Made by a program: the position numbers and the translations under genes. Source: Flavobacteriales bacterium (lineage in GTDB: Bacteria > Bacteroidota > Bacteroidia > Flavobacteriales_F > PHOS-HE28). From it: a stretch of 53,628 bases of DNA. Numbering within the stretch: the stretch's first letter is position 1; each line of letters opens with the position of its first letter. The stretch spans positions 8,564-62,191 of the forward strand of contig JAGPDT010000013.1 of the NCBI GenBank assembly GCA_018057455.1, written 5' to 3'. The notes under the pieces are model-generated. The model was not told where the DNA came from. It did no database searches and saw only the letters and a list, made by a program, of their open reading frames with translations. This document shows, one piece after another, positions 1-53,628 of this stretch.

Positions 1-337
1 CGGTGAAGTGCACCAGGCGGGGTCCGGCTTCCAAGGCGTGTGCCTTCGCGGGATCGGCCTTCCCGTGGCACACCACGGCATCCACAGGGTCGTGCAGGAA
101 TTCCGCCTGTCGCCCATCGATGGCGGGGACCCGGGAGGCATCCGCGATCCACACCAGCGGCTTGCCCAGGCCGGGGAGGGTGGACAGGGCGTCGTCCGGG
201 AAGCCGCTCCGGCTGTCATCGACGTGCTCCACGCCGGCCATGGTGCGCCAAGCCCGGGTGCCCTGGAGCGGCATCGGGCCCTTGCCGCGTAGCGCAGTGC
301 GCCGTGCGGCCAGGTGGGAGTTGGTCTTGCCTTGCAT
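1..337 (-). CDS. MurD C-terminal-domain-like protein, partial (3' end outside window)
   Basis: Open reading frame of at least 112 residues that runs off the left edge without a stop. It begins at ATG 337, 27 bases after the murD stop, in the same direction. No P-loop is present. Residues 35-65 (GVEHVDDSRSG, a short helix, then GKPLVWI) line up in order and spacing with [11 protein letters not shown]...EKPVIWV at residues 318-347 of the adjacent MurD, that is, the C-terminal ligase domain. The NDSK lysine is Arg here and the following GGVDKG turn is lost, so ligase activity is doubtful. In most Bacteroidota the next dcw gene would be ftsW. It could be a degenerate duplication or a stand-alone domain; function unknown. 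Confidence 0.6.
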   Translation of the reverse strand, partial: MQGKTNSHLAARRTALRGKGPMPLQGTRAWRTMAGVEHVDDSRSGFPDDALSTLPGLGKPLVWIADASRVPAIDGRQAEFLHDPVDAVVCHGKADPAKAHALEAGPRLVHFT

Positions 338-364
338 CGTGCCTTGTGCGCCGGTGCACCTGGT

Positions 365-1699
365 TCACAGGGCGCGAACGGCGGCCTTAAACTTGCGGCC
401 GCGGTCCTCGTAGTTCTCGAAGAGGTCGAAGCTGGCGCAGGCCGGGCTCAGCAGCACCACGTCGCCGTTCTCGCTCAGTTCATAGCCCTTGTTCACGGCC
501 TTCTCGGCGGAATCCACATCGGTGATGCCGGCCACGATATCGCCGAAGGCCTGGTGGATCTTGGCATTGTCCACGCCCAGGCAGATGATGGCCTTCACCT
601 TGCGGCGCACCAGGTCGCGCAGTTCGGCGTAGTTGTTCCCTTTGTCCACGCCGCCCATCACCCAGATCACGGGCTTCTCCATGCATTCCAGGGCGAACCA
701 GGCGCTGTTGACATTGGTGGCCTTGGAGTCGTTGATGAACTCCACGCCGTTCACCAGGCCCACGCGTTCCAGGCGGTGCTCCACATTGCGGAAGTCGGAG
801 AGGGCGTCGCGCACCACGTCGTTGCGCACGTCGAGCACACGTGCGGCGATGCTCGCAGCCAAGGAATTGTACACGTTGTGCTTGCCTTGCAGGGCCAGTT
901 CCAGGATGCTCATGGTGAAGGTGGTTTGGTTGGTGTGGATATGGATGTGGTCGTTCTGGAGGAAGCCGCCCTGGTCCATGGGCGTGCGGATGGAGAAGGG
1001 CCAATGGCGGGCCTTCACGGTGTGGCGTTGGAGGCCTTCGCGTGTCCGGGGGTCGTCGGCGCAGTAGATGAAGTGGTCCTCCGGGCCCTGGTTCATGGTG
1101 ATGCGGAACTTGCTGTCCACATAGTTCTCCATGCGGTTGTCGTAGCGGTCCAGGTGGTCCGGCGTGATGTTGGTGAGCACGGCGATGTGCGGCCGGAGGG
1201 TGCGTGTGCCGTCGAGCTGGAAGCTGCTGAGCTCCAGCACCAGGATGTCGTGCCGCTCCTTGGCCACCAGCCCGGCGAAGGAGGTGCCCACGTTGCCGGC
1301 AAGGCCGGCATTGATGCCCGCCTTGCGCAGGATGTGGTGCACCAGCAGGGTGGTGGTGGTCTTGCCGTTGCTGCCGGTGATGCCGATGATGGGCACGTTG
1401 ACGTGCCGGGCGGCGAACTCCACTTCGGCGATCACGGGCACGCCTTTGGCGTGCAAGGCTTTCACCACCGAGGCCGTTTCAGGGATCCCCGGGCTCTTCA
1501 CCACCTCGGCGGCGCCCAAGATCCGGTTCACCGTATGGCCGCCCTGTTCATAGGCGATGCCCGCTTCATCCAGGCGCTGGCTGAAGGCCAGGGGAATGAG
1601 GCCCGCATCGCTCACGAAGGCCGGGATGCCGAGCTTGCGGGCCAACAAGGCCGCGCCCACACCGCTCTCCTGGGCCCCCAGCACCACCAGTTCGTTCAT
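365..1699 (-). CDS. murD: UDP-N-acetylmuramoylalanine--D-glutamate ligase
   Basis: 444 residues, the normal family length. It adds D-glutamate to UDP-MurNAc-L-Ala in the cytoplasm, using ATP. Three domains are visible: an N-terminal Rossmann-like part (about 1-95), the central ATPase domain with P-loop [12 protein letters not shown] (106-117) and Lys197 in YVDSKFRI (the carbamylated-lysine motif), and the C-terminal domain with NDSKATNV (323-330). The start codon overlaps the mraY stop by four bases (ATGA), which suggests translational coupling. It sits late in the dcw cluster in the usual order. Confidence 0.96.
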
Positions 1700-2943
1700 C
1701 GCAGTTTCAGGGTTACGAGGGTGAACACCGCGAGCATCACGCCCACAATGAGGAAGCGGGTGACGATCTTGCTCTCGTGGTAGCCGAGCTTCTGGAAGTG
1801 GTGGTGCAGCGGGGCCATCTTGAAGATTCTGCGCCCTTCCCCGTAGCGTTTGCGCGTGTACTTGAACCAGGACACCTGGAGCATCACGCTCAGGTTCTCC
1901 ACCACGAACACGCCGCAGAGCACGGGGATCAGCAGCTCCTTGCGCACCAGGATGGCCAGCGCCGCGATGACGCCGCCAAGCGCCAAGCTTCCGGTATCGC
2001 CCATGAAGACCTGTGCGGGATAGGCGTTGTACCAGAGGAAGCCGATGCAGGCGCCCAGCAAAGCGCCGATGAAGACCACCAGCTCGCCGATGCCCGGGAT
2101 GAACATCACGTTGAGGTACTGCGAGAAGATGATGTTGCCGCCGATGTAGGTGAGCACGCCCAGGGCCAGCACGATGATGGCGCTGGAGCCCGCGGCCAGC
2201 CCGTCGATGCCGTCGGTGATGTTGGCGCCGTTGCTCACGGCGGTGATGATGAAGACCACCACCAGCACGTACAGCACCCAGGTGTACTTGCGGGCCTCGC
2301 GGCCGAAGAGGCCCATCACCGAGGAATAGTTCAGTTCATTGCCCTTCACGAAGGGGATGGTGGTGTTGGGCTGCTTGCGGTCCAGCAAGTAGTGCGTGGT
2401 GCCGTTGTCCTCGGTGAAGGTGCTCACCTCGGTGGGGTCGAACTGTTCGGCGAGCACCTGGGGCACTTCCACCTTGGTGCGGATCGAGGGGTGGAAGTAC
2501 ACGGTGAGGCCCACCACCAGGCCGATGCCCACCTGGCCGATGACCTTGAAGGTGCCGGCCAGCCCGCGCTTGTCCTTCTTGAAGACCTTGATGTAGTCGT
2601 CGATGAACCCGATGGTGCCCAACCAGAGCATGGCGAGCATCATGAGCAGGATGTACACGTTGTCCAGCCGGGCGAAGAGCAGCGTGGGCACGATGGTGGC
2701 GGCAATGATGATGAGGCCGCCCATGGTGGGGGTGCCCTGCTTCTCCACCTGCCCGTGGAGGCCGAGGTCGCGCACGGTCTCGCCCACCTGCTTGCGTTGC
2801 AGCAGGTGGATGATGCCCTTGCCCCACCAGAGGGAGATCATCAGGGAGATGATCAGGGACATGCCCGCGCGGAAGCTGATGTAGCCGAACACGCCACTGC
2901 CCGGGAAGGTGAGCTGGAGACCGTCGATCAGGTGGTACAGCAT
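1696..2943 (-). CDS. mraY: Phospho-N-acetylmuramoyl-pentapeptide transferase (lipid I synthase)
   Basis: 415 residues, an inner-membrane enzyme with about ten membrane segments that transfers phospho-MurNAc-pentapeptide to undecaprenyl phosphate. Signature motifs are present: the Asp pair in [37 protein letters not shown] and HHHFQ near the end. It is longer than the E. coli enzyme (360 residues) because of an extra loop of roughly 50 residues after the [12 protein letters not shown] segment; from memory such an insert is usual in Bacteroidota MraY. Its ATG shares one base with the murE stop (TAATG). Confidence 0.96.
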
Positions 2944-4406
2944 TATTTCCGGAGGAGTTCAAGGGTTTCCTTCAGGACCTCCACGTCATTGAAGTGGTGG
3001 CGTACGCCGCGCACCTCCTGGTAGTCCTCATGGCCTTTGCCGGCCACCAGCACCACATCACCGGGAGCGGCGAGGCCCACGGCCTGGCGGATGGCCTCCC
3101 GGCGGTCGGTGTTCACGAACACGCGGGCGAGGTCGGCCGCCAGCAGGCCCTTGCGCATTTCGCCGATGATGTCCATGGGTTCCTCGCTGCGCGGGTTGTC
3201 ATTGGTGAGCACCACGCAGCGGCTCAGGGAGGCGGCAATGGCGGCCATCACCGGGCGCTTGGCCCTGTCGCGATCGCCGCCGCAGCCCACCACGGTGATC
3301 ACGCGGCCGCTGTCGCCGCACACGGCACCAATGGTGCCCAGGACGTTCTTGAGCGCATCGGGCGTGTGCGCATAGTCCACGATGCCGATCACGCCGCCGT
3401 GTCCGCGCACCACTTGGAAGCGGCCGGGGGGCGGCTCCAGGTCGCTGAGGGCGGTGAGCACCTCGATGGGTTGTTGCCCCAGCAACACCGCGGCGCTGTA
3501 CACGGCCAGCAGGTTGCTGGCATTGAACTCGCCCACGAGCCTGGAGTACATGTCGCGCCCGTCGATGTTGAGCTGCAGGCCGGTGAGCTGGTTCTCGATG
3601 ATGCGTGCGCGGTGGTCGGCCATGTTGCGCACGGCGTAGGAGCACTTGGCGGCCTTGGTATTCTGCACCATCACGGCGCCGTGCACATCATCGGCGTTCA
3701 CCAACGCGGAGGCCGCGGCGGGCAAGGCGTCGAAGAAGCCCTTCTTGGCCTGGATGTAGGCATCGAAGGTGCCGTGGTAGTCCAGGTGGTCGTGGGTGAT
3801 GTTGGTGAACACGCCCAGGGCGAAGTGCAGTCCCGCGATGCGTTGCTGCACCACGGCATGGCTGCTTACTTCCATGAAGCAATGGGTGACGCCCTGTGCG
3901 ACCATGTCATCGAACAGCGCGTTGAGGCGCACCGGGTCCGGCGTGGTGTGGGTGGCCGGCACCACCTGGTCCCCGATCCGGATCTCCACGGTGGAGATCA
4001 GCGCGCTCTTGTGGCCCAGCGCGCCGAAGAGCTTGTGCAACAGGGTGGCCACGCTGGTCTTGCCGTTGGTGCCGGTGATGCCGGTGAGCTTGAGCTTGCG
4101 GTCCGGATGCTCGTACAGGTTGCCGGCCATGACGGCCAAGGCGTGGCGGCTGTCGGCCACGCGCACATAGGTCACACCCGCCTTGAATTGGCCGGGCAGG
4201 TCCTCGCAGATGATGGCCGCGGCACCCTGCCCCACGGCCGTGGTGATGTACCGGTGCCCATCGGCCTGGGCGCCCCGAACGGCCACGAAAGCGCAGTTCG
4301 GCCCGGCCTCGCGGCTGTCGAAGGTGATCCGGTCGATCGCGGTGAGGGTATCGCCCACCACTTGTTCCAGCCGGGTGCGGTAGAGGATGTCCTTGAGCGC
4401 TTTCAT
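2943..4406 (-). CDS. murE: UDP-MurNAc-L-alanyl-D-glutamate--2,6-diaminopimelate ligase
   Basis: 487 residues from ATG 4406. That start overlaps the ftsI stop by four bases and gives the [11 protein letters not shown]-terminus; a longer in-frame extension lies inside ftsI and is rejected. P-loop [12 protein letters not shown] is at 109-120. The substrate-specificity loop reads [12 protein letters not shown] is the known signature for meso-diaminopimelate, so a DAP-type (A1-gamma) peptidoglycan is predicted. It is cytoplasmic and acts after MurD. Confidence 0.95.
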
Positions 4407-6517
4407 AGGGCGAGTTCCAGGGTTACGGTGGAGCCTTTGAAGCAGCGCGAGCCGGGCGCGGGCGATTGGCGCTTCACCATGCCGCTGCCTGCGAGGCGCA
4501 CGTGCAGGCCGCGGTTCTCGAGGATGAAGAGGGCATCGCGCAGGCCCATGCCCAGTACGTTGGGCATCAGGGCGGCGCCCGCCTCGGGCACGGCCCGCGA
4601 GGTGATCTCCACCACGCTGTCGGTGGCCGTGGTTGAGGCCCACTCGCTTTCACCTTCCACGGTGATGGGCACCTTCAGCCCGTCATAGACGGTGAGCAGG
4701 TCGGTGCGGAGGCCAGCGAAGGACACCGGCGTGCGGAACACGGTGTCGGTGTGCGCCAGCTTGGTCTGCATCTCCAGGCGGTTGCTGTAGATCTTGTCGG
4801 CGATCTCGCGGAACACCGGTCCGGCCACCACGTTGCCGTACACCCCGCGCAGCGTGGGCGAGCTCACCACCACGATGCAGGTGTAGCGCGGCGCATCGGC
4901 GGGGAAGTAGCCCACGAAGGAGGCTTGGTAGCTGATGCCGTTCCTTTTGTAGCCGTCCTTGTCGGCGGCGATCTGCGCGGTGCCGGTCTTGCCCGCGATG
5001 CGGAAGTGAGCGCTGCGCAGGTTGATGGCGGTGCCTGAATCCACCACGCTTTGCAGCACGCCTTTGAGCTGGCCCAAGGTGGCCTCCGAGCAGATACGCT
5101 CCTTGAGGGTCACCGGCGGGAACCGCTCGATGATCTTCCCCTCGCGCGAGATGGCGCTGACGAACTGGGGCTGCACCATGCGCCCGCCGTTGGCCATGGC
5201 GTTGTAGAAGGTGAGGATGCGCAACGGGGTCACGCTCACCTCATAGCCGATGCTCATCCAGGGCAGGCTGGTGCCGCTCCAGAGCTTCTTGTCCTCGGGC
5301 CCGCGCAATACCGGCATGCCCTCGCCGGGCAGGCGGATGCCCAGGGTGCTGCCGAAACCCAGCTCGCGCAGGCCGTGCACGAACTGCTTGGGGTCGCTCC
5401 TGTAGGCTTTGTCGATGGCCTGTGAGATACCCGTGTTGCTGCTTACTTCCAAGGCCTTGCCCAAGGTGATCGTGCCGTAGCCGCCCTCGTGGGAGTCGCG
5501 CATCCAGCGGTCGTAGAAGCGCACCTTGCCGTCCTTGGTGTCCACGGGTTGGTCCAGCGAAACCCGGCCGTCCTCCATGGCCACCATGAGCGCGGCGGTC
5601 TTGAAGGTGCTGCCCGGCTCGGTGCTGGCGCCCACGGCGTAGTTGTAGTCCTCCACGTAGGTGCTGTCGGCCTGTAGGGTGAGGTTGCTGATGGCCTTGA
5701 TGTAGCCGGTCTGCGTCTCCATCACCACCACGCAGCCATGGTGGGCGCCGTTGCGCTTGAGCTGTGTGGCCAGGGCATTGTCGGCCACGTCCTGCAGGTT
5801 CATGTCGATGGTGGTGTGCACATCGCTGCCGGCAATGGGTTCCTGCCCTTCCCCGCCGTCCACGGGCATCCAGATGCCACCGGTGAGGCGGCGTTCCAGG
5901 CGCAGTCCGGAGACACCCTGGAGCCAGGGTCCGTAGCCTGCCTCGATGCCGATGGCCGTGCTGTCCTTCAGCAGGTAGCCCACGGTGCGCAAGGCCAGGC
6001 GGCCGAACGGCCGGATGCGCACCATGTGCTTTTCGGCGATCAGGCCGCTTTTGTTGCGCCCCAGGCGATAGAGGGGCATGCGGCGCAAGGCCTGCAACTG
6101 TTCGTGGTCGCAGCGGCGCTTGACCAGGAAGTAGCGGTCGCCGCGGGCATGCGCGCCAACCAGGCTGCGGCGGTAATCCTGCATGCTTCGGTCGCCGAAG
6201 AGGCGGGCCAGCTGCCAGCTGAGCGAATCCACGTTGGCGTTGAAGAGCGCATCGGTGAGCCCGTCGGCCTGCATGTCCATGCGCACTTCGTACTCGGGCA
6301 CGCTGGTGGCCAGCAGGCGGCCGTCGTCGCTGAAGATGTGCCCACGCTCGGAGCGCACGGTGCGCATGGCAGTGGCCACCTCGGCGGCGCGTGCGCGCCA
6401 TTTCTCGCCTTCAAGCAACTGGATGCTGAAGAGCTTCACGGCGATGGCCGCCCCGAAGAGGATCAGCACCGCGTACACCACGGTGATGCGCAGGCGATAT
6501 GGGGCGGTGCTGTTCAT
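4403..6517 (-). CDS. ftsI: Penicillin-binding protein, FtsI/PBP3-type transpeptidase with PASTA domain
   Basis: 704 residues: one N-terminal membrane anchor (about 10-35), a dimerisation domain, a transpeptidase domain and a C-terminal PASTA-like segment (from about 640, with the VLGMGLRDALFILENRG pattern). The catalytic motifs are STFK (303-306, Ser303 nucleophile), SSN (359-361) and KTG (510-512). It cross-links septal peptidoglycan in the periplasm and is expected to partner FtsW and the FtsL-like protein encoded just upstream. The start overlaps the ftsL stop by four bases. Confidence 0.93.
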   Translation of the reverse strand: MNSTAPYRLRITVVYAVLILFGAAIAVKLFSIQLLEGEKWRARAAEVATAMRTVRSERGHIFSDDGRLLATSVPEYEVRMDMQADGLTDALFNANVDSLSWQLARLFGDRSMQDYRRSLVGAHARGDRYFLVKRRCDHEQLQALRRMPLYRLGRNKSGLIAEKHMVRIRPFGRLALRTVGYLLKDSTAIGIEAGYGPWLQGVSGLRLERRLTGGIWMPVDGGEGQEPIAGSDVHTTIDMNLQDVADNALATQLKRNGAHHGCVVVMETQTGYIKAISNLTLQADSTYVEDYNYAVGASTEPGSTFKTAALMVAMEDGRVSLDQPVDTKDGKVRFYDRWMRDSHEGGYGTITLGKALEVSSNTGISQAIDKAYRSDPKQFVHGLRELGFGSTLGIRLPGEGMPVLRGPEDKKLWSGTSLPWMSIGYEVSVTPLRILTFYNAMANGGRMVQPQFVSAISREGKIIERFPPVTLKERICSEATLGQLKGVLQSVVDSGTAINLRSAHFRIAGKTGTAQIAADKDGYKRNGISYQASFVGYFPADAPRYTCIVVVSSPTLRGVYGNVVAGPVFREIADKIYSNRLEMQTKLAHTDTVFRTPVSFAGLRTDLLTVYDGLKVPITVEGESEWASTTATDSVVEITSRAVPEAGAALMPNVLGMGLRDALFILENRGLHVRLAGSGMVKRQSPAPGSRCFKGSTVTLELAL

Positions 6518-6921
6518 TCGGCGGCACGCAGGGCTTCGAGTTCCTCCTTCTCAATGGTGATGCGCATGGGCGGCACACGGCTTTCGCGCAGCCCGATGCC
6601 GCTGATGTCATCGGCCACCTGGCTTTGGCGCTCGGTGCGCTCCAGGAGGCTGCGCACGGTGATGTACTCCGAGCGCATCTCCTTGAGCTCGCTGCTGGTG
6701 CGGTCCAGGTCGCGCACGGTGCGTTCGGTCCAGTAGCCGTAGCCGATGTAGAAGAGCATGAGCCCGGCCACGAACAGCAGGAAGGGCATGTTGGCCAATA
6801 CTTTTTCCTTGGTGAGGAAGGTGCCGTTGAGCACGTTCACCAGGCCGCGTGAGAAGGTGCGGCCGTGTGCGGCGGCGGTGCGTGCCACGGGTTCGGCGGG
6901 CGTTTCCTTGCGCTTGTTCAT
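6514..6921 (-). CDS. ftsL: FtsL-like cell division membrane protein
   Basis: 135 residues with a basic cytoplasmic N-terminus of about 44 residues, one membrane helix (MPFLLFVAGLMLFYIGYGYW, about 45-64) and a periplasmic coiled-coil (about 68-105). That topology, the size and the position between rsmH and ftsI identify the FtsL-like divisome protein of Bacteroidota; sequence conservation in this family is low, so the call rests mainly on context. Its start overlaps the rsmH stop by four bases. Confidence 0.8.
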   Translation of the reverse strand: MNKRKETPAEPVARTAAAHGRTFSRGLVNVLNGTFLTKEKVLANMPFLLFVAGLMLFYIGYGYWTERTVRDLDRTSSELKEMRSEYITVRSLLERTERQSQVADDISGIGLRESRVPPMRITIEKEELEALRAAE

Positions 6922-7832
6922 AGCCGTGTTGCCGTTCTCATCCGTGCGCTGCGCGCCCGGGGGTTGCCCTGCATCTCCGCTTCGGAGGCCTGCACCGCCT
7001 TGGCGCCCACGGGGCTGAAGGGCCGCAGGCTGTTGCCGTAGGCGTCCTTCTCCTCCCGCCCTTCCAGGCTGCCGCTCTTGATCCAGTTCTTCACCAGGCG
7101 GTCTTCCAAGCTGTGGTAGCTCATCACCACCAGGCGGCCGCCGGGCCTGATCACATCCGGGGTGGCCAGCAGCAGGTGCTCCAAGGCGCCCAGTTCATCG
7201 TTCACCGCGATGCGCAGGGCTTGGAACACTTGGGCCAAGAAGCCGTGCTCTTCGCCCCGGCGGGCCAGCGGCCGCAGCAGCTCCACCAGTTCGCCCGTGG
7301 TACGCACCCCGCGCTGGTTGCGGGCGGTGACGATGGCGCGTGCCGCTTTGCGGCCCTGGGCCACCTCGCCGTATTTGTACAGCAGATCGGCCAAGGCTTG
7401 CTCGTCGCTGCCGTTGAGGATGTCGGCCGCGGTGCGCCGGGCGGCGCGGTCCATGCGCATGTCCAAGGGCGCATCGAAGCGGAAGCTGAAGCCGCGCTCG
7501 GCGGTATCGAACTGGTGGCTGCTTACGCCCAGGTCGGCCAGCAGGCCGTCCACCGGCACTTTGCCCAGGAAGCGGAGGTGGTTGGCGATCCAGCGGAAAT
7601 CGGACGCCACCAAGGTGAAGCGCGGGTCGTGGACCGCATTGCGGCGCGCATCGGCATCCCGGTCGAAGGCCACCAGTGCGCCATTGGGCCCCAGCTGTTC
7701 CAGGATGGCGCGGCTGTGCCCGCCGCCGCCGAAGGTCACATCCACATAAATGCCGTCAGGCTTGATGGCGAGCGCCTCAATGCACTCCTGGAGAAGCACC
7801 GGCTCATGATATGGGGCCCGGGGCGTCGTCAT
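6918..7832 (-). CDS. rsmH: 16S rRNA (cytosine1402-N4)-methyltransferase
   Basis: 304 residues, the family length. It uses S-adenosylmethionine to N4-methylate C1402 in the 16S rRNA P-site. The N-terminal YHEPVLLQECIEAL motif and the SAM-binding VDVTFGGGGHS loop (about 31-41) are intact, as are LADLGVSSHQFD, the RMD segment and SYHSLEDR near the C-terminus. ATG 7832 lies 29 bases inside the mraZ reading frame, an overlap that keeps the full EPVLL motif and is common in this cluster. Confidence 0.95.
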   Translation of the reverse strand: MTTPRAPYHEPVLLQECIEALAIKPDGIYVDVTFGGGGHSRAILEQLGPNGALVAFDRDADARRNAVHDPRFTLVASDFRWIANHLRFLGKVPVDGLLADLGVSSHQFDTAERGFSFRFDAPLDMRMDRAARRTAADILNGSDEQALADLLYKYGEVAQGRKAARAIVTARNQRGVRTTGELVELLRPLARRGEEHGFLAQVFQALRIAVNDELGALEHLLLATPDVIRPGGRLVVMSYHSLEDRLVKNWIKSGSLEGREEKDAYGNSLRPFSPVGAKAVQASEAEMQGNPRARSARMRTATRL

Positions 7833-8280
7833 TGCCCAGGCTGCCCATGACTTCCTCGGCCAATGCGGAGAGGTCCACCTTCTCGCGACGCATGCGGGCG
7901 TAGCCGTCCTTGCTCCACACCTCCACCCGGTCGCCCAGGCAGATGAGCTTGAGGTCCTTGCCCAATTTGGGGTCGTCCATCAACGGCTTGGGCAGCAACA
8001 AACGGCCGCTGCCGTCCAGCTCCAGGTGCGTGGCACCCGAGGTGAACCGCCGGATGAACTCCATGTTCTTCTCCACGAAGCGGTTGAGCCGGCCCAACAT
8101 GCGGCTGGTCTGCTCCCACACCTGGTGCGGGTAGAGCACCAAACAGGGGCGGAACACGTCGCGGTTGACCACGAAGCCCTTGGGGAGCGATTCCGCCAGC
8201 TGCTTCTTCAGCGCGGACGGCAGCACCAAACGCCCTTTGGCGTCCAGCCGCACATCGTATTCGCCGAGCAGGTTGAGCAT
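7804..8280 (-). CDS. mraZ: Transcriptional regulator MraZ
   Basis: 158 residues with the two SpoVT-AbrB-like repeats of MraZ: the first at about 5-50 with YDVRLDAKGRLVLPSALK, the second at about 85-130 with LDGSGRLLLPKPL. MraZ forms a ring that binds TGGGN direct repeats in front of its own operon and represses the dcw genes in E. coli. It is the first gene of the cluster, with a clear Bacteroidota promoter 90-125 bases upstream and TGGGN-type elements on either side of that promoter. Confidence 0.93.
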   Translation of the reverse strand: MLNLLGEYDVRLDAKGRLVLPSALKKQLAESLPKGFVVNRDVFRPCLVLYPHQVWEQTSRMLGRLNRFVEKNMEFIRRFTSGATHLELDGSGRLLLPKPLMDDPKLGKDLKLICLGDRVEVWSKDGYARMRREKVDLSALAEEVMGSLGNDDAPGPIS

Positions 8281-8323
8281 GAATGTTCATCGGGGCGTCG
8301 TGGCTGCGAAAGTAGGCCTGTTG

Positions 8324-8348
8324 CCCCACTCTCCTCCCCTTAACCCCA
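8324..8348 (-). promoter_or_regulatory. mraZ: Paired TGGGG elements in the mraZ leader (possible MraZ sites)
   Basis: On the minus strand TGGGG occurs at 8348-8344 and again at 8328-8324, exactly 20 bases apart, with a G-rich stretch between. MraZ of E. coli binds TGGGN repeats on a 10-base period. The middle copy is not in register, so this is only a candidate. It lies just downstream of the predicted transcription start. Confidence 0.3.
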
Positions 8349-8371
8349 CTTTGTTCAAAACTATTGCCCCG

Positions 8372-8403
8372 CAAACATAGATCATGTCCGCATGCTCATC
8401 AAA
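8372..8403 (-). promoter_or_regulatory. Bacteroidota-type promoter of the mraZ-dcw operon
   Basis: Read on the minus strand: TTTG (8403-8400), a 20-base spacer, then TATGTTTG (8379-8372), a perfect TAnnTTTG -7 box. Both boxes and the spacer fit the published Bacteroidota consensus (TTG, 17-23 bases, TAnnTTTG). Transcription would start near 8365, giving a leader of about 85 bases before mraZ. Confidence 0.75.
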
Positions 8404-8433
8404 TAATTCAGAATTGTCAAGCAATTTCAGTGG

Positions 8434-8448
8434 TGGGTGAATGTGGGA
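8434..8448 (+). promoter_or_regulatory. Candidate MraZ box, TGGGN-N5-TGGGN
   Basis: TGGGT (8434-8438), five bases, TGGGA (8444-8448): two copies on the exact 10-base period known for MraZ operators. The repeats read on the plus strand, opposite to mraZ, and lie about 30 bases upstream of the mraZ -33 box. Binding by MraZ is inferred. Confidence 0.4.
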
Positions 8449-8621
8449 GAAAAATTCAAACCCCGGGTTTTCCACACCCCTGCCCTGCGCCCAGGAACCT
8501 TCGGGGACCGTTGCTGCACAAGCCTTTCCCCACTTGCGCCACCTTCCGCCCCCGGCTCACCGGCACAGCCCGTCCGCGTGCCTGTGGACCGGGCCGGTGT
8601 GGCCCCCACGCTGCTTCCCCA

Positions 8622-8630
8622 TTACTTTGG
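8622..8630 (+). promoter_or_regulatory. Possible -7 box for the UbiA/DprE operon
   Basis: TTACTTTGG sits 8 bases before ATG 8639; TTACTTTG differs from TAnnTTTG at one base. The same sequence type precedes many genes of this window. No convincing TTG -33 element was seen, so the promoter is tentative. It also favours the 8639 start. Confidence 0.4.
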
Positions 8631-8638
8631 TTCTTCGG

Positions 8639-9538
8639 ATGGGAGAGCATTCCACCAAAGGCTCCTTCGGTTTGGGTACGCTCATGCGCCTGTTGCGTGT
8701 GCAGCAATGGGTGAAGAACGGCTTCGTGTTCTTCCCGGCCTTCTTTGCCGCAGTGATCCTCCGGGAAGACGTGGTCCAACGCACGCTCATCGGCTTCTTC
8801 TGCTTCAGCCTGGCGGCTTCCGCCGTGTACCTGCTCAACGACCTGCGCGATGTGGGGCAGGACCGCCTGCACCCGGAGAAACGCCGCCGTCCGATCGCTG
8901 CCGGGGAGGTGAGCACGGCCGTGGTACCATGGATCAGCGGCTTGTTGGCCGTTGCGGCCCTGGCCGGTGCTTGGTGCACCGAACCCCGTTTTGGCTGGGT
9001 GGTGGCCGTGTACATGGGCATGAACTTCTTGTACTCCATGGGCTTGAAGCATGTGCCGATCCTGGATGTAAGCATCATTGCCGCGGGTTTCCTGCTGCGC
9101 ATCCATGCCGGTGGCATCCTGGCCCGGGTGCCCGTGTCCCAATGGATCGAGCTCATCACCTTCCTGCTTGCGCTGTTCCTCGCGCTGGCCAAGCGGCGGG
9201 ATGACCTCGTGCTCACCCTCGGCCCCGGGGAGGTGAGGGCCAGCCTGCGCGGCTACAACCTGCCCTTCGTGGACGCCGGCATGATCACCTTGGCGGCCGT
9301 GGTGGTGCAGTCCTACATCATGTATACCGTAAGCAGTGAGGTCACCGGGCGGCTGGGCTCGGAGAAGGTGTACATCACCAGTGTGTTCGTGGTGCTTGGC
9401 ATCCTGCGCTACTTCCAATTGACACTGGTGGAAATGCGCACGGGCGATCCCTCGCGGCTGGTATTCCAGGACCGGCCCATCCGTTTGATCATCCTGGGCT
9501 GGCTCCTCTCATTCGCCATCATCCTCTATGCGCTCTGA
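8639..9538 (+). CDS. UbiA-family polyprenyl-phosphate phosphoribosyltransferase (DPPR synthase-like)
   Basis: 299 residues from ATG 8639; in-frame starts at 8441 and 8684 are alternatives, and 8639 was chosen because it follows the -7-like box and keeps the conserved MRLLRVQQWVKN segment. Eight or nine membrane helices are visible. The prenyl-diphosphate/Mg motif reads NDLRD...DRLHPEKRRRPI (67-86), the pattern of 5-phosphoribosyl-1-diphosphate:decaprenyl-phosphate phosphoribosyltransferase (mycobacterial Rv3806c/UbiA) rather than quinone-pathway UbiA. Predicted reaction: transfer of 5-phosphoribose from PRPP to a polyprenyl phosphate in the inner membrane. The next gene overlaps it by 11 bases and encodes the following pathway steps, which strongly supports the call. 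Confidence 0.85.
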   Translation: MGEHSTKGSFGLGTLMRLLRVQQWVKNGFVFFPAFFAAVILREDVVQRTLIGFFCFSLAASAVYLLNDLRDVGQDRLHPEKRRRPIAAGEVSTAVVPWISGLLAVAALAGAWCTEPRFGWVVAVYMGMNFLYSMGLKHVPILDVSIIAAGFLLRIHAGGILARVPVSQWIELITFLLALFLALAKRRDDLVLTLGPGEVRASLRGYNLPFVDAGMITLAAVVVQSYIMYTVSSEVTGRLGSEKVYITSVFVVLGILRYFQLTLVEMRTGDPSRLVFQDRPIRLIILGWLLSFAIILYAL

Positions 9539-11630
9539 ACACGGCCGGTGGAGCAACTGGGGCCTCTTCCCCACCGTTACCGGCACCGCCTGGTGGCCGC
9601 GCAACGCCGAGGAAGCCGGGCAGTTGCTGGAGAAACCTGGCCAACTGGGCCCGCGCGGCAACGGGCGCTCCTATGGTGATGCCTCATTGGCCCGCCGGAT
9701 GATGAGCGGCTTGGACCTGGAGGAGATCTTCGAACTGGACCAAGCCGCGGGCACGTTGCGGTGCGGCGCGGGCATGCTGCTGGACGAGGTGCTGCTGCGC
9801 ACCGTGCCACAAGGCTACTTCCTGCCGGTAACGCCAGGCACGCGGCTGGTGAGCCTCGGCGGCGCCATCGCCGGGGACATCCACGGCAAGAACCACCATG
9901 TGGACGGCAGTATCTCGGCCTTCGTGGACAGCATCACCCTGCTTACCGGCGATGGCGGGCGCACCCCCTGCTCGCGCACGGTGCTCCCGGAGCTTTTCTG
10001 GGCCACCTGCGGCGGCATGGGGCTCACCGGTTTCATCCTCGAAGCCACCCTGAGGATGAAGCCGGTCACCTCCGCGTACATCCGCCAACGCAGCATCAAA
10101 TGCAGCAACCTCGATGAACTCTTCGCACGCTTTGAAGAATACCGGCACGCCACCTACAGCGTTGCCTGGATCGACCTGATGGCCACCGGCCGCCACAAAG
10201 GCCGATCGGTTCTGCTCCTGGGCGAACATGCCGCCGCTGCGGAACTGCCCCGGTCTCGGGCCAAGGCCCCGCTGCGCACCCATGGGCGCCAGCGTGTGAA
10301 GGTGCCGTTCCGGTTCCCGGGTTTCGCGCTCGCGCCCATCACCGTGAAACTCTTCAATCGGCTCTACTACTTCAAAGCCGACGGTACGGGCAAGGACCGG
10401 TACGTGCACTACGCACCCTACTTCCACCCCTTGGATGCCGTGGGCGATTGGAACAAGATATACGGCCGCAAGGGCTTCGTGCAGTACCAGTTCGTGGTAC
10501 CGCCCGAGGTGGGCAGGCACGTCATGGGCAGCATCCTGGAGACCTTGCGGCGCCACGGCATGGTGAGCTTTTTGGCGGTGCTCAAGCGCTTCGGCCCGGG
10601 TGCTGCACAGAGCCCATTGAGCTTCCCCACCGAAGGCTACACCTTGGCCCTGGACATTCCCTTGCGCAAGCACACCTTGGCCGTGCTGGACCAATTGGAC
10701 CAGCAGGTGGCCGATGCCGGTGGCCGGATCTACCTGGCCAAAGATGCCCGCATGTCCGCCGCCATGGTGGCAAAAACCTATCCGCTACTGGGGCCATTCC
10801 GCCTGGTGGCCGCCCAATATGGCCGGGGGCGTTTCAGCACGGCCCTGGCCGAGCGCCTGGACCTGCTTGGCGTGAACACACCCCGACCGGACTTCGATCC
10901 ACGCCGCGTGCTCATCCTCGGGGCCGGCTCGGGCATGGCCACGGCGCTGGCGTGGGAATTCGCGCGCAGCGGGCACCCCTTGGTGCTGGCCCAGCGCAAC
11001 GTGGCGGCGGGCGAAGCCTTGTGCGAACGGCTCCGCATGGAAACCGGCACGGTGTGCAGCGCGGTGGCGTTCGATGCGGAAACCACCGAAGGGCATGCGG
11101 CCTTCTACGCAGGGCTCGATCCCCGGCCCGGCATCGTGGTCTGCGCCTTCGGCCTCTTGCCGGACCAGGCCGCCGCGCAGGAAGAACCCGGTGGTGCCTT
11201 GCGCACCCTGGCGGTGAACTACACCGGCGCCGTGAGCATCCTGGAAGAGGCCGCGCGCGACCTGGAGACCCGCGGCACAGGGTGCATCATCGGCATCTCC
11301 TCGGTGGCCGGCGACCGCGGACGCGCCAGCAACTACTTCTATGGCAGCGCCAAAGCCGGTTTCACCGCCTACCTCAGCGGCCTGCGCAACCGGCTGCACC
11401 GCCCGGGCGTGCACGTGCTCACCGTGAAGCCGGGCTTCGTACGCACCCGCATGACCGAAGGCCTGCCGCTGCCTGCACCCCTCACCGCCACCGCGCAGCA
11501 GGCGGCCAAGGCCATCTTCCGCGCCTATCGGCGCAAGAGCAACACCATCTACGTGTTGGGCCGTTGGCGCTGGATCATGCACATCATCACCCTGCTGCCC
11601 GAAGGTCTCTTCAAACGCCTTAATCTGTGA
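9528..11630 (+). CDS. Fused decaprenylphosphoryl-beta-D-ribose 2'-epimerase, DprE1-DprE2
   Basis: 700 residues. Residues 1 to about 450 are a DprE1-like FAD oxidase: FAD-binding GNGRSYGD (44-51), VTPGTR and IHGKNHHVDGS (118-128, Lys121 matching Mtb Lys134), FLAVLKRFGP, and AKDAR with Lys405 matching Mtb Lys418. Residues about 458-700 are a DprE2-like short-chain reductase: nucleotide loop GAGSGM (465-470), SSVAGDRGRASNYFYGSAK with Tyr605 and Lys609. In mycobacteria these are two proteins that together convert polyprenyl-P-ribose to polyprenyl-P-arabinose through a 2'-keto intermediate. Here both steps are on one chain. The residue aligned with Mtb Cys387 is Ala374. It overlaps the UbiA gene by 11 bases. 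Confidence 0.9.
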   Translation: MRSEHGRWSNWGLFPTVTGTAWWPRNAEEAGQLLEKPGQLGPRGNGRSYGDASLARRMMSGLDLEEIFELDQAAGTLRCGAGMLLDEVLLRTVPQGYFLPVTPGTRLVSLGGAIAGDIHGKNHHVDGSISAFVDSITLLTGDGGRTPCSRTVLPELFWATCGGMGLTGFILEATLRMKPVTSAYIRQRSIKCSNLDELFARFEEYRHATYSVAWIDLMATGRHKGRSVLLLGEHAAAAELPRSRAKAPLRTHGRQRVKVPFRFPGFALAPITVKLFNRLYYFKADGTGKDRYVHYAPYFHPLDAVGDWNKIYGRKGFVQYQFVVPPEVGRHVMGSILETLRRHGMVSFLAVLKRFGPGAAQSPLSFPTEGYTLALDIPLRKHTLAVLDQLDQQVADAGGRIYLAKDARMSAAMVAKTYPLLGPFRLVAAQYGRGRFSTALAERLDLLGVNTPRPDFDPRRVLILGAGSGMATALAWEFARSGHPLVLAQRNVAAGEALCERLRMETGTVCSAVAFDAETTEGHAAFYAGLDPRPGIVVCAFGLLPDQAAAQEEPGGALRTLAVNYTGAVSILEEAARDLETRGTGCIIGISSVAGDRGRASNYFYGSAKAGFTAYLSGLRNRLHRPGVHVLTVKPGFVRTRMTEGLPLPAPLTATAQQAAKAIFRAYRRKSNTIYVLGRWRWIMHIITLLPEGLFKRLNL

Positions 11631-12229
11631 GGAACGTAGCCCTGTTCGACCTGGACGGCACCCTCACACGGGCCGACACCCTGCTGGAGTTCCTGGACTT
11701 CGCCCTGGGCAAGGGCCGTGCGTGCCTATCGCTGGCCTCCACAACACCGTTATGGGCCGCTGCCCGCCTCGGGTGCACCGCGGACGACGCCCCCAAGAAG
11801 GCACTGGTGCGGCGGGTGTTCGGTGGGCAACCGGTGGCCTGGTGGGCCGAACAAGCCGAACGCTTCCGGCTCCAACGCATGCCGCGGCTGCTCCGGAGCG
11901 GCGCCTTGCAAGCGGTCGCGGACCTGCAACGCCAAGGGACCGAAGCGTTCATTGTGACCGCCTCGTGCACCTTGTGGGTTGAACCCTGGTGCCGCCAACA
12001 CGGCCTTGGCTGCATCGCCACGGAACTGGAGAGCGACGGCATACGCTACACCGGGCGCCTGGCCACGCCCAACTGCAAAGGCGGGGAGAAGGTGCGCCGG
12101 ATCCATGCACACTTCGGCACGGATGCCGTTGCCTATCTTCACGCCTACGGTGATACGCCCAGCGACCGCCCCATGCTGGCCTTGGCCAAGGAAGCACACT
12201 ACAAGCCTTTCCGCCAAGCACCGGCCTGA
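11627..12229 (+). CDS. HAD-superfamily (IB-type) phosphatase, candidate DPPR phosphatase
   Basis: 200 residues from GTG 11627, whose GTGA overlaps the preceding stop. HAD motifs are present: DLDGTLT (motif I, Asp8 nucleophile), VTAS (motif II), a lysine in NCKGGEK (motif III) and GDTPSDRPML (motif IV). This is the serine-phosphatase-like IB class. Between the phosphoribosyltransferase and the epimerase the pathway needs removal of the 5-phosphate; mycobacteria are thought to use a PAP2-type enzyme (Rv3807c). Position and coupling make this HAD protein the likely substitute. Substrate is inferred only from context. Confidence 0.75.
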   Translation: MRNVALFDLDGTLTRADTLLEFLDFALGKGRACLSLASTTPLWAAARLGCTADDAPKKALVRRVFGGQPVAWWAEQAERFRLQRMPRLLRSGALQAVADLQRQGTEAFIVTASCTLWVEPWCRQHGLGCIATELESDGIRYTGRLATPNCKGGEKVRRIHAHFGTDAVAYLHAYGDTPSDRPMLALAKEAHYKPFRQAPA

Positions 12230-12243
12230 ACCAGTCCTCCCCC

Positions 12244-12672
12244 ATGCACACCGCCCAGGGTTTCAGGTTCGGCTTCCTCGGCATGGCCTTGGCGCTGCTC
12301 GGGGCAGGGGCCATGCATCAGGCATGGCCGCCGCTGGCACGGTCCGCCGTGGTGGGCACCTACCAGCGCATCGAGCCATTGCTGCTCCCGGTGGGCCGCA
12401 CGCCGCAACAAGTGGTGCTGCATGCCAATGGCACCATGGAACTGGCAGGCCTGCCGGACAAGGGCACCGTGGTGCACCCTTGGCAGTGGGACCCGCAGGA
12501 ACGGGTCGTGCGCACCAACGACCCGGCCTGGGACCGGAGGATACGCCTGCGTTCCACCTGGCGGGGCCCCAGGTTGTGCCTGCGCATTTGTGATACGCCC
12601 TTGTTGCAGGACCAGGAGGAACGGGATGAAGAAGTGGACTACATCCGCGTCCCAGCGCGCAAGGACCCATGA
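12244..12672 (+). CDS. Small membrane-anchored protein of unknown function
   Basis: 142 residues: one hydrophobic N-terminal segment (about 9-28) that could be a signal anchor or uncleaved signal peptide, then a hydrophilic domain of about 110 residues. The stretches GTYQ, VVLHANGTMEL and the Trp-rich middle suggest a small beta-rich, lipocalin-like fold, but I do not recognise a family. It lies 14 bases after the HAD gene, and its stop overlaps the next start (ATGA), so it belongs to the same operon and may act with the membrane glycosyltransferase. Confidence 0.6.
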   Translation: MHTAQGFRFGFLGMALALLGAGAMHQAWPPLARSAVVGTYQRIEPLLLPVGRTPQQVVLHANGTMELAGLPDKGTVVHPWQWDPQERVVRTNDPAWDRRIRLRSTWRGPRLCLRICDTPLLQDQEERDEEVDYIRVPARKDP

Positions 12673-14327
12673 AGAACGTGCCCTTGCAGGAGCGCATGGA
12701 GCGCCGCCGGACCGCTTGGGCGGCCGTACTCTTGTTCCTGTTCATGCTGGTGCTGGCCTTTGTACCGGCATGGAAGGCCGTGGCGGGGCTGGCTAGGGGC
12801 GCCACCATCGACCTGCACCGCGATGAAGCCTTCGTGCGGGCCTTGCTGGAAGGGCACTATGGCGAAGACCCCACCTACCTGGGCGGCGGCTTGTGGTACA
12901 CCCCGCTGATCACGTGGCTCGAAGCAGCCGCGACGTACCTCACCGGCATGCCTGCGGCACAGGCCATCGTGCAACTGGGCCCCTTTGCCAACCTGCTGGC
13001 CCCGGTGACCTTCTTCATCATGTGCTGGTACTTCCTGGGACCCGTACGGGCCGTGGCCGCCACGGCGGCATACCTCTTCTGGGCCATCGGGCAGGAGCCG
13101 GGCTGGGTGGTGGCCACCTACAGCCACCGGCTGATCCCGGTGTCCTTCAGCCAGAGCTTCTTCTTCCTGGAGCTCATCCTCATCGACAAGGCATTCCGCA
13201 AGGACCGGCCGTGGCCTTCCCTGGCAGCCGGGTTGGGCGCGGGCCTCACCTTTCTGGCCCACGCCGGACCGGCCATCCTGGCCGTGCTGCTCATTGCACT
13301 GGTCACCTGCGTGAAATTGGTGGTGGCCTACCGCCGGAAAAACCTGCCGATGGCCCGGGGGGCCACCATCGCCTGCTTATTCGCAGCTGGCGGTTTCCTT
13401 GCTGCCAGCCTGCCCCTCACCTGGTACCTGTTCAAGGGAAGCATGCAGGTGGCCAACCGCGAGGGCTTCTTGTTCACCTACTACGCCCTCACCCTGCAGC
13501 ACCTGGGGCTGTTGCTCTACCATAACCTTACCTGGTACATGCTCCTTGCCGCGGCCGGGTTCATCCTGGTGGTGCGGCGATCGGCCCTTTCCGGAGCCTC
13601 GGCACACACCCGCACGCTCCTGCTCTGCTGGCTGATGGTGGCCGTGGCGCTGTTCGTGTACAGCTACGCGATCAGCGTGGCCGATTCGCACCTGGGCATC
13701 AGCCTGCCCGCGCTGCTGCCCACCTTCCATTTCTACTTCTACGCCAGTGCCGTGCTGTCGGTATTTGCGGGGCAGGCCTTCGTGGTGGCGCTGCTACGGG
13801 CCTGGGCCTGGCTGCATGCGCGCCATTGGGCCCGGCGGTCCCTGGCCCGCACCGACCTGGCCATGGGCTGCTTCCTGGTGATCGCCTTGTGCTGCACCTT
13901 GAACTATCCGGCCTACGCCACCCGGCGCGATGTGGCCGTGGTGCGCAGCCGCGACCTGGCCTTTCAAGCAGACCGGCTTGGGGCCGAAGCCGCCGACCGC
14001 ATCCATGCGCTGGTGCCGTGGACGGGCGTGGTGCTCTGCCGCAAAGACCTGAGCATTTGGCCCCTGCTGTGCACGGCACGCCATGTGGTGGCCACCGCCA
14101 GCACCATGGGCAACCCCTACCTGGACCAACGTAAAAGGGAAGCGGACAACGAGCTGTTGCTGCAGGGCATGGAACAGGCCCGCACGGATACCGGCCCGTT
14201 GCTCCGCGCTTACAAGGTGAGCCACTTGCTGGTACGCCCCTCTGAACTGGCCCGCATGCCGGAGGCCCCGCGCTGGTTTCCCCACGAAGTGTTCCGCAAC
14301 GACAGCTACATACTACTGGCCCGGTGA
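12669..14327 (+). CDS. Polytopic membrane protein, probable GT-C-type lipid-linked-sugar glycosyltransferase
   Basis: 552 residues with roughly ten membrane helices up to about residue 420 and a soluble C-terminal domain of about 130 residues. After the first helix comes an extracytoplasmic loop with TIDLHRDE (46-53), an acidic motif where GT-C enzymes that use polyprenyl-phosphate sugars place their catalytic Asp/Glu, followed by a YTPLITW segment. I do not recognise a named family. As last gene of the presumed polyprenyl-P-arabinose operon it is the natural candidate to consume that donor, transferring the pentose to a surface acceptor outside the inner membrane. Confidence 0.6.
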   Translation: MKNVPLQERMERRRTAWAAVLLFLFMLVLAFVPAWKAVAGLARGATIDLHRDEAFVRALLEGHYGEDPTYLGGGLWYTPLITWLEAAATYLTGMPAAQAIVQLGPFANLLAPVTFFIMCWYFLGPVRAVAATAAYLFWAIGQEPGWVVATYSHRLIPVSFSQSFFFLELILIDKAFRKDRPWPSLAAGLGAGLTFLAHAGPAILAVLLIALVTCVKLVVAYRRKNLPMARGATIACLFAAGGFLAASLPLTWYLFKGSMQVANREGFLFTYYALTLQHLGLLLYHNLTWYMLLAAAGFILVVRRSALSGASAHTRTLLLCWLMVAVALFVYSYAISVADSHLGISLPALLPTFHFYFYASAVLSVFAGQAFVVALLRAWAWLHARHWARRSLARTDLAMGCFLVIALCCTLNYPAYATRRDVAVVRSRDLAFQADRLGAEAADRIHALVPWTGVVLCRKDLSIWPLLCTARHVVATASTMGNPYLDQRKREADNELLLQGMEQARTDTGPLLRAYKVSHLLVRPSELARMPEAPRWFPHEVFRNDSYILLAR

Positions 14328-14358
14328 GCATTCCTGGCCTTGGTTCGTGCGCGGCCAT

Positions 14359-14366
14359 TACATTTG
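14359..14366 (+). promoter_or_regulatory. Promoter -7 box TACATTTG before the alpha/beta hydrolase gene
   Basis: Perfect TAnnTTTG, 17 bases before ATG 14384. A TTG lies at 14340-14342, a 16-base spacer, one shorter than the usual range. It separates this transcription unit from the arabinan-donor operon. Confidence 0.5.
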
Positions 14367-14383
14367 GGCATCCACGAAACAGC

Positions 14384-15145
14384 ATGGCGCAACCGCTGAA
14401 GGAAGCCGGGGAGTTCCGTTACATCGACGCAGGCGACGGCCCTCCGCTGCTGTTCCTGCACGGCCTGTTCGGCGCATTGAGCAACTTCGAGGACACCACG
14501 GCGCACTTCGCCCGGAACTACCGCGTGGTGATGCCCATCCTGCCGCTCTATTCCCTGCCGATGCTCAACACCAACGTCAATGCCTTGGCGGATTTCCTGG
14601 GGCGGTTCATCCGGCATTTGGGCCTGCGCGAGATCAACCTGTTGGGCAATTCATTGGGCGGGCATGTGGCCCTGGTGCACTGCAGCCGGCCCGGGCACCA
14701 TGTGCGCACCCTTACGCTCACGGGCAGCAGCGGGCTGTATGAAAATGCCTTCGGCGGCGGCTTTCCCCGGCGCGAGGACAAGGAGTTCATCCGCAAGAAG
14801 GTGGCCGTCACTTTCCACGATCCGAAATTCGCCACCGACGAACTGGTGAACGAATGCTTTGAGACGGTGAACGACAAGGCCAAGCTGATCCGCATCCTCT
14901 CCTTGGCCAAAAGCGCCATCCGCCACAACATGGCCGCCGAGCTGCCCAAGCTGAAGATGCCCGTTTGCCTGATCTGGGGCCGGCAGGACACCATCACCCC
15001 GCCGCATGTGGCCGAGGAATTCCACACCCTGATCCCCCATAGTGACCTCTTCTGGATCGACCAGTGCGGCCATGCCGCCATGATGGAGCAACCCGCGGAA
15101 TTCAACGGGCTCCTGGATGCGTGGCTGGGGAAGACATTTCGCTGA
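14384..15145 (+). CDS. Alpha/beta-fold hydrolase
   Basis: 253 residues from ATG 14384. A GTG at 14324 overlapping the upstream stop is possible, but the TACATTTG box between them favours 14384, which also starts cleanly at the domain. The fold is clear: oxyanion segment FLHGLFG, nucleophile elbow GNSLGG, acid in WGRQDTITP and His in QCGHAAMMEQP. The substrate cannot be read from the sequence; esterases and C-C hydrolases share this pattern. It is followed by engB, an arrangement I remember from other Bacteroidota. Confidence 0.85.
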   Translation: MAQPLKEAGEFRYIDAGDGPPLLFLHGLFGALSNFEDTTAHFARNYRVVMPILPLYSLPMLNTNVNALADFLGRFIRHLGLREINLLGNSLGGHVALVHCSRPGHHVRTLTLTGSSGLYENAFGGGFPRREDKEFIRKKVAVTFHDPKFATDELVNECFETVNDKAKLIRILSLAKSAIRHNMAAELPKLKMPVCLIWGRQDTITPPHVAEEFHTLIPHSDLFWIDQCGHAAMMEQPAEFNGLLDAWLGKTFR

Positions 15146-15160
15146 TGGTGCTTCCTTACG

Positions 15161-15174
15161 CAGTTGCCGGTTGC
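15161..15174 (-). repeat. Heptanucleotide repeat, two units (GCAACNG)
   Basis: On the minus strand two adjacent heptads, GCAACCG and GCAACTG. It faces the array at 15232-15252 in opposite orientation, so the pair can fold into an imperfect stem (CAGTTG...CAACTG). Confidence 0.5.
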
Positions 15175-15231
15175 CGGGCTTGGCTGCGGCAAGCATGCAT
15201 TGACAAACTGGTGGTGCATTGCTGCTAGCCG

Positions 15232-15252
15232 ACAACGAACAACGGACAACTG
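15232..15252 (+). repeat. Heptanucleotide tandem repeat, three units (ACAACNR)
   Basis: Three perfect-length heptads, ACAACGA, ACAACGG and ACAACTG, directly before the engB start codon. The same unit occurs at 52367-52394 and 53001-53028. Confidence 0.65.
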
Positions 15253-15258
15253 CCCGTA

Positions 15259-15873
15259 ATGGAAAACCTCAAAGCCGAACACCTGGGCAGCGGCCGTGAA
15301 GCCAAACATTGGCCCAAGCCTGACCTGCCGGAGTACGCCTTCATAGGCCGCAGCAACGTGGGCAAAAGTTCGCTGATCAACATGCTGGTGGGCATCCGCG
15401 GACTGGCGCGCGTAAGCGGCACGCCGGGGCGTACCCGCAATGCGGAACACTTCCGCGTGGAGCCGGCCAAAGGCCAAAAGCAGCCCTGGTTGCTGGCCGA
15501 CCTGCCGGGCTACGGCTTCGCCAAGATCAGCAAGGCCGAGCGCGCCGCGTGGCAGGAGATGATCCGCACCTACCTGCGCGAACGGGAGAACCTGCAATGC
15601 GTGTTCCTGCTGGTGGACGTGCGCCTGGACCCCCAGCCGAACGACCTGGACATGATCCAATGGCTGGGCGAGGAAGGGATCCCGTTCGTGATCCTCTTCA
15701 CCAAGAGCGACAAGCTGAAGCAGCCCGCCATCATGAGCAACGTGGCTTTTTACCGGCGTACGCTGAAACGCTCGTGGGAAACCCTTCCGCACTTGATCAT
15801 CACCTCATCTGAAACCGGGCTGGGCCGTGGGGAAGTGCTGGACTTCATCGCCGACGTCAATTCCCGCTGGTAG
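15259..15873 (+). CDS. engB: Ribosome biogenesis GTPase YsxC/EngB
   Basis: 204 residues, a single TRAFAC GTPase domain. Motifs: G1 GRSNVGKSS (30-38), G2 around TPGRT, G3 DLPGYG, G4 TKSD, G5 near ITSSETG. This essential GTPase helps assemble the large ribosomal subunit. The 113-base space after the hydrolase gene holds heptanucleotide repeats that run to seven bases before this start; no typical ribosome-binding site is visible. Confidence 0.95.
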   Translation: MENLKAEHLGSGREAKHWPKPDLPEYAFIGRSNVGKSSLINMLVGIRGLARVSGTPGRTRNAEHFRVEPAKGQKQPWLLADLPGYGFAKISKAERAAWQEMIRTYLRERENLQCVFLLVDVRLDPQPNDLDMIQWLGEEGIPFVILFTKSDKLKQPAIMSNVAFYRRTLKRSWETLPHLIITSSETGLGRGEVLDFIADVNSRW

Positions 15874-15893
15874 CCCGGCCCGCCCGCCGCCAC

Positions 15894-16226
15894 CTACTTC
15901 TTCTTCAGGTCCGGCAGCATATGCTCGGCGAAGTAGGCAGCGAAATCGCGCATCTGCGCGGCCATCTTCTCCTCGTTGGTGGCCCGCTCAAAGGTGTCCG
16001 CCAGGGTGAGGATGTTCTGGTGGAAGAAGGCTTTCATCTCATCGGTGGTCATCCCCTTGGTCCAGAGGTCGATGCGCAACGTATTCAGCTCCTGGGCATC
16101 CCAGAAGCTCAACAGCATGGCTTTGCCAACGCCCTGCCCGCCCCCGTCATCGGCTTTCCATTCGATGTTCTCGGGCACATGGTTCTCGTCCAGATGGACA
16201 CGTATGGTGATGTCGGTCTCTTTCAT
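15894..16226 (-). CDS. gldC: Gliding motility protein GldC
   Basis: 110 residues from ATG 16226. The conserved GldC pattern is easy to see: HLDENHVPENIEW, KAMLLSFWD, LRIDLWTKGMTTDEMKAFFHQ, ADTFERATNEEKM and MRDFAAYFAEH. GldC is a small soluble protein found with GldB in gliding Bacteroidota; its biochemical role is unclear. It lies 82 bases after gldB in the same direction. Presence of gldB and gldC suggests, but does not prove, gliding or a type IX secretion system. Confidence 0.92.
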   Translation of the reverse strand: MKETDITIRVHLDENHVPENIEWKADDGGGQGVGKAMLLSFWDAQELNTLRIDLWTKGMTTDEMKAFFHQNILTLADTFERATNEEKMAAQMRDFAAYFAEHMLPDLKKK

Positions 16227-16308
16227 AGGGTATCGGGGCAGCGAATTGTCCGGGGGCTGAGGCAAGTCCGTTTCAACGTCCGGCATTCCGCCAGCCCGTA
16301 GCGGGAGT

Positions 16309-17337
16309 TCACCGGGGTTTGTAGGTTTTGAGGATGGCCTGCGGGTCGCGCATGGCAAAGAGCTCGGCAAAGGTCACCTTGGGATTGGCCCTCAGGTAGC
16401 TTTCCACCAAACGGTGGCCGATCCACTCGCCGATGTGGCCCGGGCTCTCGCGGGGCATGCCCGGGGTGAAGGGGCCGTCGTTCAAGAAGCGGTCGATCAC
16501 CTTGGGGTCCTTGGAGTAAAGCAGCTCGTTGGCCACCAGCTCCCGCCACATGTTGAACTCATTGTCCTCGCACCACTTGAGCTGGGCCGGGGTGAAGGCG
16601 AACTTCAGGCTGGCATCGGTGCCCGGCAACAACGCATCCAGCAGGGCCATCACCTTGCCGATCACCACCAGGTTGGTGAGGAGGTCCTCCCCGCGCACAT
16701 CCCGGGTGTAGTGCACCTGCAACCAGCCCTTCACCACGCTGGGCACCAGCATGTCGGGGCGCATGCGGTCCTTGCGGTACTGCGGGAACAGCTCCGGGGA
16801 GAGGTACTGCACCACGGGGCTGTTCCTGCCCACGAACCATTCCACGCCGAAGCCCAGCACGCTGTCGGTGGGCAACACACCGTAGTTGAAGCCCGAGTTG
16901 TAGGCGATGATGCGCGGCACCAGGCTGTCCGGGAAGAAGCTCTTGAGCCGCCCGAAGGCCTCCGTGAAACCGGCCTCCTGCTCGGCCATGTCACCGAGCA
17001 TGCTGTCGGCCAGGTGCTGCACACGGCTCCAGTCGGGGTCGTGCGTGAACTGGATCAAGGCCATGGGCAGCCGCGGGTCGTTGTAGGCCGCGGCTTGCAG
17101 CACCTGCTCCACGTACATTTTGTAGAAGGGGCCGTAGGTGGCATACAAGCGCAGGCTGAAGTTGCCGGCGGAATCATTCGCCGCGCGGAACAGGTCCTGG
17201 TCCAAGCGTTCGATCCGCACCCCGGCGTGCACGGGCTCCTTGCTGCGCGCAGGGCTTTCACCACCCCTGCAGCCGATCAGGGTGCCCAGGAGCAGGGCGG
17301 CTGCCAGTACGGCTCGTCGGTTACCTTTGGCCATCAT
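16309..17337 (-). CDS. gldB: Gliding motility lipoprotein GldB
   Basis: 342 residues from ATG 17337 (a second ATG follows at once). The N-terminus is a lipoprotein signal with lipobox LIGC (Cys23 or so), so the protein should be anchored in the envelope. The body has the GldB pattern: RLDQDLF near the start, ATYGPFY, a DSMLGDM helix, IIAYNSGFNYG, EWFVGR, HYTRDVRGEDLLTNLVVIGK, and HIGEWIGHRLVESYL near the end. GldB is needed for gliding in Flavobacterium. The same frame continues open far upstream across the PorT-like gene; that extension is rejected because the lipobox sits at the expected start. Confidence 0.9.
   Translation of the reverse strand: MMAKGNRRAVLAAALLLGTLIGCRGGESPARSKEPVHAGVRIERLDQDLFRAANDSAGNFSLRLYATYGPFYKMYVEQVLQAAAYNDPRLPMALIQFTHDPDWSRVQHLADSMLGDMAEQEAGFTEAFGRLKSFFPDSLVPRIIAYNSGFNYGVLPTDSVLGFGVEWFVGRNSPVVQYLSPELFPQYRKDRMRPDMLVPSVVKGWLQVHYTRDVRGEDLLTNLVVIGKVMALLDALLPGTDASLKFAFTPAQLKWCEDNEFNMWRELVANELLYSKDPKVIDRFLNDGPFTPGMPRESPGHIGEWIGHRLVESYLRANPKVTFAELFAMRDPQAILKTYKPR
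17322..17329 (+). promoter_or_regulatory. Promoter -7 box TACCTTTG for the PorT-like gene, inside gldB codons
   Basis: Perfect TAnnTTTG on the plus strand, 29 bases before ATG 17359 and within the first codons of the divergent gldB. No clear TTG at the -33 position. Confidence 0.45.
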
Positions 17338-17351
17338 TTTCAAAACGCCTG

Positions 17352-17359
17352 CAAACCTA
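17352..17359 (-). promoter_or_regulatory. Promoter -7 box TAGGTTTG for gldB, touching the divergent start codon
   Basis: Perfect TAnnTTTG on the minus strand, 14 bases before the gldB ATG; its upstream end overlaps the A of the PorT-like ATG. No clear TTG at -33. Confidence 0.45.
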
Positions 17360-18045
17360 TGAAGAAGGTTTCCGCCATCCTCTGCCTGTTGGCCCTGAGC
17401 ACCACCACCGCACAAGCCCAGAGCGAGTCCGTCCGCTTTGGCATCAAAGTGGCCCCCAACTTCGGCTTCATCAAGCCGGACACCAAGGAACTGAAGAGCG
17501 ACGGGGCCCGCTTCGGGTACACCTTCGGCCTGATGGGCGATTTCATGCTGGGGAACAATGCGAATTACGCTTTTTCCACGGGGCTGTTCCTGAACAATGT
17601 GGGCGGCAAGACCACTTTCCCGGTGGCGAACCAGAACCTGGGCGCCGAATCCAAATACCAGTACATCGAGCTCCCCCTCACCTTGAAGTTGAAGACCAAC
17701 GAGATCGGCTACATGACCTACTACGGGCAGATCGGCTTCGGGTCGGCCTTCAACATCAGCGCCAAATCGGACAAAGACACCTTCGACGCCACCAGCGGCA
17801 AGGTCACCCGGGTCACCGACGAGGACATCATGGACCACACCCAGCTCTTCAAGGCTTCGCTGATCGTGGGCGCCGGCCTGGAATTCAACTTCAGCGGCAA
17901 CACCTCGGCATTGATCGGGGTAACGTACAACAACGGTTTCACCAACATCAACAAAGACCAGGAGATCCTGGATGCCCAGGGCAAGAAGACGGAGCTGAAG
18001 GCCAAGCAGAGCTACCTGGAACTCTCGCTGGGCGTGTTCTTCTGA
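17359..18045 (+). CDS. PorT-family outer-membrane beta-barrel protein
   Basis: 228 residues: signal peptide (about 1-21, ending in AQAQ), then alternating aromatic/hydrophobic strands typical of an eight-stranded outer-membrane barrel, ending in the aromatic C-terminus LSLGVFF that is recognised by the barrel assembly machinery. The pattern FGIKVAPNFGF...GYTFGLMGDF resembles the PorT-type family common in Bacteroidota. A specific substrate or role cannot be assigned. It is divergent from gldB and followed by an intrinsic terminator. Confidence 0.75.
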   Translation: MKKVSAILCLLALSTTTAQAQSESVRFGIKVAPNFGFIKPDTKELKSDGARFGYTFGLMGDFMLGNNANYAFSTGLFLNNVGGKTTFPVANQNLGAESKYQYIELPLTLKLKTNEIGYMTYYGQIGFGSAFNISAKSDKDTFDATSGKVTRVTDEDIMDHTQLFKASLIVGAGLEFNFSGNTSALIGVTYNNGFTNINKDQEILDAQGKKTELKAKQSYLELSLGVFF

Positions 18046-18058
18046 CCCGGTTCCCCAC

Positions 18059-18100
18059 AAAGCCCCGCTTCCACGTCCGGCGACGGGAGGCGGGGCTTTT
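18059..18100 (+). terminator. Intrinsic terminator after the PorT-like gene
   Basis: Stem AAAGCCCCGC (about 18059-18068) pairs with GCGGGGCTTT (18090-18099) around a 21-base loop, and the 3' arm runs into a T-rich tract (TTTTCTTT). Confidence 0.75.
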
Positions 18101-18109
18101 CTTTGCACC

Positions 18110-18910
18110 ATGCTGAACGTGGAAGCCACCATCGCCCACATTGTTGATTGGTTACGCAGCTATTGCACAGGCCATGGGCAGCATGGCCTGGTGGTGGGCG
18201 TAAGCGGGGGCATCGACAGCGCCGTGGTGAGCACCTTGTGCGCCCATACCGGGCTTCCCGTGCTGTGCGTGGAAATGCACATCCACCAAGCCGAGTCGCA
18301 GGTACACCGGGCCAAGGAACACATCGCCTGGTTGCGGGAACGGCATGCGCAAGTGGAAGAGGCGTGCACGGACCTCACCGCCGCCTTCGACACGCTCCTG
18401 CGCTCGTACCCGCCGCAGGAGGACAGCCCCGCCCGGCTCCTCGCCCTGGCCAACACGCGTGCACGGCTGCGGATGACCACCCTGTACTACTTCGCCGGCA
18501 TCCGCCGGGCCTTGGTGGCCGGCACGGGCAACAAGGTGGAGGACTTCGGCGTGGGCTTTTTCACCAAGTACGGCGATGGCGGCGTGGACCTCTCCCCGAT
18601 CGCGGACCTCACCAAAAGCGAAGTGTACGAACTCGCCGCTGCCTTGGGCGTGGTGGACAGCATCCGCCAAGCCAAGCCCACCGACGGCCTCTTCGGCGAC
18701 GACCGCAGCGACGAGGACCAGCTGGGTGCGAGCTATCCGGAATTGGAATGGGCCATGGCGCTGCGCGAAGGAGGCCGGGCCGTGGAAACAGCCGTACTCA
18801 GTGCGCGGCAGCGGGAAGTGCTGGCCATCTATGACAGGCTGCACCGGGCGAACGCGCACAAGTGGAAGGCGATACCGGTTTGTGCGGTCCCGGAGGGGTT
18901 GCGCAAGTAG
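18110..18910 (+). CDS. nadE: NAD(+) synthase, ammonia-type
   Basis: 266 residues; converts nicotinate adenine dinucleotide, ATP and an amide donor to NAD. The ATP-pyrophosphatase loop is VSGGIDSAVVS (about 36-46); the deamido-NAD region reads GTGNKVEDFGVGFFTKYGDGGVD, then SPIADLTKSEVYELA. There is no glutaminase domain, so the enzyme should use ammonia directly. Note KVEDFGVGFFT, the branch with the longer insert typical of Bacteroidota and other ammonia-dependent forms. The next gene is convergent. Confidence 0.93.
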   Translation: MLNVEATIAHIVDWLRSYCTGHGQHGLVVGVSGGIDSAVVSTLCAHTGLPVLCVEMHIHQAESQVHRAKEHIAWLRERHAQVEEACTDLTAAFDTLLRSYPPQEDSPARLLALANTRARLRMTTLYYFAGIRRALVAGTGNKVEDFGVGFFTKYGDGGVDLSPIADLTKSEVYELAAALGVVDSIRQAKPTDGLFGDDRSDEDQLGASYPELEWAMALREGGRAVETAVLSARQREVLAIYDRLHRANAHKWKAIPVCAVPEGLRK

Positions 18911-18956
18911 CACCGGATGGATCGCCCGCACAAGGCCATGGGCTTTGGGCCGGTGC
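18910..18956. terminator. Possible bidirectional terminator between nadE and korB
   Basis: GCACCGG (18910-18916) pairs with CCGGTGC (18950-18956), with further GC pairing inside the loop. No T-tract on either side, so weak. Confidence 0.3.
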
Positions 18957-18961
18957 ACGCA

Positions 18962-19996
18962 TCACGCGATCGTCCAAACGTTCTCCCCGCGCAGCAGGGC
19001 ATCCAGGTCGCCTTCACCGCGTTTGATCTTGGCCAAGGCCACCTGGGCGCTCATCTTGGTCTCGTGTGCGGTCCGGTCGTTCACGTAGAACACACCGAAT
19101 GGCCTGGGCAATGCACCTTCCCGGTGGGGGTCATCGAATAGCCGCACGAGGATGCTGGCCTTGAAACTGTCGCGTTCATCATGCACCCATACCTCCTCCA
19201 CGGTGTGCGTGCCGTCGGCGAGGTCGATCACCTTGGGCGTGAACCCGTCCAGCTTGATGCCCTTGGTGCCGTTGGCGAAGAGCAGGGGTTTGCCGTGCTC
19301 CACGAACACGGTGTGCATGGCCTTGGAGGCCTTCTCGGTGAAGACTTCGAACGCGCCGTCGTTGAACACGTTGCAGTTCTGGTAGATCTCCACCATGCTG
19401 GTGCCCGGGTGGGCATCGGCACGCAGGATCACTTCGCGCAGGTGCTTGGGGTCGCGGTCCATGCTGCGGGCCAGGAAGGTGGCGTCGGCGCCTTTGCACA
19501 GGGCCAGCGGGTTGAAGGGATGGTCAGTGCTGCCCATGGGGGTGCTGCGTGTAACGGCACCCTCGGGCGAAGTGGGCGAGTATTGGCCCTTGGTGAGCCC
19601 GTAGATCTCGTTGTTGAAGAGCAGCACGTTGAGGTCCACATTGCGGCGGAGCAGGTGCACCAAATGGTTTCCGCCGATGCTGAGCGCATCGCCGTCGCCG
19701 GTGATGAGCCACACGCTGAGGTCGGGCTGCACGCTGCGCAGCCCGCTGGCAATGGCCGGTGCACGCCCGTGGATGCCGTGGATGCCGTACGTGTCCAGGT
19801 AGTACGGGAAGCGCGAGGAGCAGCCGATGCCGCTGATGAAGACGATCTCCTCCTTGGGCCGTCCGTGGTGCTGCAGCACGCTTTCCACCTGCTTGAGGAT
19901 GGAGTAGTCACCGCAGCCGGGGCACCAGCGTACTTGCTGGTCGCTGCTGTAATCGATCTTGTGCGGCGCCGGGGCCGCAGGTTGCGCGGTGCTCAT
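18962..19996 (-). CDS. korB: 2-oxoacid (2-oxoglutarate):ferredoxin oxidoreductase, beta subunit
   Basis: 344 residues. This is the thiamine-diphosphate subunit: WCPGCGDYSIL near residue 24-34, GIGCSSRFPYY, HGRAPAIASG and the ThDP/Mg motif GDGDALSIGGNH...LLFNNEIYGLTKGQYSPTS. With KorA it catalyses CoA-dependent oxidative decarboxylation of a 2-oxoacid, with ferredoxin as electron acceptor; 2-oxoglutarate is the usual substrate of this pair in Bacteroidota. Its ATG overlaps the korA stop by four bases. Confidence 0.9.
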   Translation of the reverse strand: MSTAQPAAPAPHKIDYSSDQQVRWCPGCGDYSILKQVESVLQHHGRPKEEIVFISGIGCSSRFPYYLDTYGIHGIHGRAPAIASGLRSVQPDLSVWLITGDGDALSIGGNHLVHLLRRNVDLNVLLFNNEIYGLTKGQYSPTSPEGAVTRSTPMGSTDHPFNPLALCKGADATFLARSMDRDPKHLREVILRADAHPGTSMVEIYQNCNVFNDGAFEVFTEKASKAMHTVFVEHGKPLLFANGTKGIKLDGFTPKVIDLADGTHTVEEVWVHDERDSFKASILVRLFDDPHREGALPRPFGVFYVNDRTAHETKMSAQVALAKIKRGEGDLDALLRGENVWTIA

Positions 19997-21867
19997 GGGT
20001 TCAGCAGGTTCAGTGCGCCTTCGCGGATCTCGGCGGCGGTGAAGGGCAGGCCCTGGACTTTGTTGAGGCCCTGCGCATCCACCAGGTATTCGGCGCGCAG
20101 GAGCTGGCGCAGTTGCCCGCTGTTCATTTCGGGCACCAGCACCTTGTTGTAGTTCTTCAGCAGGCCCCGCAGCCCATTGTTGAAGGGGAACATGTGGCGC
20201 AGGTGCACGTGTGCCACGCTGTGGCCTTCCTGCTGCAGTTCCAGCGCGGCGGTGCGGATGGCCCCGTAGGTGGAACCCCAGCCCACCACCAGCAGTTCAC
20301 CTTCCGCAGGGCCGCTGTCCAGGCGGATGGGGCGGTAGGTATCCGCGATGCGCTGCACTTTCTCCGCGCGCAGCTTCACCATCCGTTCATGGTTCTTCGG
20401 GTCGTAGCTGATGTTCCCGGTCTTGTCCTCCTTCTCAATGCCGCCGATGCGATGCTGCAGGCCCTTCATGCCGGGGATGGCCCAAGGGCGTACGCCGCGC
20501 TCATCGCGGTCGTAGGGCAGGAACGGGGGGGCTTCGGCGCTTTCCCTGGGCTTGGCAAAGGGCGGGATGATCGGCCGCAGGTCCTTGGCCTCGGGGAAGC
20601 GCCATGGTTCGGCGCCGTTGGCGATATAGCCGTCGCTGAGCAGGATCACCGGCGTCATGTGCTCCACGGCGAGCTTCACCGCCTCGAAGGCCATCTCGAA
20701 ACAATCCGTTGGGCTGCTGGCGGCGATCACCGGTATGGGTGCTTCGCCGTTGCGGCCATAGAGTGACTGCCACAGGTCGGCCTGTTCGGTCTTGGTGGGC
20801 ATGCCGGTGCTGGGGCCTCCGCGCTGCACGTTCACCACCACCAGGGGGATCTCCAGCATGCAGGCCAGGCCGAGGGCCTCGCCTTTGAGCGCGATGCCCG
20901 GCCCGCTGCTGGCCGTGGTGCCGAGCGCCCCGCCGTAGCTGGCGCCGATGGCCGAGCACACGGCGGCGATCTCGTCCTCCGCCTGGAAGGTCTTCACGCC
21001 GAAATGCTTGTTGCGCGAGAGTTCGTGCAGGATGTCGCTGGCCGGGGTGATGGGGTAGCTGCCGTAGAACAGCTCCAGCCCGGCCTTTTGCGCGGCGGCG
21101 ATGAGGCCGATGGCGATGCCCTGGTTGCCGGTGATGTTGCGGTAGGTGCCCTTGGGCATGGGCGCCGGCTTCACCTCGAAACGCGTGGTGAAGGTCTCGC
21201 TGGTATCGCCGTAGTTGTAGCCCGCCTGCAGCACCTTCAGGTTGGCTTCCAGCAGGTCGGGCTTGTTCTTGAACTTGTTGGCCAGGAAAGCGCGCGAGCG
21301 GTCCAGTTTGCGGCTGTACATCCAGTGGATGAAGCCCAGCACGAACATGTTCTTGCTGCGGTCCTTCTCCTTCATGCCGAGGGTGGTGCCCTCCAGCGCG
21401 TTGCGCGTGAGCTTGGTGATGTCCACGGGGTGCAGCACGTAGTTGTCCAAGGAGCCGTCGGTGAGCGGGTTCTCCTCATCGGGATAGCCCGCCAGGCGCA
21501 GGTTCTTGCTGTCGAAGCCGTCGCTGTTGGCGATGATGATGCCGCCGTGCCTGAGCTTGCCCAGGTTGGCCTTGAGGGCCGCGGAGTTCATCACCACCAG
21601 CACGTCGCAGGTATCGCCCGGGGTGAAGACGTCCACGCTGCCGAAGTGCAACTGGAAACCGCTGACGCCGGCCAACGTGCCCTGCGGGGCACGGATCTCG
21701 GCCGGGTAGTTCGGGAACGTGCTCACGTCGTTGCCGAAGAGCGCGTTGGAATCGGTGAATTGGGCGCCGGTGAGCTGGATCCCATCGCCGCTGTCGCCGG
21801 CGAAGAGGATCACCACCTTTTCGCGAGACTCCACCTTTTTGGGCGGAACCGTTGTGGTTGTGTCCAT
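19993..21867 (-). CDS. korA: 2-oxoacid (2-oxoglutarate):ferredoxin oxidoreductase, alpha subunit with fused gamma domain
   Basis: 624 residues from ATG 21867; an upstream ATG in frame at 21921 would add 18 residues but lies before the promoter box. The N-terminal ~200 residues are the gamma domain (FAGDSGDGIQLTGAQF, FPNYPAEIRAPQGT), then the alpha pyrimidine-binding domain (GNQGIAIGLIAAAQKAGLELFYGSYPITPASDILHEL in outline, QAEDEIAA, TTASSGPGIALKGEALGLA) and a C-terminal domain with VGWGSTYGAI. Gamma-alpha fusion is normal for this KorA type. Forms a complex with KorB. Confidence 0.9.
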   Translation of the reverse strand: MDTTTTVPPKKVESREKVVILFAGDSGDGIQLTGAQFTDSNALFGNDVSTFPNYPAEIRAPQGTLAGVSGFQLHFGSVDVFTPGDTCDVLVVMNSAALKANLGKLRHGGIIIANSDGFDSKNLRLAGYPDEENPLTDGSLDNYVLHPVDITKLTRNALEGTTLGMKEKDRSKNMFVLGFIHWMYSRKLDRSRAFLANKFKNKPDLLEANLKVLQAGYNYGDTSETFTTRFEVKPAPMPKGTYRNITGNQGIAIGLIAAAQKAGLELFYGSYPITPASDILHELSRNKHFGVKTFQAEDEIAAVCSAIGASYGGALGTTASSGPGIALKGEALGLACMLEIPLVVVNVQRGGPSTGMPTKTEQADLWQSLYGRNGEAPIPVIAASSPTDCFEMAFEAVKLAVEHMTPVILLSDGYIANGAEPWRFPEAKDLRPIIPPFAKPRESAEAPPFLPYDRDERGVRPWAIPGMKGLQHRIGGIEKEDKTGNISYDPKNHERMVKLRAEKVQRIADTYRPIRLDSGPAEGELLVVGWGSTYGAIRTAALELQQEGHSVAHVHLRHMFPFNNGLRGLLKNYNKVLVPEMNSGQLRQLLRAEYLVDAQGLNKVQGLPFTAAEIREGALNLLNP

Positions 21868-21877
21868 TTTCGAGGCG

Positions 21878-21885
21878 CAAAGGTA
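21878..21885 (-). promoter_or_regulatory. Promoter -7 box TACCTTTG for korA-korB
   Basis: Perfect TAnnTTTG on the minus strand, 10 bases before the korA ATG. Transcription would begin within a few bases of the start codon, so the mRNA is nearly leaderless. No clear -33 TTG. Confidence 0.55.
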
Positions 21886-21978
21886 CAGGCATGCCGATGC
21901 CATTGTCCTGATGCAGGTCATTCCACCGGACTGCGTGAAAACCGGGTGATCAACCAGGTGGCACAGGCGAATGCCTTG

Positions 21979-21986
21979 TTACTTTG
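21979..21986 (+). promoter_or_regulatory. Possible -7 box TTACTTTG before the acid phosphatase gene
   Basis: One mismatch to TAnnTTTG, 21 bases before ATG 22008; the same TTACTTTG occurs before the UbiA-family gene. Confidence 0.35.
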
Positions 21987-22007
21987 TCGGGCAGTTCCCT
22001 TTCCCCC

Positions 22008-22826
22008 ATGAGCAACCCACGAAGGGCCCTCGCGGCAATGAGCCTGGGCTTGCTTTCGATCATCGCCTGCCGCACCACCGCGCCAGCCGTGCAGACCGCC
22101 GCTGCACCGGATAAACACGCCACGCTCGCCCAACAGAACGTGGATGCCGTGATCTACCAGAACAGTTCGGCGGAGGTCCACCGGCTCTACCAGCAAGGCT
22201 ACGAGCTGGCGCGGATCCGCCTGGACGCCAACCTGGCCCGGCCGCATACCAAGCCGCCGGCGGTGATCGTGGACATCGACGAGACCGTGCTGGACAACAG
22301 CCCCAGCAATGCGACGGATGCGCTGAACGGGCACGGCTTCACCCCGGCGGAATGGAAGAAGTGGACGGCATTGGCCCGCGCAAAGGCGTTGCCGGGGGCG
22401 GTGGATTTCCTGAACTACGCGGTGGGCAAGGGTTGTGAGGTGTACTACATCTCCAACCGGGAAATGGACGAGAAAGCAGCCACGATCATGAACCTGCAGG
22501 AAACCGGCTTTCCCATGGCCGATGCGGCACATGTGATGCCCATGGACGGCACCAGCGACAAGACCGCACGGCGTGCCGAGGTGGCCAAAACGCACCACAT
22601 CGCCTTGCTGGTGGGCGACCAGCTCACGGATTTTGACGAGAGCTTCAAGGCGCGCAGCGTGGGCCATGGCAAGCCGCACGTGGATGCCCTGCGCGATACG
22701 CTGGAACGCTATTTCATCCTGCTGCCCAACCCGATGTACGGCACCTGGCTGAACGCCGTGGCCGGCAAAACGGATTCACTGAAAGCGGCCAACAAGGAAC
22801 GCTTCCTGAAAACGGTGGGCTACTGA
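22008..22826 (+). CDS. HAD acid phosphatase, lipoprotein e(P4)/class C-type
   Basis: 272 residues from ATG 22008. Signal peptide with lipobox SIIAC (Cys about 22), so an envelope lipoprotein. The class C acid phosphatase motif VDIDETVLDNS is at about 92-102; YYISNRE is motif II, a lysine in KTARR and LLVGDQLTDF follow as motifs III and IV. Relatives (e.g. Haemophilus e(P4)) dephosphorylate nucleotides such as NMN in the periplasm. Its stop shares one base with the dtd start. Confidence 0.88.
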   Translation: MSNPRRALAAMSLGLLSIIACRTTAPAVQTAAAPDKHATLAQQNVDAVIYQNSSAEVHRLYQQGYELARIRLDANLARPHTKPPAVIVDIDETVLDNSPSNATDALNGHGFTPAEWKKWTALARAKALPGAVDFLNYAVGKGCEVYYISNREMDEKAATIMNLQETGFPMADAAHVMPMDGTSDKTARRAEVAKTHHIALLVGDQLTDFDESFKARSVGHGKPHVDALRDTLERYFILLPNPMYGTWLNAVAGKTDSLKAANKERFLKTVGY

Positions 22827-23278
22827 TGCGCGCGGTGGTGCAGCGGGTCCTGGAGGCGGCCGTCCACATCAGCGGAGCCGAACACGCCGCCATCGGCACC
22901 GGCTTGCTGGTGCTGCTGGGCATTGAAACGGGCGACACGGAGGACGACCTGGCATGGCTTTGCGGCAAAGTGGCCCGCATGCGCCTGTTCCCCGATGTTG
23001 ACGGGGTGATGAACCTTGACATCAATGAAGCGCGTGGCGAACTGCTGTTGGTGAGCCAATTCACCCTGCACGCCAGCACCCGCAAGGGCAACCGCCCCAG
23101 CTACATCCGCGCGGCGCGGCCGGAGGAGGCCATACCGCTCTACCTGCGGGCCAAGCAGCTCTTCAGCACACTGGTGCATGGCCACGTGCGCAGCGGCGAG
23201 TTCGGCGCGGACATGCAGGTTTCACTGGTGAACGACGGACCGGTGACCATGGTGATCGACAGCAAGCTGAAAGAGTAA
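22826..23278 (+). CDS. dtd: D-aminoacyl-tRNA deacylase
   Basis: 150 residues, the family length. It removes D-amino acids (and glycine mischarged on tRNA-Ala) from tRNA. The SQFTLHASTRKGNRPSY segment (active-site SQFTL motif) and the C-terminal NDGPVTMVID carrying the Gly-cisPro motif are both intact; the N-terminus MRAVVQRV is typical. Start overlaps the upstream stop by one base (TGATG), implying coupling. Confidence 0.95.
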   Translation: MRAVVQRVLEAAVHISGAEHAAIGTGLLVLLGIETGDTEDDLAWLCGKVARMRLFPDVDGVMNLDINEARGELLLVSQFTLHASTRKGNRPSYIRAARPEEAIPLYLRAKQLFSTLVHGHVRSGEFGADMQVSLVNDGPVTMVIDSKLKE

Positions 23279-23296
23279 GTTCACTGGGCCCTAAAC

Positions 23297-23375
23297 CGCA
23301 AAGGGCATGAAGGGCACAAGGAAATCGTTGCAGACCCCCTCCAATACATCCGTCGTTGCTGCGCATCCTTTGCGG
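23297..23375. repeat. Short element bounded by a 9-base inverted repeat
   Basis: CCGCAAAGG (23297-23305) and its exact complement CCTTTGCGG (23367-23375) bracket 61 bases in the dtd-mazG gap. Inside the left end is a degenerate 9-base periodicity (AAAGGGCAT, GAAGGGCAC, AAGGAAATC). It may be a relic repeat; no known family recognised. Confidence 0.35.
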
Positions 23376-23398
23376 CAAGGAACCAAACGAAGACCCCA

Positions 23399-23746
23399 AT
23401 GACGACCACAGGTAGTTCCGGACCGGTCCTGCAGTTGCAGCACGAGGTGGATGAATGGATCCAACGCGTTGGCGTGCGCTACTTCAACGAGCTCACCAAC
23501 ATGGCCATCCTCACGGAGGAAGTGGGCGAAGTGGCGCGCATCATGGCACGGCGATTTGGTGAACAAAGTGAGAAGGAAAGCGACAAAGGCAAGGACCTCG
23601 GCGAGGAGCTGGCCGATGTGTTGTTCGTGTTGATGTGCTTGGCGAACCAAACGGGCACCGATCTCGGATCAGCCTGGAGGAAGAAGATGCAGATGCGCAC
23701 GCAGCGCGATGCCGATCGGCATGGGGGGAACCCGAAGTTGAAGTAG
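23399..23746 (+). CDS. MazG-like nucleotide pyrophosphohydrolase
   Basis: 115 residues, one all-alpha MazG-type domain. The metal-binding pattern is TEEVGEVARIMAR (about 39-51; E-x2-E) and GEELADVLFVLMCLAN (about 68-83; E-x2-D). Enzymes of this family hydrolyse (d)NTPs to monophosphates and pyrophosphate, as house-cleaning or nucleotide-signal control. The substrate is not evident. It is preceded by 120 bases with a short inverted repeat and followed by a strong hairpin. Confidence 0.85.
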   Translation: MTTTGSSGPVLQLQHEVDEWIQRVGVRYFNELTNMAILTEEVGEVARIMARRFGEQSEKESDKGKDLGEELADVLFVLMCLANQTGTDLGSAWRKKMQMRTQRDADRHGGNPKLK

Positions 23747-23769
23747 GTGGGAGGACGTGTTGGACATCA

Positions 23770-23810
23770 ATGGACGGTGATGGACGCTCGAAGCGTCCAT
23801 CACCGTCCAT
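23770..23810. terminator. Perfect 19-bp hairpin between convergent mazG-like and waaA genes
   Basis: Arms 23770-23788 and 23792-23810 are exact complements around a 3-base loop (CGA). The arm itself contains a degenerate internal repeat (ATGGACGG, ATGGACGC). There is no T-tract, so it may act as a bidirectional RNA 3'-end element or be a dispersed repeat. Confidence 0.6.
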
Positions 23811-23821
23811 TCGAATCCATT

Positions 23822-25087
23822 TCACATGGCCGCCACCACCGCACCGGCTACCCGCCCGGCTCCACCCGTCCGCTCCTGCACATAGCGGGCCGCTGCTGCG
23901 GAAGCTTTCCCCAGTGCCTGCGGATCATCCAGCCACCGTCTCCATGCGGCCTGCAGTTCCGCTGCGTTGCGCACCTCCTGCCCCGCACCGGCATCGATCA
24001 AGCCCTGTGCTTCGGGGAACTTGCGGTGCTTGGGCCCGAAGATCACCGGCACGCCCCATGCCGCGGCCTCCAGCAGGCTGTGGATGCCGCCCGTGAAACC
24101 GCCGCCTACGTAGGCCACTTGGCCGTAGCGGTATAGCCGTGCCAGCAAGCCCATTTCATCCACCAGCAGAGTGCCCTTGTTCTCCGCGCCCAGCATGGCC
24201 GCCACGCTTTCCAGCGGGCTATGCGCCAGTTCACTCCAGCGCGCCAACGGCTTGGGGAATGCCCGTTCGATGGCCGCCAGCTGCGCCTCCTGCAGTTCGT
24301 GCGGCACCATGATGCACTTCGGGGCCGCCTTGGAAGCATGGGCCAGTGCTGCCGCCAACAACGCGTCGTCCTCCGGCCAGGTGCTGCCGCACACCAGCAC
24401 GGGAGCGTTTCCCGCAAAGGCACGGGCCAAGGGCAGGTCATGCGTTGCCGATGCGATGGCCGCCACGCGGTCGAAGCGGGTATCACCACCCACCGAGGCC
24501 GCCCTCACGCCAAGGCCATCCAGGGGTCGCAACGAGGCTTCATCCTGCGTGAAGATGTGCGTGAAGCACCGGAGCATGCTCCGCCATGCGCCGCCGTACC
24601 ATTTGAAGAAGGGCTGGTCCTTGCGGAACAAGGCCGAGACCAGGAACACGGGCACCCGGTGGCTTTGCAAGGCATGCAGATGGTGGTACCAGAACTCGTA
24701 CTTCACGAAGATGGCCGCTGAAGGGCGCACCAGGCGCAGCAACGCTCCGGCATTGGAACGGCTGTCCGGCGGCAGGTATTCCACGTGCGTGGCCAAGGGT
24801 TCGTGCTTGCGGGCCTCATAGCCGCTGGGGCTGAAGAAGGTGAGCAGCACGGGCATGTCGGGGCGTTGGGCTTTGATGGCCTCCAACACGGGTCTCCCCT
24901 GTTCAAATTCACCCACGCTGGCGCAGTGCATCCATAGGCAACCCTGGAGTTTCGGGGCGGCCTGTTCCATCCGCTCCCACAATTGCGCACGGCCCTTTAC
25001 CCAAGCAGCAGCCTTCGGGTTCCAGAGCGATGAAAGCCGGATCGCGCCGTGGTACGCCCCGATGCCCAGGTCGTAGAGCAACGGCAT
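23822..25087 (-). CDS. waaA: 3-deoxy-D-manno-octulosonic acid (Kdo) transferase
   Basis: 421 residues, a GT-B enzyme anchored at the inner membrane by its N-terminus, which adds Kdo from CMP-Kdo to lipid A. Family marks: WMHCASVGEFEQGRPV (catalytic Glu in ASVGE), KYEFWYHHL, GSTWPEDD, VPHELQE and a C-terminal YVGGGFTGGIHSLLEAAAWGVPVIFGP, the nucleotide-sugar region. It shows that the organism makes lipopolysaccharide or a related lipid A glycolipid. The start shares one base with the stop of the upstream barrel gene (TGATG). Confidence 0.93.
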   Translation of the reverse strand: MPLLYDLGIGAYHGAIRLSSLWNPKAAAWVKGRAQLWERMEQAAPKLQGCLWMHCASVGEFEQGRPVLEAIKAQRPDMPVLLTFFSPSGYEARKHEPLATHVEYLPPDSRSNAGALLRLVRPSAAIFVKYEFWYHHLHALQSHRVPVFLVSALFRKDQPFFKWYGGAWRSMLRCFTHIFTQDEASLRPLDGLGVRAASVGGDTRFDRVAAIASATHDLPLARAFAGNAPVLVCGSTWPEDDALLAAALAHASKAAPKCIMVPHELQEAQLAAIERAFPKPLARWSELAHSPLESVAAMLGAENKGTLLVDEMGLLARLYRYGQVAYVGGGFTGGIHSLLEAAAWGVPVIFGPKHRKFPEAQGLIDAGAGQEVRNAAELQAAWRRWLDDPQALGKASAAAARYVQERTGGAGRVAGAVVAAM

Positions 25088-25845
25088 CAGCGGTAGTACT
25101 GGCGGTTGTCGCGGGTCTTGTAGATGGGGAAGGTCCAGCCGGCGCGCAAGCCGCTGAGCCCGTCCACATGGGTATCCTCATCGGCCCGTCCCGAATCAAA
25201 GTTGTAGGGGCGCATGGACCGGGTGAAGGCCACCTGCAGCTCGAAGCCCACCATGAAGTTGACGAAGCGGCTGTTGCCCAGGTGCTGATAGCCCGCGAAG
25301 AACATGCCCACGGGCCCGGCGGACAGCCGGTCATATCCCTTGAGATAGTCGCCTTCCAAGGCGGGCAGCACATCGTTCTGGTGCTGGATGAGCAGTTTGT
25401 GGGCCATGTATCCGGCGCCCAGCTTCAGCAGGATGCCGCTGTTGGGGTTGGGCCCAGCGATGGGGATCACCTTGCCGGCGAAGGCCATCACGGTATAGCC
25501 TCGTTCGAAGAGCAGGATGTCCGCCGGCTCGCCGTCCTGGTTCACCACCACGCCATTGCCGGTGGTCATTTCGCGCAGCACGTTGCGCTCCTGCACGTTG
25601 TTGCCGAACAGGTAGCCGCCTTCCAGCCCCAAGGAGTAGTTGCTTTTGAACTTCACCGACGCACTGAAGCCCAGGTTGCTGTTGGCCCCGAAGCGCTGGG
25701 CGAGATCGCCGCTGGGAAGCTGATAGGCATAGCTGATGGTGAGGGGCACCAAGAGGATGGACGTATCCTGGAGCCCCCCCTGTGCGTAGGAGGGCGCCGC
25801 CCAGGCCATCAACGCGGCGGACAGCAGCAAGGAATGAAGCTTCAT
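25087..25845 (-). CDS. Outer-membrane beta-barrel protein, unknown function
   Basis: 252 residues: signal peptide (about 1-21, cleavage after SYAQ) and then repeated amphipathic strands such as LGFSASVKFKSNYSLGLEGGYLF and FVNFMVGFELQVAFTRS. The C-terminus (RQYYR) lacks a terminal Phe. Residue pattern and size suggest an outer-membrane barrel, but no named family is recognised. It is translationally linked to waaA, which hints at an envelope role. Confidence 0.65.
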   Translation of the reverse strand: MKLHSLLLSAALMAWAAPSYAQGGLQDTSILLVPLTISYAYQLPSGDLAQRFGANSNLGFSASVKFKSNYSLGLEGGYLFGNNVQERNVLREMTTGNGVVVNQDGEPADILLFERGYTVMAFAGKVIPIAGPNPNSGILLKLGAGYMAHKLLIQHQNDVLPALEGDYLKGYDRLSAGPVGMFFAGYQHLGNSRFVNFMVGFELQVAFTRSMRPYNFDSGRADEDTHVDGLSGLRAGWTFPIYKTRDNRQYYR

Positions 25846-25852
25846 GGGGAGG

Positions 25853-25860
25853 CGAAGTTA
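25853..25860 (-). promoter_or_regulatory. Promoter -7-like box TAACTTCG before the barrel-waaA pair
   Basis: TAnnTTCG variant, only 7 bases before ATG 25845; a leaderless or near-leaderless transcript would result. No -33 TTG seen. Confidence 0.4.
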
Positions 25861-25905
25861 GCCGCGGTGCCCGCCACCGGCACACAGGTGCGTTCCACCG
25901 CACAC

Positions 25906-25913
25906 TACCTTCG
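25906..25913 (+). promoter_or_regulatory. Promoter -7-like box TACCTTCG before the wbpE-type gene
   Basis: TAnnTTCG variant, 46 bases before ATG 25960, in the divergent gap with the barrel gene. Confidence 0.4.
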
Positions 25914-25959
25914 CGCCGCCCGTGCAATACCGGCCGGGCCCCCAAGCATTGACCGGTCC

Positions 25960-27084
25960 ATGAAAGCCATACAAATGGTCGACCTCGTCGGCCAGTACGA
26001 GAAGATCAAACCCGAGGTGGACGCCGCCTTGGCCGAGGTGATCGCCACGGCCGCCTTCATCAACGGGCCGCAGGTGAAAGCCTTTGAACAGGAACTGGCG
26101 GAATACCTCCGGGTGAAGCATGTGATCGGCTGCGGCAATGGCACCGACGGCCTGCAAGTGGCCCTGATGGCCTTGGGCCTGCAACCCGGCGACGAGGTGA
26201 TCACCGCCTCCTTCACCTTCGTGGCCACGGTGGAAGTGCTGGCCTTGCTGGGCCTGGTGCCCGTCTTTGCCGACGTGCTGCCAGGCACCTTCAACCTGGA
26301 CCCTGCCGACGTGGCCCGCAAGGTGACCCCCAAGACCAAGGCCCTCGTGCCCGTGCACCTCTTCGGCCAAAGCGCCGACATGGACGCCATGCTGGCCATT
26401 GCCCGCGAATACGGCCTGTACGTGGTGGAGGACGCCTGCCAGTCCATTGGCGCGGACCACGGCGGCGCCAACGGAAAACGCAAGAGCGGCACCCTGGGCG
26501 ACATCGGCGTCACCAGCTTTTTCCCCAGCAAGAACCTGGGCTGCTACGGCGACGGCGGTGCGCTCTTCACCAATGATGATGAGCTGGCCCACAAGGTCCG
26601 GCGGGTGTGCAACCACGGCAGCGAACAGCGCTATTACCACGAGGTGGTGGGCGTGAACAGCCGGTTGGATTCCATGCAGGCGGCCATCCTGCGGATCAAA
26701 TTGCGCCACCTCGACGAATACGCCCGTGCCCGCAACGCGGCGGCAGCCGCGTATGACCAGGCCTTTGCCGCCACCACCGGGTTGACCCTCCCCGGGCGGA
26801 GCACCTTCAGCAACCACGTCTTCCACCAGTACACCCTGCGGGTGGCCGGCGGCCAGCGCGACGCGCTGAAGAAACACCTCGAAGCCCAAGGCATACCCTC
26901 CATGGTGTACTACCCGGTACCCTGCCACCTGCAGAACGCGTACAAGTCCGGTCGCCACCCCGAAGGCGCGTTGCCCGTTACCGAGCAGCTGGCCCGGGAA
27001 GTGCTCTCCCTGCCCATGAGCACCGAGCTGGACCCCGGGCAGCTCCAACACATCACCCAAGCGGTGAAGTCCTTCTTCAACTGA
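25960..27084 (+). CDS. DegT/DnrJ/EryC1/StrS aminotransferase, WbpE-like
   Basis: 374 residues from ATG 25960. PLP-dependent sugar aminotransferase: GCGNGTDGLQVALMALG, VVEDACQSIGA (Asp-x3-Gln for PLP), FFPSKNLGCYGDGGA with the Schiff-base Lys, and NSRLDSMQAAIL. The sequence is closest in pattern to enzymes that aminate UDP-2-acetamido-3-oxo-glucuronate (WbpE/WlbC). That fits the WbpD-, WbpB- and WbpA-like genes at 31680-34568, although this gene is about 4.6 kb away from them. Confidence 0.88.
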   Translation: MKAIQMVDLVGQYEKIKPEVDAALAEVIATAAFINGPQVKAFEQELAEYLRVKHVIGCGNGTDGLQVALMALGLQPGDEVITASFTFVATVEVLALLGLVPVFADVLPGTFNLDPADVARKVTPKTKALVPVHLFGQSADMDAMLAIAREYGLYVVEDACQSIGADHGGANGKRKSGTLGDIGVTSFFPSKNLGCYGDGGALFTNDDELAHKVRRVCNHGSEQRYYHEVVGVNSRLDSMQAAILRIKLRHLDEYARARNAAAAAYDQAFAATTGLTLPGRSTFSNHVFHQYTLRVAGGQRDALKKHLEAQGIPSMVYYPVPCHLQNAYKSGRHPEGALPVTEQLAREVLSLPMSTELDPGQLQHITQAVKSFFN

Positions 27085-27090
27085 ACCAAA

Positions 27091-27127
27091 CGCCCGCCGC
27101 ACCGGGACCGTATCAGCGGGACGGGCG
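27091..27127. terminator. Possible stem-loop between the aminotransferase and ugd
   Basis: CGCCCG (27091-27096) pairs with CGGGCG (27122-27127), extended by CGC/GCG. No T-tract; it could be an RNA processing or attenuation element. Confidence 0.25.
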
Positions 27128-27138
27128 GCCTCCATGAC

Positions 27139-28470
27139 ATGAACCTAGCTGTAGTTGGAACCGGATATGTGGGCCTGGTCACGGGCACCTGCTTTGCCGA
27201 AACCGGCAACCACGTGACCTGCGTGGACATCGACCAGGAGAAGGTAAGGAAGCTCCAGGCCGGTGAAGTGCCCATCTATGAACCGCACCTGGACGTGCTC
27301 TTCGAGCGCAACATCCGCCAAGGGCGCTTGGAGTTCACCACCAACCTGAAAGAGGCCATAGACCAGGCGGAGATCATTTTCCTGGCCCTGCCCACACCGC
27401 CCGGCGAAGACGGCAGCGCCGACCTGCAATACGTGCTGGGCGTGGCCAAGGAATTGGGCAAGCTCCTCACGGGCTACAAGGTGATCGTGGACAAGAGCAC
27501 GGTGCCGGTGGGCACGGCCGAGAAGGTGCGGGAAGCGGTGGCGCAGCACGCAAAGGTTCCCTTCGACGTGGTGAGCAATCCGGAGTTCCTGCGCGAGGGT
27601 TTCGCCGTGGACGACTTCCTGAAACCGGACCGCGTGGTGGTGGGCACCAGCAGCGCCCGTGCCCGCAAGCTGATGGAGGACCTGTACAAACCGTTCGTGC
27701 GCCAAGGCAACCCCATCCTATTCATGGACGAGCGCAGCGCCGAGCTCACCAAATACGCCGCCAACGCCTTCCTGGCCATGAAGATCACCTTCATGAACGA
27801 GATCGCCAACTTCTGCGAGGCCGTGGGCGCCGACGTGGACAAGGTGCGCATCGGCCTGGGCACCGATAGCCGCATCGGCAAACGCTTCCTCTTCCCCGGC
27901 ATCGGCTATGGCGGCAGCTGCTTCCCCAAGGACGTGCAGGCCTTGGCCCACAGCGGGGAAGAAGCCGGCTACCGGTTCCAGATCATCAACAGCGTGATGA
28001 AAGTGAACGAACGCCAGAAGGCCAGCCTGGTGGACAAGATCAAGGCCCACTATGGCGAGGACCTCCGCGGCAGGCACTTCGCCCTCTGGGGCCTGTCCTT
28101 CAAGCCGGATACCGACGACATCCGCGAGGCCCCTGCGCTGTACATGATCGAGGCGTTGACCCGGGCCGGCGCCACCATCACCGCGTTCGATCCCGAGGCC
28201 ATGGACAACGTGCGGCGCATCCTGGGCGACACGGTGAACTACGCGCCCGATGAATACGCCGCGCTCATGGGCGCCGATGCCCTGATCATCGCCACCGAAT
28301 GGGCCGTGTTCCGCAACCCGGAACTTGCCCGCATGGAACAGCTGATGAAGGAGAAGACCATCTTCGACGGCCGGAACCTCTACGACCTGGATGAAATGAA
28401 GGACCAGGGCTTCCACTACGTCAGCATCGGCCGCCAGCCCGTGAACGTCCCCATCAAAGCCAACGCCTGA
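27139..28470 (+). CDS. ugd: UDP-glucose 6-dehydrogenase
   Basis: 443 residues. NAD-dependent oxidation of UDP-glucose to UDP-glucuronate. N-terminal Rossmann motif [10 protein letters not shown] (8-17), [24 protein letters not shown], the [17 protein letters not shown] helix, and catalytic Cys in YGGSCFPKD. The C-terminal UDP-binding domain has [16 protein letters not shown]. The next gene, two bases after its stop, uses UDP-glucuronate directly. Confidence 0.94.
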
Positions 28471-28471
28471 C

Positions 28472-29521
28472 ATGGCCAGAAAGGTCGCCCCCCCACGCAA
28501 CAAGGCCGTGGCCAAACCGGTGCAAAGCGCCGGAAAGGAACGCGTGCTCATCACCGGTGCCGCCGGATTCCTGGGCTCGCACCTGTGCGACAGGTTCCTC
28601 CGGGAAGGCTTCCATGTGATCGGCATGGACAACCTGATCACCGGCCGCCTGAAGAACATCGAACACCTCTTCCAGCGCAGCGATTTCGAGTTCCACCACC
28701 ACGACGTGACCAAGTTCGTGCATGTGCCCGGCCAGCTGAAGTACATCCTGCACTTCGCCAGCCCGGCCAGCCCCATCGACTACCTGAAGATCCCCATCCA
28801 GACGCTGAAGGTGAGCTCCCTGGGCACGCACAACCTGCTGGGCCTGGCCTTGGAAAAGAAAGCCCGGATCCTGGTGGCCAGCACCAGCGAGGTGTACGGC
28901 GACCCGCAGGTGCACCCGCAGACCGAGGACTATTGGGGCCACGTGAACACCGTGGGGCCGCGCGGGGTGTACGACGAGGCCAAGCGCTTCCAGGAGGCCA
29001 TCACCATGGCCTACCACACCTACCACGGCCTGGAAACGCGCATCGTGCGCATCTTCAACACGTACGGCCCGCGCATGCGCCTCAACGACGGGCGCGTGCT
29101 GCCCGCCTTCATCGGCCAGGCCTTGCGTGGCGAGGACCTCACCATCTTCGGCAAAGGCGACCAGACCCGCAGCTTCTGCTACGTGGACGACCTGGTGGAG
29201 GGCATCTACCGCTTGCTGAAGAGCGGCCATGCCGGCCCGGTGAACGTGGGCAATCCGGCGGAGATCACCATCAAGCAGTTCGCCCAGGAGATCGTGAAGC
29301 TCACCGGCACCAAGCAGAAGCTGGTGTACAAGCCGCTGCCGCAGGACGACCCCATGCAGCGCAAGCCGGACATCACCCTGGCCAAGAAACTGTTGAAGTG
29401 GCAACCCAAAGTGGACCGCGCCGAAGGGCTGAAGATCACCTATGCCTATTTCAAAGGCCTCACCAAGGCGGAGCTGAACGAAAAGGAGCACAATACCTTC
29501 GAGGGCTACGTGCGCAAGTGA
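28472..29521 (+). CDS. UDP-glucuronate decarboxylase (UDP-xylose synthase)
   Basis: 349 residues, extended SDR. NAD motif [10 protein letters not shown] (about 29-38), active-site Ser/Tyr/Lys region [21 protein letters not shown]...RGVYDEAKR (YxxxK with YDEAK), FNTYGPRM and the Arg-rich RSFCYVDD. The TxEDYWGxVN and RGxYDEAKR patterns are diagnostic of UXS. It converts UDP-glucuronate to UDP-xylose. A basic 20-residue leader precedes the domain. It is coupled to ugd, so the pair makes a pentose donor from UDP-glucose. Confidence 0.93.
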
Positions 29522-29537
29522 AGATGCACACGATCAC

Positions 29538-29545
29538 TATCTTCG
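29538..29545 (+). promoter_or_regulatory. Promoter -7-like box TATCTTCG before the toxin-antitoxin pair
   Basis: TAnnTTCG with only four bases before ATG 29550, which would give a leaderless antitoxin mRNA. Confidence 0.4.
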
Positions 29546-29549
29546 TTCC

Positions 29550-29753
29550 ATGGCGCGGAAGCAACGCACGGTCACCAAAAGTTCCGTCTTGAAGACTTTG
29601 AAAGAACTCCCGGACCGGTTCGATGTGGACGATCTGATCGAGCGTATAGTCCTGTTGCAAAAGGTAGAAGAAGGCATCGCGGATGCTAAAGCGGGAAGGG
29701 TAAGCACACTTGAGGAGATGCGTTCACATATTGAGCGCAAATGGTCGAAGTGA
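29550..29753 (+). CDS. Antitoxin of a ParE/RelE-type module
   Basis: 67 residues. It carries LKTLKELPDRFDVDDLIERI followed by a helix ending in a short linker and a basic C-terminus (HIERKWSK), the layout of small antitoxins paired with ParE-like toxins in Bacteroidota. No DNA-binding fold is obvious. The last 13 bases overlap the toxin gene, the usual order (antitoxin first). Confidence 0.75.
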   Translation: MARKQRTVTKSSVLKTLKELPDRFDVDDLIERIVLLQKVEEGIADAKAGRVSTLEEMRSHIERKWSK

Positions 29754-30058
29754 CCTGGACGGCCAGGGCGCGAAAGGACCTTGACGGCATCAGTGCCTAC
29801 CTCGCGGAAGGCAGTCCATACTACGCCCAACAAACGGAATGGGGTATTTTCCAACGGGCGATCCAGCTTGAAAAGCAGCCACGCTCCGGCCATCCGGCAA
29901 AGGAGATCGGCGATCCCACCGTGCGCAAGATCGGGTATGGGCGATATCGCATGATCGATTGGCTTTCCGATCCCGGTCACATTGCTTTCGTGGCGGTGGT
30001 CCACTCCGGTCGGAACATGACGCGTTCGGCACTCCGTTCAAGGCGTAAGGAGAAATGA
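29741..30058 (+). CDS. ParE/RelE-family toxin
   Basis: 105 residues. The type II toxin pattern is visible: an N-terminal TWTARARKDLDGISAYLA helix, PRSGHPAKEIGDPTVRKI, then the beta-hairpin GRYRMIDWLSDPGHIAFVAVVHSGRN. The conserved Arg in YGRYRMI and the HSGRN strand match ParE/RelE. Whether it acts on gyrase (ParE) or on ribosome-bound mRNA (RelE) cannot be decided by eye. Its stop overlaps the ATG of the downstream broken gene. Confidence 0.85.
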   Translation: MVEVTWTARARKDLDGISAYLAEGSPYYAQQTEWGIFQRAIQLEKQPRSGHPAKEIGDPTVRKIGYGRYRMIDWLSDPGHIAFVAVVHSGRNMTRSALRSRRKEK

Positions 30059-30864
30059 CCGAATTGCGTGTGGCCGGTGTGCCCGAGCCCTACAACCTGC
30101 CCTGGCACCTCGCCCGGGAATAGGGCCTCTTCAAGAAGGCGGGCATCGAACTACACTGGCACGAGGTGCATGAAGGCACCGGCCGCATGTGCCAAATGCT
30201 GCGCGATGGCGAGCTGGACATGGCCGTACTGGTCACCGAAGGCGCCGTGCGCGACATCCTCACCGGCGGCCCGCACCGCATCGTCAGCAGTTTTGTGGAC
30301 AGTCCGTTGCCCTGGGGCGTGCATGTGCCTGCGCGGTCAACCTTGGGCAAGGAAGACCTGAAAGGCACCCCGTACGCCATCAGCCGCATGGGCAGTGGCA
30401 GCCACATCATGGCCATGCTCCACGCCGGGAAACAGGGCTGGCGGCCAACGGGGAAGGACCTTGAAGTGGTGCACAACATGGCCGGCGCCGCGGAACGGAT
30501 GCAGCATGGCCCCCCGGTGCTCTTCCTCTGGGAGCGTTACGTCACCCAGCGCTACGTGGATGCGGGCCTCATGCGCCGCGTGGACGTGATCAGGGCACCC
30601 TGGCCCGGCTTCGTCATCACCGCCCGCAACGGGTTTGCGGAGCGCCATCCGGAAGCGGTCGAGCGGGCATTGGGAATCTTGCGCAGTGAAACCGAAGCGC
30701 TGAAGGATGGCCCGCACGCGGCGGGCTTGGTGATGCGGAATGCGGGTTTCGGCGAGGCCGTGGCCCATGAATGGTTGCAGCATGCAAGGTGGAAGGTGGC
30801 CCCGGTGGTACCGTCATCGCTGGATGAACTGGGCCGGACGCTGGCTGCACTTGATCTGATCTGA
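30055..30864 (+). pseudogene. ABC-type substrate-binding-protein-like gene with in-frame amber codon
   Basis: From ATG 30055 (overlapping the toxin stop) the frame reads 22 codons, MTELRVAGVP...HLARE, then TAG at 30121-30123, and continues open for 246 codons to 30864. Protein similarity is continuous across the stop: the expected text HLARE(E)GLFKKAGIELHWHE is the N-terminal lobe of NMT1/THI5- or taurine-type periplasmic-binding proteins, and one change (GAG to TAG) explains it. Later text includes GDGELDMAV-like GELDMAVLVTEGA and GTPYAISRMGSGSH. No signal peptide. Re-initiation at ATG 30166 would give 232 residues without the first strand. Could be a recent pseudogene or a sequencing error. 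Confidence 0.75.
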
Positions 30865-30969
30865 CATCCCCATCCTGGTGCAAGGGTCGCGACCCAAGCA
30901 GCGGCCTCATGGTCCACTGCCTGAAAGTGATCCAACAGGGGTGGGCATCGCGCCAACGCCGTGGACCTG

Positions 30970-31584
30970 CTACCCCGCCACCCACGCCCACACCCCTGCC
31001 GCCACCAGCAGCACCCCCAGTGCGCGGAACAGGCGTAGCAGCGTTTGGTCCGCCATGCGTTCGCGCAGGTGGCCGCCCAGGCGGATCAGCAAGAGCAGCA
31101 GGGCCATGGCCCCGATGAAGGCACCCAGGCCGAAGCCCGCCATGGCGCCCCACCCCTGCACTTGCAGGCCCGCGGCCTCCATGGCCAGGCGCACCCCGCA
31201 CCAGAAGAGCGCGAGTTGCGGGTTCATCAAGCCCAGCACCAGGCCTCGGCGGAAGCCGCTGCGCACCTGCACCTCCTCCTTGATGTGGAAGGGCTTCATC
31301 ACCAAGGCGATGTACAAGCCCAGCCCCACCATCACAACACCCGAGATGCGGCCCGGCGTAACGCCCCACTGCCCGGTGTAGCCCAGTACTTGGTCGGCCG
31401 CCACGAAGGCCAACGCGGCATACAGCATTTCCGGCAACGACCCGCCCAGGGCGGTGCTCCGTGCCGCAAGGGGTCCGTGGCGCAAGGTGGCGGCCAGCAC
31501 GGCCGTATTCACCAGCCCGGCCTGCAGCGAGCCGATGAAACTGGCCACCGTGGCCACCAGCAGGGCAAGCAGCGCATCCATCAT
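30970..31584 (-). CDS. LysE/RhtB-family membrane exporter
   Basis: 204 residues with about six membrane helices. The family signatures are seen as a Gly/Gln-rich first helix (SFIGSLQAGLVNTAV), AALAFVAADQVL and GLMNPQLALFWCGV, which matches the conserved NP-kA.fW segment of LysE-type translocators. Members export amino acids or small metabolites across the inner membrane; substrate unknown. ATG 31581 is an equally good start. Convergent with the broken binding-protein gene; the 105-base gap between them shows nothing recognisable. Confidence 0.8.
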   Translation of the reverse strand: MMDALLALLVATVASFIGSLQAGLVNTAVLAATLRHGPLAARSTALGGSLPEMLYAALAFVAADQVLGYTGQWGVTPGRISGVVMVGLGLYIALVMKPFHIKEEVQVRSGFRRGLVLGLMNPQLALFWCGVRLAMEAAGLQVQGWGAMAGFGLGAFIGAMALLLLLIRLGGHLRERMADQTLLRLFRALGVLLVAAGVWAWVAG

Positions 31585-31632
31585 GCAGGGCGGAAAATTA
31601 GCGACTGCCGCCCTTGGGCAACACCCCGTGCC

Positions 31633-31667
31633 TTTGGGCCGAAGTCCCCGCCACGGCGTTACTTTCG
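31633..31667 (+). promoter_or_regulatory. Promoter for the wbpD/B/A-type genes
   Basis: TTTG (31633-31636), a 23-base spacer, then TACTTTCG (31660-31667), 12 bases before ATG 31680. TAnnTTCG variant of the Bacteroidota promoter. Confidence 0.5.
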
Positions 31668-31679
31668 CGCTCCCTTTCC

Positions 31680-32255
31680 ATGAGCGATTACTCCGCCCAC
31701 CCCACCGCCGTCATCGACGAGGGCTGCACCATCGGCACGGGCAGCCGCATTTGGCATTTCAGCCACCTGATGCCCGGCTGCGTGATCGGCGAACGCTGCA
31801 ACATCGGGCAGAACGTGGTGGTGAGCCCCGGCGTGAAGCTGGGCAACAACGTGAAGGTGCAGAACAACGTGAGCATCTACACCGGTGTGGAGTGCGGTGA
31901 TGACGTCTTCCTGGGGCCCAGCTGCGTGTTCACCAACGTGATCAACCCGCGCAGCGCGGTGAACCGCCGGGAACAATACGCCCGGACCCGCGTGGGCACC
32001 GGGGCCAGCATCGGCGCCAACGCCACCATCGTCTGCGGGCACGACATCGGGGAATACGCCTTCATCGGTGCCGGGGCCGTGGTCACCCGGACTGTACCGG
32101 CCTACGCGCTGGTGGTGGGCAACCCTGCCCGGCAAACGGGCTGGATGAGCGAGTACGGCCACAAACTGGCGTTTGATGCCCGGGGCGAAGCCACCTGCCC
32201 GGAAAGCGGCCAACTCTACCAACTGAAAAACGACCGCGTGACGCGCCTGGCATGA
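31680..32255 (+). CDS. UDP-3-amino-glucuronate N-acetyltransferase, WbpD-like (left-handed beta-helix)
   Basis: 191 residues from ATG 31680. Hexapeptide repeats run from about 10 to 145 ([74 protein letters not shown]). The Asn-Val-Ile-Asn-Pro-Arg segment TNVINPRS and the EYGHKL region are those of WbpD/WlbB enzymes, which acetylate UDP-GlcNAc(3NH2)A using acetyl-CoA. Its stop overlaps the start of the next pathway gene by four bases. Confidence 0.9.
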
Positions 32256-33286
32256 GCACCAACCAGCATAAGGTGAACTTCGCCGTGGTGGGCTGCGGCC
32301 ACATCGGCAAACGCCACGCGGAAATGATCGCCCGCGACCCGGGCAGCCGCCTGGTGGCGCTATGCGATGTGAGGCCAGCAGAGGAACTCGGCATCGACCG
32401 GTTCGGGGTGCCCTGTTTCACCGGCATCAACGCCATGCTGCAGGCGGTGCCGGAGACCGACGTGGTGAACATCTGCACCCCGAACGGCCTGCATGTGCCC
32501 TTGAGCCTGGCCGCCTTGGAGCATGGCAAGCACGTGGTGTGCGAAAAGCCCATGGGCCTTTCCAAGGCCGACTGCGAAGCCGTGCTGGGAAAGGCCCTGC
32601 AGAAGCACAAGTCCATCTTCGGGGTGATGCAGAACCGCTACAGCCCGCCCAGCCAATGGATCAAGGAGATGGTGGAGCAACAGCGCCTGGGCGACATCTT
32701 CCTGGTGCAGGTGAACTGCTACTGGAACCGCGACGCCCGCTACTACAAGCCCGGCAGCTGGAAAGGCACCGCCGACCTCGATGGCGGCACCCTCTTCACC
32801 CAGTTCAGCCACTTCGTGGACATCATGTACTGGCTCTTCGGCGACATCACCGACATCCATGGGCGCTTCGCTGATTTCAACCACAAGGACCTCACCGCCT
32901 TCGAGGACAGCGGCCTGGTGAACTTCCGCTTCCTCAAGGGCGGCATGGGCTGCCTGAACTACTCCACCAGCGTGTGGGACAAGAACCTCGAGAGCAGCCT
33001 CACGATCATCGGCAGCAAGGGCAGCGTGAAAATCGGCGGGCAGTACATGGACCAGGTGGAATACTGCCACGTGGAGGGCTACACCATGCCCGTGTTGGCG
33101 CCCACCAACCCCGCCAACGACTACGGTGCATACAAGGGCAGCGCCAGCAACCACCACTACATCATAGAGAACGTGGTGGACACATTGACCAACGGAACGT
33201 CCATGACCACCAATGCGCTGGAAGGCCTGAAGGTGGTGGACATCATTGAACGGATCTACCAAAAAAGGGATGAGCGTGCTTTTTGA
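32252..33286 (+). CDS. UDP-N-acetylglucosaminuronate 3-dehydrogenase, WbpB-like (Gfo/Idh/MocA)
   Basis: 344 residues. Rossmann motif [14 protein letters not shown] (about 14-27), [31 protein letters not shown] (conserved EKP) and a C-terminal domain with [21 protein letters not shown]. These details match WbpB/WlbA, which oxidise the 3-position of UDP-GlcNAcA before amination by WbpE. The start overlaps the wbpD-like stop (ATGA), and its end overlaps the wbpA-like start by 17 bases. Confidence 0.9.
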
Positions 33287-34568
33287 GCGACTGCAGAAGA
33301 AGGAGGCCAAACTGGCCGTGATCGGGCTGGGCTACGTGGGATTGCCCATCGCCTTGGCCTTTGCCCGCAAGCTGAAAGTGGTGGGCTTCGACATCAACGC
33401 CAAGCGCGTGGCGATGATGCAGCGCGGCGAAGACCCCAGCGAGGAACTGCCCCAGGAGGCATTCGCCGGTGCCGACATCCATTTCACGGCCGACCTCAAC
33501 GACCTGCGCGACGTGGAATTCTTCATCGTGGCGGTGCCCACGCCCATCGACCAGCAGAACATCCCCGACCTCACCCCCTTGCTGGGCGCCACCCGCACGG
33601 TGGGCCAAGTGCTGAAGAAGGGCGACTTCGTGGTGTACGAAAGCACCGTGTACCCCGGTTGCACCGAAGAGGACTGCGTACCCCTGCTGGAACAGCTCAG
33701 CGGCCTGGGCTACATCACCGATTTCAAGGTGGGCTACTCCCCCGAGCGCATCAACCCCGGCGACAAGGAACACACCCTGGAAAGCATCGTGAAGGTGAGC
33801 AGCGGTTGCGACCCCGGAAGCGCCGAGACCATCGCCAAGGTGTATGAGCTGGTCGTGAAGGCCGGTGTGCACCGCGCCCCCAGCATCAAAGTGGCCGAAG
33901 CCGCCAAGATCATCGAGAACACCCAGCGCGACGTGAACATCGCCCTCACCAACGAGCTCTCCATCATCTTCAACCGCATGGGCATCAACACCTATGACGT
34001 GCTGGAGGCCGCGGGCACCAAGTGGAACTTCCTCAAATTCAAACCCGGCCTGGTGGGCGGCCACTGCATCGGCGTGGACCCCTACTACCTGGTCTACAAA
34101 GCCAAGGAACTGGGCTACCATGCGCAGATCATTGACAGCGGCCGCTTCGTGAACGATAGCATGGGAGGCTACGTGGCCAAGCAGACCGTGAAGAAGATCA
34201 TCGCCTCCGGCACCAACCCGGCCGATGCCCGCGTACTGGTGATGGGCGCCACCTTCAAGGAGGACGTCACCGACATCCGCAACAGCAAGGTGGCCGACGT
34301 GGTGAAGGAACTGCACAGCTTCAGCTGCCACGTGGACGTCACCGACCCGCACGCCGACAGTGCCGAGTTGAAGCACGAATACGGCTATGAACTGGTCAAG
34401 GACCTGCAAGGCCCGTATGATGCGATCATCGTGGCCGTGAACCACGCGGAATACGGAGCGCTGGGCGAGGACTGGTTCAAACAGCACCTCACGCCCAAGG
34501 GCGTGTTGGCCGACCTGAAGGGAACCTACCGCAACCGCGTGAACGGGCTGAACTACTGGAGCCTGTGA
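33270..34568 (+). CDS. UDP-N-acetyl-D-glucosamine 6-dehydrogenase, WbpA-like
   Basis: 432 residues from ATG 33270 inside the end of the preceding gene; an ATG eight codons earlier is possible. NAD motif GLGYVGLPIALAFA, VPTPIDQQNIPDL, YESTVYPGCTEEDC, SPERINPGD, KVAEAAKIIENTQRDVNIAL, and the catalytic Cys in GGHCIGVDPYYL. GGHCIGVDPYYL and SPERINPGD are the signs of the UDP-HexNAc dehydrogenase branch (WbpA/TviB), not of Ugd. It should make UDP-GlcNAcA, the input for the WbpB/E/D steps encoded nearby. Confidence 0.9.
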   Translation: MSVLFERLQKKEAKLAVIGLGYVGLPIALAFARKLKVVGFDINAKRVAMMQRGEDPSEELPQEAFAGADIHFTADLNDLRDVEFFIVAVPTPIDQQNIPDLTPLLGATRTVGQVLKKGDFVVYESTVYPGCTEEDCVPLLEQLSGLGYITDFKVGYSPERINPGDKEHTLESIVKVSSGCDPGSAETIAKVYELVVKAGVHRAPSIKVAEAAKIIENTQRDVNIALTNELSIIFNRMGINTYDVLEAAGTKWNFLKFKPGLVGGHCIGVDPYYLVYKAKELGYHAQIIDSGRFVNDSMGGYVAKQTVKKIIASGTNPADARVLVMGATFKEDVTDIRNSKVADVVKELHSFSCHVDVTDPHADSAELKHEYGYELVKDLQGPYDAIIVAVNHAEYGALGEDWFKQHLTPKGVLADLKGTYRNRVNGLNYWSL

Positions 34569-34626
34569 CCATGGGACCGGAGCGCCGCTTGAAAGGCGGT
34601 AACGGCCAGCAGAAAGTGGACCCGCG

Positions 34627-34634
34627 TACCTTCA
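34627..34634 (+). promoter_or_regulatory. Weak -7-like box TACCTTCA before rmlB
   Basis: Matches the local TACCTTCG form except for the last base; 52 bases before ATG 34687. Confidence 0.25.
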
Positions 34635-34686
34635 TCTTCGACCCCGCGCCCGGACCGGCGAACGAACAGCACACTTGGCCGAACCC

Positions 34687-35745
34687 ATGCCTCACAAAAC
34701 CATCTTGATCACCGGAGGTGCCGGCTTCATCGGCAGCCACGTGGTCCGGCTCTTTGTGCGGAATTACCCGCACTACCGCATCATCAACCTGGACGCCCTC
34801 ACCTACGCGGGGAACCTGGAGAACCTGCGGGACATCGAAGGAGCGCCCAACTACGCCTTTGTGAAGGCCGACATCCGCGATGCCGGTGCCATGGCCCGGG
34901 TCTTTGCCGAACACCGGCCTGACGGGATCCTCCACTTGGCGGCGGAAAGCCACGTGGACCGGAGCATCAGCGACCCCATGGCCTTCGTGGACACCAACGT
35001 CACCGGCACGGTGCACCTGCTGAACGCGGCACGCGAAGCCTGGAAAGACGCCTTGGAAGGCAAGCGCTTCTACCATGTGAGCACCGACGAGGTGTACGGC
35101 TCGCTGCACGATGGAGGCTTCTTCACGGAGGCCACCGCCTACGACCCGCAAAGCCCGTACAGCGCCAGCAAGGCCGCCAGCGACCACTTCGTGCGCGCCT
35201 ACGGCAACACGTACAAGCTGCCCTATGTGATCAGCAACTGCAGCAACAATTACGGCAGCCACCAGTTCCCCGAGAAGCTGATCCCGCTGATGATCCACAA
35301 CCTGCGCCAGGGCAAACCCCTGCCCGTGTACGGCAAGGGCGAGAACGTGCGGGACTGGCTTTGGGTGGAGGACCATGCCCGTGCCATCGACGTCATCTTC
35401 CACCAAGGCGGGAACGGCGAGACCTATAACATCGGCGGGCACAACGAGTGGAAGAACATCGACCTCGTCCAACTGTTGTGTTCCATCATGGACCGGAAAC
35501 TGGGGCGCGCAGCAGGCGAAAGTGCGAAGCAGATCACCTACGTCACCGACCGCGCCGGGCACGACCTGCGCTACGCGATCGATGCCTCGAAGATCGCGTG
35601 TGCACTGGGCTGGGAACCCAGCATCACCTTCGAGCAGGGCCTGGAGCGCACCGTGGATTGGTACCTTGCGAACGACCGTTGGCTGCAAGCGGTGACCTCC
35701 GGAACCTACCGGGCTTACTACACGGCGCAGTACGGCACGCGGTGA
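34687..35745 (+). CDS. rmlB: dTDP-glucose 4,6-dehydratase
   Basis: 352 residues from ATG 34687; a TTG at 34675 is in frame but less likely. Extended SDR: TGGAGFIGSHVV (about 9-20), NLDALTYAGNLENL, AAESHVDRS, STDEVYGSL (catalytic Thr-Asp-Glu), SPYSASKAASDHFVRAY (YxxxK) and NCSNNYGSHQFPEKLIP. It makes dTDP-4-keto-6-deoxyglucose. rmlA, rmlC and rmlD are not in the window, so the final sugar is open (rhamnose or an amino-deoxy sugar). Coupled by TGATG to the phosphatase gene. Confidence 0.95.
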   Translation: MPHKTILITGGAGFIGSHVVRLFVRNYPHYRIINLDALTYAGNLENLRDIEGAPNYAFVKADIRDAGAMARVFAEHRPDGILHLAAESHVDRSISDPMAFVDTNVTGTVHLLNAAREAWKDALEGKRFYHVSTDEVYGSLHDGGFFTEATAYDPQSPYSASKAASDHFVRAYGNTYKLPYVISNCSNNYGSHQFPEKLIPLMIHNLRQGKPLPVYGKGENVRDWLWVEDHARAIDVIFHQGGNGETYNIGGHNEWKNIDLVQLLCSIMDRKLGRAAGESAKQITYVTDRAGHDLRYAIDASKIACALGWEPSITFEQGLERTVDWYLANDRWLQAVTSGTYRAYYTAQYGTR

Positions 35746-36494
35746 TGGGCTTGTTCAGCAACCTCCTCGGCAGGCGCAAGCCGGACCTTCCGCCGGTGGA
35801 CCTGGGCCTGCTGGAATGCGACGTGCACTCGCACTTCATCCCGGGCATAGATGATGGCGCACCCACCGTGGAGGCCAGCATGGAACTGCTGCGCGCCATG
35901 CATGACCTGGGCTTCAGGAAGGTGGTCACCACACCGCACAGCATGGCGGACGGGTACCGGAACCCGCCGGAGGTGATCTTGGGCGGCCTGGAAAAACTCC
36001 GTCGCGCGGTAAAGGGGTCCGGCATCCCCTTGGAAGTGGAGGCCGCCGCCGAATACTACCTGGACCATGCCTTGATGGAGAACGTGGCCAGCCAAAAGCT
36101 CCTCACCTTCGGCCGGGACATGGTGCTCTTCGAGCTGCCTTTCCTGAGCGAGCCCGCGGTGCTGTTCAACCTGGTCTTCGAGATGCAGACCCAGGGTTTC
36201 CGGCCGGTGTTGGCCCATCCGGAGCGCTACACATTCTGGTTCGCGGACTTGGCCCCCTTGGAAAAGCTCAAGGACCGAGGCGTCTTGTTCCAGTTGAACA
36301 CCATCGCCCTGGGCGGCGCCTACGGCCCGGCGGTGAAGAAGGCCGCGGAGCGCATCATCGACAAGGGCTGGTACGAACTTGCGGGCAGCGATTGCCATGG
36401 CATGAAGCACATCGAAGCCCTGCAGGCCGTGCGCACCGAACCGTACTTGCACAAACTGATGGACAGCGGCAAGCTGATCAACGCGGGATTGTAG
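35745..36494 (+). CDS. CpsB/YwqE-type tyrosine-protein phosphatase (PHP domain)
   Basis: 249 residues. PHP-fold metal ligands are visible: ECDVHSHFIPGIDDGA (about 24-39), TPHSM, the EYYLD segment, LAHPERY and SDCHGMKHI. This pattern belongs to the manganese-dependent phosphatases that dephosphorylate bacterial tyrosine kinases controlling capsule and exopolysaccharide export. Its place after sugar-nucleotide genes agrees. A partner kinase/Wzc is not in the window. Histidinol phosphatase is the main misannotation for this family. Confidence 0.85.
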   Translation: MGLFSNLLGRRKPDLPPVDLGLLECDVHSHFIPGIDDGAPTVEASMELLRAMHDLGFRKVVTTPHSMADGYRNPPEVILGGLEKLRRAVKGSGIPLEVEAAAEYYLDHALMENVASQKLLTFGRDMVLFELPFLSEPAVLFNLVFEMQTQGFRPVLAHPERYTFWFADLAPLEKLKDRGVLFQLNTIALGGAYGPAVKKAAERIIDKGWYELAGSDCHGMKHIEALQAVRTEPYLHKLMDSGKLINAGL

Positions 36495-36578
36495 CCCAAG
36501 CCCCTGGCCGCACCCGGCCCATAGCCAACGGCACCTGGCGCAGCAACATGGACCAAGGCATCGGATTGCACAGCGTAG

Positions 36579-36594
36579 GGCCCTGCCTAGGGCC
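36579..36594. terminator. Small hairpin between convergent cpsB-like and fabD genes
   Basis: GGCCCT (36579-36584), loop GCCT, AGGGCC (36589-36594). Short and without a T-tract; weak bidirectional terminator candidate in the 121-base gap. Confidence 0.25.
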
Positions 36595-36615
36595 TGACCA
36601 CTTGATCCCGCGCAC

Positions 36616-37491
36616 CTACGCCGCGCTGGTGACCACCTCCTTGCTCACCTTCTTGAACAGCCCCTGCAGCACGTTCCCCGGTCCGCATTCAATGACGTTG
36701 AGTGCCCCGGCCCCGAGCATGTTGCGCATGCTCTGCGTCCAACGCACCGGTGCTGTGAGCTGGGCGATGAGGTTGGCCTTGATGCGTGCGGGGTCCTTGC
36801 GGCCCGTGGCGTCCACGTTCTGGAAGACGGGGCAGCGGGGGTCCACGATGGGCGTAAAGGCGATGGCCGTGGCCAGTTCGGCGCGGGCGGGTTCCATGAG
36901 CGGGCTGTGGAAGGCCCCGCCGACGGGAAGCAGCAGGGCGCGCTTGGCACCGGCGGCCTTCAAGGCCTCGCAGGCGGCATTCACCGCTTCCACCGTACCG
37001 CTGATCACCAATTGGCCGGGGCAGTTGTAATTCGCAGGCACTACCACGCCTTCGATCCCGGCACAAATTTCCTCCACTTGTCCGTCCTCCATGCCGAGGA
37101 TGGCGGCCATGGCGCCGGGCTGGGCCTCGCAGGCTTTCTGCATGGCATTGGCCCGAGCGGCCACCAGCTTCAGGCCATCACTGAACTCCATGGCCCCGGC
37201 GGCCACCAGGGCGCTGAATTCACCGAGCGAATGCCCGGCCACCATGTCCGGCTGGAAGGCATCGCCCAGGGTCTTGGCCTTGATCACGCTGTGCAGGAAG
37301 ATGGCCGGCTGGGTCACCTTGGTCTGCTTGAGGTCGTCCTCGCTGCCGTTGAACATCACATCGGTGATGTTGAAGCCCAGGATGTTGTTGGCATGTTCGA
37401 AGAACACGCGGGCGTTGGCATCGTGCTCATAGAGGTCTTTCCCCATGCCGGGGAACTGGCTGCCTTGGCCGGGGAAGACGTAAGCGTTCAT
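36616..37491 (-). CDS. fabD: Malonyl-CoA:ACP transacylase
   Basis: 291 residues from ATG 37491. Transfers malonyl from CoA to acyl carrier protein, the first committed step for chain extension in type II fatty-acid synthesis. FPGQGSQFPGMG (6-17), nucleophile GHSLGEF (Ser near 91), an Arg in AARANAM and the His in GGAFHSPLM (near 195-203) are all there, as is GPGNVLQGL. It stands apart from other fab genes here. A TATTTTC element about 20 bases upstream could be its -7 region but is weak. Confidence 0.95.
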   Translation of the reverse strand: MNAYVFPGQGSQFPGMGKDLYEHDANARVFFEHANNILGFNITDVMFNGSEDDLKQTKVTQPAIFLHSVIKAKTLGDAFQPDMVAGHSLGEFSALVAAGAMEFSDGLKLVAARANAMQKACEAQPGAMAAILGMEDGQVEEICAGIEGVVVPANYNCPGQLVISGTVEAVNAACEALKAAGAKRALLLPVGGAFHSPLMEPARAELATAIAFTPIVDPRCPVFQNVDATGRKDPARIKANLIAQLTAPVRWTQSMRNMLGAGALNVIECGPGNVLQGLFKKVSKEVVTSAA

Positions 37492-37553
37492 GGTTGCTGG
37501 TATTGCGGGCGTGAAAATAGCGGAGTACGGTGAATGGGCCGCGTGGAAAGCGG

Positions 37554-37589
37554 AACGGGTGGAAGGACGCTGCGGTCCTTCCACCCGTT
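37554..37589 (-). terminator. Strong hairpin after the Bax-inhibitor-1 gene
   Basis: Arms 37554-37568 and 37575-37589 are exact 15-base complements around a six-base loop, 21 bases past the stop of the upstream minus-strand gene. No long T-run, but the stem is very stable. Confidence 0.6.
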
Positions 37590-37609
37590 GGCGCATGGGC
37601 CCCGTGCGG

Positions 37610-38356
37610 TCACTCGCGGCGGCTGCCGAAGAGGCGCAACAAGGCCAGGAAGAGGTTGAGGAAATCCAGGTAGAGGCTGAGGGCGCCCATGAGGGCCAAC
37701 TTCTGGGCCATTTCGGTGCCGCTCACCACGGTGCCACCGAGGTTCTTCAGCCGTTGCATGTCGTAGGCGGTGAGGCCGGTGAAGATGATCACGCTGATCA
37801 CGCTGATGATGTAGCCCATGGTATCGCTCTTCATGAACATGTTCACCAGCATGGCGATGACGATGCCGATGAGGCCGATGCCCAGGATACTGCCCAGCTT
37901 GGTGAGGTCAGTCTTGGTGGTGTAGCCCGCCACGGCCATCAGGCCGAACACCGCCGCGGTCACGAAGAACACGGTGGCGATGGAGCTGGCGGTGTAGGCC
38001 AGGAAGATGAAGGAGAGGCTGGCACCGGTAAGCGCGGAATAGGCCACGAACACGGTGAGGAGCGCAGGGCCGCTCAGGCGGTTGATGAGGCCGCCCATGA
38101 CGAAGACCAGGGCCAGCGGGGCCAGCATCACCACCCAGCCGAGGATGGTCATGCCGCCGGTCTGGACATTGATCAGGCGTGCGAGCAGGGCCATGTCATG
38201 GCCAAACCACCAGGCCACACCGCCGCTGATGGCCAGGGCCAGGGCCATGTAGGTGAACACCTTGCCGAGGAATGCGCGCACGTCATCGGGGTTGGCCACG
38301 TAGCCGGGCTGGGTGGCGGTCTCAGGCGCCAAGGAGGAGAGGGAACTGCGGAACAT
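37610..38356 (-). CDS. Bax inhibitor-1/YccA-family membrane protein
   Basis: 248 residues with seven membrane helices between about 30 and 235. The family features are seen: YVANPDDVRAFLGKVFTYMALALAISG at the N-terminus, GLTAYDMQRLKNL (the conserved acidic/YD segment) and DFLNLFLALLRLFG at the C-terminus. Bacterial members are proton- or calcium-leak channels or modulators of membrane proteases (YccA and FtsH in E. coli); which applies here is unknown. Followed by a strong hairpin. Confidence 0.88.
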   Translation of the reverse strand: MFRSSLSSLAPETATQPGYVANPDDVRAFLGKVFTYMALALAISGGVAWWFGHDMALLARLINVQTGGMTILGWVVMLAPLALVFVMGGLINRLSGPALLTVFVAYSALTGASLSFIFLAYTASSIATVFFVTAAVFGLMAVAGYTTKTDLTKLGSILGIGLIGIVIAMLVNMFMKSDTMGYIISVISVIIFTGLTAYDMQRLKNLGGTVVSGTEMAQKLALMGALSLYLDFLNLFLALLRLFGSRRE

Positions 38357-38375
38357 CTATGGTCCAGGGTTGTGT

Positions 38376-39053
38376 TTAGTGGAGCTTGGAGGCAATGAGC
38401 TTGATGAACTCTTCGCGGGTGCGGTGGTCTTGCAGGAAGATACCGGTGAAGGCGGAAGTGGTGGTGACGCTGTTCTGTTTTTGGATGCCGCGCATCTGCA
38501 TGCAGAGGTGGGAGGCCTCGATCACCACGGCCACGCCCATGGGTTGCAAGGTTGCCTGGATGCAGTCGCGGATCTCATTGGTGAGGCGCTCCTGCACCTG
38601 CAAACGGCGTGCAAAGGCATCCACCACGCGCGGCAGCTTGCTGAGGCCGACAATATGGCCTTTGGGGATGTATGCCACATGGGCTTTTCCGAAGAACGGC
38701 AGCATGTGGTGCTCGCACAGGCTGTACACCTCGATGTCCTTCACCAGCACCATTTGGCTATAGTCTTCCTTGAACATGGCCTTGCGCAGGATGGCCGCGG
38801 GGTCCAGGTCGTACCCGTGGGTGAGGAACTGCAGGCTTTTGGCCACGCGCTCCGGGGTGCGCTTGAGCCCTTCGCGGCCCGGGTCTTCGCCCAACTCCGT
38901 CAGAATGTCAGTGAAGTGGGTGCTCAGGCGCTGCACGGCAACGGGATCGAAGTGGTCGATGCGTTTGTAGGCATCCGTTTGTGCCTCTCCCGCTTGGCCA
39001 TTGCCCGCCCTGCTGCCAGGGGCCTTGGTCCGTTTCCTCAGGTTTTCTGCCAT
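38376..39053 (-). CDS. folE: GTP cyclohydrolase I
   Basis: 225 residues from ATG 39053. Converts GTP to 7,8-dihydroneopterin triphosphate. Zinc and active-site residues are present in [20 protein letters not shown] (Cys and His ligands) and [25 protein letters not shown] and [23 protein letters not shown] are also typical. An open extension upstream overlaps the next gene and is rejected. It lies two bases after the pterin synthase gene, so the two form an operon. Confidence 0.95.
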
Positions 39054-39055
39054 GA

Positions 39056-39475
39056 TCACCCCCCGTAGTATTCCACGCTGTTGTTCTCCGTTTCCTGGAT
39101 CTTCACGCAGTGCAAGGTACCACCGATGGCTTGCACCGGTTGGTCCAACCGGCGCCAAATGGCCACGGCCAGGTTTTCGGTGGTGCTGCCCACGCCCTGC
39201 AGGAAGGGCACGTCCAGGTCCAGGTTCTTGTGGTCCATGGGATCGATCACATGCTGGTGCATCAAGCGGCTCAACGCGGAAAGGTCCACCACGAAGCCGG
39301 TTTCGGGATCGGTGTCGCCCTTCACGGTGACCCACAGCTCATAGTTGTGGCCGTGCCAGTTGGGGTTGGCGCATTTGCCGAACACTTCGCGGTTCTTCTG
39401 GGCACTCCACTCGGGGCGGCCAAGGCGGTGCGCGGCGCTGAAACGCTCGCGCCTGGTGATGTGGACGATGGGCAT
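39056..39475 (-). CDS. 6-pyruvoyl-tetrahydropterin synthase/QueD-family protein
   Basis: 139 residues. Zinc ligands: His in FSAAHRL and the pair in WHGHNY; the catalytic Cys is in [13 protein letters not shown]. The Cys-x5-HGH spacing is that of the animal-type tetrahydropterin synthase, rather than Cys-x3-HGH of E. coli QueD. The acidic [21 protein letters not shown] and PTTENLAV-like STTENLAV segments and C-terminal [11 protein letters not shown] are also family marks. Coupled to folE, which supplies its substrate. Product could be tetrahydrobiopterin-type pterin or the queuosine precursor; the motif favours the former, without proof. Confidence 0.85.
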
Positions 39476-39491
39476 GCGGGAGATGGGATGC

Positions 39492-39499
39492 CAAAGGTA
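39492..39499 (-). promoter_or_regulatory. Promoter -7 box TACCTTTG for the pterin operon
   Basis: Perfect TAnnTTTG on the minus strand, 16 bases before ATG 39475. No clear -33 TTG. Confidence 0.5.
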
Positions 39500-39576
39500 C
39501 GCCGGGGTTACAGCGCACCTGCGGAAAACAGCGGGGAGCGCAAGGGAAGCACCGGAAAGAACCCCCGCCCCCGGCG

Positions 39577-39584
39577 TACCTTCG
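39577..39584 (+). promoter_or_regulatory. Promoter -7-like box TACCTTCG before serS
   Basis: TAnnTTCG, 22 bases before ATG 39607, identical to the box before the wbpE-type gene. Confidence 0.45.
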
Positions 39585-39606
39585 CGCGTTCAATCGAGAC
39601 CATCCC

Positions 39607-40884
39607 ATGCTGGAGACCGCCTTCCTGCGCAACCGCCCCGAAGAAGCCCGCCAACGCTTGGCCAAACGCAACATCGACGTGGAAGGGCTGCTGGCCAAGG
39701 CTGCTGGGCTGGACGAACAGCGCCGGGGCACCCAGCAGCAGTTGGACGCCGAACTGGCCGCCATGAACGAACAAGCCCGCGCGATCGGCGAGCTGGTGAA
39801 GGCGGGAAAACGCGAAGAGGCCGAAGGAGCCAAGGCCAAGACCGCCGAGCGCAAGGAGCGCATCGCCCGGCTGAAGGAAGAACTCGCCATGGCGGAAAAG
39901 GCCTTGGACGAGCACTTGTGGACCCTCCCGAACACGCCCCAGGAACGCGTGCCCAACGGGAAAACACCGGAAGACAACGTAACGGTGGTGCAGAAAGGCA
40001 CACTGCCGCAACTGCCCGCCACCGCCAAGCCGCACTGGGACCTGGGTGCGGAATACGGCCTCTTCAGCCTGGAGGACGGGGTGAAGCTCACCGGTGCCGG
40101 CTTCCCCGTGTACCACGGCCCCGGCGCCAAATTGCAGCGCGCCCTCATCGCCTTCTTCCTGGACCGCGCCATCGCCGCCGGCTACGAAGAAGTGATGCCC
40201 CCCTTGCTGGTGAACGCCGACAGCGCCTTCGCCACCGGCCAACTGCCGGACAAGGAAGGCCAGATGTACCACGCCACCGCGGACGACCTCTTCCTGATCC
40301 CCACCGCTGAGGTGCCCATCACCAACCTGTACCGCGACAGCATCCTCGACCTGGCGCAACTGCCCGTCAAGCGCGTGGGCCACACCCCCTGCTTCCGCCG
40401 CGAGGCCGGCAGCTACGGCAAGGACGTGCGGGGCCTCAACCGCGTGCACCAGTTCGACAAGGTGGAGATCGTCCGCATCGAAGCGCCGGCGAACAGCAAC
40501 GCCGCCCTGGAAGACATGGCCGACCACGTGAAAGGCCTGCTGGACGCCTTGGAACTCCCCTGGCGGCAACTGCTGCTCTGCGGCGGCGACATGGGCTTCA
40601 CCAGCGCCATCACCTACGACATGGAGGTGTATGCCGGGGCCCAGCAACGCTGGCTGGAAGTAAGCTCCATCAGCAACTTCGAGACCTTCCAGAGCAACCG
40701 CCTGAAACTGCGCTTCCGGGGCGCGGACAAGAAGGTGCAACTGGCGCACACCCTCAACGGCAGTGCCTTGGCCTTGGCCCGTATCGTGGCGGCCTTGCTG
40801 GAGAACAACCAAACCCCGGAGGGCATCCGCATCCCCGCGGCCCTGCGGCCCTATACCGGCTTCGACCTGATCGCGAAAAAATGA
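39607..40884 (+). CDS. serS: Seryl-tRNA synthetase
   Basis: 425 residues. N-terminal antiparallel coiled-coil arm (about 28-100, which binds the long variable arm of tRNA-Ser) and a class II catalytic domain: motif 1 around FPVYHGPGAKLQRALI, IPTAEVPITNLY, motif 2 FRREAGSYGKDVRGLNRVHQF and motif 3 NGSALALARIVAALLENNQ. Length and N-terminus (MLETAFLRNRPEEARQRL) are regular. It heads a coupled run of genes that goes on to rsmA. Confidence 0.97.
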   Translation: MLETAFLRNRPEEARQRLAKRNIDVEGLLAKAAGLDEQRRGTQQQLDAELAAMNEQARAIGELVKAGKREEAEGAKAKTAERKERIARLKEELAMAEKALDEHLWTLPNTPQERVPNGKTPEDNVTVVQKGTLPQLPATAKPHWDLGAEYGLFSLEDGVKLTGAGFPVYHGPGAKLQRALIAFFLDRAIAAGYEEVMPPLLVNADSAFATGQLPDKEGQMYHATADDLFLIPTAEVPITNLYRDSILDLAQLPVKRVGHTPCFRREAGSYGKDVRGLNRVHQFDKVEIVRIEAPANSNAALEDMADHVKGLLDALELPWRQLLLCGGDMGFTSAITYDMEVYAGAQQRWLEVSSISNFETFQSNRLKLRFRGADKKVQLAHTLNGSALALARIVAALLENNQTPEGIRIPAALRPYTGFDLIAKK

Positions 40885-41423
40885 CCAGGTCCGTACCAGT
40901 GGCCGCGTTGCTGTCGTTGGTATCGGGCGGCATGCTTCCTGCATGCAACCCCCAGGCCGACCCCGCCCAACTGGCCACCGTACAACGGATGATCCAAGCC
41001 ACCGACAGCCTGCGCACCGCGCTGGAGCAGGCCGACACCAACGCCCTGCGGCACATGGAGGCGCTCTTCGCCGCGGAACGCCCCGCCATTGAAGCGCGCT
41101 TCGGCGACACCCTGTTGCCCAATGAGGCCGGGGTACTGGGCAACTACCACCGTTCCATGGCGGAGCGGCTGCCCGCCCTGCTGGCCCTGCGCCAAATGGA
41201 GCAAGGCCGCTTGGACAGCACACGCAGCCGCCTGGAGGACCTTCGCCATGACCTGGAGCAAGGCCTGCTGGACGGGCCTGCCCGGGAAACCGCCTTGGCC
41301 ATGGAAAAACGCTGGATCCAGCTCCTGCGCCAGGAAACGGACAGCATCCGGCGGCACACCCGGCAACTGATCGACGACCGCACCGCCTGGCGGGCCACCA
41401 TCGATAGCCTCCTGCATCCATGA
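40881..41423 (+). CDS. Predicted lipoprotein with coiled-coil, unknown function
   Basis: 180 residues. Signal peptide with lipobox MLPAC (Cys about 22), so probably an envelope lipoprotein; the mature part is almost entirely helical and charged, with heptad-like spacing at about 35-170 (coiled coil). No family recognised. The start overlaps the serS stop (ATGA), and its stop overlaps the TPR gene start by four bases. Confidence 0.7.
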   Translation: MTRSVPVAALLSLVSGGMLPACNPQADPAQLATVQRMIQATDSLRTALEQADTNALRHMEALFAAERPAIEARFGDTLLPNEAGVLGNYHRSMAERLPALLALRQMEQGRLDSTRSRLEDLRHDLEQGLLDGPARETALAMEKRWIQLLRQETDSIRRHTRQLIDDRTAWRATIDSLLHP

Positions 41424-43306
41424 ACCGGCCCGCTCCCCTCCGGCACCTGCACACCTGCGCGCTGCTGCTCCTGCTCGCCGCCGTGCCGTTCCGGCTGTGG
41501 GCACAACCCGGCACCGATGAACAGATCGCGGCTGAATACATGCGCCAGGGGGACTACGCCAAGGCCATCCTCTACTACGAGAAACTCTATGATCGGCAAC
41601 CCTCCAACCTCTACTATGAGCAGCTGCTGAAGGCCTACGTGGGCGTGAAGGATTATGGAGAAGCCGCGAAACTGGCCAAGGAACGCCAGCGCAGGCAAGG
41701 CGGCGATGTGCAGTACCTGGTGGACCTGGGCATGGTGCTGAAACTACAGGGCGACACGGCCAAGGCCCAGCAACAATTCGCCAAGGCCCTCAAAGACCTG
41801 CCCGCCGACCAGGCCGCCGTGCGCAACCTGGCCAATGCCTTCACCCGCACCAACGAACTGGACCATGCGCTGCAGGCGTACGAAAAGGGGCGCAAACTGC
41901 TGGACAGCGGCACCGGCTTCTTCTATGAGACCGCCAGCCTGCGGGCCGCCAAAGGCGACCTGCCCGGCATGATCAACGACTACCTGGACCTGCTGGAGGT
42001 GAACCCCGCCTATGAACAGGCCGTGCAGAACGGATTGGCCCGCTTCATCGACTTCGCCGCCACCGACCCGCGCTCGGACCTGCTGCGCACCGAGCTGCTG
42101 CGGCGCATCCAGAAGAACCCGGACAACACCCTCTTCCAGGAGATGCTGATCTGGATGTACATCCAGCGCAAGGACCTCAACGGCGCCTTCGTGCAGAGCC
42201 GCGCCATGGACAAGCGCTTCAATGAGAAAGGCCAACGGCTGATGGCCTTGGGCGACATGGCCGTGAACAACCAGGACTGGGCCACCGCGGCCAAGTGCTA
42301 CGAGTACGTGGTCGCACTGGGCATCAACGGCCCGTGGTACGGCCCTGCACGCATCGGGCTGGTCGCCGCCTCCGATGCCCGGGTGAAGGAGCTGCCCGAG
42401 CCCACCCGTGAACAGCTGGTGCAGCTGCGCGAATTGTACGGGGCCACCTTGGCCGAACTGGGCTGGGCACCGGCCACCATGAAGCTCGTGGGCGGGCTGG
42501 CCCACCTGAACGCCTATTACCTGGACAACATTCCCGCCGCGGACAGCTTGCTGCAAGACGCCATCCGCCTGCCCGGCCTGGGGCGCAAGGAACAAGCCGA
42601 GCTCAAGCTGCAGCTCGGCGACATCCATGTGCTGCAAGGCGACATCTGGGAAGCCTCGCTGCTCTATTCCCAGGTGGACCTCGACTTCAAGCAGGACATC
42701 CTGGGCCACGAAGCACGCCTGCGCAACGCCAAGGTAAGCTTCTATGCCGGTGATTTCCTCTGGGCCAAGGCCCAGTTGGACGTGCTCAAGGCCAGCACCA
42801 GCAAGCTCATCGCCAACGACGCCCTGGACCTCTCCCTGCTGATCACCGACAACCTGGGAGCCGATACCGTGAACGGACCGCTGAACCTCTTCGCCAAGGC
42901 CCAGCTGTTCACCGCACGGCACCAGTACGACAGCTGCCTGGCCGTGCTGGACACCCTGGTGGCCCGCTTCCCCCTCTCCAACCTGGGCGACGACGTGCTC
43001 TACGAACGCTTCCGCATTGCCCAGGCGCGGCACCGCTACAGCGAAGCCGCCGCATTCCTTGGAAAGGTGCTCGAACTATATCCCAACGACATCCTGGTGG
43101 ACAACGCCATGTTCGACCTGGCCCGGCTTTACGAGAACAAGCTCAACGACAAGGAGCAGGCGAAAAAGTGGTACGAGAAGCTCCTCTTCGAGCAGAGCGG
43201 CAGCATCTTCACCGCCACCGCACGGGAACGCTACCGGCGCCTGCGTGGCGACCACGACAACCTGGACACGCCCGAACAACAGTTCCTCAACGGCCCCACC
43301 CCATGA
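41420..43306 (+). CDS. Exported tetratricopeptide-repeat protein
   Basis: 628 residues. Signal peptide (about 1-29, ending LWAQ) followed by TPR-type helix pairs over nearly the whole length; clear units include QGDYAKAILYYEKLYDRQPSN (near 43-63), the GDTAKAQQQFAKALKDLP unit, AAEYMRQ and the last ones at YSEAAAFLGKVLELYPND and NDKEQAKKWYEKLL. It should be periplasmic or outer-membrane-facing and act as a protein-binding scaffold; I cannot name a partner. Coupled with the lipoprotein gene upstream and DUF4286 gene downstream. Confidence 0.8.
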   Translation: MNRPAPLRHLHTCALLLLLAAVPFRLWAQPGTDEQIAAEYMRQGDYAKAILYYEKLYDRQPSNLYYEQLLKAYVGVKDYGEAAKLAKERQRRQGGDVQYLVDLGMVLKLQGDTAKAQQQFAKALKDLPADQAAVRNLANAFTRTNELDHALQAYEKGRKLLDSGTGFFYETASLRAAKGDLPGMINDYLDLLEVNPAYEQAVQNGLARFIDFAATDPRSDLLRTELLRRIQKNPDNTLFQEMLIWMYIQRKDLNGAFVQSRAMDKRFNEKGQRLMALGDMAVNNQDWATAAKCYEYVVALGINGPWYGPARIGLVAASDARVKELPEPTREQLVQLRELYGATLAELGWAPATMKLVGGLAHLNAYYLDNIPAADSLLQDAIRLPGLGRKEQAELKLQLGDIHVLQGDIWEASLLYSQVDLDFKQDILGHEARLRNAKVSFYAGDFLWAKAQLDVLKASTSKLIANDALDLSLLITDNLGADTVNGPLNLFAKAQLFTARHQYDSCLAVLDTLVARFPLSNLGDDVLYERFRIAQARHRYSEAAAFLGKVLELYPNDILVDNAMFDLARLYENKLNDKEQAKKWYEKLLFEQSGSIFTATARERYRRLRGDHDNLDTPEQQFLNGPTP

Positions 43307-43611
43307 TCATCTACAACGTCACCGTGAGCGTGGACCGCGACGTGCACGAAATGTGGCTCGCCTGGATGCGCCACACCCACCTGCCCCAGGTGATGGCCAC
43401 CGGCCACTTCCTGCATGCCCGCATCTGCCGCGTGCTCGGCGAGGGCGATTCCGGCGTGACCTATGCCGTGCAATACACCTGCCGGGACATGGCCGAGTAC
43501 GACCACTACATCGCCCACCATGCCGAACGCCTGCGCGCCGAATCCGAGAAGTACTACGGCGTGAAGGCCGTGGCCTTCCGTACCCTGCTGGAAGTGGTGC
43601 ACACGGCATGA
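43303..43611 (+). CDS. DUF4286 family protein
   Basis: 102 residues. The short pattern MIIYNVTVSVDRDVHEMWLAWM, HLPQVMATGHFLHARI, GVTYAVQYTC and HAERLRAESEKYYG matches the DUF4286 family, which is nearly confined to Bacteroidota and has a ferredoxin-like dimeric fold by prediction. Function unknown. It overlaps the TPR gene and rsmA by four bases at each end (ATGA), so all three are translated together. Confidence 0.85.
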   Translation: MIIYNVTVSVDRDVHEMWLAWMRHTHLPQVMATGHFLHARICRVLGEGDSGVTYAVQYTCRDMAEYDHYIAHHAERLRAESEKYYGVKAVAFRTLLEVVHTA

Positions 43612-44393
43612 ACTTCGTCCGTGCCAAAAAACACCTCGGCCAGCACTTCCTCAAGGATGAGGAAGCGGCCCGGCGCATCGCCGACAGCCTCACGCTCCAT
43701 GGCGGCTGCCGCCGGGTGCTGGAGGTGGGCCCAGGTACCGGCGCCCTCACCACGCATCTGCTCCAACGAACGGACATCGACCTGAGCTGCATCGAGCTGG
43801 ACGCCGAATCCGTGGTGCATCTCCGGGCCAAATGGCCACACCTGAAGGTGGTATATGGCGATCTGTTGCAGCTGGACCTGGAGCACGTGGCCACCCCTCC
43901 CCTGGCCGTGATCGGCAACTTCCCCTACAACATCAGCACCCAGATCATCTTCAAGGTGCTCGCGCACCGTGACAGCGTGCCCGAGGTGGTGGGCATGTTC
44001 CAAAAGGAAGTGGCCGACCGCCTGTGTGCGGGCCCCGGCAACCGCACCTACGGCATCACCAGCGTATTGGCACGCCTGTGGTACACCTTGGAACCCCTCT
44101 TCACAGTGGAGGCCGATGCGTTCATACCGCCGCCGAAGGTGCGCAGCGCGGTGATCCGCATGCGCCGCAATGCCCGGACCGCCCTGCCGGTGGATGAAAA
44201 ACTGCTGGCCAGCTTGGTGAAAACGGCCTTCGGGCAGCGGCGCAAAACCCTGCACAACGCCTTGAAGGGCTTCGCCCCGCTGGGCGGCAAGGTGCCCGAG
44301 GCCTATGCCCGCAAGCGTGCCGAGGAACTGTCCGAAGAAGACTTTCTCACCTTGGCCACGGCCTGTACCGGCCCTGGCGGTGGTGCCGCCTGA
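43608..44393 (+). CDS. rsmA: 16S rRNA (adenine1518/1519-N6)-dimethyltransferase
   Basis: 261 residues from ATG 43608. SAM-dependent dimethylation of the two adjacent adenines in helix 45 of 16S rRNA. KKHLGQHFLKD at the N-terminus, SAM loop LEVGPGTGALT (about 39-49), the acidic IELD, catalytic NFPYNIS (typical NLPYNIS) and FIPPPKVRSAVIRM are present. Its loss gives kasugamycin resistance in other bacteria. Fourth gene of the tightly coupled run after serS. Confidence 0.95.
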   Translation: MNFVRAKKHLGQHFLKDEEAARRIADSLTLHGGCRRVLEVGPGTGALTTHLLQRTDIDLSCIELDAESVVHLRAKWPHLKVVYGDLLQLDLEHVATPPLAVIGNFPYNISTQIIFKVLAHRDSVPEVVGMFQKEVADRLCAGPGNRTYGITSVLARLWYTLEPLFTVEADAFIPPPKVRSAVIRMRRNARTALPVDEKLLASLVKTAFGQRRKTLHNALKGFAPLGGKVPEAYARKRAEELSEEDFLTLATACTGPGGGAA

Positions 44394-44403
44394 CCGGTGT
44401 GCT

Positions 44404-44411
44404 TAGTTTCG
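44404..44411 (+). promoter_or_regulatory. Promoter -7-like box TAGTTTCG before mgtE
   Basis: TAnnTTCG, 40 bases before ATG 44452; no -33 TTG seen. Confidence 0.35.
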
Positions 44412-44451
44412 CGGGCCTGCCCCCCGTGCAACCGACCCTCCGTACGGCCCC

Positions 44452-45846
44452 ATGACCTTCACCCTGAGCAAAGCCAACCTGGAACGCATCCAGGAGCACA
44501 TCGCGCAGCAGCGTGAAACCGAACTATTGGCCGCGGTGAAGGACCTGCACCCGGCGGACCTCGCGGAGATCCTGGACCAGTTGCACCTGAAGGAGGCACA
44601 GTACCTCTTCGAGCGGCTCGAGCCGGAGCTGGCCGCCGAAGTGGTACTGGAACTCGCCGAGGACCGGCGCGACATGCTCCTGGGCAACTACACCGGCAAG
44701 GAGATCGCCGAGGAGCTCATCGAGCACATCGATTCCGATGACGCGGCCGACGTGATCGCCGAGCTGCCCAACGAGGTGCGCGAGGAAGTGCTGGCCAACA
44801 TCGAGGACGAGGAGCAGCGCAAGGAGATCAACGAGCTGCTCACCTACGACGAGCACACCGCCGGCGGCCTGATGGCCAAAGAGCTGGTGAAGGTGAACGA
44901 CGGCAGCAGCATGCTGGACTGCGTGCGCGTGCTGCGCACCCATGCCGAGCACGTGGATGACGTGTACGTGATCCTGGTGGTGGACGACCACGACCGCCTG
45001 GTGGGCACCATCCCCATCAAGGCGCTGCTCACCACCAGCCTGCGCGCACCCGTGAAGGAAGTGTACGACCCCGATGTGATCAGCATACGGGCGCATGAAC
45101 ACGTGGAGGAGGCCAGCCGGATCATGGAGAAATACGACCTGGTGGTGCTGCCCGTGGTGGACGACCGGGGCAGGCTGCTGGGCCGCATCACCATCGATGA
45201 CGTGGTGGACGCCATCCGCGAGGAGGAGACCGAGGATGCGCACCGCATGGCCGGCATGGAAGCGCTGGAATACTCCTACAGCAGCAGCGGGCTGTGGGAG
45301 ATGGTGAAGAAGCGCGTGGGCTGGCTCATCATCCTGTTCATCGGTGAAAGCTTCACGGCCACGGCCATGGGCTTTTACATGGACGAGATCGAGAAGGCCG
45401 TGGTGCTCGCCCTCTTCGTGCCGTTGATCATCTCCAGCGGCGGCAACACCGGCTCGCAGGCCAGCACGCTCATCATCCGTGCCTTGGCCCTGGGCGACAT
45501 CACCGTGAAGGAATGGTGGCGCATCTTCCGCCGCGAGGCCAGCGTGGGGCTCATCCTGGGCGTGATCCTGGCCATCGTGGGCTTTACGCGCGTGGCCATC
45601 TGGAGCCAGTTCGTCAATGTTTACGGCCCCCATTGGCTGCTCATCGGTTTCGTAGTGGCCCTCGCCCTGCTGGGGGTGGTGCTCTGGGGCAACCTCGTGG
45701 GCTCGCTCTTCCCCCTGTTGCTCAAGCGCCTGGGCATGGACCCCGCATCCGCCTCCGCACCCTTCGTGGCCACGGTGGTGGACGTGACCGGCCTGGTGAT
45801 CTACTTCTCCATCGCGTCGATGTTCCTCCGGCAGATCCTGGCATGA
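44452..45846 (+). CDS. mgtE: Magnesium transporter MgtE
   Basis: 464 residues. N-terminal acidic superhelical domain (about 1-135, HPADLAEILDQLHLKEAQYLFERL), two CBS domains (about 140-265, with VDDVYVILVVDDHDRLVGTIPIKALL and LVVLPVVDDRGRLLGRITIDD) and a C-terminal channel of five helices (about 285-464) with SSGGNTGSQASTLIIRALALGDI, the conserved pore segment. It is a Mg2+-gated magnesium channel of the inner membrane. The next start overlaps its stop by four bases. Confidence 0.95.
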   Translation: MTFTLSKANLERIQEHIAQQRETELLAAVKDLHPADLAEILDQLHLKEAQYLFERLEPELAAEVVLELAEDRRDMLLGNYTGKEIAEELIEHIDSDDAADVIAELPNEVREEVLANIEDEEQRKEINELLTYDEHTAGGLMAKELVKVNDGSSMLDCVRVLRTHAEHVDDVYVILVVDDHDRLVGTIPIKALLTTSLRAPVKEVYDPDVISIRAHEHVEEASRIMEKYDLVVLPVVDDRGRLLGRITIDDVVDAIREEETEDAHRMAGMEALEYSYSSSGLWEMVKKRVGWLIILFIGESFTATAMGFYMDEIEKAVVLALFVPLIISSGGNTGSQASTLIIRALALGDITVKEWWRIFRREASVGLILGVILAIVGFTRVAIWSQFVNVYGPHWLLIGFVVALALLGVVLWGNLVGSLFPLLLKRLGMDPASASAPFVATVVDVTGLVIYFSIASMFLRQILA

Positions 45847-46793
45847 AGGTCAACTTCGTCGACAGCGTGCATCCCGTGCTCAGCACGCGCCTCACGGTGG
45901 CGGGCCACACCTGCGAGGTGCTCAGCGCATACAGCGGTGAAGCCCTGCTCCGGCAGCTGCACGATTCCGAAGGCTTGGTGGTGCGCAGCCGGCTGATGAT
46001 CGATGACGCGGTACTGGCCCGCGCCCCCAGGCTCCGCTTCATCGCCCGCGCCGGCGCCGGCATGGAGAACATCGACAAGGAGGCCTGTGCCCGGCGCGGC
46101 ATCCGGCTCTACAACTCGCCCGAAGGCAACCGCGATGCCGTGGCGGAACATGCGTTGGGCATGCTGCTGGCGCTGATGAACAAATTGCCCAAGGCCGACC
46201 GCGAAGTGCGCCATGGCATCTGGGACCGCGTCTCCAATGCGGGCCATGAACTGGGCGGTTCCACGGTGGGCATCATCGGCTTCGGCCAAATGGGCATGGC
46301 CTTCGCGCAGCGCCTCCAGGGTTTCGGCGTGCAGGTGCTCGCCCATGACAAGTACCGCAGCGCACATGGCCATGCCCAAGTGGAGCAAGCAGGCCTGCAC
46401 GAACTGCTGGAACGCAGCGACGTGATCAGCCTGCACCTGCCGCTCACGGCTGAAACGGAGCACTACGCGGATGCCTCCTTCTTTGCGCGTTGCGCCAAGC
46501 CGGTATGGTTCATCAACACCGCTCGCGGCCCAATCACGGACACATCCGCGCTGCTGGATGCGATCGACTCAGGAAAAGTACGCGGTGCGTGCCTGGACGT
46601 GCTGGAGTTCGAGGAGCGCTCGCTGCTGGGCCTGCAACTGGGCCCTAGGGACGGCACCTTGGCACGCCTCCATGCCTGCGAGAAGGTGCTGCTGAGCCCG
46701 CACGTGGCGGGGATCACCGAAGAAAGCCACTTCAAGCTGGCGAACGTGCTTGCGGACAAGGTGCTGGCCGACCTGGCCGCAGGCCTGCTCTGA
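45843..46793 (+). CDS. D-2-hydroxyacid dehydrogenase (SerA/hydroxypyruvate reductase-like)
   Basis: 316 residues from ATG 45843. NAD-dependent 2-hydroxyacid dehydrogenase fold: RAGAGMENIDKEAC, NSPEGNRDAVAEHALGMLLAL, GSTVGIIGFGQMGMAFAQRLQGFG (dinucleotide site near 140-163), HLPLTAETEHY, NTARGPITDTSALLDAI (catalytic Arg) and SPHVAGIT with the catalytic His. No ACT or other C-terminal regulatory domain. Substrate (3-phosphoglycerate, glyoxylate or other) cannot be told. Coupled to mgtE. Confidence 0.85.
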   Translation: MKVNFVDSVHPVLSTRLTVAGHTCEVLSAYSGEALLRQLHDSEGLVVRSRLMIDDAVLARAPRLRFIARAGAGMENIDKEACARRGIRLYNSPEGNRDAVAEHALGMLLALMNKLPKADREVRHGIWDRVSNAGHELGGSTVGIIGFGQMGMAFAQRLQGFGVQVLAHDKYRSAHGHAQVEQAGLHELLERSDVISLHLPLTAETEHYADASFFARCAKPVWFINTARGPITDTSALLDAIDSGKVRGACLDVLEFEERSLLGLQLGPRDGTLARLHACEKVLLSPHVAGITEESHFKLANVLADKVLADLAAGLL

Positions 46794-46871
46794 AGGCCCG
46801 GCGCAAGCGGAACCCGGCCATCGCCCTTGCCGGAACACCTACCTTGGCCGCCCACCCGGCAAGCATTCCCC

Positions 46872-47678
46872 ATGCCCATACAGATCCACGGCCATCGCGG
46901 CTGTTCCGGGCACTTCCCGGCCAATTCCATCGAAGCCTTCCTGGCGGCCGCGCGCACCGGATGCCACTGGCTGGAGATGGACGTGGTGATCACCGGGGAC
47001 AAGGAGGTGTTGGTGAGCCACGAGCCCTGGATGGACCATGTGACGTGCTTGGGCCCGCATGGCGGGCCGTTGACGGAAGCGCAAGGCCTTGCGGCGAACA
47101 TCCACCGGATGACCTTGGCGCAGGTGCGGCGCTACCGCCTGGTGCCCGATGATGGCCTTGCCCCCTGGAAGCCCACGCTCGCCGAGGTCCATGCACAGGT
47201 CCAGGGCGATTGCGCGGAACGATCGGTGCCCATGCCCCGCTTCAACATCGAAGTGAAGAGCGAACCGGCTTGGTACGGCACCTTTCAACCCGCGCCTGCC
47301 GACGTTGCCGGGCGCGTGGCGCTGGAATTACGGAAGACCGGGCTGGACAAGCATGGCCTGGTGCAAAGCTTCGATCCCGCCATCCTGCTCGCCATGCACC
47401 GCATCAACCCCGCGATCCCCTTGGCCCTGTTGGTGGAGAACACGGCCGGCCTTGCGTACAACCTCGGCTTGTTGGGCTTCACGCCGGCCTACTACGCCCC
47501 GAGCTTTGAACTGATCAACGAAGCACTGGTGGCGGAATTGCGCGCTCGGGGCATGGGTGTGCTGGCCTGGACGGTGAACAAGGAGCGGGACCTGCGCCGC
47601 ATGATCGACCTCGGCGTGGACGGCCTGATCACCGACCACCCGGCGGCGGCCATGGCCTTGTTGGCCGGAGATCACTGA
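46872..47678 (+). CDS. Glycerophosphodiester phosphodiesterase
   Basis: 268 residues from ATG 46872. GDPD TIM-barrel: HGHRGCSGHFPANSIEAF (catalytic His pair region), WLEMDVVITGDKEVLVSHEPWMD (metal-binding Glu-x-Asp and second His), NIEVKSEP, and the C-terminal LAWTVNKERDLRRMIDLGVDGLITDHP. No signal peptide is visible, so probably cytoplasmic. It hydrolyses glycerophosphodiesters to glycerol-3-phosphate. A TACCTTGG element 24 bases upstream may be its -7 region. The 3' end overlaps the convergent gene by seven bases. Confidence 0.9.
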   Translation: MPIQIHGHRGCSGHFPANSIEAFLAAARTGCHWLEMDVVITGDKEVLVSHEPWMDHVTCLGPHGGPLTEAQGLAANIHRMTLAQVRRYRLVPDDGLAPWKPTLAEVHAQVQGDCAERSVPMPRFNIEVKSEPAWYGTFQPAPADVAGRVALELRKTGLDKHGLVQSFDPAILLAMHRINPAIPLALLVENTAGLAYNLGLLGFTPAYYAPSFELINEALVAELRARGMGVLAWTVNKERDLRRMIDLGVDGLITDHPAAAMALLAGDH

Positions 47679-48688
47679 GCCCCGTGGTGTTTCCAAAGTT
47701 CGTGCACCGCCTCTTCCAGCAGGTCCAGGTCGGCATTCCACCGCGCTCCGTTGGCCGGTGCCCCCGGCTCCCTCAGCCGCGCGATCAACGGCGTGTACCG
47801 CGCGGCATCAACGCTGAGCAGCTGGGGCTTCAAGGTGGCCAACACGCGCAGCACCTTTTCGTTGTCGCCGCGCAGGCGCGCCTCGCGCAAGGTGGTGAGC
47901 CGCTCGGGCGCATCCTTCACGAACATGCCTGAAGCCACGGGCTTCATGGCGTCATCGACTGCTTCAGCCGATCTTTCCGGCAAGCCAGCTTCGCCTTCGG
48001 TGCCAACGGCTGCACCGCTGTCCGCGGGCATTGCGCGGACGGTGTCTGCCCTCTTCAGCCGGGCCAGCTCACGCCTCAGCTCTTCCAGGTCCGTGCGCCG
48101 TTTTTGCTGCAACTTTCCCACGCGGTACAGCAGGCCCACCACCAGCAGCACGCCCAATGCCATGGCCACCAAGGCGCTGTACATCCATGCATCGGTGCGT
48201 TGTTGGATGTTTTGGATGGCTTGGGCCATGCGGCGTTGCTCCTCCCGGCCGGCCTTGGCCACGCTGTCCTGTTCCAAGGCCAACAGACCCTGCCGCGCCA
48301 TTGCCGCATGCTCCAGTCGGGTCCACTCGCGCAGGGCGTTGGAGCGCTCCAGGGAATCCGCCCGCAGCAGTTCCATGTAGGCCGCCCTGTAGTTGCCGGT
48401 CCGCGCCATGCGTTCGCCCAACTGCCGGAGGGCGGTGGCCCCCAGGTCGGGGCGGTCCAAGCTGTCCGCGAGCGCGGCCGCTTGGTGCAGCAACAAGCGC
48501 GCTTCGGCGGGGCCGGTCAACGGGGCGAGCATCAAGCGCCCTTCCACTGCGGGCACGGCGGGGCCTGCGCTATCCGCCTGCATGATCACCGCACGCAAGC
48601 TGTCCGGGTTGCGAACAACGGGCTGTGCCACGAGGGGCACGGACAGCAACAGGGGGAGTGCGGGCAACAGGAACGTGGGGCGTGCCAT
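47672..48688 (-). CDS. Exported helical protein with central membrane segment and Hpt-like C-terminus
   Basis: 338 residues. Signal peptide (about 1-21), a helical TPR-like region (about 60-160), one membrane helix (MYSALVAMALGVLLVVGLLY, about 168-187), a coiled-coil (about 192-212), a low-complexity linker and a C-terminal helical domain (about 245-338). In that domain LRGDNEKVLRVLATLKPQLLSVDAARYTPLIARL resembles the phospho-transfer helix of Hpt domains, but the position of the phosphorylated His is Ala. No firm family. Convergent with the phosphodiesterase gene. Confidence 0.6.
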   Translation of the reverse strand: MARPTFLLPALPLLLSVPLVAQPVVRNPDSLRAVIMQADSAGPAVPAVEGRLMLAPLTGPAEARLLLHQAAALADSLDRPDLGATALRQLGERMARTGNYRAAYMELLRADSLERSNALREWTRLEHAAMARQGLLALEQDSVAKAGREEQRRMAQAIQNIQQRTDAWMYSALVAMALGVLLVVGLLYRVGKLQQKRRTDLEELRRELARLKRADTVRAMPADSGAAVGTEGEAGLPERSAEAVDDAMKPVASGMFVKDAPERLTTLREARLRGDNEKVLRVLATLKPQLLSVDAARYTPLIARLREPGAPANGARWNADLDLLEEAVHELWKHHGAQ

Positions 48689-48714
48689 GGTGCGAAGCTA
48701 TCTCCGGAACGCGT

Positions 48715-49968
48715 TCACTTCACCACGTAGCGGGCGGTAACGCGCGAGCGCTGTTCGATCAGCGGTTCCTTGCCTTGGAGCAGTTGCTGCAATGTGGCCT
48801 CATCGAAGTGGCGCACGGTAATCAGTTCGCAACCTTCGTTGTAGCGCACCTCATACTCCCGGTGCAGGTCCTCGATGAGCTGGTGTGCACGCGGCGTGTC
48901 GTCCACGGCCACGGTGAAGGCCACGGCGCTGTTCTGCATCAGCTCGATGCGCACGTTGCGCGCGGCGAAGAGCTTGAAGATGCCGCTGAGGTTCTCTTCC
49001 ACCACGAAGCTGAGGTCGCGCGGGGTGATGCTGATGAGCAGTTGCTCCGGCTTCACGATGAAGGAGGGCACCAGCGTGTCGTGGTCCGTGGCCCCGCTGA
49101 TGGTGCTGCCCTTGGCGCCCAGGTCCATGAAAGAGCGCACGTACAGCGGGATGCCCTTGCGCTGCAACGGTTGCAGCGTGCGCGGGTGGATCACGCTGGC
49201 GCCGAAGTAGCTCAGCTCTATCGCTTCCTTGTAGCTGATGTGTTCCAGCAGCCGCGTGTCCGCGAATTTGTTCGGGTCGGCGTTGAACATGCCGGGCACG
49301 TCCTTCCAGATGGTGACGCTCTCCGCGTCCAACGCGTAGGCGAAGATGGCCGCGCTGAAATCGGAGCCCTCGCGGCCGAGGGTGGTGGTGTTGCCCTCTT
49401 CCGTTTGCCCGATGAAGCCTTGGGTGACGATGCGGTGCGGCTGTTGCCCGAACGAAGGAAGGTGCGTGGCGCAGTTATCCTCCAGTGCATCCCACTTCAC
49501 GTTGGCCATGCGGTGGCGGCCATCGGTGGTGATGATCTTGCGCGCATCCACCCACTTGTTGGCGAAACCGGCGGCGTTCAGGTGCGCGCTTACGATCAGC
49601 GTGCTCCACAGTTCGCCGAAGGCCACCACTTGGTCATATCCTTGATCTCCGTTTGCCGGGGCCGGTTGTTCCACCAGCGCGTTCAGCCTGTCGAAATGCA
49701 GGACCAATTCAGCCGAGGCTGCCGCATCATGCGGTGCTACTTCCATCAGCACGGCCAAATGCTCGCGCCGCAGCCGATCAACCAAAGGTTTGGTCGCCTC
49801 TCCGTCCTGCCAAGCTGCATTCACCAGCTCCAGCGCATTGGTGGTCTTGCCCATGGCGCTCACCACGATCAGCAGATCGTCCTCCGGGAAATGTGCCAGT
49901 ACGTTCGCCACATTGCGCACGCCCGCCGCATCCTTCACGCTGGCTCCGCCGAATTTGAAGACTTTCAT
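48715..49968 (-). CDS. lysC: Aspartate kinase
   Basis: 417 residues from ATG 49968, which shares one base with the homoserine dehydrogenase stop. Kinase part: KFGGASVKDAAGVRNV (about 4-19), SAMGKTTNAL, FGELWSTLI, ITTDGRHR, GFIGQTEEGNTTTLGREGSDFSAAIFA and IWKDVPGMFNADP. Two C-terminal ACT domains (from about 270) are likely, since LISITPRDLSFV and VAFTVAVDDTP are there. It makes aspartyl phosphate for Lys/Thr/Met. It is separate from homoserine dehydrogenase, not a ThrA-type fusion. Third gene of the SAM-riboswitch operon. Confidence 0.92.
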   Translation of the reverse strand: MKVFKFGGASVKDAAGVRNVANVLAHFPEDDLLIVVSAMGKTTNALELVNAAWQDGEATKPLVDRLRREHLAVLMEVAPHDAAASAELVLHFDRLNALVEQPAPANGDQGYDQVVAFGELWSTLIVSAHLNAAGFANKWVDARKIITTDGRHRMANVKWDALEDNCATHLPSFGQQPHRIVTQGFIGQTEEGNTTTLGREGSDFSAAIFAYALDAESVTIWKDVPGMFNADPNKFADTRLLEHISYKEAIELSYFGASVIHPRTLQPLQRKGIPLYVRSFMDLGAKGSTISGATDHDTLVPSFIVKPEQLLISITPRDLSFVVEENLSGIFKLFAARNVRIELMQNSAVAFTVAVDDTPRAHQLIEDLHREYEVRYNEGCELITVRHFDEATLQQLLQGKEPLIEQRSRVTARYVVK

Positions 49969-51179
49969 CACGATGTACCGCTTGGGTCCCAAAGATGCGG
50001 CAGCGCGATCACTTGGAAGCCTTCGCGGCCTTCACCGATCAACGCGGTGAGATCCGCCAAGGCGACGGTTCCCGTCAAGCACACCGGGTCCCCACCGTCG
50101 TCGATGATGCGCACTTGGTCGAAATGCGACAGTGCTTCCTGGTGCGTGGCCGGGATGCGCGCGTAAACGGCGATGCGTTCACGGCCAGCGGAAAGCAGCG
50201 GGGCACGGTCATCCACTTTCGCATAGGCGTAGCCGCCACCACGCACCAATTGCTGCACATCGCCGAGCACCGCCAGACCGGTGGGCAACTTGCCCGCGCC
50301 TTTACCCTGCAACACATGGGTGCCGGAATAGCTGCCTGTGATCCGCACCGCGTTGTATTCCTCCCGGACCAGTGCCAGTGCGTCATTGCCTGCCACGAAC
50401 GTTGGCAGCACATGCGCGACCAACCGGCCTTCGGCATTGAGCCACGCGCTGGCGATGGAACGGATGCGCCATCCGTGTTGCGCACCGAACGCCAGGTCCG
50501 CTGGTCGCAGTTCCTCGATGCCATGCCGCAGGATCGCTTGCGGTTCCACGAGGGTTCCGAAGGCGTGCGCGATCAGGATCGTCAACTTGTACCGCGCATC
50601 CGAGCCGTTGATGTCGGAGCTGGGATCGGCCTCGGCAAAACCCGCCACCTGGGCTTGGCGCAAGGCTTCTTCCGGTGAAAGGCCCTCCTCTTCGGCCTTG
50701 GTAAGGATGTAGTTCGTGGTGCCGTTCAGGATGCCTTCGATGCGGAGCACCGCCTCGCCGTTGAAGTGTGTTTCCAATACGCGCACCACCGGGATGCTCG
50801 CCGCACAGGCCGCTTCATACAGTAGCGAACAGCCGGTGGCGCGTTGCAGCGCGATGAGTTCCCGAAGGTTCTCCGCCACCACGCGTTTGCTGGCGGTGAT
50901 GGCATTGCGCCCGCTGCTCAACGCATGGCGGATCACCTTCAATGCCAGTGCGGGATCGTTGGTGAGTTCCACGATCGCGCGCACTTGGTCGTCACCAAGG
51001 ATGTCGATCGCCTCGTATGTGAGCCGCGCGTTCCCGATGTCGCGCACGCGGCCACGTTCCTTCACGCACACATGTTTCACATGCGCGGCCGTTCCGCCAT
51101 TCAAGTTCAGGAGATGCAGGAAACCTTGCCCTACACAGCCATTTCCAAAGGTGCCGAGGGTCAGTGGTCGGTTGTCCAT
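49968..51179 (-). CDS. hom: Homoserine dehydrogenase
   Basis: 403 residues. NAD(P) motif GTFGNGCVGQGF (9-20), then TASKRVVAENL, YEAACAASIPVVR, the family hallmark GILNGTTNYILT and the catalytic-lysine segment AEADPSSDINGSDARYKLTIL. It reduces aspartate semialdehyde to homoserine, the branch-point toward threonine and methionine. The C-terminal ~70 residues may form an ACT-like domain, not certain. The start lies three bases after the metB-type stop. Confidence 0.92.
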   Translation of the reverse strand: MDNRPLTLGTFGNGCVGQGFLHLLNLNGGTAAHVKHVCVKERGRVRDIGNARLTYEAIDILGDDQVRAIVELTNDPALALKVIRHALSSGRNAITASKRVVAENLRELIALQRATGCSLLYEAACAASIPVVRVLETHFNGEAVLRIEGILNGTTNYILTKAEEEGLSPEEALRQAQVAGFAEADPSSDINGSDARYKLTILIAHAFGTLVEPQAILRHGIEELRPADLAFGAQHGWRIRSIASAWLNAEGRLVAHVLPTFVAGNDALALVREEYNAVRITGSYSGTHVLQGKGAGKLPTGLAVLGDVQQLVRGGGYAYAKVDDRAPLLSAGRERIAVYARIPATHQEALSHFDQVRIIDDGGDPVCLTGTVALADLTALIGEGREGFQVIALPHLWDPSGTS

Positions 51180-51182
51180 CGT

Positions 51183-52358
51183 TCAGGCGGACGCAAGTTG
51201 TTCGACACGACTTTCCTTCACCGCCGCGATCGCCTGTGCAAGGTCCTCGATCAGGTCGTCCGGATGCTCCAATCCGATCGACACGCGCACCAGGCTGTCC
51301 TGTATGCCCGCTGCGATCCGCGCCTCGCGGGGGACCGATGCATGGGTCATGCGGCACGGCACGCACACCAAGCTCTTTACACCGCCGAGGCTTTCCGCGA
51401 GCGTGATCAGCCGTGTGTTGTTCACCAGTTCCACCGCGGCTTCCTCACGATCGTCGCGCAACCAGAAACTGATCACGCCACCGAAGGCACTGCTCTGCGC
51501 CCGCGCCACCAGATGATTTGGATGCGAGCGCAGTCCGGGATAATTCACGCCGGCGACCTCCGGATGTTCAAGCAGGAATTCCGCGACCTTCTGCGCGCTC
51601 TGGCTGATGCGCTCATACCGGAGGGGCAAGGTCTGCGCGCCACGGATGGCGAGCCAGCTGTCCTGCGGACCGAGCACCGCGCCCGTGGCGTTTTGGATGT
51701 ACTTGATCCGCTCGCCGAGTTCGGTATCCTTCACCACGATGCCGCCGCCGATCACATCACTGTGGCCCGCGATGTACTTGGTGATGCTGTGCAACACGAT
51801 GTCCGCGCCGAGCTTCAGCGGTTGCTGCGCCACGGGCGAGCAGAAGGTGTTGTCCACGAGCAGGAGTGCTTTGCCCGCATGGGTGATGGATGCGATGGCG
51901 CGGATGTCGCTCACCTTCAGCGTGGGGTTGGTCGGCGTTTCGAGCCACACGAGCTTCGTCCTCGGTGTGATCGCTTCGAGCACGTTGCCGGGATCGCTGG
52001 TATCCACATGCTTCACCGTGATGCCGAAGCGGTTGTAAATGGTGTGCAGTGCGCGATAGGTGCCGCCGTAGATGTCGTCCACCGCGATGATCTCGTCGCC
52101 GCTGCTGAGGAGCTTCAACACGGCGTCCACCGCGGCGAGGCCGCTGCTGAAAGCGATGCCCCTGGTGCCGCCTTCCAATTCGGCGAGCAATTCCTCGAAG
52201 GCCTGTCGTGTGGGGTTGTTGCTGCGCGAATAATCAAAGCCCTTGTTCACTCCGGGCGCCTCCTGCTCGAAGGTGCTGGTCTGGTAAATGGGCACGGACA
52301 CGGCCCCGGTGAGCGGATCGTGCGGCAGGGTGTGCAAAAGGCGGGTCTCTGTTCTCAT
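51183..52358 (-). CDS. metB: Cystathionine gamma-synthase/PLP-dependent trans-sulfuration enzyme
   Basis: 391 residues from ATG 52358; an upstream open extension crosses the riboswitch and is rejected. Fold type I PLP enzyme: YQTSTFEQ, FDYSRSNNPTRQAFEELLAELEGG, SSGLAAVDAVL, TPTNPTLKVSDI, VDNTFCSPVAQQPL, and the PLP Lys in HSITKYIAGHSD. C-terminal SLGGVKSLVCVPCRMTHASVP. Family members are cystathionine gamma-synthases, beta- or gamma-lyases; the SAM riboswitch and homoserine genes favour methionine synthesis, so gamma-synthase is preferred. Confidence 0.85.
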   Translation of the reverse strand: MRTETRLLHTLPHDPLTGAVSVPIYQTSTFEQEAPGVNKGFDYSRSNNPTRQAFEELLAELEGGTRGIAFSSGLAAVDAVLKLLSSGDEIIAVDDIYGGTYRALHTIYNRFGITVKHVDTSDPGNVLEAITPRTKLVWLETPTNPTLKVSDIRAIASITHAGKALLLVDNTFCSPVAQQPLKLGADIVLHSITKYIAGHSDVIGGGIVVKDTELGERIKYIQNATGAVLGPQDSWLAIRGAQTLPLRYERISQSAQKVAEFLLEHPEVAGVNYPGLRSHPNHLVARAQSSAFGGVISFWLRDDREEAAVELVNNTRLITLAESLGGVKSLVCVPCRMTHASVPREARIAAGIQDSLVRVSIGLEHPDDLIEDLAQAIAAVKESRVEQLASA

Positions 52359-52366
52359 CGGTCTTC

Positions 52367-52394
52367 CGGTTGTTGGTTGTTGGTTGTCGGTTGT
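52367..52394 (-). repeat. Heptanucleotide tandem repeat, four units (ACAACCR)
   Basis: On the minus strand: ACAACCG, ACAACCA, ACAACCA, ACAACCG, ending 8 bases before the metB ATG. Same unit and same placement (just before a start codon) as at 15232-15252. Confidence 0.7.
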
Positions 52395-52440
52395 CGGATT
52401 GACACCACCGCACCGGAAAAGCCTCCGTAGGGACCGCCGC

Positions 52441-52482
52441 AAAAAAGCGAACGGCCCCTGCCGGATAAGCCGATAGGGACCG
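52441..52482 (-). terminator. Riboswitch-controlled intrinsic terminator
   Basis: On the minus strand the 13-position stem begins CGGTCCCT and closes with AGGGGCCG (one mismatch, two G-T pairs), loop about CTTAT, followed after five bases by a run of six T. The loop holds CTTATC (52469-52464), which is complementary to the aptamer P1 3' strand GATAAG (52506-52501). Confidence 0.8.
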
Positions 52483-52500
52483 CTGAAGGTCTTGGATCGT

Positions 52501-52601
52501 CTTATCTCTCCCCGTTGCCGGGGCAGGAGTTGGCACCGCTGCCCTTTCGAGCCGGTTGCCAAGGTTTCATCGGGCCTGAACCCTCCACCTTTCTGGATAA
52601 G
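52501..52601 (-). promoter_or_regulatory. SAM-I (S-box) riboswitch aptamer
   Basis: On the minus strand the 101-base element begins CTTATC and ends GATAAG (P1). Between lie the conserved blocks AAAGGTGGAGGG, GGCCCGATGAAACC, TTGGCAACC and GGTGCCAACTCCTGCCC, all in the order of the SAM-I family. It lies between promoter and metB, so S-adenosylmethionine should switch off metB-hom-lysC by favouring the terminator. Confidence 0.93.
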
Positions 52602-52625
52602 TGCTGTCTGGAAATGAACGCGGCG

Positions 52626-52659
52626 CAAATGTAAGTGGCGCGTCAGGCATATTTCCAAA
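52626..52659 (-). promoter_or_regulatory. Promoter of the methionine operon
   Basis: On the minus strand TTTG (52659-52656), a 22-base spacer, TACATTTG (52633-52626), a perfect TAnnTTTG. The start site would fall close to 52620, about 20 bases before the aptamer. Confidence 0.7.
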
Positions 52660-52678
52660 TGCAGGTCGCATTTTGTTC

Positions 52679-52705
52679 TGAAAGCCTTGCTGGGCAAGCA
52701 TTTCA
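52679..52705 (-). terminator. Possible terminator hairpin at the GNAT gene end
   Basis: TGAAA...CTTGC pairs with GCAAG...TTTCA with an internal two-base mismatch; the first arm includes the stop codon. Only a short A/T stretch follows. Weak. Confidence 0.3.
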
Positions 52706-53218
52706 GGAGCGCTGAAGGAGGGCCTTCAACTGATCCATCTCCAAAGAACCATTGCGCCATTCATCGGAAAAGCTCGCCCCGAACCGGTCATAGAACCGGA
52801 TGGCCCCGGTGTTCCAATCCAGCACCTGCCAGAGCATGCCCTTGTAGTTCTGCTCCACGGCATAGGCTGCGCACTGCTTGAAGAGCTTTTCGCCGATGCG
52901 GTGGCCGCGGGCGCTTTCGGTCACCACGATATCCTCCAGGTAGAGGCGGCGGCCCTTCCAGGTGGAATAGCGTTCGTAGCAGATGGCGATGCCGAGGATG
53001 CCGTTGCCAGTTGTCTGTTGTCTGTTGTGAGGACCGTCGCCGGGCTCCTCGGCGATCCAGCCGAACCACACGGGCTTGGGGCCGAAGCCGGCATCGCGCA
53101 TTTCCTCAACGGTGACCGTCACGGCATCGGGTTCCCGCTCGAAAATGGCCAGCTCCTTCACCAGGGCCAACATGGCGGGCACGTCGCGGGGTTCGGCAGG
53201 GCGGAGGATCACTTCCAT
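52703..53218 (-). CDS. GNAT-family N-acetyltransferase (spermidine-acetyltransferase-like) with repeat-derived insert
   Basis: 171 residues from ATG 53218; ATG 53236 is an alternative. GNAT fold: [15 protein letters not shown], the acetyl-CoA loop in [14 protein letters not shown] (Q/R-x2-G-x-G/A type) and the [16 protein letters not shown] and [17 protein letters not shown] strands typical of diamine/thialysine acetyltransferases. Substrate uncertain. Residues about 59-73 ([14 protein letters not shown]) interrupt the usual short turn between WFGWIAEE and GILGIAIC; this stretch is encoded by the heptanucleotide array at 53001-53028. Confidence 0.85.
53001..53028 (-). repeat. Heptanucleotide tandem repeat inside the GNAT coding sequence, four units
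   Basis: On the minus strand: ACAACAG, ACAACAG, ACAACTG, GCAACGG. The array is translated as part of the insert around residues 64-72. Same unit as at 15232-15252 and 52367-52394. Confidence 0.65.
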
Positions 53219-53298
53219 GGTGCGAAGGTCGGGCATGGCCGATATTTGCAGCGGTCCGGAAAATGCCTGGTCCCGAAACCCCCGCGATCCACCCACGC

Positions 53299-53628
53299 AT
53301 GCCCCTGCACTTCACCACCCTCTCGGAATTCATCACCGAACGTGAAAAGGAATTCCGCGGCGCCACGGGCGACCTGAGCTCGCTGCTCACCTCCTTCCGC
53401 CTGGCGGGCAAGGTGGTGAACCGCGAGGTGAACAAGGCCGGGCTGATGGCGGACATCCTCGGCGCCGCCGGCAACGAGAACATACAGGGCGAACAGCAGC
53501 AGAAACTGGACGTGTACGCCAACGACCTGTTCATCCGCATGATGCGCACGCAAGGGGCGGTATGTGCCGTGGCCAGCGAGGAGAACGACGACATCGTGCA
53601 CTTCGACAACGGCGGCAAATACGTGGTG
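53299..53628 (+). CDS. fbp: Fructose-1,6-bisphosphatase class I, partial (3' end outside window)
   Basis: First 110 residues from ATG 53299; no stop before the window ends. The N-terminal pattern [65 protein letters not shown] and [10 protein letters not shown] matches class I FBPase, including the metal-ligand Glu pair (SEE). It hydrolyses fructose-1,6-bisphosphate to fructose-6-phosphate in gluconeogenesis. Divergent from the GNAT gene; GATATTTG at 53241-53248 is a one-mismatch -7 box. Confidence 0.92.

Follow-up and report, generated by a model that had tools for sequence, protein, structure and literature searches.

The window, which is the whole 53,628-nucleotide stretch of Flavobacteriales DNA analysed here, contains a five-gene operon that probably makes and uses polyprenyl-phosphate beta-D-arabinofuranose (DPA). 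D-arabinofuranose (D-Araf) is usually taken as a signature sugar of mycobacteria, most familiar as a cell-wall component of the tuberculosis bacterium, and the pathway to its donor serves as a drug target. Synthesis of the donor by the first three gene products is very likely on the evidence of their sequences. The donor pathway and its principle are already known; the less known part of the operon is the pair encoded by its last two genes, ORF4 and a GT-C-like membrane protein. The features are as follows.

8281..8638, no strand: mraZ-side junction of the insertion, placed by comparison with empty sites in relatives
8639..9538, + strand: predicted UbiA polyprenyl-phosphate 5-phosphoribosyltransferase of the Rv3806c/DPPRS type (NF008977, NF008978, PDB 8j8j)
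9528..11630, + strand: predicted DprE1-DprE2 fusion, 700 aa (NF053785, NF053786, PDB, DprE2 tree, residues)
11627..12229, + strand: predicted HAD-IB phosphatase with a GTG start (PF12710, TIGR01490, motifs)
12244..12672, + strand: ORF4, 142 aa (AF2 model, weak Foldseek match, pairing with the GT-C)
12669..14327, + strand: GT-C-like polytopic membrane protein, 552 aa (topology, loop motifs, DPA-linked homologue)

All five genes of the operon (8639-14327) lie on the + strand and are separated by overlaps or, between HAD and ORF4, by 14 nt. UbiA and the fusion overlap by 11 nt, the fusion and HAD by GTGA, and ORF4 and the GT-C by ATGA. The codon-position G+C of all five follows the pattern of the adjoining core genes (GC3 0.80-0.86), which supports coding, and together with the open reading frame coordinates it bears out the compact arrangement described in a previous sequence-only reading of this DNA. 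UbiA begins with ATG and has 300 codons including the stop; a further in-frame ATG lies upstream at 8441. On the upstream side is the divergent start of the dcw cluster, with mraZ (8280), rsmH, ftsL and ftsI on the - strand, and on the downstream side are an alpha/beta hydrolase gene (14384-15145, +) and then engB (+).

To this genus the cassette is an accessory insertion that was acquired or lost as one block. The UbiA gene occurs in 8 of 45 species of the genus, together with the fusion and HAD, and in six of these eight carriers the donor set lies between mraZ and the alpha/beta hydrolase; it is located elsewhere in G013 and G014. Four relatives (G020, G049, G004, and G002) have the same five-gene order from mraZ to the hydrolase, and G018 has the cassette at the same mraZ site without ORF4 and the GT-C. 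Where the site is empty, mraZ and the hydrolase are contiguous (G053, G006, G050, G019, G010, and G016, and also G013 and G014). The only exception among the cassette-less relatives examined was G021, which has approximately 3 kb of other sequence between the two genes. Since the flanking genes adjoin in cassette-less relatives other than G021, the coordinates delimit a real insertion. We rejected the hydrolase as a part of the system because it remains beside mraZ/engB in these relatives.

The UbiA protein scored 220 bits with NF008977 (cutoff 234) and 212 bits with NF008978 (above the cutoff of 207), both of which are models of decaprenyl-phosphate phosphoribosyltransferase, as compared to 30 bits or less with homogentisate and heme prenyltransferase models. 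The best prenyltransferase models outside the DPPRS type gave 29-51 bits, with the exception of the UbiA-family model NF006088 at 183. It also matched the solved DPPRS structure (PDB 8j8j, E 6.6e-42) with the motif ND-x2-D-x3-DR-x-HP-x-KR-x-RPIAAG aligned. Judged by these model scores, a quinone or heme prenyltransferase identity was ruled out and the protein belongs with the phosphoribosyltransferases, as the sequence-only reading had proposed. The latter had also called the third product a HAD phosphatase, and this is consistent with its matches to PF12710 (E 1e-33) and TIGR01490 (113 bits, above cutoff), the second of which places it in HAD-IB, and with its DLDGT and GDTPSDRPML motifs. Its gene comes after DprE2 in most DPA cassettes of Bacteroidia. 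We propose that it removes the 5'-phosphate, doing the work of Rv3807c or of the PRP domain.

The fusion consists of an N-terminal FAD oxidase (residues ~9-447) and a C-terminal SDR reductase (~457-700) in one open frame. The FAD half matched DprE1 of PDB at E 1e-77 and scored 394 bits with the DprE1 model NF053785, below the cutoff of 500. In an alignment it retains HGKNHH, QYQ, the AKD lysine (K418 of the Mycobacterium tuberculosis enzyme, Mtb), and the VFK/VLK lysine equivalent to K367. Cys387 of Mtb (GWNVCVDFP) is replaced by Ala (GYTLALDIP); within the DprE1 alignment a cysteine at this position occurs only in mycobacterial and corynebacterial sequences.

The SDR half matched DprE2 of PDB (21gq_C, E 1e-28) and scored 191 bits with the DprE2 model NF053786, below the cutoff of 250, and 296 bits with the unnamed model NF005489 (cutoff 267), which other Bacteroidota DprE2s also pass. 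It retains S...Y-x3-K. Our tree places it among the DprE2 proteins, with 100/100 support for the separation of this clade from eight other Bacteroidota SDRs, which rules out a generic SDR. Both parts of the fusion thus lie within the DprE1 and DprE2 families, in agreement with the earlier assignment, and from these sequences we infer that the fusion is a polyprenyl-phosphate ribose 2'-epimerase in a single chain. The DprE2 half has its neighbours in the tree among Bacteroidota and Campylobacterota rather than Actinobacteria, and a one-off acquisition of the cassette from Actinobacteria is therefore unsupported. One-frame fusions were seen in the genus of the window and in G033, G655, and G684, while the others have separate DprE1 and DprE2 genes. 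Having both enzymes in one chain is also convenient for work on the transfer of the 2-keto intermediate from oxidase to reductase.

Reading the pathway chemistry from family membership, UbiA would transfer 5-phosphoribose from PRPP to polyprenyl phosphate, and HAD, to go by its position and fold, would then take off the 5'-phosphate. The DprE1 half would oxidise C2 of the ribosyl lipid and the DprE2 half of the same polypeptide would reduce the 2-keto intermediate to the arabino epimer, as their families and conserved catalytic residues suggest. The earlier statement that the first three genes suffice on paper to make polyprenyl-phosphate D-Araf from PRPP is upheld in this sense by the family and PDB matches and the residues. 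A flippase encoded elsewhere and not of the GtrA type would carry the lipid across the membrane. There is no flippase gene in the operon, and a GtrA flippase acting in trans was rejected because none of the genus's eight DPA genomes gave a PF04138 match, although seven controls and two congeners that lack DPA genes were positive in the same search. In the last step the GT-C, possibly with a membrane-anchored ORF4, would pass D-Araf to a surface acceptor, for which the LPS O-polysaccharide and an exported protein are candidates.

The order UbiA-DprE1-DprE2-HAD is an ordinary cassette of many Bacteroidia, and the donor pathway is common there. UbiA (E <= 1e-30) was present in 97 of 395 genomes sampled from the phylum. 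A DprE match (E <= 1e-50) was present in 56 of 395 genomes of the class, in 29 of 196 genera. UbiA, DprE1, and DprE2 were clustered in 12 of the 18 other class-level UbiA matches, and in 11 of them with HAD as well. A scan of named genomes also gave Gammaproteobacteria, Campylobacterota, Streptomyces, Chloroflexota, and others. The sequence-only reading had suggested a neighbourhood survey across Bacteroidota and had regarded the donor as classically mycobacterial; the survey gave the same gene order in many Bacteroidia, and a framing of the cassette as rare does not hold in light of the number of DprE matches and of the widespread pathway published in 2024 (PMC11127046). Our search of open-licence papers turned up no description of D-Araf in surface glycans of Bacteroidota, nor of DprE homologues in this connection.

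One possibility is that the window contains a standard Bacteroidia DPA cassette with an unremarkable transferase that decorates LPS like the published O-antigen systems. The frequency of the cassette fits with this, as do genes for LPS and sugar nucleotides that the window carries 10-22 kb further downstream (those of a KDO transferase, the dehydrogenases of UDP-GlcNAc and UDP-glucose, and a dTDP-glucose dehydratase), which as a pointer to the acceptor are suggestive only. The cassettes of other Bacteroidia (for example Chishuiella changwenlii L058 and G158 L190) also have the gene order and enzymes of the window; however, their DprE1 and DprE2 are usually separate, and their polytopic neighbours belong to families other than that of the GT-C, or none adjoins. 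These neighbours form several unrelated groups, one common to L050, L180, L183, and L184, a second to L058, L180, and L181, and a third to L054 and L184; a PMT_2 protein lies near the L120 cassette and a TMEM260-like protein near L050, and there are others besides. At eight loci of the f20 type (L185-L188, L191, L194, L195, and L198) there was no polytopic neighbour within 3 kb. These neighbourhoods suggest that the donor module stays the same while the transferases beside it can be exchanged. As unrelated polytopic proteins stand in for the GT-C elsewhere, and as nothing in Pfam, NCBIfam or PDB matches the GT-C, which is nearly confined to the genus, an ordinary cassette with an ordinary transferase is less likely than not, although it is the strongest of the alternatives that we considered.

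We return to the reading in which the operon both makes and uses DPA, for which the GT-C is the critical component. It has at least 7 hydrophobic segments. An alignment of 18 family members has invariant residues past the first of these (D48, R51-D52, D67-P68, W76, and P79) and a conserved C-terminal NPY; the catalytic acid of GT-C enzymes is located past the first hydrophobic segment. The description of the protein as GT-C-like is thus based on its polytopic topology and the Asp-rich loop with these motifs, with no named family behind it, and a GT-C fold is putative. The family profile (A1) had no relevant match up to E 10 among all PDB chains, and homology to the Emb and Aft proteins (EmbA-C, AftA-D) is accordingly not seen at this level; structures exist for EmbA/B/C, AftA, and AftD (PMC11127046). 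An AF2 model built from 3 sequences was unusable (pLDDT 44).

ORF4 likewise had no match in Pfam or NCBIfam, and its profile found nothing in PDB. Its AF2 model (3 sequences, pLDDT 72) has a helix at residues 6-27 followed by 8 strands that form a barrel. Foldseek gave a weak match to lipocalin-like proteins of Bacteroides (E 0.02-0.04, TM about 0.4), and the match to Pfam GH43_C was also weak (E 0.24). Tentatively, then, ORF4 is predicted to be an N-terminal hydrophobic helix with a small beta-barrel-like domain resembling lipocalins. It had been called a small membrane protein; the helix agrees with this, but the predicted barrel indicates that it is not purely a membrane protein. ORF4 lies directly 5' of the GT-C gene in most members of the genus.

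In a tree of the GT-C family, the window protein falls in an operonic clade (A) with those of G020, G004, G049, G002, G013, and G005. All six clade-A copies with visible upstream context are inside DPA operons; in the seventh, G005, only 240 bp of contig precede the gene. Several members of an orphan clade (B) adjoin CusB/CzcA metal-efflux genes, and a distant clade (C) lies beside uvrA or other genes. Clades B and C have no DPA genes nearby and often none in the whole genome. In the operonic and the orphan clade alike, every GT-C gene whose upstream side can be seen is preceded by ORF4. Outside the genus the GT-C was found in one sampled genome only, G158, which belongs to another family, in a survey with overlapping class and phylum samples and no more than three candidates scored per genome, so that distant members may be missed. 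The G158 gene lies 75 bp beyond the end of a UbiA-DprE1-DprE2-HAD cassette (L190), in convergent orientation and without ORF4. Its sequence was included in the GT-C profile, though it was first found with the window protein alone. We estimate that such a position would arise by chance in a 5.7-Mb genome in less than 1 in 1,000 cases, and chance is therefore unlikely. With the operons of the genus, G158 links the family to DPA in two bacterial families, though not exclusively, and its neighbourhood supports the GT-C as an arabinosyltransferase.

Another possibility is that DPA is made but ORF4 and the GT-C are a separate mobile module that uses a different polyprenyl-phosphate sugar, the arabinosyltransferase being encoded elsewhere in the genome. 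This would account for the pairs beside CusB/CzcA-type genes without linked DPA, for the pairs in genomes with no UbiA match (G053, G059, G006, and G048), and for G018 and G014, which have the three donor enzymes but neither ORF4 nor any member of the GT-C family. On the other hand, the operonic clade is separate from the orphans (98/96 support), the DPA-linked G158 protein branches before both, the sole sampled copy outside the genus is DPA-linked, and ORF4 and the GT-C overlap translationally in the window. We consider a separate module fairly unlikely. The suggestion that the cassette carries its own apparent transferase is thus supported by the recurrent linkage to DPA and weakened by the family members without DPA genes and by its absence from G018 and G014; that the GT-C of this operon is a D-Araf transferase of an unnamed family is, in our assessment, moderately likely.

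It could also be speculated that the route ends in, or supplies, a different pentofuranose (polyprenyl-phosphate ribofuranose or the 2-keto form), so that the surface sugar is not D-arabinose, since related systems add Ribf or Xylf, the one GT-C tested among them tolerates more than one pentofuranose (PMC11127046), and at L179, L182, L196, and L197 UbiA-HAD has no DprE pair close by; however, this is improbable, as the window encodes the two halves of the epimerase in one chain with their catalytic residues conserved, and DprE1/E2 homologues went with Araf-containing glycans in a published survey (PMC11127046).

If the GT-C/ORF4 assignment is true, the operon offers a new transferase family and a concrete place to seek D-Araf in Gram-negative surface glycans, within a class in which many members possess a complete syntenic donor cassette with variable membrane enzymes alongside. 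A broader view, which we hold tentatively and at somewhat less than an even chance, is that the GT-C founds a new D-arabinofuranosyltransferase family with ORF4 as its dedicated, membrane-anchored and lipocalin-like partner, that Bacteroidota possess several further unrelated transferase families on the same DPA cassette, and that D-Araf is widespread on the surfaces of this phylum without having been recognised there.

Among known systems, Kelly et al. 2024 (PMC11127046) described a general and widespread mechanism comprising a lipid-phosphate pentofuranose, a flippase, and a GT-C acting outside the cytoplasm, and their account extends to arabinose variants with DprE1/E2. The window has a lipid-phosphate pentose synthase and a phosphatase, UbiA and HAD-IB, in one operon, and by analogy it would work like an Araf variant of these three-component systems without being a full member. 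With Citrobacter youngae O1/O2 it shares a UbiA-type polyprenyl phosphoribose synthase, HAD phosphatase activity, a lipid-linked pentofuranose epimerised on the lipid, and a final GT-C, which in the window is a candidate. The HAD is a separate protein in the window and is fused to the synthase in C. youngae; the window also differs in its one-chain DprE1-DprE2, the lack of a MATE flippase gene in the operon, and the presence of ORF4 beside the GT-C. The C. youngae transferase is ORF12, a GT136 protein with a C-terminal CBM (PMC11127046). The pilin arabinosylation of Pseudomonas aeruginosa group IV (PPPRS, PA7_6246, and TfpW) is similar in its Gram-negative use of polyprenyl-phosphate D-Araf and its GT-C transferase (PMC11127046, PMC11841053), but no pilin gene adjoins the operon in the window. 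With the mycobacterial DPA pathway (Rv3806c, Rv3807c, DprE1, DprE2, and Emb/Aft), the synthase and 2'-epimerase are homologous at the family level and retain their catalytic residues. In contrast, the phosphatase has a HAD fold, and PRPs of the HAD family have no relationship to the mycobacterial Rv3807c (PMC11127046); there is no sequence match of the Emb/Aft kind, and no Rv3789-like GtrA flippase was found in the DPA genomes. DprE1 and DprE2 are fused in the window, and the Cys387 of DprE1 that benzothiazinones target is Ala, so that these proteins are DprE1 homologues with a natural alanine at the position of the benzothiazinone-reactive cysteine.

Other Bacteroidia carry a recurring polytopic family of about 550 residues, different from the GT-C protein of the window, beside their DPA cassettes (the UbiA-DprE1-DprE2-HAD genes). 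None of the three members scanned had a significant Pfam match, and the family is a candidate for another arabinosyltransferase family. Its members, in each locus's own coordinates, are:

L050 3877-5541
L180 7493-9166
L183 10647-12302
L184 12302-13933

Mutually homologous polytopic proteins of about 350 residues lie directly beside the HAD gene in three cassettes:

L050 10633-11727
L054 10626-11675
L184 5226-6278

These look like putative acyltransferase-3 type proteins, possibly acylating the arabinosylated glycan.

Second-clade pairs of GT-C and its small partner, ORF4, were found separate from any DPA genes. Each adjoins CusB-like and CzcA-like metal-efflux genes, apparently in mobile metal-resistance islands:

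L126 7273-9359
L127 7747-9836
L175 6968-9057
L174 8862-10951

In other classes of the phylum, many loci with a UbiA/DPPRS-like gene (L199-L212 and L214-L218; 276 bits to the DPPRS model in L199) had no DprE1/E2 or related HAD gene nearby.

In G021, a genome of the window's genus, the mraZ/alpha-beta-hydrolase slot is occupied by about 3 kb of other sequence (L137 1974-4667), and this junction may therefore be a general insertion site.

Elsewhere, the window encodes surface-glycan sugar genes, with a KDO-transferase-like gene on the opposite strand, and gliding-motility genes immediately downstream of engB, where GldB scored 172 against a cutoff of 190:

15894-17202, minus, GldC and GldB
23822-25087, minus, KDO-transferase-like
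within 27139-35745, plus, UDP-glucose dehydrogenase type
within 27139-35745, plus, 4,6-dehydratase/decarboxylase-like SDR
within 27139-35745, plus, UDP-GlcNAc C6-dehydrogenase (TviB-like) with adjoining oxidoreductase gene
within 27139-35745, plus, dTDP-glucose 4,6-dehydratase
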